Positions 1 to 64,000 of a stretch of DNA of 64,000 bases are shown here, one piece after another. Position numbers and translations under genes: made by a program. The notes beneath the pieces are model-generated. The model worked only from the letters and a program-made list of their open reading frames with translations. It searched no databases and was not told the DNA's origin. Location of the stretch: assembly GCF_026151205.1 (NCBI RefSeq), contig NC_087080.1, positions 13,463,337 through 13,527,336 of the forward strand. The letters are read 5' to 3'. Every line of letters starts with the position of its first letter. The first letter of the stretch is position 1. This DNA is from Bolinopsis microptera. Taxonomy: Eukaryota; Ctenophora; Tentaculata; Lobata; Bolinopsidae.

Positions 1-212
1 GGCTCTTATTTGAACATCCCATTTTAGCTTTTCGTCAATAATAACACCTAAAAACTTGGTCTCTTTAACTTGCTTTATTACCGTATTATTCAGAGTTAGT
101 ATATATTCTGATTCGTTATCTGCCTCATTATCAGTAGCTGTACGTGACGGATTGAAGTGAATGTAGCAGTTACCTGGCAACATTCGCTCATGATGCTTCT
201 CCAAGCTTACAC
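1..212 (-). mobile_element. Fragment of a non-LTR retrotransposon reverse transcriptase, running off the left edge
   Basis: On the minus strand this stretch reads open and ends with FLGVIIDEKLKWDVQIRA, the conserved thumb-side motif (FLG-hydrophobic-D-x-L-x-W) that follows the palm in LINE reverse transcriptases. It is preceded by a CYIHFNPSR-like segment typical of the 'NxxKT' region. The frame is open to the window edge, so the rest of the element lies outside. No start or 3' tail is visible. It differs in sequence from the intact LINE at 12604-17040, so it is another family or an old copy. Confidence 0.75.
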
Positions 213-1523
213 AAGTGTAAGAGAGGAGTAAGATAGTCATGCATTTCGGCACGAGGAGTCCATCACAACTTGAAAAACAACAATATACAAATCAATTGAT
301 AAGTTGAATTAAACAGTAACCATTTTAACAAGAAATGTGGCCGCTTTTCTTTTGTGGATGGCCGCTCAATTTCCCGATCCGTGATGGCGTATTTTATCAT
401 ATTCCATACCACACCAGTCTTTACTGTTTATAAGCGTGCAGATATGGCGGAGTGATAGACCGAGCGCCGCCCAGTTAATATAATTCCATATTGAATTTGA
501 AAATCATGTATATTTCTATGTAACCATATGTTTATTGTTTATGCAACCTGACACGGATCTGTGCAAAATAGTAATACTGTAACTAACTCAAAATAATAAT
601 AACATGTTATCAATTAGTCCCTAGCGGGATGCGTACCTGTTGAAATTAACAATTTACTTGAACATCAGCACTGTGCGCCAACAATTGTTTAATTCAGATT
701 ATCGCGCGAAATAACTTTGCGCAGGCAGAAACGTGGGCAATAACTGAGGGCGAGGGCACGTACGCTCGCTCGCAGGCACGCACGCACGGTCGCAAAGCTA
801 CCATATACAAAAAAACCTCGTTCGCTAACCCTTGTCCTTGACTTTTTTGTGCCCTCGGCACTTTGAGTCATGGATCGGGAAAAAATTGAGTAGAAATTAT
901 TATTTCTACTCAATGTACAGGCTCTTAATTTAAGTCTTAATCAGCTATTTTTAAAGCACTACCACTTTCCAAACCTCTTTTCCTTCCAAGAGCAACGACC
1001 GTTGTTCTCAATAAAAGAAATTTTCCTCTTTTCCTGATTAATAAATGTCATCACCTCACTATATCTTTAACCAAACTTGATCCTAGACAGTTGGACAGCT
1101 AACTTGTAACTAAAAAAAATACCTTCTACATACATGCGTTCGTTATTCATTATAACATTGATAATTTTTCGTGTTTCAAGTAAATTGATGTTTCTGCTTC
1201 GAAGCTCTAAAAACTACATTAAGTTTGCAGAGTTGCTTTGGTTGCAGCACTGCTCTACTCGGATCGTACTCTTAGATACACTCAAGGCCTGATCAAATTG
1301 TTATGTATGTAATGACCAGTTTAAATAGTGATTTGGCCTTTTAGTGTTTATAATTTTACTTGCACTTGTTAAAGCAATTACGCGCAGTTCATCCAAGAAT
1401 TTTCGTTGCAATAAAATTATTTAATTTGCCATTGTTTCATTTAGCTTGCTAGTCTATTGAGTATTAATCGCTATTTTGAAGAAATTTAGACGAGTAACAA
1501 TATTCGTCAAATTTAAATTCAGC
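213..1523. other. Intergenic, no gene recognised
   Basis: AT-rich DNA with no exon-like ORF supported by homology. A short purine/pyrimidine-alternating stretch of 'cgctcgc' and 'cacgcacg' steps sits near 750-790. The only longer ORF (689-913, minus) is low in complexity and not credible as a gene. Confidence 0.5.
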
Positions 1524-1591
1524 CTTCACTTAACCATGTGCTTTCGAGCCGCTGCGGGCGCGCAGTACTGCAAGCGCAAAGGCGCTGTATA

Positions 1592-1636
1592 GAGCAGCAG
1601 TGAGCAGCAGTGAGCAGCAGTGAACAGCAGTAAGCG
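1592..1636 (+). repeat. 10-bp tandem repeat (GAGCAGCAGT), left tract
   Basis: About four to five copies of GAGCAGCAGT with single-base variants, immediately inside the left terminal inverted repeat. The same unit recurs at 1980-2055, so it acts as a subterminal repeat of the foldback element. Confidence 0.8.
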
Positions 1637-1715
1637 GCTCTTACTAAATCGCTCGCCCAAAAATTTCACGTGACTTTGGTTTTTTTGGTTTTGCAGCCGT
1701 ACAAAACGGTTTTAC

Positions 1716-1802
1716 ATAAACCCTAATCCCAACCCTAACCCTAACCATAACCCCGAAGCTATCCATAATCTTAACCACAACCCTAACCCTAACCCGAGCC
1801 CT
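1716..1802. repeat. Degenerate interstitial telomere-like repeat (CCCTAA)n
   Basis: Repeated CCCTAA and its variants (CCATAA, CCCCGAAG, CCCGAGCC) over about 85 bp. This is the C-rich strand of the TTAGGG repeat. It lies inside the foldback element, flanked by the two 10-bp tracts, so it is internal and not a chromosome end. Confidence 0.75.
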
Positions 1803-1979
1803 AAATAATCGAATTCACGGTTATTTGCCCATAACTCTCCAGGGAAGCATTTTAACCCTACGTCATGGGGGTGATTCGGAATCAGCGTCCAAAAATACAC
1901 CGATCTAGATCATTGTCATGCCTAAAGGACCTTTTCACAAGAATTTTCTTAAAATTTGGGCGATTGATATAGTAGGAGC

Positions 1980-2055
1980 GGCAGTAAGCAGCAGTGAGCA
2001 GCAGTGAGCAGCAGTGAGCAGCAGTGAGCAGCAGTGAGCAGCAGTGGGCAGCAGT
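1980..2055 (+). repeat. 10-bp tandem repeat (GAGCAGCAGT), right tract
   Basis: Seven to eight near-perfect copies of the unit also seen at 1592-1636, in the same orientation, inside the foldback element. Confidence 0.85.
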
Positions 2056-2549
2056 TTCTTTGCATTATAGTCCTCATGTGTCAGCCTGTTATTCCACTGC
2101 GAAGCAAACAAACGATCTAGTCTGCGATGCGAAGCAAAAACAAAGAATGATAGTTCGTGCGGCTTGTCAAAGCATATAAGGCCCGTATAACCCTAAAATG
2201 GTGTCAAGACTCAAAAGACTAAAATAATTATTACCTATTTAATTTGCGTTCGCGCGTTTTTGACACCACTTGGGGGTCCACATTTTGAGCTTTGAAACTT
2301 CTATTTCTTGAGCTTGGCCAATTTTTTATTTTTTCATGCTAATTTGGAGGCCATTAAAACATTTGACCCAGTCAAAAAAGTTTCAATTTCAGTTGTATAT
2401 TTTTTACGGTTTTTGTGGAAAGTCGCGTTAAAGTTGATGCCGTGGTGTCAATAAAATGGTTGCTCTATCCAGAGCCCTTGCGCTTACAGTAGCGCGCGCC
2501 CGCCTCACGGCGCGCCTGAAGTGGCGCGAAAGCACATGGTTAGGTGAAG

Positions 2550-3093
2550 TAAAATGGTACGAAGCCCCCCATATATATCGTCTCGCTTTATTGTTTATAC
2601 ATAGTGAGATAATAAGATTTATTTAAATAAACTCATTTAGTTAAAAATTAAAGGTGTTGCTATAAATGCAAAATGCAAAATAATATATTTACAACTTTGT
2701 TTTTTATTTAAATTAATAACATTTTTTAAATTAATGTTATTACGTTACGCGCGCGCCTTACATGTTACATAACATGAACATTGAATATGGTTCATAATTT
2801 TATACCATTATCACATAATTAAACTGTATTAACTATACTTATTCAAAATTCAATTTTCTTATTTAATGAGACCATCAAATAAAACTAAAGTTTGACGTGG
2901 CTTGGTCAAGAAAAATAAAAAAGACATTAGCTTAGTTTCATTTTTGTCACCATATGCTATAATATGTTGATACATGTTTCGTATCCAATATCAGAGATAT
3001 TGGCTTCGCGCGCGAAAAGTGGCATGCAACGTATGTCAAATAATATGTAGACACATAAAAATCGTGAATCTCGTAGGAGTATCCTTTATAGTA
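2550..3093. other. Intergenic, no gene recognised
   Basis: AT-rich DNA with isolated CG-rich spots (for example GCGCGCGCC near 2750 and CGCGCGCG near 3006). No coding or RNA gene signal was seen. Confidence 0.5.
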
Positions 3094-3541
3094 CTACCTT
3101 ACTGCCTCAATCCAGTGAGCTGCATGATTTAGCTACTTCTGACCCAACCCAGAGAAATATATGTACCAGAATGTTGATCTTTGATTCTTGGCTACTTAAT
3201 AAATGCCCTGAAATACGAATGTGTCCGAGTATCCACCTCTACTGAACCTAATGGTTATATCTGCCACATACCTTGGTCGGGAGTCAGTAATTGTGTGTTA
3301 CACACTTGTGTGTAATACAGCAACTGATAAGGCATGTAATCTGTAGTACAAGTAGTGAATTGTTGCGATTGATTTGTGGCGCGATAGCTTAATGGTTATA
3401 GCATCCTAGTGCTAATCGGGAGGTCGTGGGTTCAATTCCCGCTCTCGGCACATCTCACCCTTGCTTTTCACGAAAACATACTACCTTACTGCCTTAATCC
3501 AGTGAGCTGCATGATTTAGACTTCTGACCCAACCCAGAGAA
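3094..3541 (+). mobile_element. tRNA-derived SINE-like element, probably dimeric, with a 13-bp target-site duplication
   Basis: A tRNA-like head (3378-3450) is followed by a body ending at 3541. A near-identical copy of that body of about 64 bp lies at 3094-3157, differing by a few substitutions and a 2-base indel. The whole unit is flanked by the direct repeat ATCCTTTATAGTA at 3081-3093 and 3542-3554, a perfect 13-bp duplication of the kind left by retroposition. The order is body, about 220 bp of unique sequence, tRNA head, body. That suggests a dimer with a decayed first head, or a second insertion. Confidence 0.65.
3378..3450 (+). other. tRNA-like head with A and B boxes (not a sound tRNA gene)
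   Basis: It contains an A box (TAGCTTAATGG) and a B box (GGTTCAATTCC) at tRNA spacing, a good T-arm, and a D-arm. The anticodon loop reads GTGCTAA (anticodon GCT, serine). The acceptor stem has two mismatches, the anticodon stem has one, and the long variable arm of a serine tRNA is missing. With the duplicated body and flanking direct repeats it is best read as the RNA polymerase III promoter head of a SINE. Confidence 0.6.
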
Positions 3542-3554
3542 ATCCTTTATAGTA

Positions 3555-5139
3555 TGTATTTAAAAGGAACATTAGTAGAGCATTGATTCCATGAGCAACA
3601 GTGGAGTGAACCAAATATTTCTTAAATTATGAAAGCATAATTCGATTTTCCATCATTATTACATACACTCAACTCCTGCTGAAAACTTTGTTTTGGTATT
3701 GGGCTGCTATGTATATGCTCGATTCTTGCCCTGTGGCCTCATCCAAGGATACAGACCTATACTAAGCTTAGGCCTCAACTTCGAAATTACAATCGAAATT
3801 CAAAGATTGAAGTCCGTTTCAATCTTCCTTGAAATTGTACTGACAATTTTCCTTACTGACTGATAGTTTGTTTCTGTCCTCTTCGTATAGAATGTAAACG
3901 ACTGTATTATGGTTGTGATCATACAGGGCCTTTTTGCTCAATCCCTGAGTGCCCGATCGAAATAATTCTTTCTGATTTGACTTGATATCATTACTCATAA
4001 TTTGAAGAATCCGTCAATTAAAAGGATGACGATGTTCAATTTTTCTCGAACAAAGGATCATTTACGCATGTTTTAGATATTTCTAATGATTGGATAGAGC
4101 CAAATTCTGGTGCTTCTTGTTTAATCATTGAAATTACAGTTGCCTGAAAAGATTGAAGTTTTGTCTTTCTTAGCTAGACAGAGATCTCACGCACAATGGG
4201 TTCATTCATTATGCGCTTAGTCAATAAAAACACTGTGATTGTTATAAAAAGGAGATGATGAAGCAAGTATTCAGGAACATAGGCATGACACAAAGAGGAA
4301 TGGTCGGTGGGGATTGGGACCCACTTAAATCACCTTAACACAGTGCCCCTCAGTAATCCATCCTGTCACTCAAATTATTTGTTATATAGTAGTGTTGAAA
4401 GTATCAAAACTCATTATGTGAGATCAGGTGATTGGGCTGACATTAGATCTGTACTACTATCATGCTATTTGTTACTAAAATGCTCATTGTAGCCTATAAC
4501 AATTAGATTTTCATCATCATCATGTACTATGGGAATCATGCAGGAAGCCCAATTAGGGCTTCCTGAGCTGTATGCTAAGGGAGGGTTACGGTGTAAAACA
4601 TAGTAACGATTAACAAAACTAGGAAAACTTGTGATTGTGCACTTAATGTGAATCATTGCTCCTGCTGCAGGCTTTTATTAGTTGGCGTCACTGTGGCAGA
4701 CACTAGGTGCATGCCTGGAAAAACTGCTTTTTACTCGGAGTGGGACAATTTGCTGTTTTATCTATTACAACTTATAGAATTGATCTTATTTAAAATGTTT
4801 TTATTTCCAAATCATGAGCGTGCGGTTTTAAAATCCATCCGTTATTGGCATTGCAGTGTTCTCGGCCTGTACTGCACGAACGACCGAAATTTCCCTATAA
4901 ATTATTCTGCTTCTAAAATTTTGGATCTAGTAATTAATAAATGTGACATGCAATTGTAAGATAACTACATCGATGACTCATTTTAGCTATAATTGTGTCC
5001 CATCATTCCCTATTTAGATTGACGCATAATCATCATTTTTAGTTATCATGTTTTTTAAATCAATTGGTTTATTCTACTATCAATTTGCTAGGTTATAGAA
5101 AGTAAACCTCGAATTTGCTGGAAAAGTTCCAGCTGAAAG
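3555..5139. other. Intergenic region upstream of the dynein gene
   Basis: No gene recognised. A 35-bp segment at 4370-4404 is repeated exactly at 45455-45489 in a dynein intron. ORFs here (for example 4648-4959) have no recognisable similarity or splice context. The dynein promoter and 5' UTR must lie at the right end, but I see no clear TATA box or RFX X-box within the last 200 bp. Confidence 0.4.
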
Positions 5140-8100
5140 ATGGCTACCAATGGCCACGCTGAGATGAATGGCAGTGGAGAAAATGGAGATGGACCCTACG
5201 TCCCTCCTGTAAGTTGAAATTAATCAAATGCTTTCCGACTCGACTAAATAGTTATACCAATCCTACATTGCTGAATTGGTAATCATGAATCCTATTTCGT
5301 TACTTAACATTTAAAAAAGATGAATCATGTTATAATATTTGAATTAAGTGGTTACTTTTTTGCTTTTTCAGGAGGAGATTATCAAGCCGAGAACTTGCCT
5401 TTCGGGTTTGACTCAAGAAATGTGGCAGGAAACTCATTACAGTGCAATGTATCGTTTCTTCTGTGATGAAAATTGTCGGGTTTTAGTATCCTACATTGAT
5501 AAGAACATGGGACTTGTTTGTGATAACAACGTACCATCATCACAGGTTATTAAAAAATTATCCGTACTTCAATAAACCTGTTTTCTCTTTCCTTTCTTAT
5601 TCCAAATTTTCAACTCAGATTAACTTTCTGTCTTACTCTTATCTTGTTTCTGTTAGATGATATTAGACATTGTGTCAAAATGTAAGTATCATTAATTGTG
5701 AATTTTGCAGCCCGGACAAGTTTCATACTTCATCAAACTTGAAGCGGTAAAGTTGTCGAAATCCAATTTTCACAAGTCAGTAACCTATGGGACTTGCAAC
5801 AGTGATTATATGCACGCTCTGCTCGGCACCATGCACTCAATATATGCTCCTGTCTTCTTCAAAAACACCACATGGCCAGAGAGTAAGTTAGAGTTGAACG
5901 AATACGCAATTACAGATTTACACGTTCCCTACAATGTTTCTCTTTTGTAAGACTAATAATGTTTGTTCAATGTTGTTATTTTGAGCAAGCTGGAATTAAC
6001 ATTCGTTATCATTCAGGTGTGAGAAATGACTTTGCTGCACAACTGCACAAGTTCATGGCATGTTTGACAGACACAGCCTACAAGATGGAAGGGAAGACGG
6101 TGCTCTACATTCCTGAGGAGGACATCACCTCATCTTTGGAGAAGTCTGCCAAAAACAAGGAACTGGTCGCAAGATTGGAAAGTAAGCTAATCGATAATTT
6201 TCCATTTTATTAGAAAAATAATGGTCTGAGACTTGTGTCGGTTCGATTGTGTGAAATTCAATCCTCACCTGAAATAAATTTCAGCAACATTTATCCATAG
6301 ATTGGAAAGTAAGCTTTCTTGTGGTGGATCATTATTTTCATGTTTTATTGAACTACTCATTGACGCCTGAGTCAAATGTTCTCAATATCTTAAATGTTAA
6401 ATTCTAGCTTTGCCACTTACTCACAATCTATTTCAGCATCAGTTATCCACTGGACTCGTCAGATTAAGGAGGTTCTAAGTGCACAAGATGCGTTAGAGAT
6501 GAGCGAGAATAGTGGACCTTTAGAAGAGATTGCTTTCTGGAGGAGCAGGTGCACTGATCTGTCTGGTATTAGTAAACAACTCGACCAAGACGGAGTCCAG
6601 AACATCAAAGAGATTTTATCTTTATCCAAGTGAGTTTATATAAAATAAAATTTATGAATAACAAGCTTTAATTGCATTCCTTAAACACGTCATTCAAAGA
6701 GAGATCGAAATTCATTTCATTCGTTTTTCTTTTTAAAAAGTTACCGTGAATTTTAAGCAAATACTCCTCCGCCTACAGATCGTCCTACATCGCACCGTTC
6801 TCCAAGCTTGCCAAGCAGATCCAGGACAACACAGCCCAAGCACAAAGCAACCTGAAGTACCTGTCAGCTCTGAAGGAGCCTTGCGAGGAGCTGGCTCAGT
6901 CAGAGCCAGCTGTCATCCCTCCAATGTTATCAAAGATTCTCAACGTCATAAGGTATTAATACCAGTTATCCCTACGAGTTCAACATAATAATGTTTTAAG
7001 TTATCTAATTAACTCTAGTATGATAATTTCATAGTGTTTGTTTCCGTAATACTGTATTATTTAAGGTTAACAAAGCATTTTTTATGAACAAATATTTTCA
7101 GGATGATCTGGACAAACTCTGATCACTATCGTAGTAGAGAACGACTTACTGCGTTACTTCGGAAGTTCTCTAATGAGATTATCATGAGGTGCTGCACCAA
7201 GATATCTCTAGATGATATCTTCACAGGTAACATGGCCTGATAATGTGGCATCGCTTTATTTTCTGAAAGATAACGCATCAAATATTGGATTTGATGGTTT
7301 TCTTTATCATATTTTTGATGTTTATAATTATTGTGAGAAATGTTTATCCTAAAGTAAACGAATATCAGGCGAGGTTGAGAAGAGTATAGAAGGATTGGAC
7401 CAGAGTATTCAGTGTTGTGAAGCTTGGAAGGATGCTTACAATGACGCTGCTGCTACACACAACAGGTTCAGCGAGATCAAGTGGTTGCTCGACCGCAGCA
7501 GCATCTTCGCTCAGATTGATGCTTTCGTGCAACGATGCAAAGATCTGAAAGAGGTAAGAAAGTGGGGAAATCATTACTGAATCGAAAATCCGATGTTGTG
7601 AGGTGCCTTGCAGCTGAAAATTAAGAACATGAAATTTCATCTACCAATTTATTAAGAATTTTATTGCTTGTATCATACATGATTTGTAAAAATTTACACT
7701 TATCAGGTATGTGAAGGACAATCTCAGTTCGGTCGGTACTCCCAAGGCAAGAAGAGACCTCTGCCAATATTCGCTGGTCTGCGTGGTCCCGAGATTGCAA
7801 GGAGTCTCAGAGAAATCGAGGACGCCTTCGAGAAAAACTTGAACATTTTGAGAAAGGTGAAAAGTACGATTCTTGATGTGAAGTCTACTGCGTGGCATGA
7901 TGCCTACAACAAGTTAGTTACTCACTCTATTAAACCTCGTTAATAAAACTGTTTCGTAACTGTTAATGAGGTCGAAATAAACCCATGGAAGTGTTCTTTT
8001 TATCAAGTGAAACATTGTTATGCAATCAATGGTTATAAATAGTTCCACCCATCTTAATTTAGCTCACCAACATAATCAATAATCTCAGGTTCCGAATGGG

Positions 8101-8997
8101 AGTTAAAGATCTAGAAGTAATGATGCAGAATGTAATCTCCTCAGCGTTTGAGACTGTAACTACAGTCGAGCTTGGTGTTCAAGTCCTTGATGTCTTCCAA
8201 CACTTGTCGTCAAGAGAGGTAAACTTTTATATTCGTTTTAAGTTGTGTATTAGATTTTGTTCTGAAAGGTGAACAGGATAATTTAATTTATTGTCCTTTC
8301 ATGCGATCATGTAGTATAATTTGAAAAGTACCTAAATGCTGATTTCATATTTTCTGAAGGCAATAAGACGGACGATCGACAAGAAAACAGTGGATGTGTA
8401 CCAGAAGTTTAACGAAGAACTGAACCTCGTCAAGAAAGAGTTCAATACCAAAACTCCAAACCTCACTCCAACACAACCCAAGTTTGCCGGCGCAGCAGCT
8501 TGGGCTCGTGCGCTGAAACGCCGGATTGACCGCCCCATGGACGTGATAAACAAAGCGTTTTATCTACCACGTATCGGGGCTGGAGAGGAGATCAGGAATC
8601 AGTATCAGCAGCTCAGTCAGGCTCTAGAGGAGTTTGTTGGGAAGACGTTCCAGGAATGGGCTCTTAGCATCGACAAGGTTGGATATAATGGTTTTAGTGT
8701 ATTATTGTTTAATTTATTATCTAACGTCTGAAGTGTTGCTCAAACATAATATCATGATAATATCATGATAATATCATGATATAGTAAGTTTTATGAGAAA
8801 ATTATCCCTTGCCTTAAATAATAAATATCGATGATTCCAATGATACTGTATTTTATATTGTTTCTCTCTGTCTCTGTCTATGAAATACTCACGCTGAGAA
8901 CCAAGTTTTACACCCAGGATTTAGGACACCTATTAGACGCACCCCTTATGTCCAGATGTCATGACAAGAACACTATGCTCGATGTCAACTTCGACAG
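5140..8997 (+). CDS. DNAH2: DNAH2 exons 1-12: N-terminal tail
   Basis: Exons: 5140-5208, 5372-5545, 5711-5882, 6017-6181, 6437-6629, 6779-6952, 7102-7226, 7369-7553, 7707-7912, 8089-8218, 8360-8677, 8918-8997. They encode about 664 residues of the DHC N-terminal tail region 1, which binds intermediate and light chains and neighbouring heavy chains. Landmarks are [16 protein letters not shown] (exons 3-4) and LYIPEEDI (exon 4). Exon 12 ends in NFD plus two bases of the next codon and is followed by the 9.8-kb intron 12. Intron 4 carries a 17-bp copy of the exon 4 end with its donor at 6299-6315. Confidence 0.9.
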
Positions 8998-11900
8998 GTA
9001 ATAATCAGTCAATAATCATCAGTTAATTATAATTAAGTAGTTTTGTCGATTTACTGCAGAGAATAAAATTTAATCTTCAAGGAATTTTTCGTGCATTATT
9101 TAATGTTGTGGGTTAATCTGACGCACAAACTGCATTCCGTTATAATTTTTTGCTTAATTTATTTTGATTGGATTAACATCGTTATTATAACTGTCGGCTG
9201 TCCGATAAAATAAATATTGTAACAGCACAAACTATGATTACAAAAGTTACCGTTAATAATCAATGCATGATAAATATACAAAATAACGTGTCTATCAGAG
9301 CGGTTCTAGTGGACACTCTCTTGCTTGATAAGTCGATCAGCAGGTAACTCGTAGTAACCAGCTAGCTTACATGTAACCAGCTGTCTTACTACTGCTACTA
9401 ATACTTGCTGCAGCTATTCCTGTAGCTTCGTCTTCCACGCACAACGGAATAGTTTAACAAAAATCATGTGTTTTATCTAAAGCTAAGACTTAAAGTCTTT
9501 CTCTTGTCGTGAAAATGGTTTTAAACTATGGGAGCAAAAGGAACAATGCCGGGGGTTACCTCATACTTAAAATAAATAGTATACCGTATTTAATAAGTTG
9601 ATAAACTCATCAAAAAACAACAAAGTACGCTGAAGTGAAAGTTAAAATCAAACTTAAGTCGTCTAAAATATACGATTAAAAGCTATACTTGACAACCTTA
9701 TAACCTGACCAGAACGCTGCTAAACCGTATATCCTGACCAGAACGCTGCTAAACCTTATAACCTGACCAGGACGCTGCTAAACCTTATATCCTGACCAGG
9801 ACGCTGCTAAACCTTATATCCTGACCAGGACGCTGCTAAACCTTATAACCTGACCAGGACGCTGCTAAACCTTATAACCTGAAAAGGACGCTGCTAAACC
9901 TTATAACCTGACCAGGACGCTGCTGAACCTTATAACCTGACCAGGACGCTGCTAAACCTTATAACCTGACCAGGACGCTGCTAAACCTTATAACCTGACC
10001 AGGACGCTGCTAAACCTTATAACCTGACCAGGACGCTACTAAACCTTATAACCTGACCAGGACGCTACTAAACCTTATAACCTGACCAGAACGCTGCTAA
10101 ACCTTATAACCTGACCAGGACGCTACTAAACCTTATAACCTGACCAGGACGCTTCTAAACCTTATAACCTGACCAGGACGCTACTAAAGCTTATAACCTG
10201 ACCAGGACGCTACTAAACCTTATAACCTGACCAGGACGCTACTAAACCTTATAACCTGACCAGGACGCTGCTAAACCTTATAACCTGACCAGGACGCTGC
10301 TAAACCTTATAACCTGACCAGGACGCTACTAAACCTTATAACCTGACCAGGACGCTACTAAACCTTATAACCTGACCAGGACGCTACTAAACCTTATAAC
10401 CTGACCAGGACGCTACTAAACCTTATAACCTGACCAGGACGCTACTAAACCTTATATCCTGACCAGGACGCTACTAAACCTTATAACCTGACCAGGACGC
10501 TACTAAACCTTATAACCTGACCAGGACGCTACTAAACCTTATAACCTGACCAGGACGCTACTAAACCTTATAACCTGACCAGGACGCTACTAAACCTTAT
10601 ATCCTGACCAGGACGCTACTAAACCTTATAACCTGACCAGGACGCTACTAAACCTTATAACCTGACCAGGACGCTACTAAACCTTATAACCTGACCAGGA
10701 CGCTACTAAACCTTATAACCTGACCAGGACGCTGCTAAACCTTATAACCTGACCAGGACGCTACTAAACCTTATAACCTGACCAGGACGCTACTAAACCT
10801 TATAACCTGACCAGGACGCTGCTAAACCTTATAACCTGACCAGGACGCTGCTAAACCTTATAACCTGACCAGGACGCTGCTAAACCTTATAACCTGACCA
10901 GGACGCTACTAAACCTTATAACCTGACCAGGACGCTACTAAACCTTATAACCTGACCAGGACGCTACTAAACCTTATAACCTGACCAGGACGCTGCTAAA
11001 CCTTATAACCTGACCAGGACGCTGCTAAACCTTATAACCTGACCAGGACGCTGCTAAACCTTATAACCTGACCAGGACGCTACTAAACCTTATAACCTGA
11101 CCAGGACGCTGCTAAACCTTATAACCTGACCAGGACGCTACTAAACCTTATAACCTGACCAGGACGCTGCTAAACCTTATAACCTGACCAGGACGCTACT
11201 AAACCTTATAACCTGACCAGGACGCTACTAAACCTTATAACCTGACCAGGACGCTGCTAAACCTTATAACCTGACCAGGACGCTACTAAACCTTATAACC
11301 TGACCAGAACGCTGCTAAACCTTATAACCTGACCAGGACGCTACTAAACCTTATAACCTGACCAGGACGGTACTAAACCTTATAACCTGACCAGGACGCT
11401 ACTAAACCTTATAACCTGACCAGGACGCTACTAAACCTTATAACCTGACCAGGACGCTACTAAACCTTATAACCTGACCAGGACGCTACTAAACCTTATA
11501 ACCTGACCAGGACGCTACTAAACCTTATAACCTGACCAGGACGCTACTAAACCTTATAACCTGACCAGGACGCTGCTAAACCTTATAACCTGACCAGGAC
11601 GCTACTAAACCTTATAACCTGACCAGAACGCTGCTAAACCTTATAACCTGACCAGGACGCTACTAAACCTTATAACCTGACCAGGACGCTACTAAACCTT
11701 ATAACCTGACCAGGACGCTACTAAACCTTATAACCTGACCAGGACGCTACTAAACCTTATAACCTGACCAGGACGCTACTAAACCTTATAACCTGACCAG
11801 GACGCTACTAAACCTTATAACCTGACCAGGACGCTGCTAAACCTTATAACCTGACCAGGACGCTACTAAAGCTTATAACCTGACCAGGACGCTGCTAAAC

Positions 11901-14900
11901 CTTATAACCTGACCAGGACGCTGCTAAAGCTTATAACCTGACCAGGACGCTACTAAACCTTATAACCTGACCAGGACGCTACTAAACCTTATAACCTGAC
12001 CAGGACGCTGCTAAACCTTATAACCTGACCAGGACGCTACTAAACCTTATAACCTGACCAGGACGCTACTAAACCTTATAACCTGACCAGGACGCTGCTA
12101 AACCTTATAACCTGACCAGGACGCTACTAAACCTTATAACCTGACCAGGACGCTGCTAAACCTTATAACCTGACCAGGACGCTACTAAACCTTATAACCT
12201 GACCAGGACGCTACTAAACCTTATAACCTGACCAGGACGCTACTAAACCTTATAACCTGACCAGGACGCTACTAAACCTTATAACCTGACCAGGACGCTA
12301 CTAAACCTTATAACCTGACCAGGACGCTGCTAAACCTTATAACCTGACCAGGACGCTGCTAAACCTTATAACCTGACCAGGACGCTGCTGAACCTTATAA
12401 CCTGACCAGGACGCTGCTAAACCTTATAACCTGACCAGGACGCTGCTAAACCTTATAACCTGACCAGGACGCTGCTAAACCTTATAACCTGACCAGGACG
12501 CTACTAAACCTTATAACCTGACCAGGACGCTACTAAACCTTATAACCTGACCAGGACGCTGCTAAACCTTATAACCTGACCAGGACGCTGCTAAACCTTA
12601 TACTTACTTTACTTTGGTTACTTTGGTTGTGTTTATCCTCGTAGCAGGAAGGGTCATCAGATTTCTGACCACCTCGATGGCGAGTAGTCTACCAGGGAAT
12701 TAGACCAGCTGCAGCTATAACCGGAAGTCGGAGGGTTGTCCGGTATCAAAGCAATAAACTTGGACAAACTAACTTTAAACGACTCAAACGTAGCTTCAGC
12801 TTTAATATTATCAGGCACTTTGTTCCACAGTTTTGGTCCTCTTACAGCAAATGAGCTGTCATAGAGTGTCTGGTTGCTCGAGGAACTCAACCTAGACAGG
12901 GAAGGGATGATTGCTCGGGTACCATGTCTGGATGTTTTTGTGAACCTTATATTGCTGCAATTGGGGACAACATTGTGAAGGATCTTCCACATCATCAGAA
13001 TAGTGTACCGTTCCCTTCTGCGCTGCAGTGACATTAGCTTTAGATGTGAAAGCCTCTCCCAGTAGTTCATATTTTCCAGACCGCATATACGATCGGTGAA
13101 TGTTCGCTGGACCCCCTCCAAAAGCTGGATCTCAGTCACCTTAACAGGGTCCCACAGCGGACAACAGTACTCTAGTAGGCTTCTGACCAAAGACTTATAT
13201 AGGGTAGTCATTACGGTCCTATCACGAGTTTTGAAGACACTAAACACCCATGACAGTGTGCTTCTAGCTTTCTTGACCATATTACCGATCTGTTTGGACC
13301 AGTTCAGATCGCTTGATACCATAACTCCGAGGTCTCTAACGTTCTCAACGGGATGTAGTATTTCCTCGCTGGAGACCTTGTAAAGTAGAGTTTCCACGTA
13401 AAAAGGAAGTTCAGAAAAGGTACTTTTTCTATTGTGGAGATGATTCAGGAGCTCAAACTTCTGTTCGTGGAGCTTCATGTTGTTGCAGCGTGACCAGTCG
13501 AGAATACCGTACAGATCAGCCTGAAGCAGCAGACAGTCCTCAAAGCAATCGATACGTTTGGAGACCCTAGTATCGTCAGCAAAGAAGCTTACCTTAGAAG
13601 AGGTAACAGCTAGCTCTAGATCGTTAATAAACAAAATGAACAATAGTGGTCCTAACACACTTCCCTGAGGGACACCACTTAGAACCCTGGCACTGTCCGA
13701 ATGAACACCGTTTAGGACTACAACCTGTTCACGGTCAGAGAGAAATGACTGGATCCAGCTTAGAAGTTTGCCGTGAAATCCGTATCTCTTTAACTTTAAC
13801 AAGAGAAGGTCCAAGTCAACTTTGTCAAACGCCTTGGCGAAGTCGAGGTATATGGAGTCTGTGTCTTTCCCCTGAGTAAACCCTTCAAAGATGTCATCAA
13901 AGTGATCGAGCATTTGGGTCAAGCAGCTTCTGTTCGATCTGAAACCATGTTGTTTGTCAGATAACAAATTGTTGGTTTCGAGATGCTGAACCATGTGTTT
14001 CCTAACCACTCTTTCATAGACTTTGACTACATGTGAGGTCAGAGTAACCGGTCTGTAGTTAGCAGCATCACACCTGCTACCTTTCTTGAAAAGCGGTGTG
14101 ACATATCCAGTCTTGTAGAAAGTTGGGACTATGCCTGTATACATGGACTCAGACCAGAGGAGATGAATCGGAACACTCAAGCTTGAAGCACATCTTTTGA
14201 GGAGAATAGCAGGAATACCATCGGGTCCGGGTGCAGAGTCCAGCTTAATCTCAGATATAGCTTCCACGATGTGGTTAGGTGTGAGTACCAGTTCTGTATC
14301 TCTGCTAGTGAGAGGTGGTACTGTAAATGTAGGTAGTGACTTATCAGGGCAGTTGGGGTCACTAAAGACAGAACAGAACTGTTGCTGCAGTATATTAGCT
14401 AACTCTTTCCGTTCAGTTACCAGTTTCTTATCACGGTTTAGAAGAGTTGAAATATTGTGCTTAACTTTAGAAAAAGATTTAGCGTATGAGTAAAAGTATT
14501 TAGGATTGACTTTAATTTTATCCACTGCTCTCTTTTCACCTTTATCAAGATGGTGGACTATAGCTTCCTTGATCTCATAGCAAATTAATCCAATTTCGTC
14601 TTCAAGTTTCTTGATTCGAGCTAGATCATTGGCACACTTTGCAGCAGAGAGACGGGTTTTAAGTCGTGACTTCTTCCTTCTCAGCGAATTATAAAGCTTC
14701 TGCTGGCCAGTTGGTGGTCGTTTCCGAGGAACATTTTCCAGGCATATATTAAGCACTGTCCGTGTAAACTCTGCGGGAAATTCTTCAAAAGTGCTTGCGT
14801 CTCTCAAGTCCTTCCAATTCACTCTGTTTAGGATCTCAGTAATCGGTTCGAAGTCTGCCCGATTAAAGTCTAGGGCTCGGAAGCTCATTTCGTCAAGATA

Positions 14901-17900
14901 TGAAGCCTGAGCCTTCTCCATCAGACCAGGGTTAAAGGATAGCAGTACATTAACCATGTCATGATCAGATATTTCTGTTGCTTCACAAGTTACATCAGAT
15001 ACTAGCCGATCATTGTTACACAAGACGAGGTCTAGTGTACTGTTTCCCCTGGTTGGAACAGTAACCACCTGACTCAGCAGATGGGTTGACATGAAGTTTA
15101 GCAGGTATTGGGCGGAGAGATTTGAATCAGAGGTCCCACCGCTCATGATGTTTAGTGTTTCCCAGTCAATCTGGGGAAAGTTGAAATCGCCTGTTATAAA
15201 GACGTCGTAGCCACTAGGTGCAAGGTTCTCAATAGCGAATGTAAATCTATCTATTAGTTTTGAGAAACTACTTGAGCTTGCGTCAGGTGGCCTATAAGCA
15301 ACTGCTATGCAAAGTTTAGCAGAAGGGTAGACATTAAAGATTCCCTGGCAAATGCTGTCGTCGTAAGTCTCCGACACCGAGACTGGGATGGACGACAGTG
15401 AGTAAAGTATTACTCCTCCGCCAACTCTCTTACTGCGATCACTTCGACAAAGTGAGTATCCGGGTAACTGAAGCTGGGCGTCACTGATATGTGACTTAAG
15501 CCAAGATTCTGTGATAGCAATAAAGGGGTAGAGCTGTCCAGACTGTCGTTTATCGTCTACATGACCAACAAGGTCATTAAGCTTCCATCTGCAGGTACTG
15601 TGGGCAGATGGATTTAAACTCCTAGCATTTAATAATAAGAGTGAGGAGAGAAAGGAATCTGGTGGTGTGGTAGCCTGGGCACACCTAGACTCATCATTGG
15701 GGGAGCTGATTGAACTGGGTAGATCATGGATGCTCCCATTGGCTGTGTGACAGTTTGGGATGGGGATGGGGTACCTTGATCCATCTTTTTCTCCAATGCT
15801 TCCAACTTGGCCGCCATCCCAGTGATCAAGTTTCGTAGCTCTAAAAAATCACTCGTGTTGGCATTGGCATCACTATTCTGTTTGCTGTACCTCTGATTCG
15901 TGTTAAGAGTGTTACTCTTAGGACGCTCTCCCCTCTCAGGACGCTCCTTTGTACTCTTTCTGGTCGACCGGGGGTGAAACTTTAAACAGTCCTTTTTAGA
16001 ACACGAACCATTCTCAAGTGCAGTTCTACAGATATCAGGGTGAAAGAATGTACAGTTTTTACCTTCTTTACAACCACTCCTTCCCGTGAAACCAGATGCT
16101 CGGTACTGATTGCAGACCCTTGGATGAGTAGAAGGGCAAGAGTTCCCGTTGATCTTCTTTTTTCCACTGATTCCGTGTGGACAACTCCAGTTTAGGAACT
16201 CTTGACAAACAGTTGTGGCTGGTTGTGAAGAGTCTGTAGCTGCAGCTGTCGTTGCAGTGGCTGAACTAGGCGATAACACAGGAGATGGAATTTGGGTCGA
16301 AGATATCAAACTAGAAGGATTAAGACTGGAAACATCTGCTGAACTGTCCAAGGACTGGCTGTCAGCAGAAGAAACATTTCCTGATAGTGAAGCAGATGTG
16401 TGGCGTGATCTCTGTTTCCTAGGTTCTATAGGATCAATTAGCCCATGACATGTGTTACAGAGCCACACAAAACCTGTCGGCGTGTTCATAGCTGACAGGG
16501 TCTGATGTAGCTCTTTGTTTCTTTCACAACAATGTGAACCTTTGAAACATTTAAAGCAATTGAAAAAAGGCATGACCTCAGGATCATGATCAATCACGTA
16601 GTTATCACCGCACTCTCCACACTTTCCAGGCATCAGAGCCATAAAACCAAGATAAAGGCGATTGGCAAGAGATGACTTAGTGAAAATCTTAAAATCGTCC
16701 TTGTCAGCAAGAGCAATTCCTAGAAATTCAGCACAACTTTCAAGTATTCCAACCGTAAATTGATTAAGTCGCTGAAGGTTAACTGAACGAGACTGTAAAC
16801 ATTCAAAAGCAGAAATAACAGGTCTGATAGACGAGTTAGCTTTTTCTATCAGTTTCCCGATAATAATCTTGGTACTTTCACTGTCATTTTTCTGGGGATT
16901 CCCTGCCATGGTGTAATGTATACCCGATGTATTGTACAATAAATGTACAATGGCACACGTTCACTTATCGCAATTTAGCAACAAATAACTGATAAGCGAG
17001 CACTTAAAATTACAACCAAACAAAAACGATTTTCGAACAAAAAACCTGACCAGGACGCTACTAAACCTTATAACCTGACCAGGACGCTACTAAACCTTAT
17101 AACCTGACCAGGACGCTACTAAACCTTATATCCTGACCAGGGCGCTACTAAACCTTATATCCTGACCAGGACGCTACTAAACCTTATAACCTGACCAGGA
17201 CGCTGCTAAACCTTATAACCTGACCAGGACGCTGCTAAACCTTATAACCTGACCAGGACGCTACTAAACCTTATAACCTGACCAGGACGCTACTAAACCT
17301 TATATCCTGACCAGGACGCTACTAAACCTTATATCCTGACCAGGACGCTACTAAACCTTATAACCTGACCAGGACGCTGCTAAACCTTATAACCTGACCA
17401 GGACGCTGCTAAACCTTATAACCTGACCAGGACGCTACTAAACCTTATATCCTGACCAGGACGCTACTAAACCTTATATCCTGACCAGGACGCTACTAAA
17501 CCTTATAACCTGACCAGGACGCTACTAAACCTTATATCCTGACCAGGACGCTACTAAACCTTATATCCTGACCAGGACGCTACTAAACCTTATAACCTGA
17601 CCAGGACGCTACTAAACCTTATAACCTGACCAGGACGCTGCTAAACCTTATAACCTGACCAGGACGCTACTAAACCTTATATCCTGACCAGGACGCTACT
17701 AAACCTTATATCCTGACCAGGACGCTACTAAACCTTATAACCTGACCAGAACGCTGCTAAACCTTATAACCTGACCAGAACGCTGCTAAACCTTATAACC
17801 TGACAAGGACGCTACTAAACCTTATAACCTGACCAGGACGCTGCTAAACCTTATAACCTGACCAGGACGCTGCTAAACCTTATAACCTGACCAGGACGCT

Positions 17901-20900
17901 GCTAAACCTTATAACCTGACCAGGACGCTGCTAAACCTTATAACCTGACCAGGACGCTACTAAACCTTATAACCTGACCAGGACGCTGCTAAACCTTATA
18001 ACCTGACCAGGACGCTGCTAAACCTTATAACCTGACCAGGACTCTACTAAACCTTATAACCTGACCAGGACGCTACTAAACCTTATAACCTGACCAGGAC
18101 GCTGCTAAACCTTATAACCTGACCAGGACGCTACTAAACCTTATAACCTGACCAGAACGCTGCTAAACCTTATAACCTGACCAGGACGCTGCTAAACCTT
18201 ATAACCTGACCAGGACGCTACTAAACCTTATAACCTGACCAGGACGCTGCTAAACCTTATAACCTGACCAGGACGCTGCTAAACCTTATAACCTGACCAG
18301 GACGCTGCTAAACCTTATAACCTGACCAGGACGCTACTAAACCTTATAACCTGACCAGGACGCTGCTAAACCTTATAACCTGACCAGGACGCTACTAAAC
18401 CTTATAACCTGACCAGGACGCTGCTAAACCTTATAACCTGACCAGGACGCTACTAAACCTTATAACCTGACCAGGACGCTGCTAAACCTTATAACCTGAC
18501 CAGGACGCTGCTAAACCTTATAACCTGACCAGGACGCTACTAAACCTTATAACCTGACCAGGACGCTGCTAAACCTTATAACCTGACCAGGACGCTACTA
18601 AACCTTATAACCTGACCAGGACGCTACTAAACCTTATAACCTGACCAGGACGCTACTAAACCTTATAACCTGACCAGGACGCTACTAAAGCTTATAACCT
18701 GACCAGGACGCTACTAAAGCTTATAACCTGACCAGGACGCTACTAAAGCTTATAACCTGACCAGGACGCTACTAAACCTTATAACCTGACCAGGACGCTA
18801 CTAAACCTTATAACCTGACCAGGACGCTACTAAAGCTGTTCCGTGAGATATACTACTGGGAACGCCTCAAGTTTGAGATCCCCCACTACGCTGCTGAGGT
18901 GTACGCCAAGGAGGAGGATCTCAGAACGCTGAGAGAGAATGTGTTGTTGGTTGTTAGGGATTATAACAGGATTCTAGCTGCTCTGAATACCGAGGAGAGG
19001 GGTCTCTTTAAGGTCAGCTCAGAGATCAAGATATTATCGTTTGAGAGAGAGAATAGTGATATTTCCAAATGAATCATACAAAGCGTATTTGGTTGAAAGT
19101 TATGCAAAATGTTAAACAATTTGGCAACTCATTTGAGACATGTCTGATAACACTGCCTAACCACAATTCCTGCAGGAGCGTATCAAGTTCCTAGACAAGA
19201 AGATACACCCAGGTCTAACGAAGTTGACCTGGGCTAGCAAGGGTCCCACCACAGACTACTTCATGAACGAGTGCAGGGGACATGCCAGCAAGGTGCAGGC
19301 TATAGTGGACAGTTACAAACACGCTAACAGGTCCATACAGGCCCTCTGTAAGAAGATCAGTGAGTCTCTTCTCGTCAGCATTGATAGCAAGCGTATCTAC
19401 GAGAGTAACGAGGTAAGTGGGTGTTATCCGGTGTTTTAATGGTTTTAGTAACGGTGTTAGTAACGATGTTAGTAACGGTGTTAGTAACGGTGTTAGTAAC
19501 GATGTTAGTAACGCGAACGGTGTTAGTAACGGTGTTAGTAACGGTGTTAATGTGGAATTATGGAGGATCTACACTATCACGGTATCTAAAACAAAATTTT
19601 TTTTAAACAAATGATATTATAACCAGTTCCCAGTCTCACCCACTACTAAATTTACTACTTGTGTACAAGTTCACTATTGTAATGTTCCGTACCTCTTTAG
19701 TTCGAAGTAGAACAACAGAAACACCGAGCTACAATGCAGAGTAAGCTTGTTCACCTGCACGAGGAGATCATTGCTATCATGAAGAACACTTATGAGGTCT
19801 TCAAGAACGACGGAACTGATGTAAGTAACTGGTCTTAATATGTTTAGCTTGAAGTTTAAATATGGATGATGATTATAATAAATTATTAAATTTCAATATA
19901 GACTATAGAGTTTGCATTGAACATATATATGAATACGGGCCAACTTATTTTCGATTTGATTTCGGAGTACTAAAGCTAGTCCAGAATCCTAGGTTTTATG
20001 GTCTATAAATGAATGTTAATGAAATGTATTAAACAGGTACAGCTTCACTGGCACCGTTACACCGAGAAGACCGATAAGATGGTGGAAGAGGCGTTCAGAC
20101 TGAATATCAAGCGATCTCTACAAGAGTTATCACGTGCTATACATGGGGACGGTAAAACTGCTCCCAACCCTCTTTTCAAAGTTAAAGTAGTGCTTCACGA
20201 GAAAGATAGGGTAATACATTGTTTTTGAGATTTCATACATTGTATTGTTGATTTAAATCGAAAAAGTTACCCCAAGGAGAAAAATTCTTATCTGAATTAG
20301 AATATACCTATACAATTCTCCGATGCTAACCATTAAATAGACTCTAGCCATTCTTAACTATCTTAATAAAATTATATTATCAGGTTGACTTCAACCCGAC
20401 AACTAAGAAACTAGCGGACATGATGAACGTGTGTGCTAAGGATCTGACAACGTGTATCTCAATTATTCCTCGTCTTCCCGAGATACTATCCAAGAAGAGA
20501 GGACACAAGGAAACCATGGTAAGAGCAATTATTCAGATTATTGTGGAGAAATTATTAAGTAATTATGGAATAGTAACTGTTTAATCTCGATAAAAATCGT
20601 ATCGTTTAAATCTAACAATTTATTATACTTAACACCAGTTAGAAAAACTGGAAATCTATAGATTATTTCAAAATATTAACACTCTCAGAAATCGATTGCT
20701 ATGCTTTCAAAGCAAGAGGTAAGAAGTGATGAGTGAATGAAAAAAAAGTGATCATCATACATTGATTACTAACAGCCGATATTTGCATGTTCTTTTTGCT
20801 GAAAACTAGGGTCGGCTGTGGAAAAAGTGTCGTAAAACCTGTGCAGCTCCATTAATTTTCATTTAGGTCTATCAAACGACATTCTTAAGCACCTCATTTT

Positions 20901-23900
20901 GGTAGTTCATGCAGCTTATGCCTTCTTTTTGCTATGCTAGTTTGAAGTATTGGACAGTTTTTCAGATAAACTGCAAGCTGTTTTAGCTATATACTGCAAG
21001 TTGTTGCGCTAAACTGCAAGTTGTTTTAGCTATCTACTGCAAGCTGTTGCGCTAGATATTGTATAACCCAAGCCAGTTAATATTATTGACCATTTCCTGA
21101 CCGTCACTCCTCACAAAGCGATTCAAAATTGATCACATATTTTGTTGCATTATCACTACATTACAAGCACATTACAAGCACTCTACATTACAAACACATT
21201 ACAAGTACTCTACATTACAAGCACATTACAAGCACTCTACATTACAAGCACATTACAAGCACTCTACATTACACAAACAAAACAAAAAAACACACTCCCT
21301 AAATCTCTCCTCCCAGCCGATATACACCGTGATCACAGCAGACGACGAGACCAAGAAACTGAAAACACAGATCCAGCAGTGTATGGTTACCAACGCAGGA
21401 CACTTAGTAAGCTATCTGCACACATGGGATAACTGTAGAGAGTTGTGGGATATCAACAAGGACGCCTTTATCCGCAGATACGAGAGAGCTAAACCTCTTA
21501 TGAGCAAGTTTGATGCTGATATCTCCAGGTCAGTGGGTGCTGTTAATTTGTTGATGTTTGTATAATTGGGTTATTCATCCTGTTATTAATCCAGGGAGTT
21601 ATGTTTTTCCTATACAATTCAAACTAACACTTTCGCCCATATTCACGACGTGAGTAAATACAGGATAATTGGGAGAGCTCTATCTTATTAGATGACGTGA
21701 TCAAGATGTCTCCCAGGTACTCAGAAGTAGCCAATAATATCCAGAAAGAGGAGACAGTACAGACTATACAGTTTGTACTGCTTGATTGTCAACCTCTCAA
21801 GTTCGCTTTACTTCAGGTACAATCTCACTCACTTTTCATGTTTCATTTTACGAGGAGATGAAAAATAAGTTTCATTTAAAATCGTCCATAGCTTAGTTTG
21901 TTTGTCAATCTGTTGGAATATAATATGTATTATTAAAGTTAAATGTTTCAGCACTGTAATGAGTGGCAGAACAAGTTTACCACACTTCTTAGTGAGATGG
22001 CAACTAATAAACTGGACGATCTCACTATATTCCTCCAGAACAACTGCACCGAGTAACTAAACTGATAAATTCTTCAGATTGTTTCTATTTTTCGTTTTAA
22101 TATCAATAATTAATGAGAGAAAATGCACCAATACGTTTAGAAAAGCCCACAATTGAATAGTAAAATTTCAGCCTGAGCAAGCCTCCAGAGTCACTAGAAG
22201 AACTGGGAAACAGTTTATCTCTGTTAGAGAAGCTGAAGACAGGTCAGGATGAGATAGAAGGTCGCTTTCCTCCCTTGTACGAACAGTTTAACATTCTCAG
22301 AAAACATGAGGTTCAGGTTGATGAGAAGGTTAGTAAGGGTTCTTAATTTTAAGACTTGTGAAACTTTGCAAGCAGTTTATAGTTTTGACAAAAAAAAGCT
22401 AGATTTAGAACTATTGGACCTAGATTCCTAACAAGTTATGTGCTCATTTGAAGATCTGCATTCTCACTAGTCATGAATATCGTTTATTCTGAAAGTTTAT
22501 CTGCATCATCTCCCCTCTACCAGGTCCAAGAGAAATTAGACGAGCTAGGAAACGAATGGCAAACCTTTGCTAACTGTCTCCACGACAGCGACATCATGTT
22601 GAAGAAACACAAAGACAAGTTCAAGGCTGGACTCCTTCACTCCGCGGAGGAGTACAAGAAGAGTGTGGCTCTGTTACTGGACGAGTTCAATAGCAAGGGA
22701 CCCTTCAACAGTGACAAGGAAACTAGCCAGGCTGTTGAGATCATTCACACTATCCGAGCCTCATCAGGAACTCTTAAAGAACAGGAAGCTACGATCAGAA
22801 AGGGTCTGAACATTTTCAAGATAGATCAGGCGCCCAACAAGGATGTTGTTGCTCTGGACCTCGCTCTGGAGCATCTGGAGGCCATATGGGAGATCAACAG
22901 GTATGAACAAATAATGGCTGAATGGCTTTTAATTTCGAAAAAAGTTCTTTTATTTTCCGAAATGCAAAATAAATAATTCTGAATATCTTCTGGAATCTAG
23001 TTCGTTCACAATTGGTGTTACTCCATGGTCTTCTGTTACGAGCCTTACTTCTCAGTGAGTGGACGGAGCTGTATAACGGCTGGAAGCTGGGCAAGTTCAA
23101 GGACCTCGTCACAGATGATATGGAGCTGGTCGCTCAGAAGATACTCAAGAGAATCGTCAAGATAGCTCGGGAAATTAAGGTGAAGCAAATTCTGGATTGA
23201 TGATTTATTCTCTTCAACTCTTTTCATCTAAAAATTGCCTTCTTCCTTGATTTAGAATGTTACCAAAAACTAATACTAACCTCCCAGCCCCCTAACTTAC
23301 AGGATAAGAAGTGGGAGGTTGCAGAGAACGTGCGAGGACGAGTGGAGCAGTTTAAACGAACCATGCCGCTCATTCAGGACCTGAAGAACCCGGCCCTCCG
23401 ACCTCGACATTGGGTACAACTCAAGGCAGAGGTGGGCAAGGAGTTTGATCACGAGGGATCTGACTTCACTCTGGAGAAGATCATAGATCTGGGTCTGGAT
23501 CAGTATAGTACGAGTATTGGAGATATATCAGGAGCTGCTAGTAAGGAGTTGTCCATTGAGCAGGCTATCAAGACTATCAGTTCTACCTGGGAGGCGATGG
23601 AGCTTGATATCAGCCCTTATAAGGATAGAGGTATATGATCTTTCGCATGTTTTTCCTTTAAACTTTGTCTACTTTAGCTTGAAACTTTCTTGCATGTTTT
23701 CTCTAAATGAAAACGTGATCTCTTTCGCTGTACTTTTAAAAAGATCAAGAATTCAATTTTAATCCAGCTAGAGTTGATTTTGATTCTTATTAAGATATTC
23801 ATTGAGGCATGAGAAAAAAGCTTGTCATGATTTAGCATGGAAATCAGAAAGAAAACACCGTATTTGATCTGTCAATCTAGCCTCCATAGGTCACCACCGA

Positions 23901-26900
23901 CTGAAGGCAACTGACGAGTTGTTCCAGATGCTTGAAGATAACCAGGTTTCACTGGCCACCATGAAAGCTTCAAGATACGTCAAAGCTTTTGAAGTCGAGG
24001 TATGAGTTTTACTTTACAGCTCTAAAAGATTCGCTATTTCCTATCTAATATAGATAAGAAACTCTTATTTTAAAATTTTGTCGTTAAAACAAGTTCAAAC
24101 TTTCCATTTAAACACTACAACTTGTGTCAGGTCGACCAGTGGGAGAGAACGTTATCCCGGATACTGGAGGTGATAGAGCTCATACTAACAGTCCAGAGAC
24201 AGTGGATGTATCTGGAGAATATCTTCCTGGGAGAGGATATCAGGAAACAGGTTAGTCTTAGATATTGTTGGGTTGAAAGGGAATGTTCCACAGCTATAAT
24301 GTCATTGATCACTGGTATTTTCACTTTGAGCCTCAAAAATTCTCCTACAATTAAAATTTCAATGTAAACTAAACATCAAATTTCGATCAGCTGCCTCGTG
24401 AAAGTGCAGAGTTTGACGATGTTAACCACAACTGGAAGACAATAATGGATAGTTTGTCTAAAGATAGCAACGCCCTTAGGGGAACTCACCAAGCTAGTGA
24501 GTTTGAAATTAAGATTTATTTCGTTTTAGGTTTTTCTAATAATTGCAGTTATTTGCAAGACCCATTTAACAGCCCATCTTTCAACGAATCTATTAAAATC
24601 ACATAATCTTCCATTACGGTTTTTATCGGCCAATATTGACTCAATTATTGGTTGACCTTGAAAAGTTAAAGGTTTTTCCCTAACACAGTACTTTACCTCA
24701 GACATGTTGGAACGATTGAACGACATGAACAACAAGCTAGAAGATATCCAGAAGTCTCTAGATATGTATCTGGAAACAAAACGGCAGATATTCCCTAGGT
24801 TCTACTTCTTGTCTAACGACGACTTGCTTGAGATCCTCGGCCAGGTAACGTAATGTTGTAGTGTCACTAGGACACTGCACTAGACACTTCACACTAGTAG
24901 TGTCTTCAAATGACAAATATTTATCTGTTAGTAAAGCTTTTGGGAACCTTGGATAAATTTAGATTGTCATGGTTTTATTAAATGTTTGATTTATTAATTA
25001 CTATTAATGACTCAAAATAACCTCATTAGAGAGGGTTAAAACGCTGTAACGCAAACTTTAGATTAACCAATCTGTTGGTTAATTGCTGAGCGAGCAAAAT
25101 ACAATAAAATGCTGACAATATCACTCCTTTCAGTCCCGTAACCCAACTGCGGTCCAGCCTCATCTCAAAAAGTGCTTTGACAACATTGTACAGCTACAGA
25201 TGGAAAAGGTACTTATCTTCAGACACTAATTTTACTGAACATATTTGTCTTTATTCGCCATCTTCAATCCCTCGCTTCAATTTATAACAGTGTCTAAATT
25301 GAACAACAAAATTTAATATGACTTGAGCATTTGCATTTTGAACAATTATAGAAGTATAACCATTATTGAATAATTATATAGCAATGATTACTGAGAGATC
25401 TCTTTGTTCAGATCGGTATTGACAGTAAGGGAGGTAAGATGGAAGCAGTGGCGATGTTCTCAGCAGATGGTGAGAAAGTTGAGTTCAACACCCAAGTCAC
25501 ACTGGAGGGACCAGTTGAGGTCAGTGTCACGTGACTTCTACATAATTTCATTTTTATTGCCAACACAAAATATTGCTATCTCTAAATACCGTTATCCTGA
25601 CATATTTTTCATTTATAAATATTTCGGTTAGTTAGAAAAATTAGAAACGACGTCCGGCAATGCTGTCTTTTATTACTGAACAGCCAGATAGTGGTCAATG
25701 TTTCATTGATTAATGAATATTTGGTATGCATAATCACCATTCGATGCGATATTCATGATCAAGATTGACCACACGCAAAGAATTTTAGCGTAGGTGGCAA
25801 CATCGTGGCACTCAGCCAAGTCACGTGGCCTTTGATATCTTCATTCGGACTAAAAGATTCTTAAAATAGTGATTGATTGAATTTTGAGCGGATTGATGGA
25901 GTATCAAGATCAAAAGAAATGCTAGCTGCTTTTTCTATGTGACACGCTTCATTCATACAATGTCAAAACAAACAACACATGATGTTTACCGTAACGATAC
26001 CAGAAGATTAATCTCTAATTCATGAATTTAAACTAATTGATCACCAGGCGTGGTTGTGTGATATTGAAGACACAATGAGAGTTACACTGAGACAGCAGCT
26101 GAAACTGTGTAGAGTAGCCCTGAAGAAGGCTGGAACCAAGAGAGACAAGTGGACTAAAGAGTGGCCAGGTCAACTTCTCATAACCACCAGTCAGATGCAG
26201 TGGACACAGGTTCATTTAATTAGTTTATGTTTTTATGTTTTTGTTGTCATTCGCCTACTAACTCAGTAGATAGGTTGCAATTTTTTGATTCGTTTTAACT
26301 TTTAACTAAAGACTATCAATTAAACAATAATCAAGCATAATATTATTAGTGATCCAAGAGTTTAACAATCTTAATAGAAGGCTGATCAGACAATCTCACC
26401 AAACTCCTCCTCCTCAGGATTGTACTAAAGCGTTGAGCATGATCAAGGACCGTGGTGACAAGAAGAGTTTGAAAAGTATGAAGAAGAAACAGATCTCAAT
26501 GTTGACCAAGTTCTCAGACGCCATCAGAGGCAACCTGACTCCCATACAGCGAGCTAAGATTGTAGCTCTGGTTACTATCGAGGTTCACGCTAGGGATGTT
26601 ATCGATAAGCTGATTAAGAGTAACTGTAATGATGTCATGGGATTCGAGTGGCTCATGCAGCTCAGATTCTACTGGGAAAAGGTTAGCTTGTAACTGATGG
26701 TAAAAACCGCAGATCAAATGAACTGAATCATGTATAATATTATCCAACTTTTTGTTCACAAAAATCTCACTCAACCTAAAATGCACCCTTAAAGTAACAA
26801 AAAGTGTGTCTGCAATTTTGACAAAACTTTCTCCCCATTAACTACATCTCTACAGACGTGCCCCTTACAACCTCTCTTCAGGAGATAGACGACTGTACAG

Positions 26901-29900
26901 TACAGCAGACTAACACCCAGTTCCGGTACGGGTACGAGTACCTGGGTAATAGTGGCCGTCTGGTTATCACCCCTCTTACTGACAGGTGTTACATGACACT
27001 CACTACTGCTTTACATCTTCACAGGGGGGGCTCTCCTAAGGGTCCTGCTGGAACAGGTACTGTCATACCATGTTGTAGGATAGGTTTTTATTTTAAGATT
27101 TTAGTTTGCTTTGTACAGCGAAATTTCACTCTATTATTATGTATGCCATAATTTATTGTTGTTCTGAGGACTGTGCGCTGCGTTTTATTTCAATAAAAAT
27201 CAAATTTTCATCAAGCTACCACGTGAATCACTCTGCTAAATTTGCGTCATAACAGGTAAAACTGAGACAGTAAAGGATCTGGGCAAAGCTCTGGGAGACT
27301 ATGTCATTGTGGTCAACTGTTCTGAGGGTCTAGATTTCAAGAGTATGGGTAGAATGTTCAGTGGCTTAGCTCAGACTGGAGCTTGGGGCTGCTTTGATGA
27401 GTTCAACAGGTTTAAACTAAAATTAAAAACTAACTGAAACATATAATTTTATTAACTACGATAATTATATAGCTGCATGGTGCACAATTGATTTAGAACA
27501 AGTCACAGATTTGAAATCTTGAACATGTAATATCAAATCTTGCTGTATCAATTAAATATTATCATATCTTTTAACCACGTCCATCTCAGAATTAACATTG
27601 AAGTGTTGTCTGTGGTGGCTCAGCAGATCTTGTCTATACTATCCGCACTTGCTGCTGGTTATGCCAGATTTGTCTTTGAGTGCAGAGAAATCAATTTGGT
27701 GAGTACTTTTGTTACATTTTGATTTAGTCATGATCATGTTTTATCATCTAAATCTTCATCTAATTGGATAATACGTATACTCCGTTCTCCATACTCTTTG
27801 ATTTAATTATTATAACAATTAACATGCAAATGGAAACTGATCACTGTTTATACATAAGATAAAACCTCCCCTCAGGTATGGTCGTGTGGTATCTTCATCA
27901 CAATGAACCCCGGGTACGCTGGTCGTACGGAGCTTCCTGACAACTTGAAGAGTATGTTCAGACCAATCTCCATGGTGGTACCCGACTCTTGCCTCATTTC
28001 TGAGATTATCTTGTTTGGCGAGGGCTTCAACAACACCAAGGTACGATAAAGTGATCATTTTATTGTTCATTTTGTTTAAAATGCTGTTCCACACGCGCTA
28101 GTTTATAATGTGATCACTCAATACGTCTTGTTGACTTGACTAAAGTTTTGAACACTTGAAATTTCTAACCATGTCAAACCGCCGCCTGTACCTGGTGAAT
28201 TACCGTTCCACAAACTAATCCTGCACTACTGTATGGCTTGAAGCGGTAGTCAGAGCAATCTCTGGTTCCAATATAGCTTCCACCCTCCAAGAGGAGCATG
28301 GCTTGCAAATCATATTCTTAACTTTACCGAGAGTTTGTTTGACATAATTGTTCATTTCCTCATTCCTGGTCATGTAAACTATCGGATTACTGGCTGAATT
28401 GATGGACATGATTATGTAGGTCAACATCTGCAGCATTCCCTCGTCTTTATCTCCTTCTTTATTTTCTTCTTTAGCTTCCTCTTGGTGCTCTGATACTATT
28501 CGTTCTGTCAGGATAAGCACCCAGGACAGATTGAAGGTAACAAAGATTAGAGATAATATCAGAACCATCTTTGTTGCTTTCTTGTTCCCGTCAGACCCTT
28601 TTGCAGCCCCTTCTGGCCTTATTTTCTTGAGAGCTCTGATCGAGATAACTGAGCAACCTATTACAAATAATATCATGACACTCACAACAACGAAAGAAAC
28701 TTTCTCTGTCATTGAGATTTTACCATTTTCTTCATCTTCTTTGCCTTTTTCTTTCATGTAGGGATCGAGCATGACAAACTTTCCTGTGACAATGAAGGCT
28801 GCTACTATTGCAGCTGAAATGTAAACTTTTGATCTGCTTATCTGGTAGAGGGGCAAGTTGATAGCGATACACCTGAGAGCACAGAGAAAACAGGTAGCCA
28901 GTCCAGAAAGTTCGACCAACATGGCAAAGAAATTAAAATACATAAAATGCTTGTCATGATCTTTGTCGGAGCCGTTGTCGTCTTTCTTTCTGTCAGAATA
29001 AAGAACCAGTACCATTGCGCATACTGAATATAGACACAGTGTGATGTCCACAGAATTGAGGAAAACCAAGAATCTGTCGCCAATATTCCTATTCTTTCGT
29101 CTGAGGAAAAAAGATATCGACATAGTGTTGGTGATCGTTCCTATGCAAGCAATTGTGAGAGATATTGGCAGTCCAAATTCTATGCTGGCGTCTTTTCTGA
29201 CACTTTCATCCAAGCGAGCATCATCATCATACTCTGGAACCATTGATGTATTGAAAATAGTGGCCTTCAACTTCTAGACCTATGCTAGCAAGAAATCTCA
29301 AATACTACAATCAATAATGATGACCTAAAACCGAGCTGAAAATGAATGTCGCATTGTAGAATTGAGAGTAATTAAAACTCCAGAATTAATCAAAACGTGG
29401 TAATTATCCTCGACTCGATCTCCACGTGCAAGTATGGCGCCGGATAAGTCCGGGAAGCCAGCTGCACAGAATTATAAGGTAAGAAATTACCTATTATCTA
29501 CCTATCTTACACCTGCACGCTTGAGAGTCTACAGGTATATAGTCTCTTTTTGGGTTCAAGCTTCAGGAGTGCAAAATGAACATGGCTTGCAAATCATATT
29601 CTTAACTTTATTGAGGGATTGTTTGACATATTTGTTCATTTCCTCATTCCTGGTCATGTAAACAATCGGATTGCTGGCTGAATTTATTGAAATAATGATA
29701 TAAGTCATGATGCCCATCAAGCTCATCGTTTCTGTTTCTTCCTTATCTGACGTAAAATATATCAGCATTGACACCCAGGACAGATTGAACGTAACAAATA
29801 GGAGACCCAATATCAGAACCATCTTTGTGGCCTTCTTGTTCGTGTCAAATCTCTCTCCCGCCCTTTCTGGCCTCGTCATACTTAAAGCTTTAATAGAATA

Positions 29901-32900
29901 GACAAGAACAATTATTACCATTAAGCTAACATTAATGAGAGCCAAAAACAAAGGTATCGATTTTTCAAGGCCGTTTTGAAATATGTCCTTGTAGTAATCT
30001 GTCACAGCGGGAATGAACATGACCCACTTTCCTGTTATAATGAAGGATGCTACTAACACAGCTGAAATGTAAACTTTAGTGTTGCTCATTTGGTAGAGGG
30101 GCCAGTTGATGGCGATACATCTGAGAACACAAAGAAAGCAGGTAGCTAGTCCAGAAAGTTCGATCAACATTTGAAAGAAGATGAAAAACGACATCTGATG
30201 ATTTTCTTCCTTATTGTAAGGTTGGGACATGGCTGTCACGCCGATTACTGAAGAAATGCATATGATGATGTCCAAAAAGTTGAGAAGAATCAAAAATTTG
30301 TCTCCAAGGTTTCTGTTTTTCCGTCTCAAGAAGAAGTTTATTGATACAGCGTTTATGATTATCCCAAGGCTTGCAATAGTAACTGAAACTGGCATCCCCA
30401 ATTTGTTGCTCGCTTCTCCTCCCTCTCCTTCATCACCAGTAAAAATAGCGGTATCAGAATTCATTGATAAGAGATTTTGTCCGAGATCCAAACTAGCAAG
30501 AAATCTCAAACTTTTTAATCAGAAATAACATGAGATTGAACTTCAGGTTTATTACCGTTAGCAATTTTCCACGTGCAACTCATCACTGGCGGTAGACAGC
30601 AGCTGCAGAGAATTATTATTGTCTCCAGCTACGATCTGGTAGCCAGATGCCATGACGTCATGGTGTGGCTAAGTTGTAAAATAATCTGTTAAAGCTATGG
30701 AAGCTTTTACTGTCTTTAACAAAACTATTTCATTTAACCCTACATAGAAAACAAAATAAATCAGCACCTGCTACTTCATTTTCCAGTATAGGACAAGGAA
30801 ATACATATACATATCATATATTATACAGTTATACCCATTTAAGACATTAAACCTGACATGACTTAACTAAAACATATTTACTCCAACCAGTTATTAGCAA
30901 AGAAGGTGTTCACACTCTACTCGCTGGCAGTCCAACAGCTATCCCAACAAGAGCACTACGACTTTGGGCTCCGTGCTCTGGTGTCTGTGTTGAAATACGC
31001 GGGCCGCAAGAAGCGCTTACTGCCGGAGTATCCCGACGAGGAAATTCTCTTGCTAGCAATGAAGGACATGAACGTTGCTAAACTTACATCCGGTCAGTTT
31101 CTTGCTAGGTTTTTTGCTTCAAGGTTATTATTTGCGGTGGGAATTTCGTCATTTCAAGGACCCTGTCATGTATGTGAGTAAACTAACATGTCATAGAGTA
31201 ATTAAATTAACCGTTCCTAATTTCAGATGACACCCCACTATTCAACGGAATAATTCAAGATTTGTTCCCTGGTGTCGAAACCCCGATCCTCAACTACGGT
31301 GACCTCCAGACCGCTATAGAGTCTCAGATCGTTGCTGATGGACTGCAGAAAGTGCCGGTTATCATTACCAAGATCATTCAGTTGTATGAGACCAAGAACT
31401 CTCGGCACTCTGTCATGATTGTCGGAGATACAGGTGAGGAAACAGAAATTGAGAAGATAGCACTCTACATGTACAGTCTTGAGTCTACAAGTGTAAAGCT
31501 CACTTCTGGAGGGATACTTCTCGTTATATATTATGGCAGTTTGTGGCTGTAGAAACATTCTCAGAACGCGCTAATATAAGTCGGAGTAGCTTAGTACATA
31601 GTTTTGTTTGTCTTGAGACGCGCAGTGCGCGCAATCACCGTTTCCATAGAAACAACGATTCTTTATATGAAAAGCACAACTCTTTTTGCGCGAACTTTAA
31701 TTTCTAGCTAAATTCTCGGATTAAGTTGCCTAGCAACATGGATTAACCTTGAATTCGGGATCCAACACACTTGAGTTTCTATGGAGTAGGAACCGAAGCC
31801 AAATGACACCGAAGCCAAATCGAATTTCAAGGAACTTAAATAGTAACTCATCGTACAACTAGCTAAGCTGTAAACTAAGCCAATATTGGAAACCCCTTGA
31901 TATTGGAAACTAACAACCAAACAAATATTGGAAACGCTAAACTTGTCACTTATTTCAGGTTCTGGTAAATCTGTTGTGTGGAAAGTATTAAAGCATGCAC
32001 TGTCCAACATGTGGAAAGCTGATGCTAGCCAGCCTAAGAATGGTGTTAAGGAATATCCTATCAACCCCAAAGCTCTATCTCTCGGTGAACTTTACGGAGA
32101 GTTTGATCTCAAGTAAGCCATAATATATTTATTTTCTCGGAAGTGGGGCATGTTGTTATTCTAAGTAACAGAGTTGAGAAATATCCTGAGATACCTGGTT
32201 TTATTATTTAAGCTACCTGGGTTACTGATAATTATTCTAACCAACAACTCCCTCAGCACCAACGAATGGACTGACGGTGTCTTATCAGCTGTGATGAGGA
32301 AGACATGCTCTGAAGGCACACCAGACGAGAAGTGGATTCTGTTCGACGGACCTGTTGACACCCTCTGGATTGAGAGCATGAACTCTGTCATGGACGACAA
32401 CAAGGTTCTGACCCTCATCAACGGAGAACGTATTAGTATGCCTCAACAGGTATCTTTACTGTTCGAAGTAGGAGACTTGTCTGTAGCGTCCCCTGCCACC
32501 GTATCTCGGTGTGGTATGGTCTACATGGATAGCTCTGATTTGGGATGGCAGCCATATGTGGACAGTTGGCTTGAAAAACAGAAGGATCCCACCACTAGAT
32601 CTAATTTGAGGAGAATGTTCGAGAAGTACATTGTTCCTGTTCTAGATTTCCGTAAGAAGATGTGCACAGAGATTGTTCCCACGAGCACTCTGAACAGCGT
32701 TAAAAACCTTTGTGTTCTGTACGACTGTCTGGCTACTGTCGAGAACGGTGTAAGTACTTACGAAATGTACGGATCTTCAATGTTGAAGTATTGCAAAATA
32801 TTATTTTATGGCATGGAATTTTCCATTTCTTAATTTCTACTTTGTTCTATTTCTAAGCGACTACTTCATGTTCAGGTGAACCCGAAGGACGAAGAGAATC

Positions 32901-35900
32901 ACCAGAAAATGGTTGAGTTGTGGTTCTTGTTCAGTATGATATGGTCAGTCTGCTGTACTGTTACTGGAAACAGCAGAAAGGTAAGCCAGTCCCGAGCTGT
33001 TAACTTGTTAAGGACTCGTTAAAATATTAGAACAAGATTTTGCTCGTTTAAAATTTGCAAGAGAAGTTTTTTTCGGTTGTCAAAACACAGATCAAAATGT
33101 GATATTTTATGATGTGTAATACATCTATGATCTATCATCAGATTCATCAGACTTATTATATAACTTTATAATAATTAATAATTATTAATTGAATGAACAA
33201 CCTCAGATAATGGACAACTTCATCCGAGAGTTGGAAGGACAGTTCCCGAGTAAGGATACTGTGTACGAGTATTACATTGACGTCAAGCAAAAGTTCTGGG
33301 TTCTCTGGGAGGACAAACTTCGCAGTGGGTACGTGGTTTTATTATATTAGAATATTCAATATTATATTTTATCTAAAATACATGATCAGGAGAATAATTT
33401 GAGATTATAATGAAGAATTAGAATCCTTTTAAAGAATTGTTCTCTGAGGTAAAAGCTATTTACCGTGCCATATTAACAATCTTCATACACCTAGGGAGGA
33501 GATACACGCCTACAGCTTACTACAAGATGTTATGTCCCAACAGTACACAGTGTTACATTCATCACAAGCTTCAAATGTGGAGCCCCTTATGCTGTGGGCG
33601 TGGTACGGTAAAACTTCGTGTCAAGCTGTGAATAGCCCAAGCCACCTAACATACAAATCGTAGTCACTAAGAACTACAAAATGTTCATATCATAATAGTT
33701 TAAGAGACAAGAGTTCGTTGATAGAAAAAGACTTCTACTTTGCGACTTCAACATGCTCAAAATGATTTCTCCCAGATCGACATGGAGTGCTAACGGAGAA
33801 CAATGATTGAGTTTAGGTATGTATCTGTTGACGAAAAGCGAATGGTAGGACAAGGGAATGCGTGAACGTGGGTCCAAAGGTGAATGAGATTGTTCTCAAG
33901 GTTCACCTTATGTTATAACGGAGGCTCAGTTGAGGATGTTCGACTCAGAGTAAACCAAATACACTTTGAAGACTGAACCTTAGCAACATATCACATACCA
34001 TAGGTGTAAAATCCCGTTGTAAATTTAAATGTTCCCACCTATACATTATTACTTGATACTAAAAAACGTTTGATAGTTCTAACTCACATCTCATGTTATG
34101 TAGGTTAGAACTCTAAATAACATCTTCAGTCTTCGCAATTTTTTTAACGTTGGTGGCTTTGGTAATATCTCAAATTCTAAATTGGGTTCTGACCATCTTG
34201 AACGTTATAATGATAGCAACAAGCTGATATTTGGTGAGTTTAAAGGAAGTAGCTACTAGGTGTCCGATGCTATCAGTGACTTCACGATTCAACCAATATA
34301 AAATATAACAATTTGACAGGATAATCATACACAACGTCATCGACCATGACCTTGTCCTTTCAGTGATAATGGACAAAATTTCAGAAGTAGTATTATACGG
34401 TTCCTATAAACATGTTGCTTGTATATGCCACACAAGTTTTAGCTAGCTGGCGCACAACATATCTCAGTTCAAAGTGTAGATAATGTTCTGACTAGAACTA
34501 GATTCAAATCTAGATTTGTACTTGCTGGTAAATAATAAGTCCGTACTGTCTCCCTATTTACGATACTCAATATCACGGAGTCTGTTGGTAAAATGTTCTC
34601 GGGGTTTGATACCCGTTTCTAGTCATAAGACGGTCTAAAAATGCTGTATGAATGTTCTCTCTCCTGAGGTCCTGACGAGATCTTGTCCGCTTCTTTATAC
34701 AGGTTGATCACGGTGTTCGTCTTCACAGATTCTGGGTGACATGAATTCTTGTGAAGTGTGATGTCTTTCTGCTGTGGCTTACGGTACAAGCGGCTCGTCA
34801 CAGTTCCATCAGGTTCCACTCTAAGCTCTGTGTTAAGGAATGGGATGAACTCTTGGTCGTTCTCCGGAAACTCTACCTCCCACTTGAGTTTCTTGTCAGG
34901 GTCCTGGTCTGCGATACTCTGAACAAGTGCTAGAGCTTCTTCTCTTGTTACAGCTGTGCTGGTGGCGTCGTCAATGTACCGCTTGTAGAAGTCAGATAAG
35001 TAGACCGACAAGTAATGTAAGTCAGTGTAAACCGAGCTTCTCTCAAACTTGTACACTCTGATCACTGCGCAAAATGGTCCCGGTCTCAATCCCATGAAAA
35101 GGCCATCCTGCTGTATCCACAGAGTCCCATTATACACAAAGTATGAACTAGTCAGGATGTGTAATAGGATCTCGTGAACATCAGTCAGGTTCAGTCCCAT
35201 TTGGAACGGCGAAATCATTTCTTGCAGCTGGAGAAAAGTTGAAAATCGCAGAACAGAAACTAAATTTCTTTAAACGATGTAAACGACGACAAGTTTTTCC
35301 AGTCTTCATTTTGAACAGTTTTTCACATCAACAGTCATTATTTCCCATCTGTCAATCTAGGAATATACAACATCATCTGAACAGACTCAGAACAGTAGCA
35401 TTAAATCAACATATTTCTTATCAGTATCAGATTATCGCAGACAGTAAACTTCATATTGCACAGTTCAAGAACACTCTATACAATACAGTTGAACAACACG
35501 TTTTTCATAGAATTATAGCCATATCAGAAAGAAACCAGATTTCTATTAAAGAACAGTATAAGATGAACCTACAGAACAAGTTTACTTGGCTACTCAGTAA
35601 ATATTATCCACCACCGCCCCCTACTCCACCAACAGTTATTCAACCTGCAGCAGATCGCGTGACTACACTCAACTGTGATTCAGTTTCAGATAACCAGAAA
35701 TCTGTTCTTGCACTTGGGCCTAATTTTGCAGTAACACCACATGTTAATCAGGAGTTCAAGGACAAAGTTTCCATGGACATTGCACAATGCGTGTTTAAGA
35801 TCAGACATAAGCAAGCATTTGAACAACAACCAGTAGAACAGTCTATGGATGCAGAAGAACAGCCTACTAATACTCCAGAACATCATGAAGAAGCAGAAGA

Positions 35901-38900
35901 AGCAGAAGAGCCTACCTCGAAGAAGATCAAGAGGATTTGTCCCTTCCCCACACCCTTCACCCGAACCCCTGACCCCGCTTGCCCTGAACTTGAGGATAAA
36001 CTCGCATGTTTCAACCGTTTTGTCCTGAACTTAGTGAATAACCATCAGTCAAAAGACAACCTTACTCGCTCACAGAAACAAGGCTTATATTCACTAAGAA
36101 CGGATAGAACTATACATGTCTCAGTTTCAGACAAGTGTGGAGAGTTCGTAGTTACCACCAAGGATATTCATAGAACGCTGACGGAGAAACACCTAGAGGA
36201 AACTGCAGTTTACCTGCAGATACTCCCAACTAGGAAGGTACGAGGTCAGACAGTGACAGTTACGGAACCCACCGCCATCCAGAATTCACAACTCATAAAA
36301 AGAATGACCACTCAACTGGTAGATAGCTCCAATCAATTGTGGAAGAAAGTATGGACACAGCGAGGGCTCGATGATGATTATTTCAGACAAATCAGAGTTC
36401 CGGATCATGTTTCTCTTCCAGTCTTATATGTACTTATCAAGACTCACAAGAATTCTCCAGAATGTTTCAGAAACACCATCCCTCTGGAACAGGTGAAAGT
36501 ACGACCCATTATCAGCTGTGTTGACTCACCCACAGAGAGATTGAGCTGGCTGGTGACAACCATCCTCAAACCATTACTGAAGGAAATACCCAGTCACCTT
36601 GGTAATCTCTTTGAACATCTGGAAACTCTTCGTGCAATTCCGAAAGAACAGCTAGCTGGCAGGAGAATCTTCTCGGCGGACATTTCAGCACTTTATACCA
36701 ACATAAATGTCCAAGGTTGTATTGATGACGTTATAGAACTGGCCACTGAGCACCGGGAAAAACTTGATCTCATGGGACTGAACCTGACTGATGTTCACGA
36801 GATCCTATTACACATCCTGACTAGTTCATACTTTGTGTATAATGGGACTCTGTGGATACAGCAGGATGGCCTTTTCATGGGATTGAGACCGGGACCATTT
36901 TGCGCAGTGATCAGAGTGTACAAGTTTGAGAGAAGCTCGGTTTACACTGACTTACATTACTTGTCGGTCTACTTATCTGACTTCTACAAGCGGTACATTG
37001 ACGACGCCACCAGCACAGCTGTAACAAGAGAAGAAGCTCTAGCACTTGTTCAGAGTATCGCAGACCAGGACCCTGACAAGAAACTCAAGTGGGAGGTAGA
37101 GTTTCCGGAGAACGACCAAGAGTTCATCCCATTCCTTAACACAGAGCTTAGAGTGGAACCTGATGGAACTGTGACGAGCCGCTTGTACCGTAAGCCACAG
37201 CAGAAAGACATCACACTTCACAAGAATTCATGTCACCCAGAATCTGTGAAGACGAACACCGTGATCAACCTGTATAAAGAAGCGGACAAGATCTCGTCAG
37301 GACCTCAGGAGAGAGAACATTCATACAGCATTTTAGACCGTCTTATGACTAGAAACGGGTATCAAACACCCAGAAATTATTCCAACAGACGTCGTAGTAG
37401 TATTAGTAATAGAAATAGGGAGGATAACAGAACAGTGCTTAAGTTAGATTTTATCTCAGACAGTATCAGTAACAGAATTAGGAATCATATTAAACAGAAC
37501 AATTTACCTATTAAAGTTATATTTTCCCCAGCTAGAAAACTAAGAAATATTGTGTGCAATAACAGACCGTATGATAAGAGAACCTGTATTATTAACTCCT
37601 GTAAAATTTGTCCTTTATTAATAACTGAAGATAAAGATTGTGAGGTGAAGAACGTTGTGTATAAGATTACCTGTAAAATCTGTAATAATATTTATATTGG
37701 TGAGACGTGCAGGAGGGCACATGATAGGCTCGGAGAGCACCTAAGATATGCTAAATTTCCTTTAACTCCTTCTAACACTAGTCAAGCTTTTGCTATTCAT
37801 TATAACAGTTTACATAGGGGGTCAGAACCCAATTTAGAATTTGAGATTTTAAAAACAGAAAGCAACACAGCTAGAAGAAAGATTGCAGAAGCAATGCTTA
37901 TTTTGAAGTTCAAACCTAACATTAACAAGAGAGATGAGTTAGAAACTATCAAACGTTTTTTAGTAACAAGTACATAATAAACAGGGTGTAACATATTTTA
38001 TATTTTACAGACAGGGGATTGTCTACACATATGTAGTGATATTTAGTGATATTTATAGGTTTTGTTTACTTTCTGAGTACAGGGACCACATCTCACACAC
38101 GCACACTTCCGCCTCCTATTCAACACACTAACCCTTATAACATCAATCAAACCATATTAGGCTCCCACGTTTCACACTTCTCATTGGTCAGTACGATTCC
38201 CGCCATTTTCACTCCACACTAGATACATACCTACACACTTCACATCATGCACCTGTTCACCGTTGTAGCACTCCATGCTTCTGTATCATGTGTAGTATAT
38301 TTAGTAGTAGTTTTAGGAATGTACAGTATTTACTATAAAAGTTTGTCGTCGTATAAATTAGTTTTGTTATGAATTTTGTTATGACTTTTTTGTATCGAAT
38401 TTTTGGATAAAGTGGATTGAATAAATTAATGTACACAAATTTTGCCTCAGATATATGTTTTTTACGTTTTGAATTTTTAACACTTGTTTTTAGATCATGA
38501 ATACGATGTAGTTACATTGAAACGTCGAGTAATCTCCTTTCCCTAATAAGAGCATTTTTACTTGTCGCAACAACCGGGATAAAGATAATTTTTACCCAGA
38601 ATACAGAATATTAAATATTATATTTTATCTAAAATACATGATCAGGAAAATAATTTTAGATTATATGAGAATTAGATATACTCTTTAAAAGAATTGTCTC
38701 CTGCTATAAAAAGCTATGTTACCTGCCATATTAACATATTTCATACACCTCAGGTGGAGATACAACCCTACAGCGCCCTTCTACAAGATAGTTGTCCCAA
38801 CAGTTGACACAGTTCGTTACGAGTTCATCACCCAAGCTCTCATATCTGGTGGAGCCCCAGTTATGCTGGTTGGGCCTGTTGGTACCGGTAAAACTTCCGT

Positions 38901-41900
38901 CGCTCAAGCTGTGCTAGCCAAGGCCAGCACTAAACAATACGGAAAACTGGTAGTCAACATGTCCGCACAGACCACTAGCAACAATGTTCAGGATATCATT
39001 GAGAGTAGGGTTGAGAAGAGGACAAAGGGAGTGTACGTTCCGATAGGAGGAAAACGACTTTTAGCTGTTCTGGACGACTTCAACATGCCTGCAAAGGATG
39101 AGTTCTTCTCCCAGCCTCCTCTGGAGCTGCTGAGACAATGGATAGATTACTCCTTCTGGTATGACAGACAGAAGCAGATGGCTAAGGAAGTAAGGGACAT
39201 GCAGCTGATAGCAGCTATGGGTCCACCAGGAGGTGGCAGACAGAGCATCTCCCCCCGTCTCCTCAGCAGGTTCCACCTCATCAACATGGCCTTCCCCAAC
39301 GAGGCTCAGATTCAGAGGATATTCGGAACCATGATAAACCAGAAGTTACAGGACTTTGAGGAGGACGTGAAACCTGTAGGCAACATGATCACACAGGCCA
39401 CAATAGAGCTGTATAACACCATTGTGAGCACCATGTTACCAACTCCCACCAAAATACATTACCTCTTCAACTTGAGAGATATCTCAAAGATATACCAGGG
39501 ATTGTTGAGAGCTCATAAAGACTACCACGACACCAAACAAAGCATGATTAGACTCTGGATACACGAGTCCTTCAGGGTCTTCTCTGACAGATTTTTGGAT
39601 ATGAACGATATGGAGGCTTTCAGAGGTATACTTGGTGACAAACTTGGAGCTATCTTCGATACATCTTTCAACGCTATATGTCCCAACAAGGTCTCACCGA
39701 TATTTGGTGATTTCTTAAGGGGAGAGCCAGGTGGAATCTACGAGGACATTACCGATATTAACCAACTTAAACAATACATGGAGACCACATTGGAGGATTA
39801 CAACATGGAACCAGGAGTCATCGCCATGGACCTTGTCCTGTTCAGGGATGCTATGGAGCATATTTGCAGAATAGTGAGGGTTATCGGGCAGCCCAGAGGA
39901 AACATGTTGCTTGTGGGAGTAGGTGGCAGCGGACGACAGAGTTTAGCCAAGGTCGCATCATACATATCTCAGTTCAAAGTGTTCCAGATCGAAGTGTCTA
40001 GACACTACCGAACCCAGGAGTTCAGAGAAGATCTGAGGAGTTTGTACTGGATGGCTGGTGTAGAGAATAGTCCCACTGTCTTCCTCTTTAACGATACTCA
40101 AGTAGTCACGGAGGACTTTATGGAGGATATCAACAACGTGCTCTCTTCCGGCGAGGTTCCCAACTTGTACGCTCCGGATGAGTTCGACGAGGTGAAAGAG
40201 GCACTGCTGGAGGATGCTAAGAAAGATGGTATCTCGGATAGTACAGATACAATGTTTGCTTACTTTATTGAACGAGTGAGGAATAACCTCCACGTTGTTC
40301 TTTGTATGAGTCCTGTTGGAGATCCCTTCAGAAACCGTATCAGACAGTACCCTGCATTTGTAAACTGCACAACTATTGATTGGTTTACTGAGTGGCCGAA
40401 GGACGCTCTCCTCGAGGTCGCAGAACGGTATCTCGAGAAGATCGATCTTGAACCCTCCTTGACGGAGCCGGCCAAAAAAGAAGCTTTGATGAAGAGTTGT
40501 GCATCGATGTTCGTCGTGTGCCACCAGAGTGTCGTTGAAAACTCCAAGAAGATGCTGCTCGAGATGAAGCGACACAATTATGTTACACCGACTAACTACC
40601 TCGAACTTGTAACAGGGTATATCTCCATGCTTTCTGACAAGAGGAACGAGCTTGATAGTGCTGCAAAGAAACTCAGAAATGGTCTGTTCAAGATCGACGA
40701 TACCCGAGCCAAGGTAGAAATAATGAGTGTGGAACTGGAGGAGTCTAAGACAAAAGTACTGCAGTTCCAAAAGGAATGTGAGGAGTATTTAGTGGTTATC
40801 GTGCAGCAGAAGCGAGAGGCTGACGAGCAACAGAAAGCTGTTATCGTCCGTAGTGTTAAGATAGGTGAGGAAGAGGTGAAGTGTCGTCAAATTGCTGATG
40901 CTGCTGAAGCAGACTTGGAGGAGGCTCTGCCTTTCTTGGAAGCTGCTGTTCTTGCCTTGAACTCTCTGAACAAGAAGGATCTCACGGAAATCAGGAGTTA
41001 CAACAAGGCCCCTGGTTTGGTGCAGGACGTCATGGAGGCTGTCATGGTTCTCCGAGGTTCTGATCCGTCCTGGCCTGAAGCCAAGAAACAACTTGGTGAT
41101 CCTAACTTCATTCAACAACTTATCAACTATGATAAGGACAACATGTCTGACAGAATCCTTAAGAAGATCGCATCATATGTTAACAAACCAGACTTTGTAC
41201 CAGACGCAGTCGGCAGGGTCTCTATTGCTGCTAAGTCACTGTGTATGTGGGTAAGAGCCATGGAGGTATACGGTCGAATATACCGTGTAATTGAACCTAA
41301 AAGACGAAAACTTGCGGAGGCTTCGTCTCAGCTGAAGGAGAAACAAGATTCGCTCCAAGAGGCAAGAGATAAACTTCAGGAAGTCACCGAACGAATGGAG
41401 AACTTGAAGAAACAGTACGACGAAAAACTGAGGATGAAAGAAGAGCTGAGGAAGTCTTCAGAGCTCACTCAGTTGCGTCTGGAACGTGCTGGAAAGCTTC
41501 TGTCTGGTCTAGCTGGTGAGAAGATTCGTTGGGAGGAAAGTGCTGGTATACTTGAAACAAATCTGGGATTCCTTGTCGGCGACTGTCTTGTGGCTTCTGC
41601 TTTCTGCTCTTACATGGGACCTTTCCTCTCGGATTATCGAGAGAACCTTGTCAACAAGGTCTGGTTACCTGAGGTCAGAAAACTATTTATTCCCTGCAAC
41701 CCTGAGTTCACAGTTTCTAGCTTCTTAGCCAAGGCTACTGACGTTCGTGATTGGAACATCAAGGGACTTCCTTCTGACAATTTCTCAACTGAAAACGGTA
41801 TCATCGTGACAAGAGGGTTGAGGTGGCCCCTCATGGTTGATCCTCAATGTCAGGCTATAAAGTGGATTAAAAACATGGAGAAGGGTAAACTTAAAACGAT

Positions 41901-44900
41901 TGATCTGCAGCAGTACGATTTCTTGAGGACTCTGGAAAATTCCATCCAGTTCGGAACACCAGTTCTTCTCCAGAATGTACAGGAGACTCTGGATCCTTCC
42001 CTTGCACCTATCCTGGACAAGGCAGTTATCAAGCAGGGTGGCAGATTGCTCATCAAGCTCGGAGATAAAGAAGTTGATTATAACCCAGACTTCAAGTTCT
42101 ACATCACAACGAGACTCAGTAATCCTCACTACACCCCAGAAATTGCAACTAAGACTACTATAGTAAACTTTGCCGTTAAGGAAGTTGGTTTAGAAGCTCA
42201 GCTTCTTGGTATAGTGGTAAGAAGAGAGAGGATCGATCTTGAAGAACAGAAAGACAGTTTGGTGAGGAAGATTGCCGCAGATCAGCGCAAACTTGTGGAG
42301 CTTGAAGATGAGATTTTGAGACTGCTGAACGCTGCAGAGGGCTCCCTGCTTGATGATGAGGTGCTGGTAGAAACACTCCAGACCTCTAAGGTAACATCAC
42401 AGGAGATATCAGAGCAGCTGGAGGTCTCAGAAGAGACGGAGTACAAGATTGATCTGGCTCGTGAGGGTTACCGACCTTGTGCCCAACGTGCCTCTATTCT
42501 GTTCTTCGTGCTGAATGATATGGGTCGCATAGACCCCATGTACCAGTTCTCACTGGACGCCTACAACCAGCTGTTCAACCAGTCTATCGATAAATCCACC
42601 CACCACAGCAAGCTGGAGGACCGTATCCTGGCTCTGAACGACTACCACACATACGCTTTGTTCAAGTTTACTTGCAGAGCTCTGTTTGAGCGTCACAAGC
42701 TGCTGTTCTCATTCCAGACCTGTGCCAAGATCATGGAGGCTGCTGGAAAGTTAGACATGGAAGAGTACACTTACTTCCTGAAGGGTGGAGTTGTCATGGA
42801 CAGAGAAACCCAGATGGACAACCCTTGCAAGTGGCTGGATGATGCTTCCTGGGATAATATAACCGAGCTCGATAAGCTCACTAATTTCCACGGTATTGCC
42901 AACTCGTTTGAGCAGTACGCCAGGGATTGGCATCTGTGGTACACTTCCGCTGCACCTGAAGATGCAATGTTGCCCGGAGAATGGGGCAACTCCTGCAATG
43001 AGCTCCAAAAGATGCTCATCGTAAGATCTTTGAGAAAGGACCGAGTAGCGTTCTGTGCTACATCCTTCATCATCAACAATCTTGGAGCTAAGTTTGTAGA
43101 ACCCCCTGTTCTTGACATGACTTCGGTTGTGGAAGACTCAAGCTGCAAGACTCCTCTGATCTTTGTTCTCTCAGCTGGTGTTGATCCTACCAGTGGTTTG
43201 GTTCAGCTAGCTGATGAAGTTGGCATGAAGAACAGGTTCAGTGCTTTGTCCCTCGGTCAAGGTCAGGCTCCACTAGCCACCAAGTTGATTAAGGAGGGTG
43301 TCAAAGAAGGAAACTGGGTGTATCTTGCCAATTGTCATTTGTCTCTCAGCTGGATGCCTCATCTTGACAAACTGGTGGAACAGCTGCAGTCAGAGGAACC
43401 CCACCCAGACTTCAGGTTGTGGCTCAGTAGTAACCCAACTAAAGGATTCCCCATCTCAATCCTGCAGGCTGGTCTGAAGATGACCACTGAACCTCCAAAG
43501 GGTCTGAGGGCCAACATGAAACGTCTTTACGGGTTGGTATCTGAACGAACCTTTAGCAGATGCAAGAAGCCTGAGAAGTACAAAAAGTTGCTATTCACCC
43601 TCTGCTTCTTCCACTCTGTACTCATTGAGAGGAGAAAGTTCCTCCAGCTCGGATGGAATATTCCTTACGATTTCAACGATTCTGACTTCGAGGTTGGTCT
43701 TCATTGTATTATTTATTCTTAATTTTTAACTGCCTTTATACATTTCTAATCCCTAATTATTTGCAACACAAATTATCGATTATCGATTATCTGCTTAGCA
43801 ACACTTTCTGAAAATACACTACTAATACTAGTTAGTTCACACAACACATCTTTCTAGGTATCAGAGAACCTGCTGAACATGTACCTCGACGAGTACGAAG
43901 AGACTCCGTGGGATGCTCTCAAGTACCTGATCGCTGGTGTCAACTACGGTGGTCATGTGACGGATGAAATGGACAGACGTCTCCTTCACACTTACATCAA
44001 CGACTTCTTCAATGAGAATGTGTTGTCTGTTCCGTTCTATAAACTTAGTACTCTGAACGATACATACTACGTGCCCAAGGATGGTAAGAAAAATTAAAAC
44101 CTCTACAAGCTAGCACCAGCGGTTATACTGTGTCCTTAACTATCGTTATATGGCTACAAAAATCCATGATGATTCTGTGTTTGCACTTAAATCCATACCT
44201 GCTTACCTCAACCCCCGCAGGACCGTATCAGCACTACAAGGATTACATCTCCCTGTTGCCCGGCGTGGACCACCCAGCTGCATTTGGGCAGCACCCTAAC
44301 GCTGACATCACCTCCCAGATACGGGAGACTCACATGTTGTTCGAGACTCTTCTCTCACTCCAACCTCAGGTTTCTAATATGAAGGGAGAGAGTACAGAGG
44401 ACAAGGTCCTTGGTCTCGCTCAGGATGTTAAGGAGCATTTACCAGAGCTCATCGACTACGAGAACACATTGAGGTGAATATTACTTTATTAGATAATAAT
44501 TATAATTATATTATAATACAAATTAGTATTATTGTTTCAAATTACTTGAAGCTGCATATAAAGATTTTTATGCACTTTTTTATAGTTATCATTGTGTGTT
44601 TTAGTCTTACTATAAATCATTGTTAAATTTATTTTATTGTCAGTTTTTTGAGGTCTAAAACCATATTTTGTCAGTATTCTGGCAGAAGAACGCCACACAC
44701 CTATGGGAGTTGTCTTGTTGCAGGAAATTCTCCGTTACAATCATCTTGTAACACAAATATCTAACTCTCTAGTAGATCTGGAGAAAGGAATTAAAGGTTT
44801 GTATTAATCAATTGATTTACAAAAAATCGTCTTGCTTTGCTATACAGCCCACAATTCAATTAACGGTAGTAGTCTGTAAATTTGTATATAATCGGTACTG

Positions 44901-46488
44901 GTTACCGAATATCAGTAGCCTATAAAATCTGATGAGTGATGAATAATGACAACTCAATATGACCCATGCTTACTAATTACCAGTGACTAATAGTAATCTG
45001 ACCACTTCAATATCTAACCTCCCCTCTCCCCAGGTCTGGTGGTAATGTCAGAGGATCTAGAGGAGATATTCAGGTGTATTAACGAGGCAAGGGTTCCTAA
45101 GATGTGGTCCAAAACTTACCCCTCACAGAAACCCCTGGGAGCTTGGACACGTGATCTTGTTAATAGAGTAGATCAGGTGAGATAAGAATATAATTTCTAT
45201 TTGTTCTCTTTTTCCTATCGATTATAATTATAATAGTCCTGTAAATAAATTTCATAGACAAACTACAGATTTGTTCTCAGTGAAAGGATCTCGTAGTAAT
45301 GAAAACATAGTATATATCTATATATTCTGAGGAATTTAATTCTCCCTTTGAATCAATCAAGCTAGATGATTTGTTGTAAATACTGAGATCAAACTATCAA
45401 TTTACAGGCTATCGTCAAACATGTTGCAAGGCGACATCTTCAGTGACATAAGCCTCAAATTATTTGTTATATAGTAGTGTTGAAAGTATATATTCTGATT
45501 CGTGTCCCTGAGGAGACTTAACCTTTATCAACCCAACTCCTCTACGTTTAACTTGTAGCTAACAAGTCAAATCAACTAACTGCAGCTAACCACTCCATTA
45601 ATTTCAGTTCTTCAAGTGGGCACACACCGGTACAAAACCACTCATATTCTGTCTCTCATACTTCACCTTCCCTACCGGGTTCCTGACGGCAGTTCTGCAG
45701 GCTTCTGCTCGTGCTAACAGTATCTCTGTCGACACTCTCTCTTGGGAGTTCATCGTTCAGGTAGTCATTTTTGTTTGTTTGTTCAATATTTGTATATAAT
45801 TAATTATCGATATTAATATTATGTTCATTTCCTAGCAGCTTCATTTGTTACGCAAAAGATGGAATACCATATCACCACTATCTCCTTACTAAATTATAGT
45901 GAGATGAAGGAGTTTCATTTCAACAAATAATCAAATTAACCCCAGATATTGGACGATGTGAACATTACCGGACAACCGAAGGACGGTGTCTACATAAAGG
46001 GGATGTACCTAGAGGGTGCAGGTTGGGACAAGAAGAATTGTTGTTTGGTAGAGGCTAATGCTATGCAGCTGGTTTGCGAGATGCCAACCATCCACTTCAA
46101 ACCTGCTGAACTCAAGAAGAAAACTGGTATGTGTGGATTATTTGGAGAATATTTCAATTTGAAGTATTTTGGATTTTTAAGAGATTCAAAGTTCAACTTC
46201 AATGATTGAGGTTTTTTTCCTGTTTGGAAATCAACGTCCAAAATCATAACACTTTTTAACCTATTTGAATCCCGAACAGTTTGACAATGTTATTTATATC
46301 CCTAACCCAAATCTCCCACAGGACGTGGTATCTACGCCTGCCCGTGTTACTACTATCCTGATAGAGCGGGGACAGCAGAGCGAGCCTCGTTTGTGGTCAG
46401 CGTGGATCTGAAGAGTGGGTCCACTGGCACTACTCCTGATCACTGGATCAAGAGGGGTACTGCGCTACTCTTATCTCTTGATATGTAA
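5140..46488 (+). CDS. DNAH2: Axonemal dynein heavy chain 2 (inner-arm), 50 exons
   Basis: Motor subunit of an inner dynein arm; hydrolyses ATP to slide doublet microtubules in motile cilia. Exons joined by GT-AG introns give 4467 codons plus stop with consistent phase throughout, near the usual ~4400. P-loops: AAA1 GPAGTGKT (~1832), AAA2 GDTGSGKS (~2113), AAA3 GPVGTGKT (~2447), AAA4 GVGGSGRQ (~2795). Stalk coiled coil and microtubule-binding domain lie at ~3043-3319. DNAH2 identity rests on close match through AAA1-AAA2 and the C-terminus (ends [10 protein letters not shown]). Start: ATG at 5140 gives [11 protein letters not shown] before the first intron. Introns are mostly 60-500 bp; 12, 36 and 42 are swollen by repeats or nested genes. 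Individual exon spans are in the six entries that follow. Confidence 0.93.
8998..9693. other. Intron 12, unique left part
   Basis: AT-rich intron sequence with no gene signal. A short stretch near 9340-9420 repeats 'gtaaccagct' and 'actgctact' motifs. The satellite begins at about 9694. Confidence 0.5.
9694..12603 (+). repeat. 29-bp satellite, left array (about 100 units), derived from the exon 13 splice acceptor
   Basis: Near-perfect head-to-tail repeat of 29 bp (9694-12603, about 2.9 kb). Each unit reads ACCTTATA, ACCTGACCAG, GACGCT, ACTAAA in that order. Common variants are GCTGCT for GCTACT, ATATCC for ATAACC, and occasional CCAGAACG. The unit matches the last bases of intron 12 (CTGACCAG) and the first codons of exon 13 (GACGCTACTAAA). 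Low divergence points to recent or ongoing expansion. The unit is not a multiple of three, so use of any internal acceptor would usually break the reading frame. Confidence 0.95.
12657..15690 (-). CDS. LINE ORF2: AP-like endonuclease and reverse transcriptase
   Basis: Continuous minus-strand frame from about 15690 to the stop at 12657, about 1000 codons. The N-terminal part carries the AP-endonuclease signature: LLLLNARSL, then FIAITESWL, then [17 protein letters not shown], and [13 protein letters not shown]. The reverse transcriptase has [49 protein letters not shown] and FFADDTRV, so the catalytic aspartates are present. The thumb reads [16 protein letters not shown]. The frame overlaps the end of ORF1 and has no obvious ATG near its start, so translation may use reinitiation or frameshifting. 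No internal stop is present, so the copy is probably young. The exact start is uncertain. Confidence 0.88.
15629..16939 (-). CDS. LINE ORF1: PHD-like and CCCH zinc-finger RNA-binding protein
   Basis: Open frame of 436 codons starting [14 protein letters not shown]; the second ATG is also usable. A PHD/RING-like cysteine cluster (CGECGDNY, then [11 protein letters not shown], then [11 protein letters not shown]) covers about residues 103-167. A Ser/Thr/Pro-rich linker follows. Two or three CCCH fingers come next; the clearest is C-x8-C-x4-C-x3-H ([19 protein letters not shown]), preceded by C-x13-C-x5-C-x3-H. Such ORF1 proteins are thought to bind element RNA. A coiled-coil-like stretch ([20 protein letters not shown]) may mediate multimerisation. 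The last 60 or so bases overlap ORF2. Confidence 0.82.
   Translation of the reverse strand: MYNTSGIHYTMAGNPQKNDSESTKIIIGKLIEKANSSIRPVISAFECLQSRSVNLQRLNQFTVGILESCAEFLGIALADKDDFKIFTKSSLANRLYLGFMALMPGKCGECGDNYVIDHDPEVMPFFNCFKCFKGSHCCERNKELHQTLSAMNTPTGFVWLCNTCHGLIDPIEPRKQRSRHTSASLSGNVSSADSQSLDSSADVSSLNPSSLISSTQIPSPVLSPSSATATTAAATDSSQPATTVCQEFLNWSCPHGISGKKKINGNSCPSTHPRVCNQYRASGFTGRSGCKEGKNCTFFHPDICRTALENGSCSKKDCLKFHPRSTRKSTKERPERGERPKSNTLNTNQRYSKQNSDANANTSDFLELRNLITGMAAKLEALEKKMDQGTPSPSQTVTQPMGASMIYPVQSAPPMMSLGVPRLPHHQIPFSPHSYY
17041..18822 (+). repeat. 29-bp satellite, right array (about 61 units), ending at the exon 13 acceptor
   Basis: Same unit and orientation as the left array. Blocks of ATATCC units alternate with ATAACC/GCTGCT units in groups of about five or six between 17100 and 17750, hinting at higher-order amplification. 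Close to exon 13 (about 18685-18770) three units carry AAAGCTT, closer to the real exon (AAAGCTG), than the usual AAACCTT. The final unit's CCAG at 18819-18822 is the working acceptor. Confidence 0.95.
18823..26681 (+). CDS. DNAH2: DNAH2 exons 13-32: tail region 2 and linker
   Basis: Exons: 18823-19012, 19176-19412, 19701-19820, 20037-20210, 20384-20518, 21317-21528, 21717-21816, 21952-22052, 22172-22328, 22524-22900, 23056-23179, 23303-23630, 23890-23999, 24131-24250, 24391-24496, 24702-24844, 25134-25208, 25412-25519, 26048-26209, 26418-26681. Exon 13 opens [16 protein letters not shown], which aligns directly with vertebrate DNAH2, so the acceptor inside the last satellite unit is the real one. 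Linker landmarks are [16 protein letters not shown] (exon 26), [18 protein letters not shown] (exon 28) and QLRFYWEK (exon 32). The linker is the lever that swings during the power stroke. Confidence 0.92.
19443..19549 (+). repeat. 12-bp minisatellite (GTTAGTAACGGT) just after the exon 14 donor
   Basis: About nine copies of GTTAGTAACGGT/GAT, one interrupted by CGAACG, starting some 30 bp after the splice donor of exon 14. It is intronic. Because 12 is a multiple of 3, it produces open but non-coding frames (NGVS repeats). Confidence 0.9.
20965..21058 (+). repeat. Short direct repeats, intron 17
   Basis: Three to four copies of a unit containing CTGCAAGTTGTT followed alternately by GCGCTA and TTAGCTAT. 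It is imperfect. Confidence 0.6.
21150..21270 (+). repeat. 27-bp minisatellite (ACATTACAAGCACTCT-type), intron 17
   Basis: About four copies of a 27-bp unit built from ATTACAAGCAC and CTCTAC, ending about 45 bp before the acceptor of exon 18. Confidence 0.85.
26882..28040 (+). CDS. DNAH2: DNAH2 exons 33-36: AAA1, the main ATPase site
   Basis: Exons: 26882-27056, 27256-27409, 27590-27698, 27876-28040. Walker A GPAGTGKT spans the exon 33/34 junction (residues ~1832-1839). Walker B lies in [10 protein letters not shown] (exon 34). Sensor I is in [15 protein letters not shown] (exon 36). All catalytic residues expected of AAA1 are present, so this is a functional motor. Conservation with vertebrate DNAH2 is near-identity across this block. 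Confidence 0.95.
28215..29270 (-). CDS. Rhodopsin-like (class A) GPCR, intronless, nested in DNAH2 intron 36
   Basis: 351 codons with seven hydrophobic segments. TM1 starts at about residue 35 ([20 protein letters not shown]). TM3 contains [17 protein letters not shown]; the usual DRY motif is replaced by RCIAI. TM6 reads [18 protein letters not shown] and TM7 contains the NPxxY-type motif SASNPIVY. Helix 8 is followed by a Cys pair (ICKPCSSW) that could be palmitoylated. The third intracellular loop is basic and an acidic loop ([15 protein letters not shown]) precedes TM7. The ligand is unknown; this is an orphan receptor. It is a tandem paralogue of the gene at 29556-30509, and the pair is antisense to the dynein. 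Confidence 0.85.
   Translation of the reverse strand: MKATIFNTSMVPEYDDDARLDESVRKDASIEFGLPISLTIACIGTITNTMSISFFLRRKNRNIGDRFLVFLNSVDITLCLYSVCAMVLVLYSDRKKDDNGSDKDHDKHFMYFNFFAMLVELSGLATCFLCALRCIAINLPLYQISRSKVYISAAIVAAFIVTGKFVMLDPYMKEKGKEDEENGKISMTEKVSFVVVSVMILFVIGCSVISIRALKKIRPEGAAKGSDGNKKATKMVLILSLIFVTFNLSWVLILTERIVSEHQEEAKEENKEGDKDEGMLQMLTYIIMSINSASNPIVYMTRNEEMNNYVKQTLGKVKNMICKPCSSWRVEAILEPEIALTTASSHTVVQD
29422..29475 (-). promoter_or_regulatory. Shared upstream block of the first GPCR (CACGTG and CAGCTG E-boxes)
   Basis: About 150 bp upstream of the start at 29270. It contains CCACGTGCAA (29422-29431), CAGCTG (29459-29464) and AGAATTAT (29468-29475). The same three blocks occur in the same order upstream of the paralogue at 30569-30616, while intervening bases differ. 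CACGTG and CAGCTG are bHLH binding sites. Function is inferred from conservation between paralogues only. Confidence 0.4.
29556..30509 (-). CDS. Rhodopsin-like (class A) GPCR paralogue, intronless, nested in DNAH2 intron 36
   Basis: 317 codons, clearly a duplicate of the receptor at 28215-29270. Shared landmarks are FFLRRKNRN after TM1, [21 protein letters not shown] in TM3, [10 protein letters not shown] in TM6 and [17 protein letters not shown] in TM7. The extracellular N-terminus is acidic (GDEGEGGEA). The acidic loop before TM7 is shorter than in its neighbour. DRY is again RCIAI, so the change predates the duplication. A single long exon in a long intron of another gene fits retroposition or local duplication. 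The ligand cannot be predicted. Confidence 0.85.
   Translation of the reverse strand: MRFLASLDLGQNLLSMNSDTAIFTGDEGEGGEASNKLGMPVSVTIASLGIIINAVSINFFLRRKNRNLGDKFLILLNFLDIIICISSVIGVTAMSQPYNKEENHQMSFFIFFQMLIELSGLATCFLCVLRCIAINWPLYQMSNTKVYISAVLVASFIITGKWVMFIPAVTDYYKDIFQNGLEKSIPLFLALINVSLMVIIVLVYSIKALSMTRPERAGERFDTNKKATKMVLILGLLFVTFNLSWVSMLIYFTSDKEETETMSLMGIMTYIIISINSASNPIVYMTRNEEMNKYVKQSLNKVKNMICKPCSFCTPEA
30569..30616 (-). promoter_or_regulatory. Shared upstream block of the second GPCR (CACGTG and CAGCTG E-boxes)
   Basis: It contains CCACGTGCAA (30569-30578), CAGCTG (30600-30605) and AGAATTAT (30609-30616), about 60 bp upstream of the start at 30509, matching the block upstream of the neighbouring receptor. 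Confidence 0.4.
30891..33328 (+). CDS. DNAH2: DNAH2 exons 37-42: AAA2 and the start of AAA3
   Basis: Exons: 30891-31092, 31227-31433, 31959-32112, 32257-32749, 32876-32980, 33207-33328. AAA2 Walker A GDTGSGKS is split across exons 38/39; Walker B is in [18 protein letters not shown] (exon 40). Landmarks [19 protein letters not shown] and [15 protein letters not shown] are diagnostic of the DHC family. Exon 42 ends EDKLRSG and joins exon 43 after the 5.4-kb intron 42. Confidence 0.93.
31640..31653 (+). promoter_or_regulatory. X-box-like RFX site in DNAH2 intron 38
   Basis: GTTTCCATAGAAAC fits the 14-mer X-box pattern RYYNYYATRRNRAC at every position. RFX factors drive ciliary genes, including dynein arm genes, through such sites. 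It is intronic rather than promoter-proximal, so function is a guess from motif and gene identity. Confidence 0.4.
31725..31737 (+). promoter_or_regulatory. Second X-box-like RFX site in DNAH2 intron 38
   Basis: GTTGCCTAGCAAC consists of two RFX half-sites (GTTGCC and AGCAAC) separated by one base, within the allowed spacing of GTNRCC(N0-3)RGYAAC. It lies about 85 bp after the first site. Confidence 0.4.
33350..33996 (+). pseudogene. Decayed duplicate of the DNAH2 intron 42 / exon 43 boundary
   Basis: The intronic lead-in (33350-33480) is nearly identical to 38605-38750. The part after it aligns with exon 43 (to about 39395) with many substitutions and small deletions. Recognisable pieces are AGATACACGCCTACAGC, CCCCTTATGCTG, GGTAAAACTTC (the AAA3 P-loop region), CGACTTCAACATGC and GGAGGCTCAG. 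It is not coding: the frame is broken. The acceptor CTCAG of the real exon has become CCTAG here. Exon 43 itself (38754) is intact. Confidence 0.8.
33997..35203 (-). mobile_element. Inverted, 5'-truncated, decayed Penelope-like copy
   Basis: Reverse complement of the full copy from about 36775 to 38030. The segment 34619-35203 is nearly identical to the full copy and still open (RT motif C RYIDDA through [11 protein letters not shown]). An extra T in a run near 34638 breaks the frame. Beyond that the C-terminal GIY-YIG part is heavily diverged, with only patches such as GTCAGAACCCAATTTAG retained. The sharp change in divergence within one copy suggests a patchwork or gene conversion with the neighbouring full copy. 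Confidence 0.82.
35204..38604 (+). mobile_element. Penelope-like retroelement, near full length
   Basis: Contains the long ORF at 35239-37977 and about 600 bp of 3' sequence. With the inverted copy on its left it forms a head-to-head palindrome of about 600 bp arms, an arrangement known for Penelope elements. The 5' edge coincides with the junction to the inverted copy, so the promoter region may be truncated. The right edge is set by the start of homology with 33350, near 38605. Confidence 0.8.
35239..37977 (+). CDS. Penelope-like element polyprotein: reverse transcriptase plus GIY-YIG endonuclease
   Basis: 912 codons without a stop. The RT core shows [13 protein letters not shown] and [18 protein letters not shown], motif [13 protein letters not shown] (about residue 478), motif B-like [12 protein letters not shown], and catalytic YIDD (about residue 586). 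The C-terminus has a Cys cluster ([12 protein letters not shown]) followed by the GIY-YIG nuclease [20 protein letters not shown] and LGEHL, at about residues 803-835, as in Penelope/Poseidon-type elements. The acidic EEAEEAEEP stretch near residue 215 precedes a KKIKR nuclear-localisation-like motif. The apparent start is TTG; the true N-terminus may be missing. Key residues are present, so it may be active. Confidence 0.9.
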   Translation: MKIAEQKLNFFKRCKRRQVFPVFILNSFSHQQSLFPICQSRNIQHHLNRLRTVALNQHISYQYQIIADSKLHIAQFKNTLYNTVEQHVFHRIIAISERNQISIKEQYKMNLQNKFTWLLSKYYPPPPPTPPTVIQPAADRVTTLNCDSVSDNQKSVLALGPNFAVTPHVNQEFKDKVSMDIAQCVFKIRHKQAFEQQPVEQSMDAEEQPTNTPEHHEEAEEAEEPTSKKIKRICPFPTPFTRTPDPACPELEDKLACFNRFVLNLVNNHQSKDNLTRSQKQGLYSLRTDRTIHVSVSDKCGEFVVTTKDIHRTLTEKHLEETAVYLQILPTRKVRGQTVTVTEPTAIQNSQLIKRMTTQLVDSSNQLWKKVWTQRGLDDDYFRQIRVPDHVSLPVLYVLIKTHKNSPECFRNTIPLEQVKVRPIISCVDSPTERLSWLVTTILKPLLKEIPSHLGNLFEHLETLRAIPKEQLAGRRIFSADISALYTNINVQGCIDDVIELATEHREKLDLMGLNLTDVHEILLHILTSSYFVYNGTLWIQQDGLFMGLRPGPFCAVIRVYKFERSSVYTDLHYLSVYLSDFYKRYIDDATSTAVTREEALALVQSIADQDPDKKLKWEVEFPENDQEFIPFLNTELRVEPDGTVTSRLYRKPQQKDITLHKNSCHPESVKTNTVINLYKEADKISSGPQEREHSYSILDRLMTRNGYQTPRNYSNRRRSSISNRNREDNRTVLKLDFISDSISNRIRNHIKQNNLPIKVIFSPARKLRNIVCNNRPYDKRTCIINSCKICPLLITEDKDCEVKNVVYKITCKICNNIYIGETCRRAHDRLGEHLRYAKFPLTPSNTSQAFAIHYNSLHRGSEPNLEFEILKTESNTARRKIAEAMLILKFKPNINKRDELETIKRFLVTST
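38754..43692 (+). CDS. DNAH2: DNAH2 exon 43: giant 4.9-kb exon, AAA3 to AAA6 with stalk
   Basis: 4939 nt, residues ~2407-4053, without a stop. AAA3 Walker [11 protein letters not shown] (~2447) and Walker [15 protein letters not shown]4 P-loop [10 protein letters not shown] (~2795) and Walker [10 protein letters not shown]. Stalk coiled coil with microtubule-binding domain ([19 protein letters not shown]) at ~3043-3319. AAA5 contains [21 protein letters not shown]6 and C-terminal region [20 protein letters not shown]. Acceptor is CACCTCAG at 38746-38753; an in-frame ATG at 38716 lies in the intron and is not the start. All other exons in this gene are under 0.5 kb, so one tenfold larger exon is odd. 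Confidence 0.95.
43858..46488 (+). CDS. DNAH2: DNAH2 exons 44-50: C-terminal domain and stop
   Basis: Exons: 43858-44083, 44221-44473, 44675-44796, 45034-45176, 45608-45760, 45946-46126, 46322-46488. They encode [28 protein letters not shown]-type, [45 protein letters not shown] and the closing [18 protein letters not shown]. These are standard C-terminal motifs of axonemal heavy chains. Stop TAA is at 46486-46488. The last 40 coding bases are imperfectly repeated just after the stop (46492-46530). Confidence 0.93.
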
Positions 46489-47599
46489 GATAAGAGGGGT
46501 ACTGCTCTACTCTTATTTCCTGATATGTAAAAAACCATGTTTAGATACTTATAGAGTGGATAAAACTCTGGATTAACTGGAGATTGGAAATATTATTCCA
46601 AACTTTTTAAATATCGATTGATAGTGTGTACACTGTACTGTGTTACTATTTTTGAGAGCAACCATAATTTGGAGCTTTATTGCATTGATTTTAGCAGCAT
46701 TGAGTATTATTTCGATAGCTTAATTTAATTACAGTAGTAGAAATCCTAGCAAAAATTTAGTGTAAAGGATCTCTTAGCATGCTTCAGTTGCGCAAGAATT
46801 TAAGTCAAACTGCCCTTTCCCAAAATTTAAAAGATCAGTTTTCATGTATATAGCACATACATATTGTTATGATATTATTAATGTTTGTAATATTTTATAT
46901 AGCTATAATTAGCTTTTTTACTCATAAAATCAATTAGTGTATAGTTATATTATTTTGAGTAATTTATTAACTAGAAACATGTAAATTGTAAATATACTTT
47001 AAGCATGAGGAGTATAATGTAAAATAAATAATTCTGGAAACCATGTGCACAAATACACTGGCACACCATTGCACTGTTGTTCTCGTTTTACACTTTTTGT
47101 AGACGTGGTCTAATCAGCGCTGTGGTGGGCCAGGATAAACGTGAGCTTGGCGTTTCAAGGCTAGCCACGCTTGATGAACTTACATTTAAAGGGTCTTTCT
47201 AGCGATTTTAGTTGGTCGATTTAAGGCATCGATGGTACCTAGATTTCGGTCAAAACTATATATTTATAGCCTACTAGTGTTTAACTGTAGTTGTGTTTCT
47301 CTATATTAGTCGTTATTATTTTTAGAAAACGCTTGTTTTTATTTTATTAGTATCACGATTCTTAGTTATAAAAGTAGATATCACCGCCCAAGGAAAATGC
47401 AAGCAATTGAACTTAGATTCCCCTTAGATTCATGATCAAACTTGATAATGATATACACACAGTACACACACACCCATAAATTCCGTACACTGATGTATTT
47501 ACCATCCTTCATTCGGTATTAAAAACGGCAGTAAAACATCCACGTATTCTGTTAGAAAAACAAAACCTAAACTCTAAATAATTTAAATAGTCATATTCA
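46489..47599. other. 3' region of DNAH2 and intergenic spacer
   Basis: Starts with a 39-bp imperfect duplicate of the gene's end (46492-46530). An AATAAA-type signal (GTAAAATAAATAATTC) near 47020 could serve polyadenylation. No further gene was seen. The DNA is AT-rich. Confidence 0.5.
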
Positions 47600-48700
47600 T
47601 TATCTATCATGCATCACAAGATTGAGCCAATTATCCATTTGAGTGGCTGGAAGATTACACACACAAGTCTCCTCTCCCGCTGGATAGTGGTATTTCATTA
47701 ACGGACACTCCGTCCTGTTGGCCGTTATCCGACAATCAAAAATCTTATCAAACCGACGAACATCTTTAAGCCAATGGTAGAAATACTTCGTAAACTCGAA
47801 ACTATTCCCTACCATGAAGGTCTGTAAAATCCTTACATTAGTGCGCGGAAGTATTTCAGCAATCTTGTATCGCTTCTTCACTTTAGACACTAAATATCCA
47901 ACGTACCCATCTTCAAAAGGTATGGGCACTTGTGTTACATTCTCCTCTAACAACGTTATCTTCTCAACCAGGTCACGTGAGATGATGTAACCTCCTCCCA
48001 GGCAGTATTTAAATGTTTTCTTGTAAGGGGTAGTCATCAGCTTTTTGTTGCAGTACCCAGTGTAAAGGTTGTTTCTTTGCTTAGCCGCTAGTCCTCTGAA
48101 AAGGTGTGGTAGGTCTATCAGGGTGTCGTGATCCACCTTCACAAAATAACTGTAGTTGAACAGCTCTACACTTTTCTTCATCCCCCTTAAAAGTTTCTCC
48201 GGGAGACTTTCTAAAGATTCTTCAATATCCATCATGTACATATCTTCATTTTCAGACTCTTCTTTAAATAATTCTTCCGAATATTCCCCATTTTTCATTT
48301 TTCCCACTAAAAACATGAGTTTGAAAGTCAGGTATTGCTTCTTTATGTTTTTAAATTCGTTGGCATTCCATTGAGACATGTTCAGCCATTTAGTTCGTAG
48401 ATTATGACGCTGACGGGAGGATTTCGGTAAGGAAGGTATGAAGATGACAATGAAATAGTAGTTGTTTCCTCTGTTGACAATTTCTCCAAGAATCGAGGCC
48501 GAAAAGCTTTCAGTTTCTTTCGCCTCGTTTGTTTGATATTTGTTATTTTTTAGATCTTCAATAATCACTGGTCGTATGGTGTCCAGTATGCTGGTTAACA
48601 AGTACATGGTAGAAACCAGCACTACTACGAAAAAGAAGTTTTTGGCATCGATAAGTCTCATGACAGATTTTCTGAAGCAGAAGAGTAACATATCAACCAA
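47600..48700 (-). CDS. Beta-1,3-glycosyltransferase, GT31 family, intronless
   Basis: 366 codons, start MVDMLLFCFRK. A single hydrophobic segment (about residues 22-40, FFFVVVLVSTMYLLTSIL) makes it a type II Golgi membrane protein. GT31 motifs in order: RQRHNLRTKWLN (the R-x-x-x-R-x-x-W region), LTFKLMFLVG, an acidic D-x-x-D-x-x-E-S-L-x-x-L-P-E-K block, YFVKVDHDTLI (DxD metal/UDP-sugar site, here DHD), CLGGGYIISRDL, and PFEDGYVGYL (EDVYVG-like catalytic motif). Family members transfer galactose or N-acetylglucosamine in beta-1,3 linkage; the specific sugar cannot be told. The acidic insert KEESENEDMY is unusual. Length is normal for the family. Confidence 0.82.
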   Translation of the reverse strand: MVDMLLFCFRKSVMRLIDAKNFFFVVVLVSTMYLLTSILDTIRPVIIEDLKNNKYQTNEAKETESFSASILGEIVNRGNNYYFIVIFIPSLPKSSRQRHNLRTKWLNMSQWNANEFKNIKKQYLTFKLMFLVGKMKNGEYSEELFKEESENEDMYMMDIEESLESLPEKLLRGMKKSVELFNYSYFVKVDHDTLIDLPHLFRGLAAKQRNNLYTGYCNKKLMTTPYKKTFKYCLGGGYIISRDLVEKITLLEENVTQVPIPFEDGYVGYLVSKVKKRYKIAEILPRTNVRILQTFMVGNSFEFTKYFYHWLKDVRRFDKIFDCRITANRTECPLMKYHYPAGEETCVCNLPATQMDNWLNLVMHDR

Positions 48701-51700
48701 ATTACAGTATACCCACGATATGAAAAGAAAATATGGTAAAGTGAACTAAAAGTAAAACTAAAAGTGGTTCCAGCCGCGAGCTGTGACACAGTGAAGGTTA
48801 CACATACAATTACATGACGCATGTTATTCATGCTCTCATGTTGCTAGTGTAATTTGTACATAGTATAACCTCGCCACATGCAAAGTGTACACTTCATCAT
48901 TATAAACTTAATATTACTTTATCACCTTACTGAAGTGTCAGATCTTAAAAGGACCATGATCAATTGCAGGTTAGTGGAATGTATCACGCGCAGAAATTTC
49001 AACCCTGGAGTTTGGTGTGGATTCGGTACAATCTGATTATTTGAATCTGTCAAACGGACACAGTCACAAAACGAGGTGCCAACCTATTCATTAAATTGTA
49101 TTATCAGTGGGACATGGTATAGTGCCCATTCTAATGTGCGCATGTGCTAGTACTTGTAGTTATAATTATTGTTGCTTCAAAAGTTGTATATAAATATAGC
49201 TATTGCAAGTCGTTAGCACTTATTTCAAAGTTTCTATAACCCTCCACTCTTCAGCTTCTCAGCCCAAAATCCCGCATACCCGTTTTTTTTTTCAATAACT
49301 CAAAAAGAAACCAATTTAGGAGTAATATTGATTCATAACTTGTTTATAAATGTGTTTATTGCGGTTAGGTATGACACGTCCAGAAGTGTTTAAAATGTTT
49401 TTATCAAAAGTTAGCAAAATTAGGTTTGAGCATGGCCAAAATCATTTTTTAGCGAATACCTAACTCCAAAATTAAGCATTTTTGGTAAATTTAGCTCTAT
49501 ATTATTACTATTTGTATATAAATGTGACCATTTTGATCATTCAGAGTCAGTACGATGTTCATACTTTCATACAAGTATATAAGGGGTCGTTCACATATTA
49601 CGTAATCAGCCGAGGGGGGTTTCCAAATGATTACGCTAGTGTAATTTTGATACAATAGCTATGTGTAAAACTGATTACGGAGGGGGGGGGGGGGGGTAAA
49701 AATTGTCCAAAAAGTGATTACGTAATATGTGAACGACTCCTAAAAGAAGTTTAAATATAAGGGCGATTTCCGAGTCTCAATTTTTGAATTTTGGGCTCCG
49801 AAGTTTTCGGTTCTATAAACCTTTGAGAGTTCGCAAAAATTGTCAGCCCTCTACTATGAAATGGAGATGATTGTCCCTTACTGACCAGACTATATAATAT
49901 GTTCTGGTGATATCAACTGCTGGTATGCTACAATGGTATAAATTGAAATAATTGATAATGGCTGGAACCACCCCTCAGAGCCAATGACTGACATGTTTGA
50001 ATTTTCATTCCACTCTCAAACTCAAAATCTAAGACTAAATTGACGATGACTTGCATTTGAAATGTCGTGAACAAAAATCGGTCTGGGGGTTGAAATTTAC
50101 TGGGATGAGACAGGTGCGTGGCTGATGAGCCTTCCAATTGGGGATATTAGGACTGCAGAACATTGGGTGACCATAACAACTAATAACAACTAACAGTAAC
50201 AGCTTAATTACAATTACCTAACCTGAGACAGCTGCAATTATCATTACGTCTGAGCGTTGTAAACATTGCTCACTTCTTGTCGGCTGAGGACGGTGTTCGT
50301 CCCGCAGGTCCATGATAAACTGATACTCTGACAGAATTTGTCTGGTATAAATTTTAACAGTTTAACAGGCCTGAAATCAGACTTTTTTGTACGGACCTCT
50401 ATGCTATAAAATGCACCACAAGAATTACACTATTCGCAAGAGTAACAAGCTACAATCTTTATTAATATTACATTTACATCATAGTTATTTCAGATCGTCA
50501 AAAAACACCTCCATCAATTCCAATTAACGTATGAATTGACGTCTGCAGTCGTTCTTTACCTCAAACTTCTCAGCCATGGCTTTGTTCGCTGTCGACATCT
50601 TCCCTTGCCGCTTACAGTTCCGTAATGGTTGCTAGATCTACCTCCATATTTTAACTGTTAATTCTACGAATGTTAGCTAGTTTCAAGCTAACCTCGGCTA
50701 ATGTGCCATGCTCCAAGAACGTACTTCGGTTAACATGCAGCATGCATCATTACAGTACTACTGAAACGTCTGAATATCACATTGTAAACAGCAACGAAGT
50801 AGTGACGACACACTACATTCACATATAACAATGCCATCAGATGTTCAATTTTTGCGATTCCCACGTTCAATTGCATTGCTTGTTCAAGCGGTATAAATTC
50901 ATTCTTTGACCACCGAGAAATGCTGTTCTTAATTATCATATTATGCTGGATAAGTGCTTAAGTGGTATTTTTATAACCATATTCCACTGTAAACCGACAT
51001 TTTGTACCCCCAAAGCCCCAACAGCTGTGAATAATATTAATGGGAGTATATCTTTACACTAGTGGCTTTATATTGTTTGTTTGTTTGTGGGGCACCCACT
51101 CTACTTTAATACCTAAGTAAAAAGGCTCTGTCCACCTAATGCTCTATTTGGCTGACGTCTAATAGTAATAAAAAAGGCTATGTCCATTGTCCACCTTATT
51201 GCTTATGGGTTAACGTCTAATGGGGTCCCTCTGGTACAGTGATTTAGTAGCTTTATATTGATAGTTGCTCACTATTTTGATACGTCCTGCATGATTTTAA
51301 CGGTAGATTGTTTATGATACAGATAATATGCTGATATGAGGCAAAAGTGTCCGCGGATCATTTAGATCGATTGGTACCGACGGATCAATCGATAATTTGG
51401 ATCGCGTGGGCGGAACCTACGTCATGATGTATCATAAATGCATCATCTTATGGTCGATGGCTTTTAGGATTGATTGGATATTGTTTTATAATGATATCAT
51501 TTTCCAATTTTAGGAGGGTGTCTGTGTTTTAAATAATTACATTCATGCCCGTGATTGTGATTCAAACTTCGGTTCAGATTAGATTTAGTGATAATACAAT
51601 TAAACACGGATTGGCCATGTTAATGGGAGATAACTTTTAAAATAATTGCAGGAAACCATGTGCTATGCAGTGTTTAATACGTCAGTCACTGCCCACTACT

Positions 51701-52205
51701 TTAACTGTAATATGACTTGATACTTTTAAATCCTTATTCCTTTTACCATCACTAATTTTGTTCATTTAGTCATTAAAGGGCGCTGGTAATACGTTATATT
51801 GTTTTCCTGGCCTGATTTCCTGACGTCACAACCGATTATGACGAAAGTTCCCGAAATGATGAAATAGCACTTAAGCTACAACTTTAATCGAGTATATAAA
51901 TGACCATTTTCCTGTAAAGTACTAGTTTGGAAAATGATCCCCAGCTCCGCGTAGCCAGTATTCTAACAACTTGCAACTGCATTAATTCTACCTGATTTGA
52001 TTTTTTTAATTTCGGAAACTTGGCTCAACTCCATACGAGTACGACAATATTGAATTAGAGTTAAAGTTTTCTCGCTCATACACATTTCATTTGTCTTTCC
52101 GTAGTTTAGCTGTTAACATTGTTCTCTATTTCGCGAGGCTTTTTCTTGTTGTTCCTTTTTTCAATGCCATTCCTTAACGTTCACAGAAGGGTGAAAGTTC
52201 CAGAA
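48701..52205. other. Intergenic, with one MITE and minor repeats
   Basis: No gene recognised over 3.5 kb. It holds the MITE at 49582-49741 and a twofold imperfect direct repeat of about 50 bp at 51115-51220 (AAAAAGGCT-C/A-TGTCCA and GACGTCTAAT). Small ORFs here lack homology and splice context. Confidence 0.5.
49582..49741. mobile_element. MITE, 160 bp, with 26-bp terminal inverted repeats
   Basis: The left end AGGGGTCGTTCACATATTAC, continuing GTAATC, is the inverted match of the right end at 49716-49741 with one mismatch. The interior holds a run of about 16 G near 49682 and second GATTAC copies. Flanking TA dinucleotides fit a TA target-site duplication. No ORF is present. Confidence 0.85.
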
Positions 52206-54040
52206 ATGTCGATGGAAGGATCTACTAGGATAGCTGTTTTTAACAAATACTCTCCTTCTATCACCAAGTTGTGGAAGCAGAAGGACAGGCTCAATAGATA
52301 CAGTTCTAAGGTGATCTATGGCTGTTTTTATTTGCTAATTATACTTACTATTTATTACAAAAAATAGAATAAAAATCTTCATCACTTCAAATTATTTTGT
52401 TCGCTGTTCGGCCATAGAAATTATAAATCAAATATACATTTGCAGGGGACGCAAATAAAACTAGATCAGGAGAAAGAGACAGCAATGAGGGCATTAAACA
52501 GGACCCAGAATTTGTTAATGAAAGACAGAGGACAACAGTCTCGTCCAGTCTCCAGAGCCTCTACTCTGTGGAGCTCTCAGGAACTCAGCTGCAGGACCAG
52601 GTCTTCTAAAAGGAGACCTCTTTCAGCTAGAGTTAAATCTGATGCAGTACCTGGAGAGGTTGGTTGTGTGTTCCTTATACAGTTGATAAATATTAGGGAT
52701 TCAGAGCTGTGCGTGTGTTTTGTTCGTTTTGGACGATGATAATTAAATTTTTAATCTTTCGCATAAAATTTTAATCCAGACTCATGAACCAACGCCCTCA
52801 AATAAGCAAAGAAACACGGCCAACATATTGTAACTCTCAGGAGATGGGTTTGATAGAAACGTTTGGCACATTGTCCGTGAGAAGAGAGGCCACGTTCTGT
52901 AGATCACTGAATCAGATCTGTAATGCTACTGAGAGAGAGAAACAGTCCTGGGACCATCAAGTTATCAGGTATAATACGTTTTAAGATTGTGTCAGTTATT
53001 TAAATGAGGTGGCATATCATGGCATATCATCCTACGTAATAGTAAATCACCCCCAGAAGCGGAACTCTCAAGTTGAACTAAGATCCCGAATCTTTATTTC
53101 TAATAATAATCTGCTTGAATAATAAACTTGAATCTGAGTCTTACTCCCCATCCATACTGATACATTAATCCCTCTCTCCTCTCAGACAACAGCAAGTATC
53201 TTTACTGGATGATAGGAGTATGGAGCTCATAGCCCCAACTAGGAGAAAAAAGGTATGCTAAGGACAGAGGAACAGTTTGAGTTAATAGCTGAGTCAATAT
53301 TCCTTCGTTAGTACTGTAGTTATATATCAGAAAGTAGTGATTAAATCTTGAAACTATTCATTTTGGCTGCCCCACTTAATTGTTCCTTGTTCAGCAAATT
53401 ACGTTCACTAATTCTCAACATCCCTTTAGACTACTGACAAGTTGGCGAGAAATCAGAAATGCAAATCAGAATTGTTAGCCGAAAGAGGTCCAGCGCCCAA
53501 CCCACTATTATCGAGCAGATCACTCATTATGACGTCATCAATCTTTCTTACGTCATCACAGTCCTTCCAGTCCGAGGTTGGTAGCACCTAATTCAGCGAG
53601 CTTTATTTTAGCTTAGTAGGATAAAATAGAAAAATTAAACTTGCTGATGCTAGAGATACAACCATATTTGACTTAATGTAATTAGAGTTTTTCATTCTTG
53701 AACCATACTTTGTAATATTTTCACTTTTCACTCTCAGGTCCCTCGGTACGTCCGACTACGTGGAGAGCACAAGTCAAAACACGGTACAACGTGTAAATCA
53801 TCTTCAAACGATCAGCTCACTCAATCGTCTGCAATTAAAATCGTTAAACCATCACCTCCAGAAAAGACACCACCATCTCCAGAGAAGCTGCTTCAGTCCC
53901 CGGAATCGTACAATCCTGATGAATACATAACAACCAGCCAAGAAGACTTGTGTGGTGATCTCTACATCCAACATTGTCCCTCAAGAAGACTCTCCAAGAC
54001 ATTCTCATCACCTGATATCAGGAGACTCAACTCTCCGTGA
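52206..54040 (+). CDS. Six-exon gene of unknown function, basic and Ser/Pro-rich C-terminus
   Basis: Exons: 52206-52310, 52446-52658, 52780-52968, 53186-53252, 53430-53576, 53738-54040, all with GT-AG borders. Exon 1 encodes MSMEGSTRIAVFNKYSPS. Exon 2 continues in frame (LDQEKETAMRALNRTQNLL, then RRPLSARVKS). Exons 3-6 share one consistent frame ending KPSPPEKTPPSPEKLL and SSPDIRRLNSP before TGA at 54038-54040. Exon 2 and exon 3 frames do not agree by one base. The 3' part of exon 2 in the alternative frame (KGDLFQLELNLMQYLER) joins exon 3 (LMNQRPQISKE) perfectly. Either exon 2 has an extra base (a run of four A at 52608-52612 is a candidate), or it hides a small intron. About 340 residues, no recognised domain. 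Confidence 0.6.
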
Positions 54041-55337
54041 TTTTATTAAAATGGTACCGGCCATGAAGCCTGGAATACTCAAACTATTAATGTAATATGC
54101 TTGATGTTTTCGATTTATCGTTCTCTGAAAGTTCGCAAGTTTTCAATTATTTTAAATCGTTTACGAAAGCTATTGACGATTGAACAATTTTCTCCTAAAA
54201 AGAAGCGTATAATATTGATGCTATTTTACAAGCTTACTGAAATTTACGTCCTGTTCATTTCGTGAGGAACTTTTTTGATGATTTCTAAGTGCAAATTTCA
54301 TAGCATTACTACATGAACATAAGAATTTATAGAAGTTTGAGCTGGCTGCAGAAATCGTACTCAAATAAGCGTAGTTTTCAATTCTATCAAAAGCGAATGA
54401 TAAAGAAGAGTCGGAACCGAAACTTCAGTTCTTCTTTTGAAGTTGATTTCACAAATTCTGAAAATGGACAATTTATCCGTAAACTTTTGTCCAATATTTT
54501 ACTTTTGAGTTACATATTGGGTTACAGTTAAAAAATGTAATATTTGTTGATTTTACATCAAAGATTTATTATATATTATTATTATATATTTAAATGTTCC
54601 TGTATTAAAAATATCATGAAGATTCACTTGGAACCTGACTTAATGGACAAACTTTTAAACTTTTAAGCTATCTTATGTGAAAAGATGACGAAAAATACAT
54701 TAACGAAGTTTAATGTGGGTTAACTACATGCGTACGAGAGCCCATCACGCAAAAATAGAAAGCTTGTTTATTTGATCACACTTTCACGCATCTTATCATC
54801 TGTACTGGGTCAACGATCCAGTACATCTGTACGTTGTTATTTTCACTTGTTCGGCTTGCTATTGCAAAAGGGGCTTCAAGATGTTTAAACTTTTGTTTGT
54901 TTACTTCCACAACTTGGAACAAATGATCTAAACAAAACACATCTACTATAAAAGTAATTCCATTTTGTGCTGTAAACAACAATAGACAGTAGGAAGAGCT
55001 AAAACAGACACACACCTATGTTTAGCTCCATTAAATTTAGTAACTTCAATAATAAACTTTTGTTGTAACTGTGATATTGTGCATTGTTTGCTTTGTACGT
55101 GTTGGTATTTGAACTTTGATGATTGAAATGATGTCAGGAAATAAAACAGTGCTTATTATTTACTAAAGCTAACTTAGCTAAAACTTTTAGTTTGCTTTTC
55201 TTTAACGTCCAAGATCTTTTATTAGAGTTCGTCTTGAGCTCATTGAACGCGACAATTTAATCTTAAACTTTAAACCTTTGGTGTAGTATCGACGAAAGTA
55301 ATTTGTAGTTTATATTTGCATCACAAGAAGCCTATGT
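54041..55337. other. Intergenic, no gene recognised
   Basis: AT-rich spacer between the six-exon gene and the innexin. AATAAA-like signals occur (for example AATAAACTTTTG near 55050). No homology-supported coding signal was seen. Confidence 0.5.
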
Positions 55338-58300
55338 ATGGGGTCGGGAGCCGGAGCTAAAGATAGACTCCAGGGAGCTTTCTTCATCACCCTCTTTAAA
55401 GATTACCTGTCAGGTAGGGATAATTTCAGTTTCGGGGGTAGTTCCAGAACGTCTCCTCGTTTTAGCAAACCTTTATAATAGCGTCGTAAGATTAATTACA
55501 TCTCATAATAACGCTAATTCTTATGAGAATATTAATCTGTAAATATAGCCATAGAATAGTTGCAAGAGCCCTGAGACAATATAGACATGGGAGTGACGGT
55601 CTTAGAAATGAGCGTGCGCACATTATGCATACTACGCCACCTCGATTAAGGAACTAGGGGTTTCAAAAATAAATAAAAGGGGAGAGGCGATAAAATAAAA
55701 TTATTGGCATAGTTTTTCTAATTATAGCAGTAATAAGGTGATACCCTTCTAATGTGGGAGATGACCCAGGAGGAGAACTGGTCCACATTTATTACATCAT
55801 GTTTCCTCAATGTTGTGCTATATTGTGCTAATCTGAGACTGTCAGGTGCTATACCAAAGTACAAGACTATCGATGGATCGATAGAAAGACTGAACAGGAG
55901 AACACTGACAACTATATTCATCCTACTTTGTGAGCTACTCTTGATTTCACTCATGTAGTGTTTATAGAATTGTTAATATTTTTTAGTTCAAATAATTAAG
56001 CTAGTTTCAGTTGTGTAATTCGAAGAGTTCTAATTTTGAGTACATCCGCGAAGTTAGTCACTATCGTTGTAAATTTAATTTACTTTCTGGGACATCAGCC
56101 AATCACCGATCACGCTCATTACGTACATAGACCGAAAGGATAGGTTCAGAAATGGATGAATATTACGCCTGAGGCTCTTAACTGCAGAAGAACTAATTTA
56201 TGAACATGTTATCCGTATCGAGTCAATCACGGTCGGTTGGGTTAATGTTTCAGTGCTTGTTGTGGAATATTCATGATTTCATATTTTATTTTATCAGGTG
56301 TGGTGGCAACACAAGACGGCATACTTGGAGCTAAGATCCACTGCAACGGTTTCGAAACATTCAAAAAGAAACGTTTTGTTAAGGTTCTTGTAATTGTAGT
56401 ATCAATATTTTTAATAATAACAAAGATTTCATTTAAGTCTATTATATATCTACTTGCTAAATAGGCAACCCTCGACCATAATTAGAGCCGTAGATTATCA
56501 AAAAACTCCTTAGCACGAAAAGTTTCATTCTTATTCGTTAACATTTAATATTGATAGTAGTAAGAAAATACACTTTTTTACCCACACTATCAGGATTACT
56601 GTTGGACACAAGGTCTGTTCACTAACAGGTTTGCTTATCACAAACCTCCAGATCAGCTACCAGGACCGGGGGTCGTCCCTTGTATCAGGTATAATATATT
56701 CACATATTTCGCTAAATCATAAGCAACTTATTCAATATTCACTGTTGAATACTATTACTCACTTTAAATACCACTATTAGTATTATAATATGTAGAATCC
56801 TTGGAAGCACATCTATTAATGCTTTTCAAACTGTCAGCATCATGTAAAATCACATTACCACCAGGACGGAGGATGGGTATAGCTGCTCGGAGGAGGAGAA
56901 GAAGAATCAGCAGGTGTACCATCTGTGGTACCAGTGGGTTCCCATGTACTTCGCTCTGTCTGCTGCTGCATTCTATGTACCCCACATTCGTTAGTTACCT
57001 GTTAGTTACCTGTCAGTTACCTGTCAGTTACCTGTTTGTAATAGTTACCTGGTTTATTTGAGATATCACTTCAAACACCAGAAAATAGTGCTGTCCGGCA
57101 GAAGTCGTTGTCGGATAAAATTCGTGTTACCCCTGGTTTATACCCGACCTTTGAGTTTCGGAGACTGGTTGTTGCTTGTGTGCAGCCTGGCGGTGATCTG
57201 ATTTATGCGGCAGTAGTTTAGTAGTTAGAATGTTTATTAATCTTTAGTTTCCAGCGAATATTTGCTGATCTAGAACACATGTTATCTACTATCGTGTGTA
57301 CTGATATGATTATGAGAGACACAGTTCTTTTACTCAGTTATACTAATTTGTATCAGTAACAAAGATAACAGTCGTCGGGAAACTGTCAACGTTTGTGGAC
57401 GAGTTACAGAGCCCAGAGGAACTACTGGGTGATAACGGATCTGCTATAAAACTGGGCAGCATGATGGCTAGATGGGCTAAACTTAACTTATACGGCAGGT
57501 AACATCAGCGGGATTAGATGATATTAACCTTCGTTCTCATTACCACCGCTATCTTATAGCTTTATGGTGTTGGGGATGTTTTTAAAATATTACTCAGTAA
57601 CGACAAATTAAGATTAATCAGTAACAAAAAATATTGGTGAAATTGTAAAGTGCGATTATTTTCAGGCATGGGAATAGTCTCTTTTCTCAGTATAGAGTAC
57701 CGATGATGGAGCTTATCTCAAAAACAGCTTTTCTTGCTATGTCTATCTTTCACTTCTGGATAACAGGTTTGAAGTCTACCATTTACTTATCGTACAAAGA
57801 GCTGCACAGAGAACTTTCTCATTAAATCAGTGAAATTTATTGATAGACGGCTATTGGCTTTACTCTAAAGCTCTAATATGATTTTTTTTAAAGAAATCTT
57901 TCCTATGTGTCGTAGATTATTTAAATATTCCATGCATTTGTAGTGATAATTAAAATGATTCTAATTAAATAAAGTAATGTTTCACAAACGATATCTTCAC
58001 AGCTAAAATGTTTCCGATCGGAAACTACTACAAACTTGGGATGCTGTGGCATATACCCAGTACTGATAACTACACACACATTGGGGACGTTCTCTTTCCC
58101 AAACTGGCGGGATGCAGCATTAAGAAATACTCACTGACTGGTAAATAAAATCTCTAGCAATTATTTGATGCTTTTTTAGAAGCTTATTAATATGTTGCTT
58201 AAATGAAAGTATTAGATTCGAACTTAGATAGATAGTTATAGGTCGATTATTATGTTATGATGAAGACCGGTCATCATTGGGATTTAACACAGTACCAGAT

Positions 58301-59293
58301 TACTTCACGGTACACACTACCAACATTTCTTTCTCAAAAGTTCACCTAATCAACTCCTTCCCAGGTCTGAACGAGGAGTCAGGAATGTGTACTTTAGCTC
58401 CTAATGTAGTGTTCCAATACCTGTTCCTTATTACCTGGTGGTGTGTTGTTATCGTAGCTGGTCAGTTACCTTATCGTTAGGGTGATCTGGTTTTACTTTA
58501 TGTTTATAACGGTTCCTACTAAAATCTGAAATTTCTATGTTTCTAGCAAACGATAATTAATGATTTTACAAATGATGATTTTCAGCGTTGAACGCAGTGA
58601 ACCTCATCAAAAGTGTGATAGTAATAACAGCCAATGAGTGTGGGTATAAGATGTATCGGTACAACCTTGAAGTAACCTATGATAGAACACACGGTGATCA
58701 TGATATCAATGATGCGTTCCGTGGTAAGATACACAATGTGTAACTACTATAGTATGAGTATCTGATCTAGATATTATGGTGTTCCACAGGGTTTTTATTT
58801 TAAAACTTCTAGAGTTTAATCTAATGTAAATTTATGAACGCTGACACGAAATTAAATGACCACATGTGATCTCTCATAGATAGTATTCAGTTATCAAAAA
58901 GCTTTCGTTAAAAACTTTTCAGTGATTGACAGAAATAAGGAAATTGAGCTCCAGAACTAATAGCATAACACACTTGCAGGTCCAACAAAGGACGACACAA
59001 AACTAGTGTTTGCTTACTACGATCTCAGCAGTCAGATAGTGTTCCACAAGATTTCAGACAATGTTCATCCGGCAATCATGGCATTTGGTATCAAGTTCAT
59101 AGCAGCACAAATCAAGGAATTGATGAACAAAGATGAAAATTTAGCAAACTTTATTAGAAATGAGCTGATAAAAAATCGAAATTCTCCGGTGTCAACACCG
59201 ATGGAAGAACAACCAGGGCCCTCAGTGGGGATGCCACCCAAGGGAAAGAGAAAGGGTTATAAAAGAGTAAAAGATAATGATACCGAAGTTTAG
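55338..59293 (+). CDS. Innexin (gap-junction channel protein), 11 exons, complete
   Basis: Exons: 55338-55413, 55846-55929, 56298-56383, 56594-56688, 56865-56989, 57357-57498, 57666-57766, 58003-58140, 58365-58460, 58586-58723, 58980-59293; joined 464 codons with consistent phase. Innexin signatures: ERLNRR before TM1, first-loop cysteine in KIHCNGFE, the hallmark YCWTQG with FTNRFAY, VYHLWYQWVPMYFALSAAAF (TM2), DVLFPKLAGCSIKKYSL in the second loop, and WWCVVIVA (TM4). The C-terminal tail is basic (PPKGKRKGYKRVK). Exon 2's donor is TTT-GTGAGC at 55929/55930: it gives the same spacing from ERLN to the loop cysteine as in the neighbouring innexin. Start MGSGAGAKDRL is the first usable ATG; another 4 bases upstream is out of frame. 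AATAAA follows at 59298. Confidence 0.93.
56990..57052 (+). repeat. 10-bp tandem repeat (AGTTACCTGT) at the innexin exon 5 donor
   Basis: About five copies of AGTTACCTGT/C begin at the splice donor (GTTAGT) of exon 5, so the donor lies in the first repeat unit. Confidence 0.75.
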
Positions 59294-59297
59294 TTAA

Positions 59298-59303
59298 AAT
59301 AAA
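59298..59303 (+). promoter_or_regulatory. Polyadenylation signal AATAAA of the first innexin
   Basis: A perfect AATAAA four bases after the stop codon at 59291-59293, giving a very short 3' UTR. Confidence 0.5.
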
Positions 59304-59766
59304 GGTGGAGTTGAGATTTTAAATTATTTTATTGACATTTTACGATAAAGAATGACGGTGTCAGGTACACCAGAAGCAGAATTATGATTGAATGTTTGAA
59401 TTTTAACGATTTGACGAGCGATTCAGCGATCATCATTTTCTAAAAATATTTATTGAATTTAAACACAATAAAACTCGTGTTATGGAAACAATGTCATGAT
59501 TATTTATTTGTACAGTTTCACAATGCAGGACCATTAATGATCGGAATTACCCTGATTCAAAATAATTGATGATGGTTAAATTTACATAATACTCATTAAT
59601 CGTCAATCGACCGCTCATACACAGCCAAATGTTCAGTAGAGCAGAAACATCATAACCTTATACATGTAAATTATTATTATCGAACTTTATACAAGTCTGA
59701 AGTAGGTAGTTAACAGTAATCATCTTAAAGATCTGATAAGTCTACAACGAAGATCGGTAAAACATA

Positions 59767-60012
59767 TTGGGGTTCTTTTGCGATAGTCAAAACGCTAGTT
59801 GTCGCTATCCATGGCGACAACTAGCGCTGGATGGCGACAACTAGCGCTGGATAGCGACAATTATCGAACATATATATTTTGCGCTGGCCAGCGTTATCCA
59901 GCGCTGGATAGCGACAACTAGCGCTGGATGGCGACAACTAGCGCTGGATAGCGCTAGCTGTCGCCATCCAGCGCTAGTTGTCGCGTTTTGACTATCGCAA
60001 GGGAACCCAAAT
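59767..60012. mobile_element. Foldback / MITE-like element of about 245 bp
   Basis: The ends are inverted: left TTGCGATAGTCAAAACG at 59778-59794 against right CGTTTTGACTATCGCAA at 59984-60000, extended outward by TTGGGGTTC against GGGAACCCAA. The interior is made of alternating direct and inverted copies of a roughly 20-bp unit (AGCGCTGG, AT-A/G-GCGACAACT). This gives many possible hairpins. Confidence 0.75.
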
Positions 60013-60544
60013 TGGATGCGCATTAACTTAAATACTTAAACATAAAACGTGTTTATACATATCTTTAATATATAAACGTAATACATCTATGTACCTACAT
60101 AATCAAATAAATTTCTTCATAAATTTCTCCATAAATCATATAAATTTGTAAGTTAATTAACGTCTTTCCTGTAAGTGTCCATGGTCAAAGACACGAAGAT
60201 AGCAGCGTACAGCCATACCGGAACGAACGTCATTATCATGAACCAGGATACTGAAGAATGACAGTCTTTCTGTTTTGTTTTCAGAACTCTGGTCAGGTGC
60301 TCGAATCTGAGGATGGTATTGCCATTGGTAAGAGTAATTTACTCGTGGTAACACGTGGTATTGATAAATTAGAAACACGTTAATTGGAGAAAGAAAAAAT
60401 GCTGCTAAAAAATGTAGCCAAGAACAATGACTGATGTGCCAACAGTCACCATCTCTTAATAGATTTCACTTGTTCTTGGAATAAAATATACGTTAAGTTA
60501 AGTGTTTAAGCGGATGAAATATGGACTTCTAAACATTGTTCTCA

Positions 60545-60897
60545 ATTTGTTACCTGGAGGCTGTGTCTCTAATTTGTTACCTGGAGGCTGTGTCTCTAAT
60601 TTGCTACCTGGAGGCTGTGTCTCTAATCTGTTACCTGGAGGCTGTGTCTCTAATTTGTTACCTGGAGGCTGTGTCTCTAATTTGTTACCTGGAGGCTGTG
60701 TCTCTAATTTTTGTTACCTGGAGGCTGTGTCTCTAATTTGCTACCTGGAGGCTGTGTCTCTAATTTGTTACCTGGAGGCTGTGTCTCTAATTTGCTACCT
60801 GGAGGCTGTGTCTCTAATTTGTTACCTGGAGGCTGTGTCTCTAATTTGTTACCTGGAGCCTGTGTCTCTTATCTGTTACCTGGAGGCTGTGTCTCGA
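60545..60897 (+). repeat. 27-bp minisatellite (TTACCTGGAGGCTGTG core), about 13 copies
   Basis: Thirteen near-perfect copies; each holds TTACCTGGAGGCTGTG followed by TCTCTAATTTG, with TGT/TGC and one GGAGCC variant. Because 27 is divisible by 3, open frames of 66-139 codons result. Their products are repetitive (LLPGGCVSN or CYLEAVSLI), which argues against coding. Confidence 0.92.
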
Positions 60898-62535
60898 ATG
60901 TTGTTGACAACTCCATCTTGATCGTTATTCAGTTCCTCCTCCATGGTGAGGTACTCCTCCATGTTAACCGTCTCATTCATCACATCTCTCTCCTTCACCC
61001 GTCTCTCCTGAATCAGACACAGTTTCAAAAGGTGCATAGTTGTCTCAATGGTATTGGATTGTAGCCTATGTTTGTGAGGATTGATCTAGCTTGTCAACAT
61101 AATGTAGCTTGCATTCGTTTTGGTAACTGGAGGGGGTGGAGTAAACATTTACCTTTTGAGACAGAGGTGCATCGTGGTCACCTTTCTCCCTTTTTCGTAC
61201 AGCTGCAGGCATCCACCAAAGTTATACAAATCTACCTAAATTAGCTGGCAAACAGTTTTAGTGGAAGTGAAACACTGCAAATGTTATATGTTTAATAAAA
61301 TTATCCACGTGGGTAAACACTACTTAAAGATACATAGCAATGATCTGCGTCGTAAAGCTAAACAAGTTGTTTAGTGTTAACGCAGTTGTTATAAGCCACA
61401 CTGTCAAATATGAATCGGAGTCTCAGTTAGCAAATATAAATTTTAGCGGACACAATACATTCAAAATAAACAAAAGGAGCCAGCACACATGAAAAATTTG
61501 GCCTTGAATTATAGAAAGCTAATGACCTCAAATACAGTGATTACACTATAATTACACTATAATTACGCTACTAATCACACGCAAGTCTGCTCCCGACATG
61601 CGGAAATAGGGTCAGTATTAGGAGTAAACCAGACCACACAGCCTCTGTTTACAAGGGTCGGTTATAATGTAGTTGTATAATAGTGGACCGTTACCAAGTA
61701 TTACTGGTCTCGCAATCTAGGTTTCCTGGTGCTATGGTTCTTCGTCTGAGAAATAGACAATAACCATGGTACTGAGTAGGAGACAATAGACATATCCTAC
61801 TTCTGGGATTAGGAGCAAGCATTGGAGCGTGGATCACTTACGGGGAGACTTCCTGATTTACTGTTTATCGTGACGTCGTAGGGACCCGACATTTCAGTTG
61901 ACTGGCGTTAAATCAAAATGCGGGTTCAATAAATTTAATATTTGACAATTTAAAAGTAAAAGATTCATTGCCACTGTAATGCCAGCGTATGTCAATATTT
62001 CTGAATCATGTCATGATTATTTAGGAGGAGATATGGGTTAAAAACTGTTCAAGAAACAAGACAACCTGCCAGTAAAGCACAGTTTAAGACAGTTACGGTT
62101 ATGGTCATGGTTAGGAATTGGATATAAGTATGAAATACTGTTTCGGTAAGACCGTTCCGTATGACCAGATATTATCCGTAAAAACTCAAGTCATAAACAT
62201 TTTAGGGTGATCTATTTTGTAATAACCCATGAATCATAGTTTTACAGCGGTGATGCTTTCCAGCATTTAAGCATTGGTATAAACATTAAACATAATTACA
62301 CCGATATATTTATAGAATCAACATACTGAGTAAAAATACAACAAATAGCTTTGTTATTTTAACTGTTGCCAATTAGTAATTTGTCTTGTGTAACAGAAGC
62401 GGTGTTGCGTCCAAATTGAAATATATTTTAGTTTGTAATTTGTATATTATTATGCTATTCATATGAAAGTGATCATATATTTTCATTTCTTATATCAGTC
62501 TAGCCTCATTCTCAGGAATCTATCCCATTATAGTG

Positions 62536-63583
62536 ATGGGAGGGAAAAGAGATGGGCGAGGATATGGGTTCTTCGATCATCAGTTTGATTTTGCCACCTC
62601 AAGTAAGCTGATTCAGATTTCCCCGATGTGTTATGTCAGGGAGCAAATGGTTTGGTAAAGCTTTAAAACACAGAGTTTGATAACACATAGTATTGCTCGA
62701 GATCTGTTCACCCACGTTGTCCTTGATATAAATAGCTATTCAAGATTGCTCGACTACAGTATTATTTATATATAAGATCATATTCAATCTTACCTACCGG
62801 CAAATTCAGTTTTCAGAAAATGGTTCGACAGAAACGACTCCATAGACAGCAACATAATAGAGAGGTTAAACACGCAGATGTTTTTACCTCTGGTTATGTC
62901 ACTCCTAATTGTGTCCCTGTCCCAGGCCTTGGTGGGGAGCAGGCTCAACTGTTCAGGATTCGAAGACAACTTCCCTAAAACCTTTGTCAAGGTTTCTATT
63001 ATTTTATCGTGAGTCCTTTGGAACTAATTAGTTTCTAGCTTTGTAGATCGTTCCACAAACCAATAATTTAGACTGACGATTATGTGTGATCCCCTTTGTA
63101 GGACTACTGCTGGAGTCAGGGTATCTACACAAACAAGTTTGCTTACAACATGCCTAGAGAGGAGCTACCCGCACCGGGGATAATACCTTGTGTCAGGTTC
63201 AGTCAGTTTTATACATTAGTTTTTATATTGGGTCCGACATTACCATTGTTATTTGAGTTTTGAATCGACTAATCCGTGAATCAGTTTAATACAATGATAA
63301 AACAGATTTACTATTTTGTAAACATGCATGCAACAAATTGTGCTTTATTCGTATTTTATTAATTATTTTGATTTATTTAAAATGATATTAACTATTTATT
63401 TAAAGTTATTAAGAAAGGATAATCAAATATTATAGTACTGAATTCGAGGCTCTAACAGGATAGAAGATGATTATCTGTGTACAGATGAGCAGAAGAAGGA
63501 ACAATTGGTATACCATTTGTGGTACCAATGGATACCATATTATTTCTCTTTAGTTTACCTTGCTTTCTACGCTCCAGCAATCG
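62536..63583 (+). CDS. Second innexin, 5' half (exons 1-4), continues beyond the window
   Basis: Exons: 62536-62602 (start MGGKRDGRGYGFF, tentative), 62810-62991, 63102-63196, 63459-63583. Motifs are IIERLN, first-loop cysteine RLNCSGFE, YCWSQGIYTNKFAYN, CVRIEDDYLC and VYHLWYQWIPYYFSLVYLAF. Exons 3 and 4 are 95 and 125 nt, the same as exons 4 and 5 of the innexin at 55338, with the same phases. One intron of the neighbour (between its exons 2 and 3) is absent here. The acceptor chosen for exon 2 (62808-62809) is the one that keeps the frame (IFRKWFDRNDSID). Loop 2, TM3, TM4 and the tail are not in the window. Confidence 0.87.
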
Positions 63584-64000
63584 GTAAGTCAGGGCCATCC
63601 AGTCCACTTTTGACGTCTAATTTGAGTTCACTTTAAAATGGGTACTGCTTAAATCAGCGATGCGACCTTAATTTTAAACGTTGTGTTACTAATGCTATAC
63701 ATATTTCATATTGATTATTCAACCGATTTGACCGGTTGGCATTTATTTGTATTTATATTTGAACGCTTCAAAGATTGTTTACCTTGTAAAAACATCTTCC
63801 AAACGAAGACTACTTTCAGTTGTGCGGTACAAAACAAAATTAGGAAAACTGAGAAGGTTCCTGACGTCAAACTTGCTTAATGCCGCGCCACCCAAACTGT
63901 ACATACAAGGGGACCTTGGCGAGCCTGCCGTCATGCAGCCCCTATCTTTTTGGCTCATTATTGAGCTATCTCGACGGTTTGTTGAGTGCATCATTTAAAT
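63584..64000. other. Intron of the second innexin, with a GC-richer end
   Basis: No innexin exon is found here. From about 63870 to 63990 base composition shifts to GC-rich (CGCGCCACCC, GGCGAGCCTGCCG), unlike the surrounding intron. It may be the edge of a transposon, but I cannot name it. Confidence 0.4.

Follow-up and report, generated by a model that had tools for sequence, protein, structure and literature searches.

Mirage minisatellites have been described in amphioxus, in the globin genes BflGb6 and BflGb9, in Adh3 and in troponin C, and PGBD5 has similar repeats (PMC3087553, PMC3902484). According to the accessible parts of these reports, a tandem unit spanning an exon border lies beside the authentic border and carries splice signals, the interior of the array is homogenised with divergent edges, and the mirages do not disturb splicing. 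The same structural features recur in an array in the 264.65-Mb genome of the ctenophore Bolinopsis microptera (one assembly), which we analysed within a window of 64 kb, the whole stretch of DNA under study. The host gene is DNAH2, a cilia-motor (dynein) gene recognized by homology to PDB DNAH2 chains. Like the BflGb6 mirage, the DNAH2 array duplicates the 3' end of an intron with the start of the following exon, and its 29-bp unit falls within the 10–72 bp given for Adh3. It differs in its host (ctenophore versus cephalochordate), in its copy number (162 versus the two to seven given for BflGb6 and PGBD5), in its branch-like motif, which comes from exon codons, and in being split by a retroelement. 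For the amphioxus mirages, the accessible text reports the RNA outcome; the DNAH2 array is described here from genome sequence.

Two further systems are related. Tandem alternative 3' splice sites likewise place competing acceptors upstream of one exon, but the available sections of these studies deal with pairs (PMC6783452, PMC9225289), whereas DNAH2 has 161 near-identical upstream copies, each giving a stop. Intron gain through duplication of an AG/GT proto-splice site, in the part of the report accessible (PMC3087553), also involves local duplication in tandem across an exon border. In contrast, the DNAH2 units provide acceptors, GT occurs in 2 of the 162, and there is no sign of a new intron. 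No mirage outside cephalochordates was found in a literature search that mostly did not reach subscription papers, and the ctenophore minisatellite papers listed there, judged by title, do not concern such arrays. The kind of structure is already known from amphioxus; the ctenophore host, the copy number and the supply of a branch-like site by exon codons (CTACTAAA) are new.

The locus comprises the following features; exon numbers are those of the original prediction, and the counts are not anchored to the 5' end of the gene.

8918 to 8997, plus strand: DNAH2 exon 12, 80 nt, donor CAG/GTAATA at 8998 (spliced alignment with PDB DNAH2 chains as guides).
8998 to 18822, plus strand: intron 12, 9825 nt (spliced mapping).
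9689 to 9693, plus strand: TTGAC, candidate ancestral branch site outside the array; its A precedes the G of the first decoy's AG by 20 nt, and it falls below the filter of at least 4 of 5 letters described below.
9694 to 12602, plus strand: left block, made up of 100 decoy units, each 29 bp long (TRF and register count).
12603 to about 17031, minus strand: non-LTR retroelement splitting the array, with the array phase continuous on both sides.
17032 to 17042, no strand: 11-nt filler at the 5' junction of the retroelement (sequence).
17043 to 18834, plus strand: right block, 62 copies, namely 61 decoys and the exon's own (18806 to 18834; TRF and register count).
18821 to 18822, plus strand: authentic exon 13 acceptor AG (gapless homology across the junction).
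18823 to 19012, plus strand: DNAH2 exon 13, 190 nt, starting GACGCTACTAAAG, donor AAG/GTCAGC at 19013.

Joining exon 12 to exon 13 at 18822 left no gap relative to the DNAH2 proteins. Exon 13 begins exactly where the original prediction had placed it, with the AG at 18821–18822 and the first base at 18823. The N-x-L-L-K-L-F context that it had ascribed to DNAH2 is homologous but not an exact match, as the PDB chains read NFDK-SLLILF and NFDK-TLSILF. From this mapping, we infer that the last acceptor (18822) is used in productive mRNA. Mapping was tried for 21 junctions; six had no candidate, ten had one, and five had several, from which one each was picked by visual inspection. A bound on the residue count between anchors was set beforehand, and the two-residue bound set for intron 12 meant that only acceptors near the start of exon 13 were tried. 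The intron downstream of exon 13 is 163 nt long, as compared with 9825 nt for intron 12 upstream, and the 14 other mapped DNAH2 introns are 140–240 nt each. Elsewhere in the gene, an uninterrupted open stretch of 1670 codons points to one very long exon.

The unit consists of the last 17 nt of the intron and the first 12 nt of exon 13, arranged across the border as CCTTATAACCTGACCAG/GACGCTACTAAA. TRF yielded 29-bp arrays at 9694–12602 (100.3 copies) and 17043–18834 (61.8 copies). Counted in register, these hold 100 and 62 copies, 162 in total with the exon's own, leaving 161 decoys. The predicted number of about 160 near-identical units ahead of exon 13 was thus confirmed, but the single array expected at 9694–18835 turned out to be two blocks with an antisense retroelement between them. 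AG is retained in all 162 copies and CAG in 160; the mean pairwise identity is 96.6%, and the first right-block copy lacks its initial bases. The final unit adjoins the authentic boundary and continues into exon 13. A homogenised interior with a divergent edge was found on the left, where the first eight units had 2.1 mismatches as compared with 0.48 further in (0 of 20,000 permutations), in a test of that edge only, with the cut-off of eight picked after inspecting the units. The AAAGCTT variant, predicted for the units nearest the exon, is carried by decoys −3, −4 and −5; the two closest units are of the bulk type, and left units 17, 75 and 77 also have AAAGCTT. The retroelement frame at 12657–15845 encodes an endonuclease and a reverse transcriptase. 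Its upstream frame (15632–16960) gave no Pfam match, and no clear target-site duplication was found. The element presumably entered after the array had expanded.

An exact 20-mer of the unit had 92 matches genome-wide and 92 in the window, all at one place. The 29-mer with up to three mismatches had 160 matches in the genome and 160 in the window, and backward-pattern controls had none. Among the matches listed, which for the 29-mer were the first 100 places, both were confined to this locus of the 264.65-Mb genome, and a dispersed satellite was rejected. All 12 of the first exon 13 nucleotides are identical to the unit, which none of 2000 shuffled units equalled. A single 29-bp duplication, without additional changes, would account for both the left flank, AA/CCTTATAACC, and AAA/GCTG at the exon. 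Since the DNAH2 join is gapless and the unit was found at no other locus, the array very probably derives from the exon 13 3' splice site. The homologous exon residues, the locus-specific unit and the single duplication fitting both edges strongly support the proposal that the satellite was born from DNAH2's own 3' splice site, and we are highly confident of the identity and origin of the array as described. The opposite course, in which an unrelated satellite grew up to exon 13 and came to supply the acceptor from its last unit, has nothing in its favour besides the array being there. It is highly improbable in view of the 12 identical exon nucleotides, the gapless alignment of exon 13 residues to DNAH2 of other organisms, and a unit that, among the matches listed, occurs at no other locus.

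Under an origin from the splice site itself, the array would have started with a 29-bp tandem duplication over the intron 12/exon 13 border, probably primed by AA microhomology. In-place expansion to 162 copies and homogenisation would have followed, and later the splitting by the retroelement. In other ctenophores, the single-copy intron end is predicted to read ...AACCTTATAACCTGACCAG/GACGCTACTAAAG or near that. AAAGC was rejected as the original unit because AAACC and the left flank AACC explain both edges by one duplication; the AAAGC units are more plausibly derived forms. TRF gave 28 rows in the window, and the six arrays in DNAH2 introns were compared with both flanking exon ends (12 comparisons; the introns of three were bounded by eye, and the exon 14 end used lacked one base). 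A convincing exon-end match was confined to the intron 12 array. The intron 14 array has a 7-mer in common with the end of exon 14 (p = 0.018, uncorrected), which we did not accept.

The splice signals of the decoys were scored with matrices built from the 14 introns without intron 12, the donor matrix also including the intron 12 donor. On the acceptor matrix, 136 decoys scored exactly as the real acceptor (5.26). The 14 native acceptors, left out in turn, ranged from 0.3 to 14.3, and AGs scoring above the real acceptor numbered 29 outside the array and 15 inside. A CTAAC-like motif (at least 4 of 5 letters matching) lies 12–40 nt upstream in 159 of the 161 decoys; the first decoy unit lacks it at this threshold. 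By comparison, the motif was present in 9 of the 14 native introns and ahead of 930 of 3518 background AGs. The array owes these motifs to the exon's Leu-Leu-Lys codons (CTACTAAA), which sit about 18 nt before the AG of the next unit. The decoys therefore look like complete acceptors, as had been claimed. The idea that three units keep the frame failed, since all 167 other array AGs lead to a stop codon, 160 of them after eight codons.

The spliceosome's choice of the last acceptor is a fair question. We propose that this site would be chosen by exon definition, because no other acceptor lies closer to a working 5' splice site on the far side of exon 13. The decoys are similar upstream, but none is followed by its own exon or donor, so that chiefly the few units beside the exon would compete; with its early stop, a mis-spliced message would be expected to undergo NMD. 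The presence of GT in 2 of 162 units and the flanking introns of 9825 and 163 nt support exon definition. Among human alternative 3' sites, those of the 'LS' class, taken here to denote long upstream and short downstream, resemble exon definition according to the available text (PMC9225289). According to the same text, both groups of competing sites lean upstream overall, and the lean is reduced in long–long contexts, a reversal not being stated there. In the accessible part of a designed-library study, two tandem acceptors showed no order preference (PMC6783452). The 14 short introns and the 1670-codon frame suggest intron definition elsewhere in DNAH2, which would favour the first acceptor and counts against exon definition here. 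The upstream lean, the library result and the AGs that outscore the real acceptor count against it as well. Moreover, exon definition alone leaves the discrimination against two or three adjoining decoys unexplained, and DNAH2 could be partly mis-spliced in the sequenced individual. We lean slightly toward exon definition as the main selector, and consider a mirage minisatellite made by border duplication, with its last acceptor used through exon definition, a probable account of the locus.

The last acceptor may instead be exposed by RNA structure, as CCUGACCAGG is nearly self-complementary and neighbouring units could pair, burying their AGs and leaving the last one less buried. The folding energy of a 290-nt piece of the array was −50.7 kcal/mol (z = −5.2), a value that none of 200 shuffles equalled. 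AG accessibility was computed under four window settings, with native acceptors and shuffled units as comparison. The median unpaired probabilities were 0.008–0.039 for right-block and 0.009–0.049 for left-block decoys versus 0.048–0.09 for the real site. However, the real AG was mostly paired, its unpaired probability fell under the native median (about 0.08–0.16, 14 acceptors), and some decoys were more open (right-block maxima of 0.15–0.26). Furthermore, 17 of 400 shuffled-unit arrays folded equally well, and in modelled arrays of 2–9 copies the first AG (0.025–0.04) was almost as open as the last (0.034–0.047). The models weakly support masking, which we regard as unlikely.

There may also be no selection: decoys, mostly early ones, would often be used, NMD would clear the products, and the remainder would suffice, the array lowering dynein output. 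The tied scores of 136 decoys, the branch-like motif in 159 of 161, their transcription before the real acceptor and the early stop that each yields all fit this reading. Nevertheless, random choice among 161 equals would leave less than 1% productive mRNA, and amphioxus mirages, in the accessible reports, splice normally (PMC3087553, PMC3902484); we find the reading doubtful. Trans-splicing of a leader onto the decoys would give N-terminally truncated DNAH2 messages. Ctenophores trans-splice a leader, according to the available text of PMC8527503, and a leader-like sequence followed by GT was found in the same genome, but the stop codons of the units would force translation to start beyond the array, and we consider this extremely unlikely. 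Also very unlikely is a role of the array as a functional splicing device, in which a donorless battery of acceptors and branch sites would capture and delay exon 12 splicing, copy number setting the amount of full-length DNAH2 and unit pairing tuning decoy exposure.

Provided that splicing faithfully uses the last acceptor, the 161 near-identical upstream acceptors would constitute a natural control experiment. Sequence from about 45 nt before the AG to 12 nt after it could then not be decisive, so that the choice would have to depend on the body of the exon, on the downstream donor or on position. The DNAH2 array suggests that mirages are not peculiar to cephalochordates, and that an array of kilobases can arise from a small duplication across an acceptor within a conserved cilia gene.

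The translation of exon 13 (numbered as in the original prediction) matched the PDB DNAH2 chains 8j07_k9 (E = 1.2e-18) and 9fqr_D0 (E = 1.5e-17), as well as the dynein-1-beta chain 8glv_Co (E = 9.9e-15), which we take to be from Chlamydomonas. Translated together, exons 12 and 13 crossed the junction without gaps against MLDVNFD-K-TLSILFVEI and MLDVNFD-K-SLLILFAEI. Among the acceptors close to the expected exon 13 start, joining the two exons yielded a single GT-AG solution, 8998-18822. The gapless match and the single solution argue that the exon start is ancestral coding sequence and that the final AG in the array in front of it is its true acceptor, as originally predicted. Exon 13 measures 190 nt and has a donor. 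It is preceded by an intron of 9825 nt and followed by one of 163 nt; the 14 other mapped DNAH2 introns span 140-240 nt.

The array occupies intron 12 in two blocks, with a retroelement between them.

9694-12602: 29-bp tandem repeat, left block, 100 copies in register
12603-17031, minus strand: antisense retroelement (endonuclease and reverse transcriptase domains), between the two array blocks
17043-18834: 29-bp tandem repeat, right block, 62 copies in register, the last being exon 13's own

The repeat unit consists of CCTTATAACCTGACCAG and then GACGCTACTAAA. The copies have a mean pairwise identity of 96.6%, AG is present in 162/162, and divergence is greatest at the left edge. One end of the retroelement is repeated genome-wide (40 scored matches of 181 candidates, 97-100% identity, the window's own included). 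For the other end, 8 of 31 genome matches exceeded 200 bases, those 8 at 97-100% identity, again counting the window's own. This near-identity suggests a recent insertion. The repeat phase is unbroken across the element, with an 11-nt filler, and therefore the array predates the insertion. A clear target-site duplication was sought at the junctions, and none was seen.

The unit was not found outside this locus in the assembly searched (264.65 Mb in 232 contigs, one haplotype). The exact 20-mer count genome-wide equaled the window's own (92), as did that of the 29-mer with at most 3 mismatches (160), these repeat counts being lower bounds; the 29-mer locations cover the first 100 places among the matches listed. 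A protein search of the genome with exons 13-14 returned the DNAH2 locus and one distant match on contig C3 (30% identity). The intron left of the array reads TTGACAA/CCTTATAACC, and the exon right of it reads CTACTAAA/GCTG. Duplicating the 29 bp between the slashes once in tandem, with AA common to both ends, would give the bulk unit with no further change. Confinement to this locus and the fit to both flanks bear out the proposed descent of the repeat from the exon border. The AAAGCTT variant, predicted for the units nearest the exon, does occur in decoys -3, -4 and -5 (copies upstream of the authentic acceptor, counted back from exon 13), but also in left-block units 17, 75 and 77; since the single duplication yields the bulk unit, the variant would be derived.

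Decoy quality was scored with an acceptor matrix built from the 14 other DNAH2 introns, five of which were picked by eye among candidate junctions. The real acceptor scored 5.26, and native sites, left out in turn, 0.3 to 14.3. Intron 12 contains 542 AGs, the real site included: 136 decoys tie exactly with the real acceptor, and 44 AGs outscore it (15 inside the array, 29 outside). A CTAAC-like motif lies 12-40 nt upstream in 159/160 decoys, 9/14 native introns and 930/3518 background AGs. A branch site in every unit, as predicted, thus holds for nearly all decoys, but the first array unit, shown apart from the 160, lacks the motif. The array's branch-like motif is CTAAA, 18 nt before the AG, and comes from the Leu-Leu-Lys codons of the exon. 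Native intron 24251-24390 likewise carries CTAAA 18 nt before its AG. All 167 other array AGs lead to a stop, after 8 codons in 160 cases, 2 in six and 20 in one, the 8-codon reading from decoys being R-T-L-L-N-L-I-T or nearly so. However many units are included, translation ends within the array, and therefore three included units do not rescue the frame, contrary to the original prediction.

Upstream sequence hardly separates the true acceptor from the decoys; the difference is the downstream 190-nt exon with its donor. Through that donor, the last acceptor may be chosen by exon definition. Because GT occurs in just 2/162 units, the array units would have little chance of defining a separate exon unless they reached the donor of exon 13. 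For left-block units, GTs of the retroelement would also be within reach, some scoring like native donors. Nonsense-mediated decay (NMD) would clear mis-spliced messages alongside exon definition. Pairing between array units as RNA, predicted clearly (z = -5.2), would be a way of masking decoys, but the predicted pairing does not clearly spare the real acceptor and suggests such masking only weakly. As for exon definition, where alternative 3' sites in human are separated by 20 nt or more, the choice is reported to fall typically when the sites are first recognized; the LS class, read here as long upstream/short downstream intron, mimics exon definition (PMC9225289). The same data show an overall preference for upstream sites, and the order of two acceptors carried no preference in a designed library (PMC6783452). 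In light of these two results and the short DNAH2 introns, we consider exon definition only slightly better than an even bet as the selector.

A 12-bp array (AGTAACGRTGTT, 19429-19549) begins 16 nt past the exon 14 end (19412, GAG/GTAAGT). Its unit and the exon end have AGTAACG in common (p = 0.018, uncorrected, 12 comparisons), and it is possibly a donor-side mirage in DNAH2 too, a mirage being an amphioxus minisatellite whose unit spans an intron-exon border. The 20-bp unit array at 59814-59975 (GCGACAACTAGCGCTGGATA), with inverted copies alongside, is possibly a foldback element end. A 27-bp array of 13.5 copies (60540-60905) is open in two plus-strand frames. An uninterrupted 1670-codon frame at 38710-43719 covers much of the dynein motor; the gene's other mapped introns are short. 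Other long frames are as follows.

28218-29273 and 29559-30518, minus strand: uninterrupted frames for two rhodopsin-like GPCRs, lying antisense within the DNAH2 span
34622-35269 (minus strand) and 35152-37974 (plus strand): overlapping long frames

The minus frame of the overlapping pair carries a YIDD motif and is reverse transcriptase-like, presumably Penelope-like; the plus frame (941 aa) gave no Pfam match. Nested intronic genes have been reported in a ctenophore (PMC8527503). The spliced-leader-like ACACTACTTTAAAACAAATAATTTGAG followed by GT had one exact genome match (C6:19451911-19451939, minus strand; control 0), and the Hormiphora leader end had 2 matches at 3 mismatches (control 0). 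A single leader-like copy is few against the 718 and 491 reported for two ctenophores (PMC8527503), and the leader here may differ.

In amphioxus, the BflGb6 mirage comprises intron end and exon start in 6 or 3 copies by haplotype, Adh3 mirage units measure 10-72 bp, and length instability, even somatic, has been reported; Adh3 data and globin RT-PCR suggest regular splicing despite mirages (PMC3087553). Adh and troponin C mirages are cited as being without aberrant mRNAs, and PGBD5 is described with 2-7 repeat copies, which one gene prediction reads as exon without transcript support (PMC3902484). The DNAH2 array is the same as the amphioxus mirages in all four mirage features tested, but it has far more copies and its host, a ctenophore, belongs to a different phylum. 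Judged by its sequence, the DNAH2 array belongs to the mirage kind, already known from amphioxus.
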